From the NCBI GenBank assembly GCA_014379665.1, contig JACMLK010000076.1, positions 1-20,491 on the forward strand: DNA of 20,491 bases. The letters are read 5' to 3'. Both the position numbers and the translations under genes were made by a program. Of the stretch, positions 1-20,491 are shown piece by piece. The notes under the pieces were generated by a model that had not been told where the DNA came from, did not search any database, and was given only the letters and a program-made list of their open reading frames with translations. This DNA is from Saprospiraceae bacterium (GTDB taxonomy: Bacteria; Bacteroidota; Bacteroidia; Chitinophagales; Saprospiraceae). Position 1 is the first letter of the stretch. Every line of letters starts with the position of its first letter.

Positions 1-324
1 ATGGAAAACAAAAAAATAACCATTGTTTTTAAAGTCAGGGTGAAAAACAACAGATAACATTCCCTGTTCACTTGAAGTGCCCATACCTGTTATCGTGATC
101 AAGGTATCATATAACACGTAACTTTTATTGAAAACCCTGATGCGACCCCCTTGTTCTGCTACAAATACCCTATTTGTTCCATCTCCTGCATGAGTCAGTT
201 GAATGGGAAAAGTGATGTTGGGGGAACTGATCACGGAAGTGAAAGTGACAGTAGTGTCCTGCGCTGAAATATGAGAAAAAGACAAAAGACATATAAAAGC
301 AAATAAGTTTAAAGTACTTTTCAT
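1..324 (-). CDS. PQQ-type glucose/sorbosone dehydrogenase-like secreted protein, 5' part only
   Basis: The first 108 codons are present; the gene runs off the window at position 1. Translation from the ATG at 324 gives a signal peptide of about 21 residues (hydrophobic core LNLFAFICLLSF, ending ISAQ) and then the start of a six-bladed beta-propeller. FPIQLTHAGDGTNRVFVAEQ and EQGMLSVVFHPDF, with NGYFFVF after it, match the first blade of the GSDH/sorbosone dehydrogenase family (soluble PQQ-dependent sugar dehydrogenases and related proteins). The family oxidises sugars or has unknown substrates, in the periplasm or outside the cell. Many Bacteroidota members carry extra domains and a T9SS sorting signal, which cannot be checked here. 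I found no convincing TAnnTTTG element just upstream. The family call is fairly safe; enzymatic activity is not shown, because the catalytic and PQQ residues lie outside the window. Confidence 0.8.
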   Translation of the reverse strand, partial: MKSTLNLFAFICLLSFSHISAQDTTVTFTSVISSPNITFPIQLTHAGDGTNRVFVAEQGGRIRVFNKSYVLYDTLITITGMGTSSEQGMLSVVFHPDFKNNGYFFVFH

Positions 325-737
325 CGTGTATAGTATTTGTTAAGGTTAAGAATATTTGTATTTGATGCTATAACGAATTGATAGATAGTTACACTACATG
401 ATTAAGATAAAATCTAATTCACTCTGTAATTAGAAACTAACTCTTTTAACCATGAAGCAGTAATAGCTATTTTATTGCCATAGTAAACTTAGGCTTCAAG
501 GCTATTCCATGTAATTGTTGATGATAGATTCTCTCCCGCATTAGCAGCCAATAGCTACTTTTTTCCTAGATTATTCCTATAACAATTTTTCCCATCATAT
601 TGTTGCCCCCCATTGATTTGGAAAGCAAAGGTTACCAATTTAAAAAGTAAAAACCACCCTTACTCCAACAAAATGAAGACCACCCATTATTAAAATCTTT
701 AATATAATGTTGTCTTTTACTTAACACCAGATTTACA
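325..737. other. AT-rich intergenic region between divergent genes
   Basis: About 410 bases without a credible gene. A minus-strand TAACCTTTG at 634-626 resembles a -7 element but has no -33 partner and lies 300 bases from the nearest start. A short ACCACCC repeat occurs at 653 and 679. I see no RNA gene or strong hairpin. Confidence 0.5.
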
Positions 738-767
738 TTGGCTGGCCATCTTTGCGGGATACTTTCG
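738..767 (+). promoter_or_regulatory. Probable promoter of the LpxH-like gene
   Basis: TTG at 738-740, a 19-base spacer and TACTTTCG at 760-767 (one mismatch to TAnnTTTG) form a Bacteroidota-type promoter. The start would be near 774, only about 9 bases before the ATG at 783. This argues against using the in-frame TTG at 738 as the translation start, since that TTG is the -33 element. TTAACA at 721 and TTTACA at 732 are 11 bp apart, as in other promoters of this window, but the distance to the -7 element is 2 bases longer. Confidence 0.5.
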
Positions 768-782
768 GACATAAATACATAC

Positions 783-1649
783 ATGCCAAAACGCAAAGTA
801 GAAATAGTGGTCATCAGTGATACTCATTTGGGTACTTACGGATGTCACGCTGATCAGTTGCTGCAATATCTCAAAAGCATAGACCCCGATACCCTCGTAC
901 TCAACGGAGATATCATAGATATCTGGAACTTCAGCAAAAGCTATTTTCCAAAAAGTCATATTCATGTACTGCGCCAGATACTCAAGCTCACAGAAAAAGG
1001 AACTAAAACATACTACATCACGGGCAATCATGACGAAGCACTTCGTATGTACTCGGGTACAGCGATTGGTCATTTTCTCATAGATGATAAACTGATACTG
1101 CATATTGATGGCAAAAAGGTATGGATTTTTCATGGGGACATATTTGACGCTACCACTAAAGGATGGGCAAGAATTATGGCCAGACTGGGGGGTAAGGGTT
1201 ATGATCTCCTGATCCTGACCAACAGGCTAATCAATGAACTATTGTCTTACTTAGGTTATGAAAAAATCAGCTTTTCAAAAAAAATAAAATCAGGGGTAAA
1301 AAAAGCGGTAAAATGGATTGCAGATTTTGAAAATATTGCAGCCACATTGGCTATCGACCAGCACTTCGATACCGTCATATGCGGACACATCCATCACCCA
1401 CAATCCAGCATCATCACCAATCAAAAAGGCAGTGTGCACTATCTGAACAGCGGTGACTGGGTGGAAAGCTGCACCGCACTGGAGTATCATGAAGGTCAAT
1501 GGGTATTGTACCGTCATGCTGATGCTCCGTTGACAGATCCGGTACACAACGAGATCGATCCGACGGTGGAAGAAGCTGAACCCGAACTGTCTCTTTTTAA
1601 CATCAAAACCATCTATGAACATACTTTATTCAGTTCAGGCCACAGGTAA
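783..1649 (+). CDS. LpxH-like metallophosphoesterase (UDP-2,3-diacylglucosamine diphosphatase family)
   Basis: A 288-residue calcineurin-like metallophosphoesterase. The metal-binding motifs are in order: SDTHLG (D13, H15), NGDIID (D43), GNHDE (N82, H83), HGD (H117) and GHIHH (201-205). Order and spacing fit the YbbF/LpxH branch, which cleaves UDP-2,3-diacylglucosamine to lipid X in lipid A synthesis at the inner membrane. The protein is longer than the roughly 240-residue enterobacterial LpxH, because of a Lys-rich insert around residues 155-185. I chose the ATG at 783 because the longer frame from TTG 738 runs through a promoter-like sequence. The 3' end overlaps the next gene by 35 bases, so the two are almost certainly co-transcribed and may be translationally coupled. 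The fold is clear; the substrate is inferred from family and could be another phosphoester or pyrophosphate. Confidence 0.8.
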   Translation: MPKRKVEIVVISDTHLGTYGCHADQLLQYLKSIDPDTLVLNGDIIDIWNFSKSYFPKSHIHVLRQILKLTEKGTKTYYITGNHDEALRMYSGTAIGHFLIDDKLILHIDGKKVWIFHGDIFDATTKGWARIMARLGGKGYDLLILTNRLINELLSYLGYEKISFSKKIKSGVKKAVKWIADFENIAATLAIDQHFDTVICGHIHHPQSSIITNQKGSVHYLNSGDWVESCTALEYHEGQWVLYRHADAPLTDPVHNEIDPTVEEAEPELSLFNIKTIYEHTLFSSGHR

Positions 1650-2598
1650 CGGACATATCAGCCGGGCACATCAATTGTATCCTCATCTTTGCGCATTGGG
1701 AAATGTGGATATCATGCTCAGTGGCTCAAATGCTACCCTACAAATGGATATACCTGTCAAATACAGGAGTAGAGGATTGAGTCTTTTTTATTCCAGATGC
1801 GGCGGACTGGACTTTTTCAAAACACTGAAGGGATTTAATTATCCGGGTATTATACGGGAAGCTAAAGACTTGCCCGTTGAAAAATATGATCTCATCATCA
1901 ATGATTTTGATCACATCACTGCCCGCGCCTGCAGGTTTAAAAAAGTACCTTCCATACAGTTTGGACATCAGGCCAGTTTTATGTCCAAAGCTACGCCGCG
2001 GCCAGATAAAAAGAGTTTTTTTGGCGAACTGGTACTTAAAAAATATGCTACTGCAAGTCAATATGTGGGATTACATTTTGATAGGTACGATGATTTCATT
2101 TTTCCACCGGTGATCAAGGAGGTATTTATTCAATCCAGACCTATAGATCAGGGACACATCACGGTGTACACTCCGGCTTATGATGAAGATTGTCTTAAAG
2201 AGTTGTTTACTTCTTTGGATCACGTTGAGTTTCACTGGTTTTTACCTCACGTTACTTATCCGTATAAAGAAGGCAATATTCATTACTTTCCTGTAGATCA
2301 TACCTATTTTAATGACAGTCTTATCCATTGTCACGGACTGATTACAGGCGGAGGATTTGAAACACCTTCAGAAGCACTTTTCCTTGGCAAAAAACTGCTG
2401 ACCATACCTATAGATGGTCAATATGAACAACAGTGTAATGCGGCTGCACTAGAAAAAATGGGTGTATCAAGACTTTCGTTTTTGAATCAGGGTAGCAAAA
2501 CATTTTTGATTGATTGGATACAGAAGGAAAATTCTACTCATGCAGTTCATGCCAATAATATTCCTGAGACTTTAAGTTACCTTCTTAGTCTGTCATAG
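1615..2598 (+). CDS. MurG-like GT-B glycosyltransferase
   Basis: A 327-residue protein starting at an ATG inside the 3' end of the metallophosphoesterase gene. The N-terminal ATGNGHISRA (residues 9-18) corresponds to the GxGGH-type loop of MurG/GT28-like enzymes. The C-terminal ITGGGFETPSEAL (243-255), followed by GKKLLTIPIDGQYEQ, is the nucleotide-sugar binding region of the same superfamily. There is no signal peptide or obvious membrane helix, so it probably acts at the cytoplasmic face of the inner membrane. Pairing with an LpxH-like phosphatase suggests a role in a glycolipid or envelope step, but donor and acceptor cannot be read from the sequence. The stop at 2598 faces a convergent gene 31 bases away. 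Confidence 0.8.
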   Translation: MNILYSVQATGNGHISRAHQLYPHLCALGNVDIMLSGSNATLQMDIPVKYRSRGLSLFYSRCGGLDFFKTLKGFNYPGIIREAKDLPVEKYDLIINDFDHITARACRFKKVPSIQFGHQASFMSKATPRPDKKSFFGELVLKKYATASQYVGLHFDRYDDFIFPPVIKEVFIQSRPIDQGHITVYTPAYDEDCLKELFTSLDHVEFHWFLPHVTYPYKEGNIHYFPVDHTYFNDSLIHCHGLITGGGFETPSEALFLGKKLLTIPIDGQYEQQCNAAALEKMGVSRLSFLNQGSKTFLIDWIQKENSTHAVHANNIPETLSYLLSLS

Positions 2599-2629
2599 TG
2601 CAACATTGCCCCCTGGAAGGCTTAATTCT

Positions 2630-3151
2630 TTAAAACTTATATCCTACTCCGGCCATCAATCTTAGCTGAGCGTTGACCCTGTCAGTGTAGTCGGACTCAA
2701 TTGCCTTATCAATCACTAACCCGGTGCCTAAATCTATGATCCAATGATCATTTATTCCAAATTGGTAGCCAATCCTGATAATTCCACCCATGCTTGAAAT
2801 TCCATATTTTAACACATTACCCGCATCATCAAGTTTTACATCATCATAATCATAATTGTAGGATATCCCGGGTGACAGATAAAAACCGGTAAGGTTTGTC
2901 TTGTTGGAGAAATATTTTTTGAAGTCGATGGAGGCATTGATCCAATTGTTTTCGTTAAAAAAAACCAGGTGTCCCCGGTGAAAATTTAGAACGATAGAAG
3001 TATTATCTGACATACGGTATTCCAGGTGTACCGAAGGTATGATGGGCAAATTAAGCACATTGGTTTTTATAATAAACCTTTGTTGTTTCTCTTGTGCTGA
3101 AATCATCACAGACGTCAATCCCAGCACTATTAAAATAAGTTTCTTTAACAT
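2630..3151 (-). CDS. Small outer-membrane beta-barrel protein
   Basis: A 173-residue protein with a clear signal peptide (MLKKLILIVLGLTSVMISAQ). The rest is alternating hydrophobic and polar strands rich in Tyr, Gly and Asn, ending in GVGYKF, a C-terminal aromatic strand typical of outer-membrane barrels. The start FIIKTNVLNLPIIPSVHLEY resembles DUF3575-like barrels common in Bacteroidota. The length suits an eight-stranded barrel. Specific function is unknown. It stands alone, convergent with the glycosyltransferase gene and divergent from the EEP gene. I found no TAnnTTTG element close upstream. Confidence 0.7.
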   Translation of the reverse strand: MLKKLILIVLGLTSVMISAQEKQQRFIIKTNVLNLPIIPSVHLEYRMSDNTSIVLNFHRGHLVFFNENNWINASIDFKKYFSNKTNLTGFYLSPGISYNYDYDDVKLDDAGNVLKYGISSMGGIIRIGYQFGINDHWIIDLGTGLVIDKAIESDYTDRVNAQLRLMAGVGYKF

Positions 3152-3303
3152 ATAAATTTTTTTCCAATATTTGTTTTGAGTTTTAATCTACTCTTTTTTA
3201 ATGTCCTATAATTGATGTAGCAGAAGCAGTAAGCACTTCAAATTCTATTCAAATTGACTTTAATGAGTAACAAATAAATACAATATGTGTTGCCGATTAG
3301 TAT

Positions 3304-3414
3304 ATGCAGGCAGGTATGGCATACCAGCAGGGATACCGATTCCGGATGGGAAACGCGGAAGCTATGTCGAATATTTTTAAAGCAGATGAGTTCCTTATCA
3401 GGACTTACCCCTAA
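3304..3414 (+). other. Short GC-rich open frame of unknown status (36 codons)
   Basis: An ATG at 3304 opens a 36-residue frame ending at TAA 3412-3414 (contains MAYQQGYRFRMGNAEAMSN). The 5' half has higher GC than neighbouring intergenic DNA and includes a near-perfect palindrome, GGTATGGCATACC, at 3313-3325. I see no promoter or recognisable domain. It may be a small gene, a decayed gene fragment or part of a dispersed intergenic repeat. Confidence 0.25.
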
Positions 3415-3431
3415 CCTACTAATGATAAATA

Positions 3432-3487
3432 TTAATTATTCATTAATAACTAATATACAATAAGTTAACATTAAAAAATAACCTTTG
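3432..3487 (+). promoter_or_regulatory. EEP gene promoter with 11-bp phased TTAA repeats (Pho-box-like)
   Basis: Hexamers TTAATT (3432), TTAATA (3443), TATACA (3454) and TTAACA (3465) begin exactly 11 bp apart. Nine bases after the last one lies AACCTTTG (3480-3487), one mismatch to TAnnTTTG, followed by TG. The TTAACA-N9-(T/A)ACCTTTGTG layout is the same as in front of the TonB receptor. Transcription would start near 3494, which excludes the TTG at 3485 as translation start and supports the ATG at 3521. Confidence 0.5.
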
Positions 3488-3520
3488 TGCATAATTATTC
3501 ACCAACTTAAAAATATTAAG

Positions 3521-4489
3521 ATGCACTTTTTGCGATTTATTTTTATCATCCTTTTCTGTATCCCTTTTACTCTGGTTCAATCAGAAAAATTGCCAAAATA
3601 TGAAGATACAGACATTGTCCGTTGGTATAAAGAAGCCCAACATCAGGAGAAAATACAATCAGGTTTGCTGAATGTCATGAGCTACAATACCTGGGGTCTT
3701 CCAATAGAATTAAAAGGACATGATCACTTCAGGAGATTTAAATCTATGGCAGACAGCCTGTTGCTGACAAATTCGGATATCATTGCCCTACAGGAAACAT
3801 TTCATCCTGTACTCAGAGACCATTTAATGAAAATGCTATCAAAAGATTACTACACTTTTAGTGATTACAGGTGCAACAGGTCAATTCTGCCATATGTAGA
3901 GATGGATTGTTATGGTGGATTGATGACACTATCGTCTTTACCTGTTACGTCAGAAATTTTCTATCCATATCCGGTAAACGAAACCTCATCCATCATAGAA
4001 AAAACAGGGGGTAAAGGTTTTTTAATCACTCAGATATCACATGGCCGAAAATGTATCAATATTATCAATACCCACTTGTACGCCGGGGATTACCCCAAGG
4101 CTGAAAACATCAGAATGGAGCAGATTAAATATATGCATAAGGTCATTCAGCATATTCCTGATTTTTACCGCAATGAAACGATACTGCTAGGGGATTTTAA
4201 TGTACATCATCCTGATGTAGAATGTTCTGTGGTGTATGATTATATAGTGTCGGATATGGGATTTGATGATAGTAAAAAATCAATAAATGACAATGATTTT
4301 ACCTGCGATCATAAGACAAACAAATATGTCGCAGCAAGTGAGAAAAGGACAAAACTCGATTATGTTTTTTTAAAATCCGACCTTAACGATGGAAAGATAG
4401 ACATCCTGAATCAATTCAGAGCAATGGATAATAAAAAGCTTCCGATGTCTGATCACTTTGGTTGGCAGGTACAGATCAGATTGCTTTAA
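3521..4489 (+). CDS. Exported endonuclease/exonuclease/phosphatase (EEP) fold hydrolase
   Basis: From the ATG at 3521 the protein has 322 residues, with a signal peptide (MHFLRFIFIILFCIPFTLVQ). EEP/DNase I-like motifs follow in order: SYNTWG (N56), ALQETF (E92, metal ligand), NTHL, LLGDFNVH (D225, N227), LDYVF and a final SDH (D311, H312). This Mg-dependent fold cleaves phosphodiester or phosphate bonds. Exported relatives include sphingomyelinase C-like phosphodiesterases, secreted nucleases and inositol phosphatases. The motif order with GLMTLSSLPV is closer to the sphingomyelinase-like branch than to exonuclease III, but the substrate is uncertain. A longer frame from TTG 3485 would start inside the promoter and is rejected. 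The gene ends 21 bases from the convergent glycosyltransferase gene. Its promoter suggests control shared with the TonB receptor and the OlsF operon. Confidence 0.8.
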   Translation: MHFLRFIFIILFCIPFTLVQSEKLPKYEDTDIVRWYKEAQHQEKIQSGLLNVMSYNTWGLPIELKGHDHFRRFKSMADSLLLTNSDIIALQETFHPVLRDHLMKMLSKDYYTFSDYRCNRSILPYVEMDCYGGLMTLSSLPVTSEIFYPYPVNETSSIIEKTGGKGFLITQISHGRKCINIINTHLYAGDYPKAENIRMEQIKYMHKVIQHIPDFYRNETILLGDFNVHHPDVECSVVYDYIVSDMGFDDSKKSINDNDFTCDHKTNKYVAASEKRTKLDYVFLKSDLNDGKIDILNQFRAMDNKKLPMSDHFGWQVQIRLL

Positions 4490-4510
4490 GATCCTGTCTA
4501 TCTAATCAGC

Positions 4511-5650
4511 TCAAAGGTTATTAAATACATCATGATACCCATTTACCATTCTGTCTGTTAAAAAATGCTCCAAGGTGAATTTCCTGAATTTTTCATTGTT
4601 TGTTGATGACAATCGGGAGTGCCGTATGATTTGTTCTCTCCAGGCATGGGTATCTCCTGCTTTGACCAAATAACCGTTTTTACCATTATAAATGGCATCA
4701 GTGATGCCTTCGATATCGGCGGCAAGTACAGTCTTACCTTTGACTGACGCTTCAAGCGACACCAGTCCAAATCCTTCCATATCACCACTAACCATAATAT
4801 TTGGCATGATCATTAAAGTTGCTTTGCTGATGAGATAATCTCTGAGTTCATTATCCACTTTTCCAACACGGATGATTCTGTCCGGACGCTTGGTAGACTC
4901 TTTATACAAATCATAAACATCATTTGGTTTCCCAAAAAAAAGATCTACCAGATTTTTGACCTTATCAGGTAAAATTTGCAAAAGATATGGTTCTTTATGG
5001 TGGCTGATTCCGATGTGTACAAATTTATAAGAAGGATGAAGTAATGGAATCACCTCCCTGGCAAACCAGCTAAAACCTTTTCGGCGGACTGGTCTTCCGA
5101 TAGCGAGCAGTATCTTATCATGATCAATATCAATGCCTAACTCTTCCGAAATATACCTGTCATACTTGTCACTGAGCGCAATGAAGGGTCCTTTATTTTC
5201 CACGCCGTTATTTACTACGATAAGTTTTTCGTCCGGAAAGTTTCTTTTTTTACATTCCTGTTTAGTAGCTTCACTGACACAGATAAATGCATCAAATGTC
5301 ATCAATTTTGGAAGTATCTTTTTTTGATATACTGACAAAGGGAATACCACTTCCAATCCATGAAGTGTCACGACAACTTTTCGGCCCTGAGCATTTACCC
5401 GTAGCATGCTGAAAAACGCACCCATCAATCCGTCATTAAGATGTATAATTTTAATATCCGGGTGTTGACGGAGCATCTTTTTTACCCTGAATTTTAATTT
5501 CAGAAAGAAAAGCGCAATGTGTTCTTTACCGGTATAAATGATGTCGTAGCTTCCATAGATATTTTTATACCCATTGATCAACTGAAAGCTTTGATTCTCC
5601 ATGCCGCCAACAGCAGGCGGATACTTGTGTGTAATAAATAATATAGCCAA
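4511..5650 (-). CDS. GT4-family glycosyltransferase, last gene of the OlsF operon
   Basis: A 379-residue GT-B retaining glycosyltransferase. The N-terminus ILFITHKYPPAVGGMENQS is the acceptor-side glycine-rich loop of GT4 enzymes. AIGRPVRRKGF opens the second Rossmann domain, and EGFGLVSLE (E292 and E300) is the E-x7-E motif that binds the nucleotide-sugar. It has no signal peptide and should work at the inner face of the cytoplasmic membrane. The start is a TTG at 5650: no ATG occurs in frame between the upstream stop and this point, and the residues after it align with the usual family N-terminus. The gap to the upstream glycosyltransferase gene is 75 bases. The sugar donor and lipid or glycan acceptor are unknown; operon context suggests a membrane glycolipid. 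Confidence 0.85.
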   Translation of the reverse strand: MAILFITHKYPPAVGGMENQSFQLINGYKNIYGSYDIIYTGKEHIALFFLKLKFRVKKMLRQHPDIKIIHLNDGLMGAFFSMLRVNAQGRKVVVTLHGLEVVFPLSVYQKKILPKLMTFDAFICVSEATKQECKKRNFPDEKLIVVNNGVENKGPFIALSDKYDRYISEELGIDIDHDKILLAIGRPVRRKGFSWFAREVIPLLHPSYKFVHIGISHHKEPYLLQILPDKVKNLVDLFFGKPNDVYDLYKESTKRPDRIIRVGKVDNELRDYLISKATLMIMPNIMVSGDMEGFGLVSLEASVKGKTVLAADIEGITDAIYNGKNGYLVKAGDTHAWREQIIRHSRLSSTNNEKFRKFTLEHFLTDRMVNGYHDVFNNL

Positions 5651-5725
5651 GAAAATGATGTATGGTGTTAAAAAAGAATTCCTTTGGTCCTGTTATATGA
5701 TTCTTCTTTTAATTGCCTGTTATGA

Positions 5726-6934
5726 TCAGCCAAAGGCAACCTGATATGCGTGACTTAATTTGAATTGCGGTTCAACGGATTGTCTCTCTGCCAATGTCTT
5801 CAGATCGTTGAAATAGGTATCGGTCAGGGTCTGCCAGCGGAGTCCTTCTGCAAATGCCAATCCTTCTCTGATAAATCTAAGCCTAACATCCTCTAGTTCC
5901 ATTATATCTTTTATCCGGTCAATATATTCATGGCTTGATTCCGGTGTACAAAGAAAACCATTCTCGCCGTCTTTTATAAAACCCGCAGAACCTCCGCCGT
6001 TGGCAATGACACAGGGAAGCCCCGAGGCCATAGCTTCTGCAACTACATTGCCATAGGTCTCTGTCACGGATGTAAAGAGAAAAACATCACAGGATGCATA
6101 GACTTTCGCCAGTTCATCATGAGGTAGCTGCCCCGGGAAAAAAGCTCCTGGCATCAGGGTCAACATTTCTTCTTTGGCAACTCCGTCACCTGCAATAATA
6201 AAGTTGCAGGGAATATCCAACGACATGGCTTCATTATAAATTTTCACCAATGTCTTAAGATTTTTCTCCCATACCAGACGACTTACGAAAAGCACATTTT
6301 TCTTATTGTTGCCTGTATAATTATGAATACTTTCAACATTTCTACGACTGGGGTTGAAAATTTCGGTATTGAGACCTCTGGACCAGATTTTCATGTGTTG
6401 AGTAGACATGCCGTACGATCTCAATTCTCTTACCATATGGAGTGTTGGGATATAAATAATATCACAGTTGTCATAAAATTTCTTTTGGTCTTTTGCTACC
6501 CATTTCGTTACAGACCGAATAATTGCAGGAAATCTTTCCAGATAGTATTTGATATAGGATATGAAATGTGTATGATAAATAGTCAACATCGGTAAACCTT
6601 TGGATTTACCGTACTTCATTCCAAATTTCCCCAACATGGAAGGGGTAGAAATATGCAAAACATGAGGGTTGAAATCATTCAATACTTTTTTTAATCTCCT
6701 TTGATGAAAAAAAGGCATGGCCATGCTGTAATCCTTGTTGAATGGTATCTGTATAGTTGGAATGGCCACATATCGATATTTAAAATCGGCCGGGGGAGCA
6801 ATGCCGCAGATAAAAAGAAATTCAAACTCATCCTCCGGAATTCTTTTGATGATCTGGAAAATGGTGCGTGAAGCACCATCAAAATCTTCTTTGAGGATAT
6901 CTGCAAAAAAAACAATTTTTATTTTGCTATTCAT
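5726..6934 (-). CDS. GT4-family glycosyltransferase (SqdX/MgtA-like)
   Basis: A 402-residue GT-B enzyme. FFADILKEDFDGASRTIFQI replaces the usual glycine-rich loop, HTHF lies in the acceptor domain, FVSRLVWEKNLKTLV opens the donor domain, and ETYGNVVAE (E292 to E300) is the E-x7-E motif. The stretch SVTETYGNVVAEAMASGLP is typical of the branch with sulfoquinovosyl-diacylglycerol synthase SqdX/SQD2 and mannosyltransferase MgtA, which transfer sugars to lipid acceptors. No signal peptide or transmembrane helix is seen, so it is probably a peripheral membrane protein. It lies between the OlsF-type acyltransferase (58-base gap) and another GT4 enzyme, which supports glycolipid synthesis. The donor sugar is not predictable here. 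Confidence 0.85.
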   Translation of the reverse strand: MNSKIKIVFFADILKEDFDGASRTIFQIIKRIPEDEFEFLFICGIAPPADFKYRYVAIPTIQIPFNKDYSMAMPFFHQRRLKKVLNDFNPHVLHISTPSMLGKFGMKYGKSKGLPMLTIYHTHFISYIKYYLERFPAIIRSVTKWVAKDQKKFYDNCDIIYIPTLHMVRELRSYGMSTQHMKIWSRGLNTEIFNPSRRNVESIHNYTGNNKKNVLFVSRLVWEKNLKTLVKIYNEAMSLDIPCNFIIAGDGVAKEEMLTLMPGAFFPGQLPHDELAKVYASCDVFLFTSVTETYGNVVAEAMASGLPCVIANGGGSAGFIKDGENGFLCTPESSHEYIDRIKDIMELEDVRLRFIREGLAFAEGLRWQTLTDTYFNDLKTLAERQSVEPQFKLSHAYQVAFG

Positions 6935-6992
6935 TATTTTTAATATTTCAGATTGGTATTCAAATGGTCCTGCATATATGTGACAGGATATG

Positions 6993-8741
6993 TTACCCTA
7001 GTTTTTCTAAATTAATTTTACTGATCTCAATGTATATCAGTCCATCTATGGCATCATTAAACGCTGTATCTACATTGAATGCCAGAAGTTTTGCATTCTG
7101 AAGAAGATACTTTTTGATCAGCACAGGTATTTTGAGACCCTGAGGTTCTAATTCTTCAATTAGTCTATCTACGGACCTGATACTTTCAAATTGGGATGAT
7201 CCGATCAAATCAGCATCTTTTTTTGTTAGCATACTTCTAAATGGTTTTTTGGCTGCCACATACAATGCGAGATCACTGTCAAAATGATGTTTTGAAAAAT
7301 ATTCGACCATCATTGATCTGCTGTAATAAGAATAACTGTTGCTGATACTGGCGGCCCCTATCAGATACTTATATTCAGGAAAGGATGTAGCAATCTTTTC
7401 TATCCCCTTCCAAAGCAGGAATAATGGCATAGGTCTTTGCTGATATGGTTTTGCTACAAATGCACGCCCCATTTCTATTGATTCGTTCATTACATCATGC
7501 ATCGGGCCGTAGAGATAAAATAATTCACTCATATAAAAGCCGCTCATGCCATACATTTTTTTTATTTCTTTCCCAAGTCCCAATCTATAAGCACCCGCCA
7601 GCTGACATGCTGATTTGTCCCATAATATCAGGTGATGGTAGTAGGCATCATATTTGTCTACATCGGTTGCCTTACCTGTTCCTTCACCGGCATCCCTGAA
7701 AGTGATTTCACGCAATCTCCCCAATTCTGCCAGAATCATCGGATAATCATCCAGTTTGGTAAAATATAAGGCATAATGACCACTTTCGAACAGTATTTTT
7801 TGATCCTGTCTGAGCAATGAAAAATCCCGTTCTAAATGTTCTGGTGAAATCCTTGCTAATACCGGTTGGTGACCTTTTTTAAACTTACTGATATCAAGTT
7901 CAAAAAATTTACGCTTCCTGAATACATTTCCCAATATATAGGTCTTGTGCCGGATGTGATCAGATAATACATCAATATCCTTCATACTATCCTGTGTGGT
8001 GACAGATATAGGGTTCCCTATCCTGACCTTTATAGTTTTATCGTAGCTATTGAGCATTTCTGAGGGTAATTTTGCAGTCCTGAGGTAACCATTGACCCCT
8101 GCCATAATATAAAAAAGGTCACTGTTTCTTGCGTTAAAAAACATAGGGATGACCGGAACACCAGCTTTTTTAATCAGCTTAATCATACTCACATCCCACT
8201 TTTTGTCATCAATCCTACCACCAATCCCTTTCTGACGCACAGAAACTTCACCGGCCGGAAAAATACCTAAAGGAAAACCTGATTTCAGTTGATCCAGCGC
8301 AGTCCTGATTCCACCAAAACTGTGATATAATTCTTTGTTATGTTCAAATGGGTTTACCGGACAAACATATCTGTCCAAAGGTTGAACCAGTTTTAAAAGG
8401 TAATTAGCTATGATCTTGCTTTCAGGGTGATGAAGAAGCATTATTTTCAACATGATCAGTCCATCAATGCCACCGAGCGGGTGGTTGGATACTAAAATAA
8501 AAGGACCTGATGCCGGTAGTCTTTTAAGGTCATTTTCTGAAATTTCTATTCGAATAGATAATTTGTCCAGGATAGCATCAATAAAAGCCAATCCTTCAAG
8601 ATGACAATGCTGATCATAGAGTTGATTCAACGCATTGATACCAAGGATGTCCATCATTGTTTTAGTTACAGACGTCCCTAAAACACCATATCTCTGGAGC
8701 CGGAGGTTTCGGACTATATCAGTTTCAGTTACTATTGGCAT
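6993..8741 (-). CDS. olsF: Bifunctional O-/N-acyltransferase fusion, OlsF type (ornithine or glycine lipid synthesis)
   Basis: A 582-residue protein with two acyltransferase domains. Residues about 60-270 are a PlsC-like O-acyltransferase: NHPLGGIDG (H87, D93) is the H-x5-D catalytic variant, FPAGE (161-165) the glycerophosphate-acyltransferase-type motif, and VPVIPMFF (195-202) follows. Residues about 300-500 are a GNAT-fold N-acyltransferase of the OlsB/hemolysin-like type, with LREITFRDAGEGTG and ELFYLYGPMHDVMNESIEMGR split by short linkers. This order equals OlsF, in which the C-terminal domain makes the N-acyl amino acid and the N-terminal domain adds the second acyl chain. The products are phosphorus-free aminolipids: ornithine lipids in OlsF, glycine lipids by GlsB/GlsA in Bacteroides. 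Which amino acid is used cannot be told. It is first in an operon with two glycosyltransferases. The symbol states the family, not proven substrate. Confidence 0.8.
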   Translation of the reverse strand: MPIVTETDIVRNLRLQRYGVLGTSVTKTMMDILGINALNQLYDQHCHLEGLAFIDAILDKLSIRIEISENDLKRLPASGPFILVSNHPLGGIDGLIMLKIMLLHHPESKIIANYLLKLVQPLDRYVCPVNPFEHNKELYHSFGGIRTALDQLKSGFPLGIFPAGEVSVRQKGIGGRIDDKKWDVSMIKLIKKAGVPVIPMFFNARNSDLFYIMAGVNGYLRTAKLPSEMLNSYDKTIKVRIGNPISVTTQDSMKDIDVLSDHIRHKTYILGNVFRKRKFFELDISKFKKGHQPVLARISPEHLERDFSLLRQDQKILFESGHYALYFTKLDDYPMILAELGRLREITFRDAGEGTGKATDVDKYDAYYHHLILWDKSACQLAGAYRLGLGKEIKKMYGMSGFYMSELFYLYGPMHDVMNESIEMGRAFVAKPYQQRPMPLFLLWKGIEKIATSFPEYKYLIGAASISNSYSYYSRSMMVEYFSKHHFDSDLALYVAAKKPFRSMLTKKDADLIGSSQFESIRSVDRLIEELEPQGLKIPVLIKKYLLQNAKLLAFNVDTAFNDAIDGLIYIEISKINLEKLG

Positions 8742-8759
8742 TCGTTGGCAATTATATCA

Positions 8760-8804
8760 TAAAAGTACCATATGATTATTAAGCCAATGAGTTGTTAAAG
8801 TTAA
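8760..8804 (-). promoter_or_regulatory. OlsF operon promoter with 11-bp phased TTAA repeats (Pho-box-like)
   Basis: Read on the minus strand: TTAACT (8804-8799), a degenerate unit at 8793-8788, TTAATA (8782-8777), then 9 bases and TACTTTTA (8767-8760, one mismatch to TAnnTTTG) followed by TG. It aligns without gaps to the TonB receptor promoter, including an identical CATTGGCTTAA at 8789-8779. I count 33 identities in 48 positions. Transcription would start near 8753, giving a leader of about 12 bases. Confidence 0.55.
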
Positions 8805-8807
8805 CAA
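8792..8807. promoter_or_regulatory. 16-bp palindrome in the OlsF promoter region
   Basis: TTGTTAA-AG-TTAACAA, perfect 7-bp arms around a 2-bp centre. It overlaps the most upstream TTAACT unit of the OlsF promoter, so it may be an operator for a dimeric regulator or simply two opposed TTAACA half-sites. Confidence 0.4.
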
Positions 8808-8830
8808 TGGGTTATATTTTCAGAATCAAA

Positions 8831-8914
8831 TTAGCGAGTTAGCAGGTTAGCAAGTTAGCGAGTTAGCAGGTTAGCGAGTTAGTAAGTTAGTAAGTAAGTT
8901 AGTAAGTTAGCAGG
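8831..8914. repeat. 8-bp tandem repeat array (TTAGYRRG units)
   Basis: Ten units of 8 bp plus one 4-bp partial unit (TAAG at 8895-8898). The variants TTAGCGAG, TTAGCAGG, TTAGCAAG and TTAGTAAG are arranged in part as higher-order repeats. The array sits about 90 bp upstream of the OlsF start and just upstream of its promoter. Octamer arrays change length by slippage without frame constraints in non-coding DNA, so a change here could alter promoter geometry. No CRISPR-like spacing. Confidence 0.85.
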
Positions 8915-8995
8915 ATAGTATTTTAACATTTTAACAAATAAACAAACACATCAATTGGGTATACTGATTCAGGATATGCTCCAAATGCCGACTAT

Positions 8996-9027
8996 AAAAA
9001 AAAAGAGCCGATGTTGCCATCAGCTCT
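8996..9027 (-). terminator. Rho-independent terminator after the lipoprotein gene
   Basis: On the minus strand a 10-bp stem (AGAGCTGATG with CATCGGCTCT, one T-G pair) closes a GCAA tetraloop and is followed by a run of nine U residues. It starts 56 bases after the lipoprotein stop codon and separates this transcription unit from the OlsF operon. Confidence 0.9.
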
Positions 9028-9082
9028 CTTATCTAATAATACAAAACAATTATAAGTGTCCTGAAATAAGCACTTATATTTC

Positions 9083-10402
9083 TTAATAATCTGTATTTTG
9101 AGGATCCCAGTTGGCCCACCCGTCTGTCCAATCTGAAGTGCTGAAAGCTCCAACTGCAGTATTGGCTTCAAATCCTGCAGGAAGTGTCACTCCACCTGTC
9201 AATAAGGTGGAACCTGTGATTGGCAGCAAACCAGGTTTTCCGGTAGCTGCATTGTAAGTAGCGTTTAATCCCAACGTAGAGGGGTCAATACCAAATATAT
9301 TTTTTCTTGATGCTTCTTTTAATTTTACTTCATCACCGGCAACTATACCTTTGGTCATACCGGCCAGAATCAATCCTCTGAAATCTGATTTGTCATTGAC
9401 AAAATTTGCTTGTGTAGCAGCATCACCAAGTTCGAATCCACCCTTAGGGAAGGCACCGACCACTAATGAGTTGAAGACGGAAAGGGCAGAATTTCTTCTC
9501 AATCTGAATCCTGACCTGAATTTAGCATCCGGTGTTCCTTCTGCGATGATGATCGAAATATTGGCAAACTTACAGCTTGTCTGAGGCAAAGCATCTGACC
9601 CTGAAGCGTCATTGTCCGATTCAAATCCGTTTGAGTCAGAACAAGTACATTGATCCGCTACTTTGGAGTCTCTGTATGCCAGTCCGTATTGTACATTTCC
9701 GGAATAACCCCAGTCTGTATCAAAGTCATCATCCAGGTTTTTATAAGATATCAGATATTTGGCGTTAACATTTCCACCAAACCATTCGATTCCATCATCG
9801 CCATTTTGAGTGACCTGTACATACTCAATCGTAGTACCTTTGCCTACCCCACCTAGTGTTAGTCCATTTACTTCTTTATCCGTTTCGAAAGCGATTCCTC
9901 CGAATTCTATTCTTACGTATTTGATGATACCGGAGTTGTCATTTTCTTCACTTCCACCAAATGTCGAAATATTTTCTCCTTCGATTGTGGCAGGAGTTTT
10001 GTTGACTTTCCCTTTGCCCAACACGATTATACCGCCCCAGTCACCATAATTTCTTGACCCTTTTGCCTGGTTTGAAGTAAATACGATAGGTTTAAGTTTG
10101 GTACCTTCAGCTATAATTTTAGCCCCTGGTTTGATGATCAGGGTAGCTTTGGTCGATTTATCACCTTTGATGATTGTACCCGGCTCTATGGTCAAAGTGG
10201 CACCTGCTTCTACATACACAAATCCTTCCAGGAGGTACTTGTTTTTAGCTGCCCAGGTCGTGTTGGTGGTGATAGATCCTTTTATGGTCAGGTTTTCACC
10301 TGGCACTATTGGATCATCGTCATCATCATCCCGTCCGCAAGATGAAAAAGTAAGACCTGCTGCTACTATCAGAAATGCAAATAATTTTAAACTGAACTTC
10401 AT
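9083..10402 (-). CDS. Surface-exposed beta-helix lipoprotein, partner of the TonB receptor
   Basis: A 439-residue lipoprotein. The signal peptide ends in TFSSC, so lipidation is at C22. The residues after it, GRDDDDDDP, are an acidic stretch like the lipoprotein export signal that sends Bacteroidota lipoproteins to the cell surface. A beta-helix-like body follows, with repeated hydrophobic strands (TLTIEPGTIIKG, TLIIKPGAKIIAEG, DWGGIIVLGKG) and Asp/Asn-rich turns. Two Cys close together (CTC, about residue 250) may form a disulfide with a third Cys nearby. The C-terminus WANWDPQNTDY is typical of a Bacteroidota family often misnamed multidrug transporter, usually found beside TonB receptors; no transporter features are present. 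It lies 87 bases after the receptor gene and was probably co-transcribed with it. Likely role: ligand capture at the cell surface for the receptor; ligand unknown. Confidence 0.75.
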   Translation of the reverse strand: MKFSLKLFAFLIVAAGLTFSSCGRDDDDDDPIVPGENLTIKGSITTNTTWAAKNKYLLEGFVYVEAGATLTIEPGTIIKGDKSTKATLIIKPGAKIIAEGTKLKPIVFTSNQAKGSRNYGDWGGIIVLGKGKVNKTPATIEGENISTFGGSEENDNSGIIKYVRIEFGGIAFETDKEVNGLTLGGVGKGTTIEYVQVTQNGDDGIEWFGGNVNAKYLISYKNLDDDFDTDWGYSGNVQYGLAYRDSKVADQCTCSDSNGFESDNDASGSDALPQTSCKFANISIIIAEGTPDAKFRSGFRLRRNSALSVFNSLVVGAFPKGGFELGDAATQANFVNDKSDFRGLILAGMTKGIVAGDEVKLKEASRKNIFGIDPSTLGLNATYNAATGKPGLLPITGSTLLTGGVTLPAGFEANTAVGAFSTSDWTDGWANWDPQNTDY

Positions 10403-10489
10403 GTTGAAAAAATTTTAAATGGTTTATTAATCAATATTTTAAGTTACTTTTTATTACTTACAAATCTGTGGCGGCAACAATTAACCAGG

Positions 10490-13255
10490 TTAGAATTTAT
10501 AATTCACCCCCATATAGAAGTTTGACCCTCTTCTGAATTCCTGAAATACGCCGTCAGAATCTGTAATTTTATTATCTCTATTGGTGTCCTGTACCAATTT
10601 AAATGGCTGATTGAATATATCCTGTGCTCCTGCTTTGAATTCAAGACGGCCGAATGTTTTGGAAATATTAAAATCCACTACATTTCTGGGCATTTCAAAT
10701 ACGTTGGAACTCAATACATTATCTCCGATCACATATATTCTCTGTCCTACTACATTGTACAGCACATTTGCCTGTAAACCTGCCTCAGGTAAGGTATAAA
10801 ACAATCCCGCATTGACTAGATAAGGAGATTGTCCCTGAAGAAATCTGCTGTAATCGCTCAGACCACTAACCACCACATTGCTGCTGATCAGAGATGCATT
10901 AAACAGGACCATAAAATTTTCCGTAAGATTTTTTCTCACTTCGATTTCTACTCCTGTGGACTGTGCAGACTCAGAATTGGCTACTGTGAAAGCGACAGTA
11001 CTACCATTGTAGAACACGGCTGCTTCTATAGGATTATGAAACTTTTTGTAAAATGCCCCAATCGTGATCAATTCTCCTTTGGAAGGATAGAAATCATATC
11101 TCAGGTCAAAATTGTGTATCGTAGCCACCTTGATATCTCTGTTACCTCTTCGGGACACATCAAAAATAAAGTCATAATATGTAAATGGAGCCAATTCTCT
11201 GAATTCCGGTCGGTTGACCGTAGTACCGTATGCCAATCTAACCAAATGTTTTTCATTCAGTTTGTACGTCGCATTAAGAGATGGCATCGGGCTGAATATA
11301 CCGTTGTTTACATCCACTTTTTGTCCGCCACCTCGTTCCCTGCTCTGAAGCATTTGTTGGTTGTATTCACCTCTCATACCAATAGTGGTATTAAATCTTG
11401 AAGTGAATGGAATATAAAAACTTATATAAGCGGCATTTAGCATATTCTGTGCCGTGTATTTATCATCAAAATTTGTACCTTCAGAGTAAAAAACTCTCGA
11501 TGACCTTAGATTGTCATTGGTGAAAAATTCCTCAGGATTCTGAGAAGTAATGTCAGCAGAAACCCTGTTGGGATTTACGATACCAAACCATCTTGCCTTG
11601 AAATATCTGTCCTTGTATTCGGAATACACTCCAAATTTCAGGGTCTTATTTTGCTCGGCATCGCTGTGTATAGTGCCTATGATTTTATCGAAAGTAGCCG
11701 TTCCGGTGATCACAAATTCATCCATGTTTGACCAGAATCTGGCAGCCTGCTGGAGGGTTGGTGACTCGAATTGCTGAAGATCTATTCTGTAGGCGTGATC
11801 AGAACCCAACTCTCTGGATGAAGTAAATCTTCTGAAATCCGGTTCCGACCTTTTGGTATATCCGAATCCTCCGATCCATTTTAGTCTGGTATGGTCATTC
11901 AATTCATGTGTGCCGTTAATCTGACTGGACAGGATGCTTTTCTGTTCATACCTGAAAGACTGATTGGAAATTTCCAGACCGTTTTCAAATAATTGTCCTG
12001 TTCTTAATACGGTCTCTTTGGTAGCCAGTTGGTTGAAAATATTTCTGAATTCGATCTTGTTTTTTGGATTAAGTATGAGTGCCCAATTGCTCATAGCTCC
12101 AAGTCTTACATTATTGGTATAATTATCATCATTAAATGTGCTTTGTACAGATTCATCATACAGGAATCTGTTTTGCACCATTTGCTGAAAAGAATTTGTA
12201 TTGGAGTAGTTGACATAAGAGATATTGGTCAATTCCTTATCGCCGATAAAAAATCTTTTAGTGTAATTGATATTGGCTCTGACATCCGGCATGATCGTTT
12301 TGCTTTGCACGTCATAGTAAGGATTGAGATTTTTAAAATTTTCAATCATGGCTTCCGTACCTGCATTCACAATTACACTTTTTGTGGATGGAAAACCGGA
12401 AGGCAGGTCTCTGAATTTACTTCCAAATCCAAGCGCATCAGACGTACTTCCTTTATAATCAGTTACGACATTGCCTGTAGCATTTCCTCTGTAACCCAGG
12501 GTAACTCCAAAAGACAAATGATCACCATCAGGTACTGTTTTGGTATATATTTTGATTGCACCACCCGCTATATCACCCGGTAAATCTGCTGAAGGTGATT
12601 TAAAGACCATCATCCTGTCTATAGCAGAACTTGGGATCAGGTCGAAGGAAAATGATTTGACATCCACTTCTGTAGAAGGTGTGATGACATCATTTAACAA
12701 CACAGTATTATATCTTTCATTTAGCCCTCTTATGACAATAAATCTATCATCAAATATCGATACTCCGGGTACTCTTCTTACCACCTGAGAAGCATCTCTG
12801 TCCTGTGTTTTGGTTATTTGTTGTGAAGAAACACCGACGGCAATGTTGGCTAATTGTTTTATTTCGGATACGACAGATACTTCCGTGTCAGTTTTCCTTG
12901 CTGCCTTTACTTCTACAGCATCCAGTAGCAAACTGCTTTCATCCAGTCCCGTTTCAATGATGGTTGATTTGCCTGATTCGACACGTACCTTGTCAATTTC
13001 AAGATTAGCATATCCAATACTCGAGATAATAATGAGGTACATTCCCGCATTCAGATTTTGAATTTCAAAATTGCCGTCGAAGTCAGTAGTGGTTCCAGTC
13101 TCAGTACCTGCTACCAAAATAGTGGCACCAATCATGGGTTCGTTGGATTTGTTGTCTTTTATATGCCCCTTGAGGCTTCCGGTCTGAGCTGACATCATCT
13201 GACAGGCCAAGACAAAGATGAAAAGACTACATCTACATTTCAGGTTCATAATCAT
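10490..13255 (-). CDS. TonB-dependent outer-membrane receptor with CarboxypepD_reg-like domain
   Basis: A 921-residue receptor. A signal peptide (about residues 1-24, ending MSAQ) precedes a carboxypeptidase-regulatory-like domain (25-110: GSLKGHIKDNKSNEPMIGAT, FDGNFEI). The plug follows at about 118-240, with VRRVPGVSIFDDRFIVIRG, NTVLLNDV and DLPGDIAGGAIKI. The rest is a beta-barrel ending in FYMGVNYKF, with the terminal aromatic residue required for barrel insertion. I saw no clear TonB box. There are two candidate ATGs (13255 and 13249); both precede the signal peptide. It is followed by a surface lipoprotein gene, as in other receptor/lipoprotein uptake pairs. It is not SusC-like in size or partner, so a glycan role is not implied. 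The promoter suggests tight control, and phosphate or organophosphate uptake is a hypothesis only. Confidence 0.9.
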   Translation of the reverse strand: MIMNLKCRCSLFIFVLACQMMSAQTGSLKGHIKDNKSNEPMIGATILVAGTETGTTTDFDGNFEIQNLNAGMYLIIISSIGYANLEIDKVRVESGKSTIIETGLDESSLLLDAVEVKAARKTDTEVSVVSEIKQLANIAVGVSSQQITKTQDRDASQVVRRVPGVSIFDDRFIVIRGLNERYNTVLLNDVITPSTEVDVKSFSFDLIPSSAIDRMMVFKSPSADLPGDIAGGAIKIYTKTVPDGDHLSFGVTLGYRGNATGNVVTDYKGSTSDALGFGSKFRDLPSGFPSTKSVIVNAGTEAMIENFKNLNPYYDVQSKTIMPDVRANINYTKRFFIGDKELTNISYVNYSNTNSFQQMVQNRFLYDESVQSTFNDDNYTNNVRLGAMSNWALILNPKNKIEFRNIFNQLATKETVLRTGQLFENGLEISNQSFRYEQKSILSSQINGTHELNDHTRLKWIGGFGYTKRSEPDFRRFTSSRELGSDHAYRIDLQQFESPTLQQAARFWSNMDEFVITGTATFDKIIGTIHSDAEQNKTLKFGVYSEYKDRYFKARWFGIVNPNRVSADITSQNPEEFFTNDNLRSSRVFYSEGTNFDDKYTAQNMLNAAYISFYIPFTSRFNTTIGMRGEYNQQMLQSRERGGGQKVDVNNGIFSPMPSLNATYKLNEKHLVRLAYGTTVNRPEFRELAPFTYYDFIFDVSRRGNRDIKVATIHNFDLRYDFYPSKGELITIGAFYKKFHNPIEAAVFYNGSTVAFTVANSESAQSTGVEIEVRKNLTENFMVLFNASLISSNVVVSGLSDYSRFLQGQSPYLVNAGLFYTLPEAGLQANVLYNVVGQRIYVIGDNVLSSNVFEMPRNVVDFNISKTFGRLEFKAGAQDIFNQPFKLVQDTNRDNKITDSDGVFQEFRRGSNFYMGVNYKF

Positions 13256-13285
13256 TTGTTTTTATTTTGTATAAATTAGATGCCA

Positions 13286-13330
13286 CAAAGGTAGAATGTC
13301 AATGTTAAGCCAATGTTAAGTCTGAGTTAA
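13286..13330 (-). promoter_or_regulatory. TonB receptor promoter with three 11-bp direct repeats (Pho-box-like)
   Basis: On the minus strand: TTAACT (13330-13325), TTAACA (13319-13314) and TTAACA (13308-13303), each exactly 11 bp apart. The last two units share TTAACATTG. Nine bases later comes TACCTTTG (13293-13286), a perfect TAnnTTTG. A -33 TTG at 13313-13311 with 17-base spacing lies inside the middle unit. Start near 13279, leader about 24 bases. Repeats overlapping the -33 region suggest an activator. Confidence 0.7.
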
Positions 13331-13608
13331 CTATATAAAAATTTATATTTGTAATGGATTAGAATCAGGATATTATTTGGTGAGAGTCTGGACTTTTTAA
13401 CCGAAACAAATTATAATTTCAAAATCATGCCATAGATCATTTAAGTTTATGAGTAGTCTCAAATGTGGTGAATTAATGTGATGTTATTGAAAATAGGTTA
13501 CATTCTTTTAAATAAAGAAATTCCCAAAACAAAAGATAGTCTTAAAAAGGTACACTTCATTGGATGTAATTAAATCTGGTAACATCAGAAGATTTATACA
13601 TAAAATTA

Positions 13609-13638
13609 TTTGACTATAACTTAACTAAATTACCTTTG
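13609..13638 (+). promoter_or_regulatory. Consensus promoter in front of the broken tRNA
   Basis: TTTG (13609-13612), 18 bases, TACCTTTG (13631-13638). The -7 element lies 16 bases before the tRNA-like sequence, the same distance as at the intact tRNA-Arg, so it looks like an inherited tRNA promoter. Confidence 0.75.
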
Positions 13639-13654
13639 TGTTCATTTTATCAAT

Positions 13655-13727
13655 GGCCTCCAAGTTCAACTGGATAGAATATCAGACCTGCATGACCACT
13701 ATGTAGTAGGCGGGCAGGTTTCGGCTC
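13655..13727 (+). pseudogene. Broken tRNA-Arg copy: intact 5' half, 32-base insertion, no 3' half
   Basis: Bases 13655-13686 match the first 32 bases of the intact tRNA-Arg at 13824 except at positions 7 and 8, covering the 5' acceptor strand, the whole D arm and the 5' anticodon stem. Then 32 unrelated GC-rich bases follow (13687-13718), with CCTGC at one end and GCAGG at the other. Nine bases of the anticodon loop and stem (TTTCGGCTC, 13719-13727) then resume. After that the tRNA match ends: no T arm and no 3' acceptor strand can be found. It cannot fold as a tRNA. An intron is unlikely because the 3' half is missing; an old tandem duplicate that was disrupted is the better reading. Confidence 0.7.
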
Positions 13728-13777
13728 GTGACCATTCGCTATATAATATACTTGATAAGTTCTTAGGCACGTATCCG

Positions 13778-13807
13778 TTTTCATCTCAGAATTAATATTT
13801 ATATTTG
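13778..13807 (+). promoter_or_regulatory. Promoter of the intact tRNA-Arg
   Basis: TTTT at 13778-13781 as weak -33 element, 18 bases, then TATATTTG at 13800-13807, a perfect TAnnTTTG. It lies 16 bases before the tRNA. Confidence 0.65.
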
Positions 13808-13823
13808 CCCTCTATTTAAATCC

Positions 13824-13897
13824 GGCCTCATAGTTCAACTGGATAGAATATCAGATTTCGGCTCTGAGGGTTGGGGGTTCGAATCCTCCTGAGGTCA
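13824..13897 (+). tRNA. tRNA-Arg (anticodon TCG)
   Basis: A full cloverleaf of 74 bases: acceptor GGCCTCA with TGAGGTC (one G-T pair), D stem GTTC/GAAT, anticodon stem TCAGA/TCTGA with loop TTTCGGC (anticodon TCG, reading CGA), T stem GGGGG/CCTCC with loop TTCGAAT, discriminator A. CCA is not encoded. It has its own promoter upstream and a strong terminator immediately downstream. Confidence 0.93.
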
Positions 13898-13901
13898 CAT
13901 C

Positions 13902-13933
13902 ATGGTGTAGTACAAAACTACACCATTTTTTTT
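13902..13933 (+). terminator. Rho-independent terminator of the tRNA-Arg gene
   Basis: Perfect 10-bp stem ATGGTGTAGT/ACTACACCAT with loop ACAAA, followed by eight T residues (13926-13933). It begins 5 bases after the tRNA. Confidence 0.93.
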
Positions 13934-14253
13934 ATAAAAAAATTCACTGCCCAGTATGGCAAGTATTAATTTTTAGTCCAATCTGTATCAATCAATATAA
14001 GGTGTTAGTCACATCGGCTTATACAAATATTGGATCATTCAAGACTTTTTACTCTACTATACCATGAGATTATAAGTCAATTCCTTTAAAGTTACTGTGA
14101 TTTTTGACATTAATGATTTTTATCTTATTAAAATTATATTAAGTGATATTTAACTTATTGTTACTTTTTTGATCATCTCCGGTAACCTTCAATTGAATCC
14201 ATACTTTTGCATTTTATTTAAGATTTGAATATTAAAAATTAAATTCCTGAAGA
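13934..14253. other. Leader region of the 1713-residue protein
   Basis: 320 bases between the tRNA terminator and the next start. The only signals I see are the phased TTAA units at 14128-14171 and the -7 element at 14202-14209. No frame or RNA fold. Confidence 0.5.
14128..14209 (+). promoter_or_regulatory. Promoter of the 1713-residue protein with weak phased TTAA units
   Basis: TACTTTTG at 14202-14209 is a perfect TAnnTTTG with no good -33 element, as expected of an activator-dependent promoter. Start near 14216, leader about 38 bases. Upstream, TTAAAA (14128), TTAAGT (14139), TTAACT (14150) and TTACTT (14161) begin exactly 11 bp apart. They end about 30 bp before the -7 element rather than 9, so membership of the same regulon is doubtful. 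Confidence 0.4.
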
Positions 14254-17200
14254 ATGACAATTACTATTTCCACTCTAAGAACCTATTTTAGTAAATTTTA
14301 TATAGCACTATTGATCACCTCCTTATATGGTGTTTCTTTGAATTCCCAAACCACACTGGAAGCTGGGGATATAGCTATAATTGGCTATCATACCCAAGGA
14401 TCACCGGACAACTTTGCAATACTCATATTAAAAGATTTGGCAGAGAATACTATCTTTTATATAAATGATAATGAAGTTGCTACTCCAGGAAGTACTTCTT
14501 TTACAGATTTAAACGAAAGAGAAGCATCTTTTACAGTAAAGTCCGGTCAGACAGTATTAGCTGGTACTGTAATTGTCTTGCCTTGGGGTGCTGCTGCCGT
14601 TTCCACCATGACCTATGACTGGAGCACGACCAGTAGTGCAGGTCTTGGCAATAACAATGAAGAGTTATATGTATATACTGCACCATCTATAACATCCGAT
14701 ACACCCACAGCATTTATTTATTATGCAAAAATAGGAACCAGTCCAAGTGCTATTCCGAATACTTTAACACTTGGTACTACAGCGATTGCACCCGATGGTT
14801 CGTCTCTAAGATATTCAACCACAAATGCTACCTATGCCGGATGCAAAAGTGTTTTACTAAGTGCCACCGGAAATACAGCAGCTAATTGGAATAGTACGGG
14901 AGCAACCAATATTATTGCCACTGATTGGACCTTTAGTGTGAATCCATCTTGTGCGACCATTTCATGGACCGGAACTTTGGCAGCAATGTCCTCCATATAT
15001 GGGACATTTTCTAATGAAACTTCATTTTTTGTTTCAGGATCCGGAATGAATGAAGGAATCCTGGTGACGCCACCTACTGATTTTGAAGTCTCTCTGACGT
15101 CTGGTGGAGCATTTACTCCTACTGTAACGGTAGGTACAGCGGGTACGATACCATCCACAGAAGTATTTATCAGATTAAAATCTGACGCAACAGTCGCAGA
15201 TTCCCCTTACAGTGGTAATATAGTTTTATCAAGTTCAGGTGCATCTTCTATAAATATAAATATTCCCGCGAGTAATGTCAGCCAGTTAGGAATAACTTCA
15301 ACAGGTGCTATGGCATCAGATAAAGAATATGATGGTAATAATATGGCTTCAATAGCCGGCGCTACTCCAGTCGGACTGGTTAATGGAGATGTTATCTCGA
15401 TCACAGGGGGTGGTACATACGCTTCTTCAAATGTCGGAAATGATATAAATATTACACCTTTACTAGTATTAGTTGGTTCCAATTCCACTAGTTATACATT
15501 ATCACAACCCAATGGATTGTCTGCTGATATAAACCCAAAAGTGCTGACAATAACAGGATTAACTGCAAACAATAAACTTTATGATGGCACGACGACAGCA
15601 TTTTTATCAGGCACACCTATGCTGGTAGGTGTCATTTCCGGCGACACACCAAATGTATCAATTTCAGGAAGTTATGTGGCGAATTTTATTGATCCAAACG
15701 TAGGTATTGCTATTCCTGTTATTGTTTCCGGTTACACACTCTCAGGATCAGCTTCAGGCAATTATTCTTTAACTCAGCCTTCAGGCTTATCGGCTGATAT
15801 TACATCTTTACCATCACCAGTGATAACAAGTGTTTTAACAGCGATTGCAACTTACGGAGAAGTTGCTCCAATGTACACAATAACCGCAACAGAGTCTCCG
15901 ACCAGTTATAATGCTTCAGGGTTACCGGATGGATTAAGTGTAAATACATCTAATGGCGAAATAACCGGTACACCTACCGGCCTTCCAGGAGTATTTAATG
16001 TATTGATTTCTGCAACTAATTCAGGTGGAACCGGCAATGCTACCCTGGTGTATACGATAAACCCCAAAACATTGACTGTAAATAATGCCTCAGCCGATAA
16101 TAAAATATATGACAGAACAAATACAGCCACTATTTCTGGTTCAACACTATCAGGCATAGTAGGAAGTGATCTGGTTACTATAAATAATAGCGCTACCTTT
16201 GCTTCTGTCAATATTGGAACATCTATTATGGTTAATTCCACTCAAACATTAAGTGGTATTGATGCTCCAAAATATTCACTGACATTACCTTCCGGGCTGA
16301 CAGCTGATATTACTCCTAAAATTTTGACGATTCAAGGGGCAGTTGCACAAAACAAAATTTATGATGGAAATACAACTGCAACAATAACCGGAACACTTAC
16401 CGGTGTAATTTCACCAGATATAGTTACATTAACATTATCAGGAAATTTTGCTACATCTGCGGTTGGAAATGGAATTGTTGTAACATCAACATCTATCATT
16501 GAAGGTGTAGATGTTGGAAATTATATGTTAACTCAACCTACGGGTTTGACAGCCAATATTACAGTTGCAATAATTGCAAACTGGACTTATGAACCTTTAC
16601 AGGGAAATTCTGCTAACCCTACACCAAATGTTGGAACTGGTACGTCCGCATTAGTAGGTGAAATGGTTGGATTTGGTGGAACGGGAACAGGGATGAATAC
16701 ATTAACCGGATGTGGTTCACAAACATCAGGAACAAGCGCCTGGGCCATTTCGAGTGCTAAACCAGGTACTGTAAATGAGTCTAGTGGAGCACAGTTTAAC
16801 ACAAGTACTCTTGGATATGAAAATATAATGGTTTCCTGGGAGCAACGCTGGTCAAATACAGCTACGAATACGGTCAGATTACAATATACGACTGACGGTA
16901 CTAATTGGATTAATTTCAATATGACTTCCGGTAATACTTCCTTTTGTTTAGGTTCTTTAAACGATGGGCGGTTTGAAACCAATACTTCTGGTGATCAATA
17001 CCGCAGAACTTCAGTTGATTTGTCTTCTATTTCAAATGTAAATCATAAAGTTAATTTTGGAATCAGGGTTGTGGCGGCACATTACCAGACAACCACTGAA
17101 TTCAGACAAACTGCAAACCCCAATACTCAGGCAACAGGTGGAACATGGAGATTTGATAATGTAAAGTTTGAAGGCATTCCAACAACACCTCCTCCCTCAC

Positions 17201-19395
17201 CAACAGTAAACCTTTCAGTTAGTACGGGTACTGCTCAGGAATCCGAAAACACTATAATCACAATTACGGCAACAGCAAGTGCACCAGTTTCCGGCAACCA
17301 GACAGTGAATGTGGGTATTTCAGGTGCTAATATCACCGGAGACGATTATAACCTTTCAAACAATACGATCACCATTCTCAATGGTCAAACACAAGGATCT
17401 GTTACATTAATTATCCTTGATGATGCAGTGCTTGAATCAGATGAGACACTTACTGTCACAATCAGCAATCCAACCTCAGGTTTGACATTGGGATCGATCA
17501 CATCACAAAACATCATTATCAGAGAAAATAACTGTAGCTTCCTGAGAAAAACCGGGACAGCTACCAGTACAAACGGCGCTGAAATACCAGCCTATGACCC
17601 ATTGAGTAATCGTATTTTCGTAGTTGCCGGCACTGCGATTGAATATTATTCCTTAAGCAATACCGGTGTTCCTACATTAACAAGTTCAATTATTCCAGGT
17701 TTTACTCCACCAATAAATACAGTTGCAATTCCTAATAGTGTTGCTGTGAAAAATGGAATACTGGCAGTAGGTTATGCTATTCAGAATACAACAACATTAG
17801 CACAAGAAAACGGAAGGGTTGCTTTTTATAATACTATTACAGGTGCTTTAATACAAATTGTTCAGGTTGGTTATCTTCCGGACATGATTGTCTTTTCTCC
17901 CGATGGTACAAAAGTACTGACAGCAGATGAAGGTGAACCAAATAGTTACGGACAGGGAAACTCTTTTGATCCTGAAGGATCAGTAAGTATCATTGACATT
18001 TCAAATGGACCGGAAAACGCCACTGTCCAGATTGCAGGCTTCACTTCATTCAATGGTCAGATAACAACATTAAGAGATGCCGGTGTGAGAATTTTCGGTC
18101 CCGGGGCCACAGTAGCTCAGGATGTAGAACCGGAGTATATAGCATTTTCCAGTGATGGATCCACAGCATTTGTAACTTTACAGGAAAATAATGCTTTTGC
18201 AGAGCTGGATATACCGACAGCAACAATCACACAGATTTTACCTTTGGGCATGAAAAACTTTAACCTTACTGGCAATGGATTTGATGCAAGTGATCGGGAT
18301 TTGACCAGTTCATCTGGACTTATCAATATTCAAAGCTGGCCGGTGTTCGGACTATATCAACCAGATGCAATTGCAAGCTATACCATAAACAATCAGACAT
18401 ATTATATAACTGCCAACGAAGGTGATTCAAGAAATTATACCGGATTCAGTGAAGAGATCAGAGTTGGTGCAGGTGGATATGTGCTTGACCCCACCGTTTT
18501 CCCTAATGCGGGAGATTTAAAACTAAATAACAATCTGGGAAGGCTTCAGGTTACCAATGCTACCGGAGACACAAATATGGATGGGGATTTTGATCGCATT
18601 GAAGTATATGGAGCGAGATCATTTTCTATTTGGAACGAAACAGGTACCTTAATTTATGATAGTGGCGATCAGTTTGAGCAAATCACCGCAACAAAATCAC
18701 CTGCTACATTCAACTCAGAAGGATCCTCTGCCACATTTGATACGAGAAGCGATAATAAAGGTCCCGAACCAGAAGGTGTGACCATAGGTTATATCAATAA
18801 TGTTCCTTATGCATTTATAGGAATGGAAAGGTCCGGTGATCTTATGGTCTACAACGTTTCTACTCCTGCCACACCTGTTTTTATTCAGTATATCAATACA
18901 CCGGAAGATCTTGCAGTAGAAGGATTAACATTTGTATCTGGTGAAAATAGTTTTACTAAAAAACCACTTTTAATTACCACCGCAGAGGTAAGCAAAACTG
19001 TAACTGTTTATGAGATTGGCACTGCTATTGTGACAAACAGCGCAAATGATGGAAGTGGTACATTAAGGGCTGTCATTGGTTGTGTTATTGAAGGTGGAAC
19101 AGTGACTTACGATCAGCCTACGACTACCACAACTATCCTGACAGACATCCTCAATATTAACAAGAGTATCAGTATTCTTGGTCTAAACAATATGGCAAAA
19201 CCAGAGATTACTGTAGATTTTAGCGCATTGGGACTAAATTCAGGGATTTTAATCGGGAATGGAAAAACAATTAATATCAAGAATGTAGATTTTAAGGATA
19301 TTAATAATACGAATTTACCAAATAATTCGGTGATTGAAGTAATGCCGGCAGCTACTTTAAGAATCACAGAATCTACCGTAATAAATAAGCAGTAA
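14254..19395 (+). CDS. Large secreted multidomain protein: YDG repeats, Calx-beta and choice-of-anchor I propeller
   Basis: A 1713-residue exported protein with a signal peptide (hydrophobic core FYIALLITSLYGVSL, ending NSQ at about 32). Domains in order: a beta-rich N-terminal domain (about 33-240: GDIAIIGYHTQGSPDNF), a beta-sandwich (240-345), YDG domains 1 and 2 (345-518, KEYDG 357, KLYDG 441), a putative Ig domain of the He_PIG type (LPDGLSVNTSNGEITGTPTG), YDG 3 and 4 (605-770, KIYDR 617, KIYDG 701), a jelly-roll-like domain (771-980), a Calx-beta domain (983-1092), a choice-of-anchor I beta-propeller (1094-1589) and a short beta-helix-like tail. Propeller signatures are DEGEPNSYG (1225), ANEGDSRNY (1387) and GPEPEG (1503). 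Some propeller relatives are annotated as alkaline phosphatase, on evidence I cannot weigh. The protein ends ITESTVINKQ with no T9SS sorting domain, so surface anchoring is unexplained. The repeats suggest an extended stalk carrying the propeller. Confidence 0.8.
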   Translation: MTITISTLRTYFSKFYIALLITSLYGVSLNSQTTLEAGDIAIIGYHTQGSPDNFAILILKDLAENTIFYINDNEVATPGSTSFTDLNEREASFTVKSGQTVLAGTVIVLPWGAAAVSTMTYDWSTTSSAGLGNNNEELYVYTAPSITSDTPTAFIYYAKIGTSPSAIPNTLTLGTTAIAPDGSSLRYSTTNATYAGCKSVLLSATGNTAANWNSTGATNIIATDWTFSVNPSCATISWTGTLAAMSSIYGTFSNETSFFVSGSGMNEGILVTPPTDFEVSLTSGGAFTPTVTVGTAGTIPSTEVFIRLKSDATVADSPYSGNIVLSSSGASSININIPASNVSQLGITSTGAMASDKEYDGNNMASIAGATPVGLVNGDVISITGGGTYASSNVGNDINITPLLVLVGSNSTSYTLSQPNGLSADINPKVLTITGLTANNKLYDGTTTAFLSGTPMLVGVISGDTPNVSISGSYVANFIDPNVGIAIPVIVSGYTLSGSASGNYSLTQPSGLSADITSLPSPVITSVLTAIATYGEVAPMYTITATESPTSYNASGLPDGLSVNTSNGEITGTPTGLPGVFNVLISATNSGGTGNATLVYTINPKTLTVNNASADNKIYDRTNTATISGSTLSGIVGSDLVTINNSATFASVNIGTSIMVNSTQTLSGIDAPKYSLTLPSGLTADITPKILTIQGAVAQNKIYDGNTTATITGTLTGVISPDIVTLTLSGNFATSAVGNGIVVTSTSIIEGVDVGNYMLTQPTGLTANITVAIIANWTYEPLQGNSANPTPNVGTGTSALVGEMVGFGGTGTGMNTLTGCGSQTSGTSAWAISSAKPGTVNESSGAQFNTSTLGYENIMVSWEQRWSNTATNTVRLQYTTDGTNWINFNMTSGNTSFCLGSLNDGRFETNTSGDQYRRTSVDLSSISNVNHKVNFGIRVVAAHYQTTTEFRQTANPNTQATGGTWRFDNVKFEGIPTTPPPSPTVNLSVSTGTAQESENTIITITATASAPVSGNQTVNVGISGANITGDDYNLSNNTITILNGQTQGSVTLIILDDAVLESDETLTVTISNPTSGLTLGSITSQNIIIRENNCSFLRKTGTATSTNGAEIPAYDPLSNRIFVVAGTAIEYYSLSNTGVPTLTSSIIPGFTPPINTVAIPNSVAVKNGILAVGYAIQNTTTLAQENGRVAFYNTITGALIQIVQVGYLPDMIVFSPDGTKVLTADEGEPNSYGQGNSFDPEGSVSIIDISNGPENATVQIAGFTSFNGQITTLRDAGVRIFGPGATVAQDVEPEYIAFSSDGSTAFVTLQENNAFAELDIPTATITQILPLGMKNFNLTGNGFDASDRDLTSSSGLINIQSWPVFGLYQPDAIASYTINNQTYYITANEGDSRNYTGFSEEIRVGAGGYVLDPTVFPNAGDLKLNNNLGRLQVTNATGDTNMDGDFDRIEVYGARSFSIWNETGTLIYDSGDQFEQITATKSPATFNSEGSSATFDTRSDNKGPEPEGVTIGYINNVPYAFIGMERSGDLMVYNVSTPATPVFIQYINTPEDLAVEGLTFVSGENSFTKKPLLITTAEVSKTVTVYEIGTAIVTNSANDGSGTLRAVIGCVIEGGTVTYDQPTTTTTILTDILNINKSISILGLNNMAKPEITVDFSALGLNSGILIGNGKTINIKNVDFKDINNTNLPNNSVIEVMPAATLRITESTVINKQ
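15286..16563 (+). repeat. Four YDG-domain repeats within the large protein
   Basis: Units at about 15286-15540, 15541-15810, 16066-16320 and 16321-16563, two and two, separated by an Ig-like domain at 15811-16065. Each has K-x-Y-D-G/R near its start, a G-D/S-D-x-V step in the middle and a (N/K)Y-x-L-(S/T)-x-P-x-G-L-(S/T)-A-(D/N)-I end. The third unit has KIYDR in place of KxYDG. Repeats are similar in protein but diverged in DNA, so they are old. Confidence 0.75.
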
Positions 19396-19421
19396 AATTT
19401 TTTATAAAGATCTCGTATTAA

Positions 19422-19883
19422 ATGGACTTAATAAAAATGGTTCCGCTTAGTGATATAGTTGTCTTGCGGTTGGAAATTGCAAGGTTGAGTGAGTTAGCTA
19501 CGGAACTTGCTCAGAAACTTAACATGGCTTCATTGAAACAAACGAGTCAAAATGTTTTTGATAAGGGAATACTGGTATACGGGAATAAAATTAAGAAGTA
19601 TATAAAGTATGATGAGTTGATTATGATCAAAGCAGAAAGTAATTACTCGATCATTTTTTATAAAAATGGTCATTCCGCACTAACATCCAAAACATTAAAA
19701 TATTGGGAAGAAAGATGTGAAGTCGATTTTCTTAGGCGAACACACAAATCATATATTATTAATTTAAAAATGATCAAATCATATGAAATTCTAACTAAAA
19801 ATATTTTACTTGAGGATGGACATATAGCCCTTTATTCAAGATCTAATAAAAAAATAATATCTGAGCTATGCCAACCTCAATAA
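19422..19883 (+). CDS. LytTR-type DNA-binding regulator without receiver domain
   Basis: A 153-residue protein. Residues 1-45 form a helical, Leu-rich segment (VPLSDIVVLRLEIARLSELA) that could dimerise. Residues about 55-150 are a LytTR domain: YDELIMIKAESNYSIIFYKN, then FLRRTHKSYIINLKMIKSYE and LYSRSNKKIISEL. LytTR proteins bind direct repeats, often of about 9-12 bp spacing, and in Bacteroidota they often follow a response-regulator receiver or membrane sensor; here neither is present. It begins 26 bases after the stop of the large secreted protein with no terminator between, so the two are probably co-transcribed. Input signal and targets are unknown. Downstream (19884-20180) there is no gene. 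Confidence 0.8.
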   Translation: MDLIKMVPLSDIVVLRLEIARLSELATELAQKLNMASLKQTSQNVFDKGILVYGNKIKKYIKYDELIMIKAESNYSIIFYKNGHSALTSKTLKYWEERCEVDFLRRTHKSYIINLKMIKSYEILTKNILLEDGHIALYSRSNKKIISELCQPQ

Positions 19884-20180
19884 ACTAAATTTTTAGCTTT
19901 TATTTTGACTTTATAAATTGGATGAATTATAGGAAGTTAAGAAATTCTCAATAATATATAAGACAGTATTTCTAAAAATATTTTATTATTGTTAGCCAAA
20001 ATGTCCGCCAACATAACGCTGGGTCAATTCATTTTTGGGGTGAATAAAAATATTGTTACATTTATCAAATTCTATCATTTCTCCCGGTACATAAAAGCAA
20101 CTTTTTCAAAGATGTTTTGTGCTTGATGATGTGGTTCCCTGTTATTATTGTAAAATTAAAGTGTTATCTATAAATTTGAT

Positions 20181-20491
20181 TTATACTTTGATGATTCTGC
20201 AGGTGTAAACTATTTTATTTTCCTCATTGAAAATATACACAAAGTATATTCCATTTATTAAATGTTTCAAACTTATCATTTCATGATTCAATACTGGCCC
20301 TGAAATTAATGTTTTACCTGATACATCACAAATATTAAACTTATGTAAATAACCATTACAAGATATAAAATTTAAATCACTTGAAATCACATTTTCTTTT
20401 ACATATATGCATGTACTTGTATCTTCTGTATTGCTTAGTTTATCAATAGTATAAAATTCCGTTCCGGAGCAATTATTGTTGTCTGTAACTG
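20181..20491 (-). CDS. C-terminal end of a T9SS-secreted protein (type A sorting domain), 5' part outside window
   Basis: The minus-strand frame is open from the window edge (first full codon at 20489) to the stop at 20181, 102 codons. A GTG at 20390 could look like a start, but the frame runs on upstream without a stop, so this is the 3' end of a larger gene. The last 70 residues fit a type A C-terminal sorting domain: FNICDVSGKTLISG, ISLKHLINGIYFVYIF and a final CRIIKV, as in the common pattern of GK, a LxxGxY strand and a basic, hydrophobic end. This domain takes the protein through the type IX secretion system. Two Cys (TDNNNCSG and STCIYV) precede the domain. The function of the body is unknown. 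Confidence 0.8.
   Translation of the reverse strand, partial: VTDNNNCSGTEFYTIDKLSNTEDTSTCIYVKENVISSDLNFISCNGYLHKFNICDVSGKTLISGPVLNHEMISLKHLINGIYFVYIFNEENKIVYTCRIIKV

Follow-up and report, generated by a model that had tools for sequence, protein, structure and literature searches.

The window analysed here, a stretch of 20,491 nucleotides (20.5 kb) that makes up an entire contig of a Saprospiraceae assembly in 502 contigs, listed as 65% complete, probably holds a modular phosphate-starvation (Pho) island, in which a PhoB box would drive a TonB-dependent outer-membrane receptor (TBDR) with its lipoprotein, a PlcP-like metallophosphoesterase and an EEP-fold phosphodiesterase, and in which two glycosyltransferases, A and B, would turn diacylglycerol into glycolipids. 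A preliminary description of positions 3432–13330 had proposed phosphate limitation and membrane remodelling, a reading that is largely right; its placing of the OlsF-like acyltransferase in the regulated core is wrong. Gene families were assigned with Pfam and NCBIfam models on the window ORFs and promoters were scored with the matrix (PWM) described below, giving, from left to right:

721–754, plus strand: metallophosphoesterase promoter, TTAACA-N5-TTTACA-N13-TTTG with one mismatch (PWM 23.7; reached by 0/164 controls and 0/500 shuffles)
783–1649, plus strand: PlcP-like calcineurin-type metallophosphoesterase (Pfam Metallophos), outside 3432–13330
1615–2598, plus strand: MJ1255/VC2487-type glycosyltransferase (TIGR00661, 133.9 bits, cut-off 195.9), overlapping the metallophosphoesterase gene
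2630–3151, minus strand: DUF3575 protein (family model), without a box (PWM −1.5)
3432–3487, plus strand: EEP promoter, hexamers in 11-bp steps at 3432, 3443, 3454 (weak, 4 of 6) and 3465, TTTG at 3484
3521–4489, plus strand: EEP-fold sphingomyelinase-like phosphodiesterase (TIGR03395, about 50 bits, cut-off 248)
4511–5650, minus strand: glycosyltransferase A, GT4-type (family models)
5726–6934, minus strand: glycosyltransferase B, GT4-type (NF053787, 107.7 of 480 bits; NF049988, 85.2 of 400 bits)
6993–8741, minus strand: OlsF-like acyltransferase-GNAT fusion (NF052615, 390 bits, cut-off 620), first gene of the 8741–4511 run
8760–8793, minus strand: best site upstream of OlsF, a single half-site TTAATA-N13-TTTA (PWM 1.4; reached by 58/164 controls and 316/500 shuffles)
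9001–9030, minus strand: terminator-like hairpin (13-pair stem and T run) between the lipoprotein gene and OlsF
9083–10402, minus strand: predicted beta-helix lipoprotein (lipobox-like SSC, by eye)
10490–13255, minus strand: TBDR (family models)
13286–13319, minus strand: TBDR-lipoprotein promoter, TTAACATTGGCTTAACA-N13-TTTG (PWM 29.7; reached by 0/164 controls and 0/500 shuffles)
14254–19395, plus strand: YDG/choice-of-anchor I protein of 1713 aa (PF22494, 438.6 bits), without a box of its own (PWM 0.9)

A tRNA-Arg gene separates the TBDR-lipoprotein unit from the choice-of-anchor I gene. The families named beforehand for the EEP enzyme, the acyltransferase-GNAT fusion, the two glycosyltransferases and the TBDR were recovered by the models, whereas the EEP signal peptide and the lipobox were read by eye. 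As had been stated, no pst or phoBR gene is seen among the window ORFs. Terminator-like sites across the hairpin region show no excess (8, against 7.5 in shuffles). Positions 8827–8907, also between the lipoprotein gene and OlsF, hold about nine tandem 8-bp units of the CAAGTTAG type that merge into a 12-bp repeat.

In the mechanism that we propose, phosphate shortage would lead phosphorylated PhoB, whose gene would lie outside the window, to bind TTHACA-like repeats spaced by 11 bp. The repeats would take the place of a −35 element, with 13 bp between them and a −7 TTTG, and their occupation would switch transcription on. The first module, the TBDR with the beta-helix lipoprotein, would then act as an outer-membrane phosphorus-acquisition system; in the second, the PlcP-like enzyme, coupled to a glycosyltransferase, would strip the head groups from phospholipids to leave diacylglycerol, which glycosyltransferases A and B would convert to glycolipids; and in the third, the sphingomyelinase-like phosphodiesterase would free phosphate-bearing head groups outside the membrane. 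OlsF, a candidate source of phosphorus-free aminolipids, heads the glycosyltransferase run, and its control by phosphate is no part of this proposal. The catalytic and transport roles given here are assigned by homology, and the substrates are those that we infer.

Upstream of the TBDR gene lies a PhoP/PhoB-type box, with hexamer repeats 11 bp apart and then 13 bp to the −7 TTTG, the 11-bp repeat being detected also by TRF; to the eye, the upstream regions of TBDR homologues have in common TTAAYA hexamers repeated every 11 bp, the series mostly stopping 13 bp short of TTTG. The −7 element, together with sequence hits, points to Bacteroidota. A 34-bp PWM was trained on 10 receptor-first homologues, 31–74% identical to the window TBDR, with the window excluded; it was seeded with a consensus drawn up by visual inspection of upstream regions, those of the window and of pst among them; only the metallophosphoesterase set was wholly unseen. 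The training loci were picked by lipoprotein position from 27 loci (14 lipoprotein-first, 10 receptor-first and 3 without a lipoprotein match), and the lipoprotein-first loci were left out because there the region upstream of the receptor is mostly coding; their 14 stretches, most scoring below 13 and the best 16.9, were scanned over unequal lengths and so do not enter the counts. The 164 intergenic controls have a 95th percentile of 5.5 and a maximum of 10.6, with equal 260-bp windows used for the pst/porin and metallophosphoesterase leaders; an alternative set of 103 looser controls has a 95th percentile of 8.1, and all counts quoted use the intergenic set. Scored by leave-one-out, 9 of the 10 training promoters exceed 5.5, the tenth (L012) falling below it at 4.4.

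On this measure the repeat spacing and the fixed distance to the core promoter are found at the TBDR and PlcP-like promoters and, more weakly, at that of the EEP gene, whose scored core (3454–3487) reaches 12.3, the weakest of the three boxes, a value attained by 0/164 controls and 2/500 shuffles. The preliminary description had given one promoter layout to three units, which stands for the TBDR and EEP units but not for OlsF, at background with 1.4; the third site of the pattern precedes the metallophosphoesterase, outside 3432–13330. Allowing up to two mismatches, TTAAYA-N5-TTAAYA-N13-TTTG occurs at three window sites (721+, 3454+ and 13286−) where 0.41 are expected, and 2 of 100 shuffles reach three; at three mismatches the five window sites are not unusual against 3.23 expected. 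The strict pattern has four sites in the assembly itself (two in the window, the other two inside ORFs) and nine sites across 20 genomes, against two for the reversed pattern, 15 of the 20 genomes having none; only three of the seven strict sites outside the window lie upstream of a gene, one of these phosphate-related. In one relative a strict site precedes a membrane protein gene followed by a Na/Pi cotransporter gene. A short half-site pair was rejected as the box pattern, with no genome-wide enrichment over its reversed form in two genomes (8 against 8, and 17 against 20). Another strict box, at L190 1501–1534 (G054), stands upstream of a DUF1015 gene, and the Na/Pi transporter gene of the assembly itself begins at a contig start, which puts its promoter out of view.

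Among relatives, box-like elements precede the pst operons: 12 of 14 pst/porin leaders, two of the porins being confirmed as Porin_O_P, exceed the control 95th percentile (p = 8e-8), four of them scoring above every control and two of the 14 falling below the percentile. The metallophosphoesterase homologues, of which 29 loci were scored out of 49 places outside the genome itself, give 21 upstream regions above the percentile (p = 1e-13), 11 above every control and 8 below the percentile. Of the EEP/GT promoters, 5 of 8 exceed the percentile, in a set that includes the EEP gene of G049 (1.0) and in which some promoters share one divergent region. Scores are low at several lipoprotein-first leaders (G074, 1.5; G012, 1.8; G119, 0.9), and in G092 the TBDR leader scores −0.6 and the lipoprotein leader 12.8, so that the box is weak or absent at two of the three PhoB-linked leaders (that of G074 and the TBDR leader of G092).

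These PhoB-linked loci provide the second line of evidence. G047, a sister species of the same genus, has the genes for TBDR, lipoprotein, response regulator and histidine kinase in that order, and the regulator scores 299 on the NCBI Bacteroides PhoB model (cut-off 270) and 147 on the RprY model, with 219, below the cut-off of 296, on the general PhoB model TIGR02154. Only G047, G074 and G092 among the 120 family genomes pass the Bacteroides PhoB cut-off, and all three have the regulator beside the TBDR-lipoprotein pair; ORFs of 588 and 567 aa occupy the kinase position in G074 and G092. In G012, G119, G078 and G016 a lower-scoring PhoB-family regulator is encoded divergently to the pair, and in G112 and G072 one comes after the metallophosphoesterase gene; the pair of G112 is divergent from the PlcP-like gene and the regulator. 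One of the 150 PhoB-family regulators listed is found no more than 8 kb away at six of 81 TBDR places, where 0.31 are expected from those 150 and an assumed genome size of 5.3 Mb, and most regulators near a TBDR score below the Bacteroides PhoB cut-off. Searches for homologues of the G047 regulator at E 1e-50 in 13 other genomes, and for pstC in the two genomes of the genus, gave no match, and the 65%-complete assembly itself has no PhoB above the curated cut-off. A search for phoB or pst near the island finds neither among the window ORFs; in the sister species a phoB adjoins the pair. With phoB so placed in three relatives, and with the TBDR, EEP and PlcP-like genes carrying boxes that resemble those upstream of pst operons, the phosphate control first proposed is supported.

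The TBDR has homologues at E ≤ 1e-60 in 79 of the 120 family genomes (its own included), many only about 30% identical, and a lipoprotein homologue shares the same small locus in 24 of 27 family loci. SusC-type identity is not borne out by TIGR04056 (60 bits, cut-off 368). The lipoprotein matched no Pfam or NCBIfam family; AlphaFold2 predicts a beta-helix for it (mean pLDDT 78), and Foldseek pairs it, at low TM-scores, with beta-helix enzymes and tailspikes.

The metallophosphoesterase, whose ATG start at 783 was read from the translation (searches used 792–1649), is about 40% identical to proteobacterial homologues and would be a PlcP-like phospholipase C making diacylglycerol. By family models it is a calcineurin-type enzyme distinct from LpxH and a candidate PlcP. 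Its genomic association is with replacement-lipid synthesis: taking DUF3419 to be the BtaA betaine-lipid family, it is present in 24 of the 29 genomes with a strong DUF3419 match at E ≤ 1e-95 (p = 5e-8) and in 26 of all 41 DUF3419 genomes (p = 1e-4). The two genes lie within 2 kb of one another in seven genomes, DUF3419 being Pfam-checked in four and a small methyltransferase alongside being checked in three. Neither genome of the genus gave a DUF3419 match, and in the window a glycosyltransferase follows the metallophosphoesterase. Among 29 metallophosphoesterase loci, four have a homologue of this MJ1255-type enzyme no further than 1.5 kb away, and in G002, G083 and G042 a homologue lies close to EEP/GT genes. 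The membrane-remodelling content first claimed is present, as a PlcP-like enzyme and glycosyltransferases distantly like lipid ones, but the strongest lipid gene, the PlcP-like one, lies outside 3432–13330.

The nearest family of the EEP protein is that of the bacterial sphingomyelinases; in alignment with solved sphingomyelinases it keeps the catalytic E, H and D/N motifs, and it is probably secreted, to judge by a signal peptide seen by eye. Glycosyltransferase B is distantly like glycosyl-PG and monoglucosyl-diacylglycerol synthases, below their cut-offs. The OlsF-like protein matches NF052615 over nearly its whole length and lies below the equivalog line because of its score. As a Pho target, which the preliminary description had made it, OlsF was rejected: to the background score of its window promoter is added that of its homologues, of which 9 promoters were scored out of 23 located and one exceeds the control 95th percentile (p = 0.12). 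Among ten OlsF loci examined (L034–L037, L181–L185 and L068), OlsF is near the TBDR only in G040, at about 4 kb, and it is not part of the conserved set. Three further OlsF-like matches (L055, L056 and L057) carry one in-frame stop apiece.

Three other explanations bear on this reading. In one, the metallophosphoesterase is the ordinary lipid A enzyme LpxH. For this, the nine best solved relatives are UDP-2,3-diacylglucosamine diphosphatases, and 18 of the 20 plasmid matches listed are annotated as such, the other two being unannotated. We nevertheless hold this improbable, for the protein stays at 47.6 and 55.6 bits on LpxH models whose cut-offs are 190 and 134, the presence of the gene in 47 of 120 family genomes and its absence from the sister genome (at E 1e-25) are unlike a core step, and it co-occurs with DUF3419 and carries the box. 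To a box belonging to another OmpR-family regulator, with the genes answering some other envelope or nutrient signal, we give slightly less credence still. In its favour, a spacing of about 11 bp between direct repeats characterizes the OmpR/PhoB family as a whole, and a regulator passing the Bacteroides PhoB cut-off is missing from 117 of the 120 genomes; against this, similar boxes precede pst/porin operons and the Na/Pi cotransporter unit in relatives, and in G047 the response regulator next to the pair fits the Bacteroides PhoB model far better than that of RprY.

The third explanation, unlikely but to be taken more seriously than these, would confine Pho control to the TBDR-lipoprotein pair and the PlcP-like gene, the EEP, glycosyltransferase and OlsF genes being a constitutive envelope-lipid or polysaccharide cluster that lies between them by chance. 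It would fit the weakness of the EEP box, the background score of OlsF, the pair standing without EEP or OlsF in the sister species, and the EEP gene without a glycosyltransferase neighbour in G049 and on a short G050 contig. Yet EEP and both glycosyltransferases are linked in three of the five relatives with EEP (G083, G042 and G002), in G083 together with the TBDR-lipoprotein pair and all within 12 kb, and in G002 the intergenic region from which the EEP and GT genes diverge scores 13.2 on one side and 16.8 on the other.

We keep to a Pho island, one that is an assembly of modules, because G047, listed as 100% complete, has the TBDR-lipoprotein pair, but searches for the metallophosphoesterase, for EEP and for OlsF found nothing there at the thresholds applied. 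The same genome speaks against the single fixed unit first envisaged; linkage in relatives, which had been proposed as a check, is seen in G083, and G105, G016 and G112 each link the PlcP-like gene to the pair, but the linkage is not fixed.

The set shares features with several known systems and departs from each: (i) PusCD is a Pho-regulated SusCD-like pair of Flavobacterium, an outer-membrane TonB receptor and lipoprotein tied to phosphate starvation as here, whereas the window receptor is not SusC by the curated model and its lipoprotein is a predicted beta-helix, not SusD. (ii) The PhoP/PhoB boxes of Bacillus (TTHACA repeats) and cyanobacteria are likewise hexamer direct repeats in 11-bp steps; the 13 bp to a TTTG −7 element sets the present box apart. 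(iii) PlcP-based lipid remodelling under PhoB is known from Sinorhizobium and marine bacteria. Here too a PlcP-like enzyme stands under a Pho-type box, beside a glycosyltransferase and, in relatives, near DUF3419; the box and −7 element are different, and a sphingomyelinase-like enzyme and a receptor with a beta-helix lipoprotein are added. (iv) The OlsF and GlsA/GlsB aminolipid synthases have the acyltransferase-GNAT fusion in common with the window protein, which is below the equivalog cut-off, has no Pho box and, among the loci examined, accompanies the set nowhere but in the window and G040. (v) Bacterial neutral sphingomyelinases share fold family and catalytic motifs with the EEP protein, which falls well short of their curated model.

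Shortage of phosphate holds back growth in many waters and soils, and a readable Pho box would allow the phosphate regulon of this group to be predicted from sequence; the island also points to an outer-membrane uptake pair and to lipid exchange of the PlcP type, in a phylum noted more for its use of polysaccharides. Quite possibly, although we advance this tentatively, the receptor and beta-helix lipoprotein represent a widespread and undescribed class of PhoB-controlled outer-membrane phosphorus acquisition in Bacteroidota, encoded in some genomes with phoB or PlcP, in which import and the stripping of the cell's own membrane would come under one box as exchangeable modules.

Some neighbouring genes may be recorded here. 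Aspartyl-protease-like genes adjoin the pair in G100 and G023 (L067 9981–10898, PWM 7.5; L069 3766–4695), and relatives of the choice-of-anchor I protein adjoin it in G083 and G016, one of them with a phytase-like domain. In the window a LytTR-domain protein (19422–19883), with no receiver domain detected by the family models, directly follows the choice-of-anchor I protein. On a Sphingomonas plasmid (L179 2826–7828), a TBDR, a PlcP-like gene and a glycosyltransferase are consecutive, the receptor being only distantly similar to that of the window.
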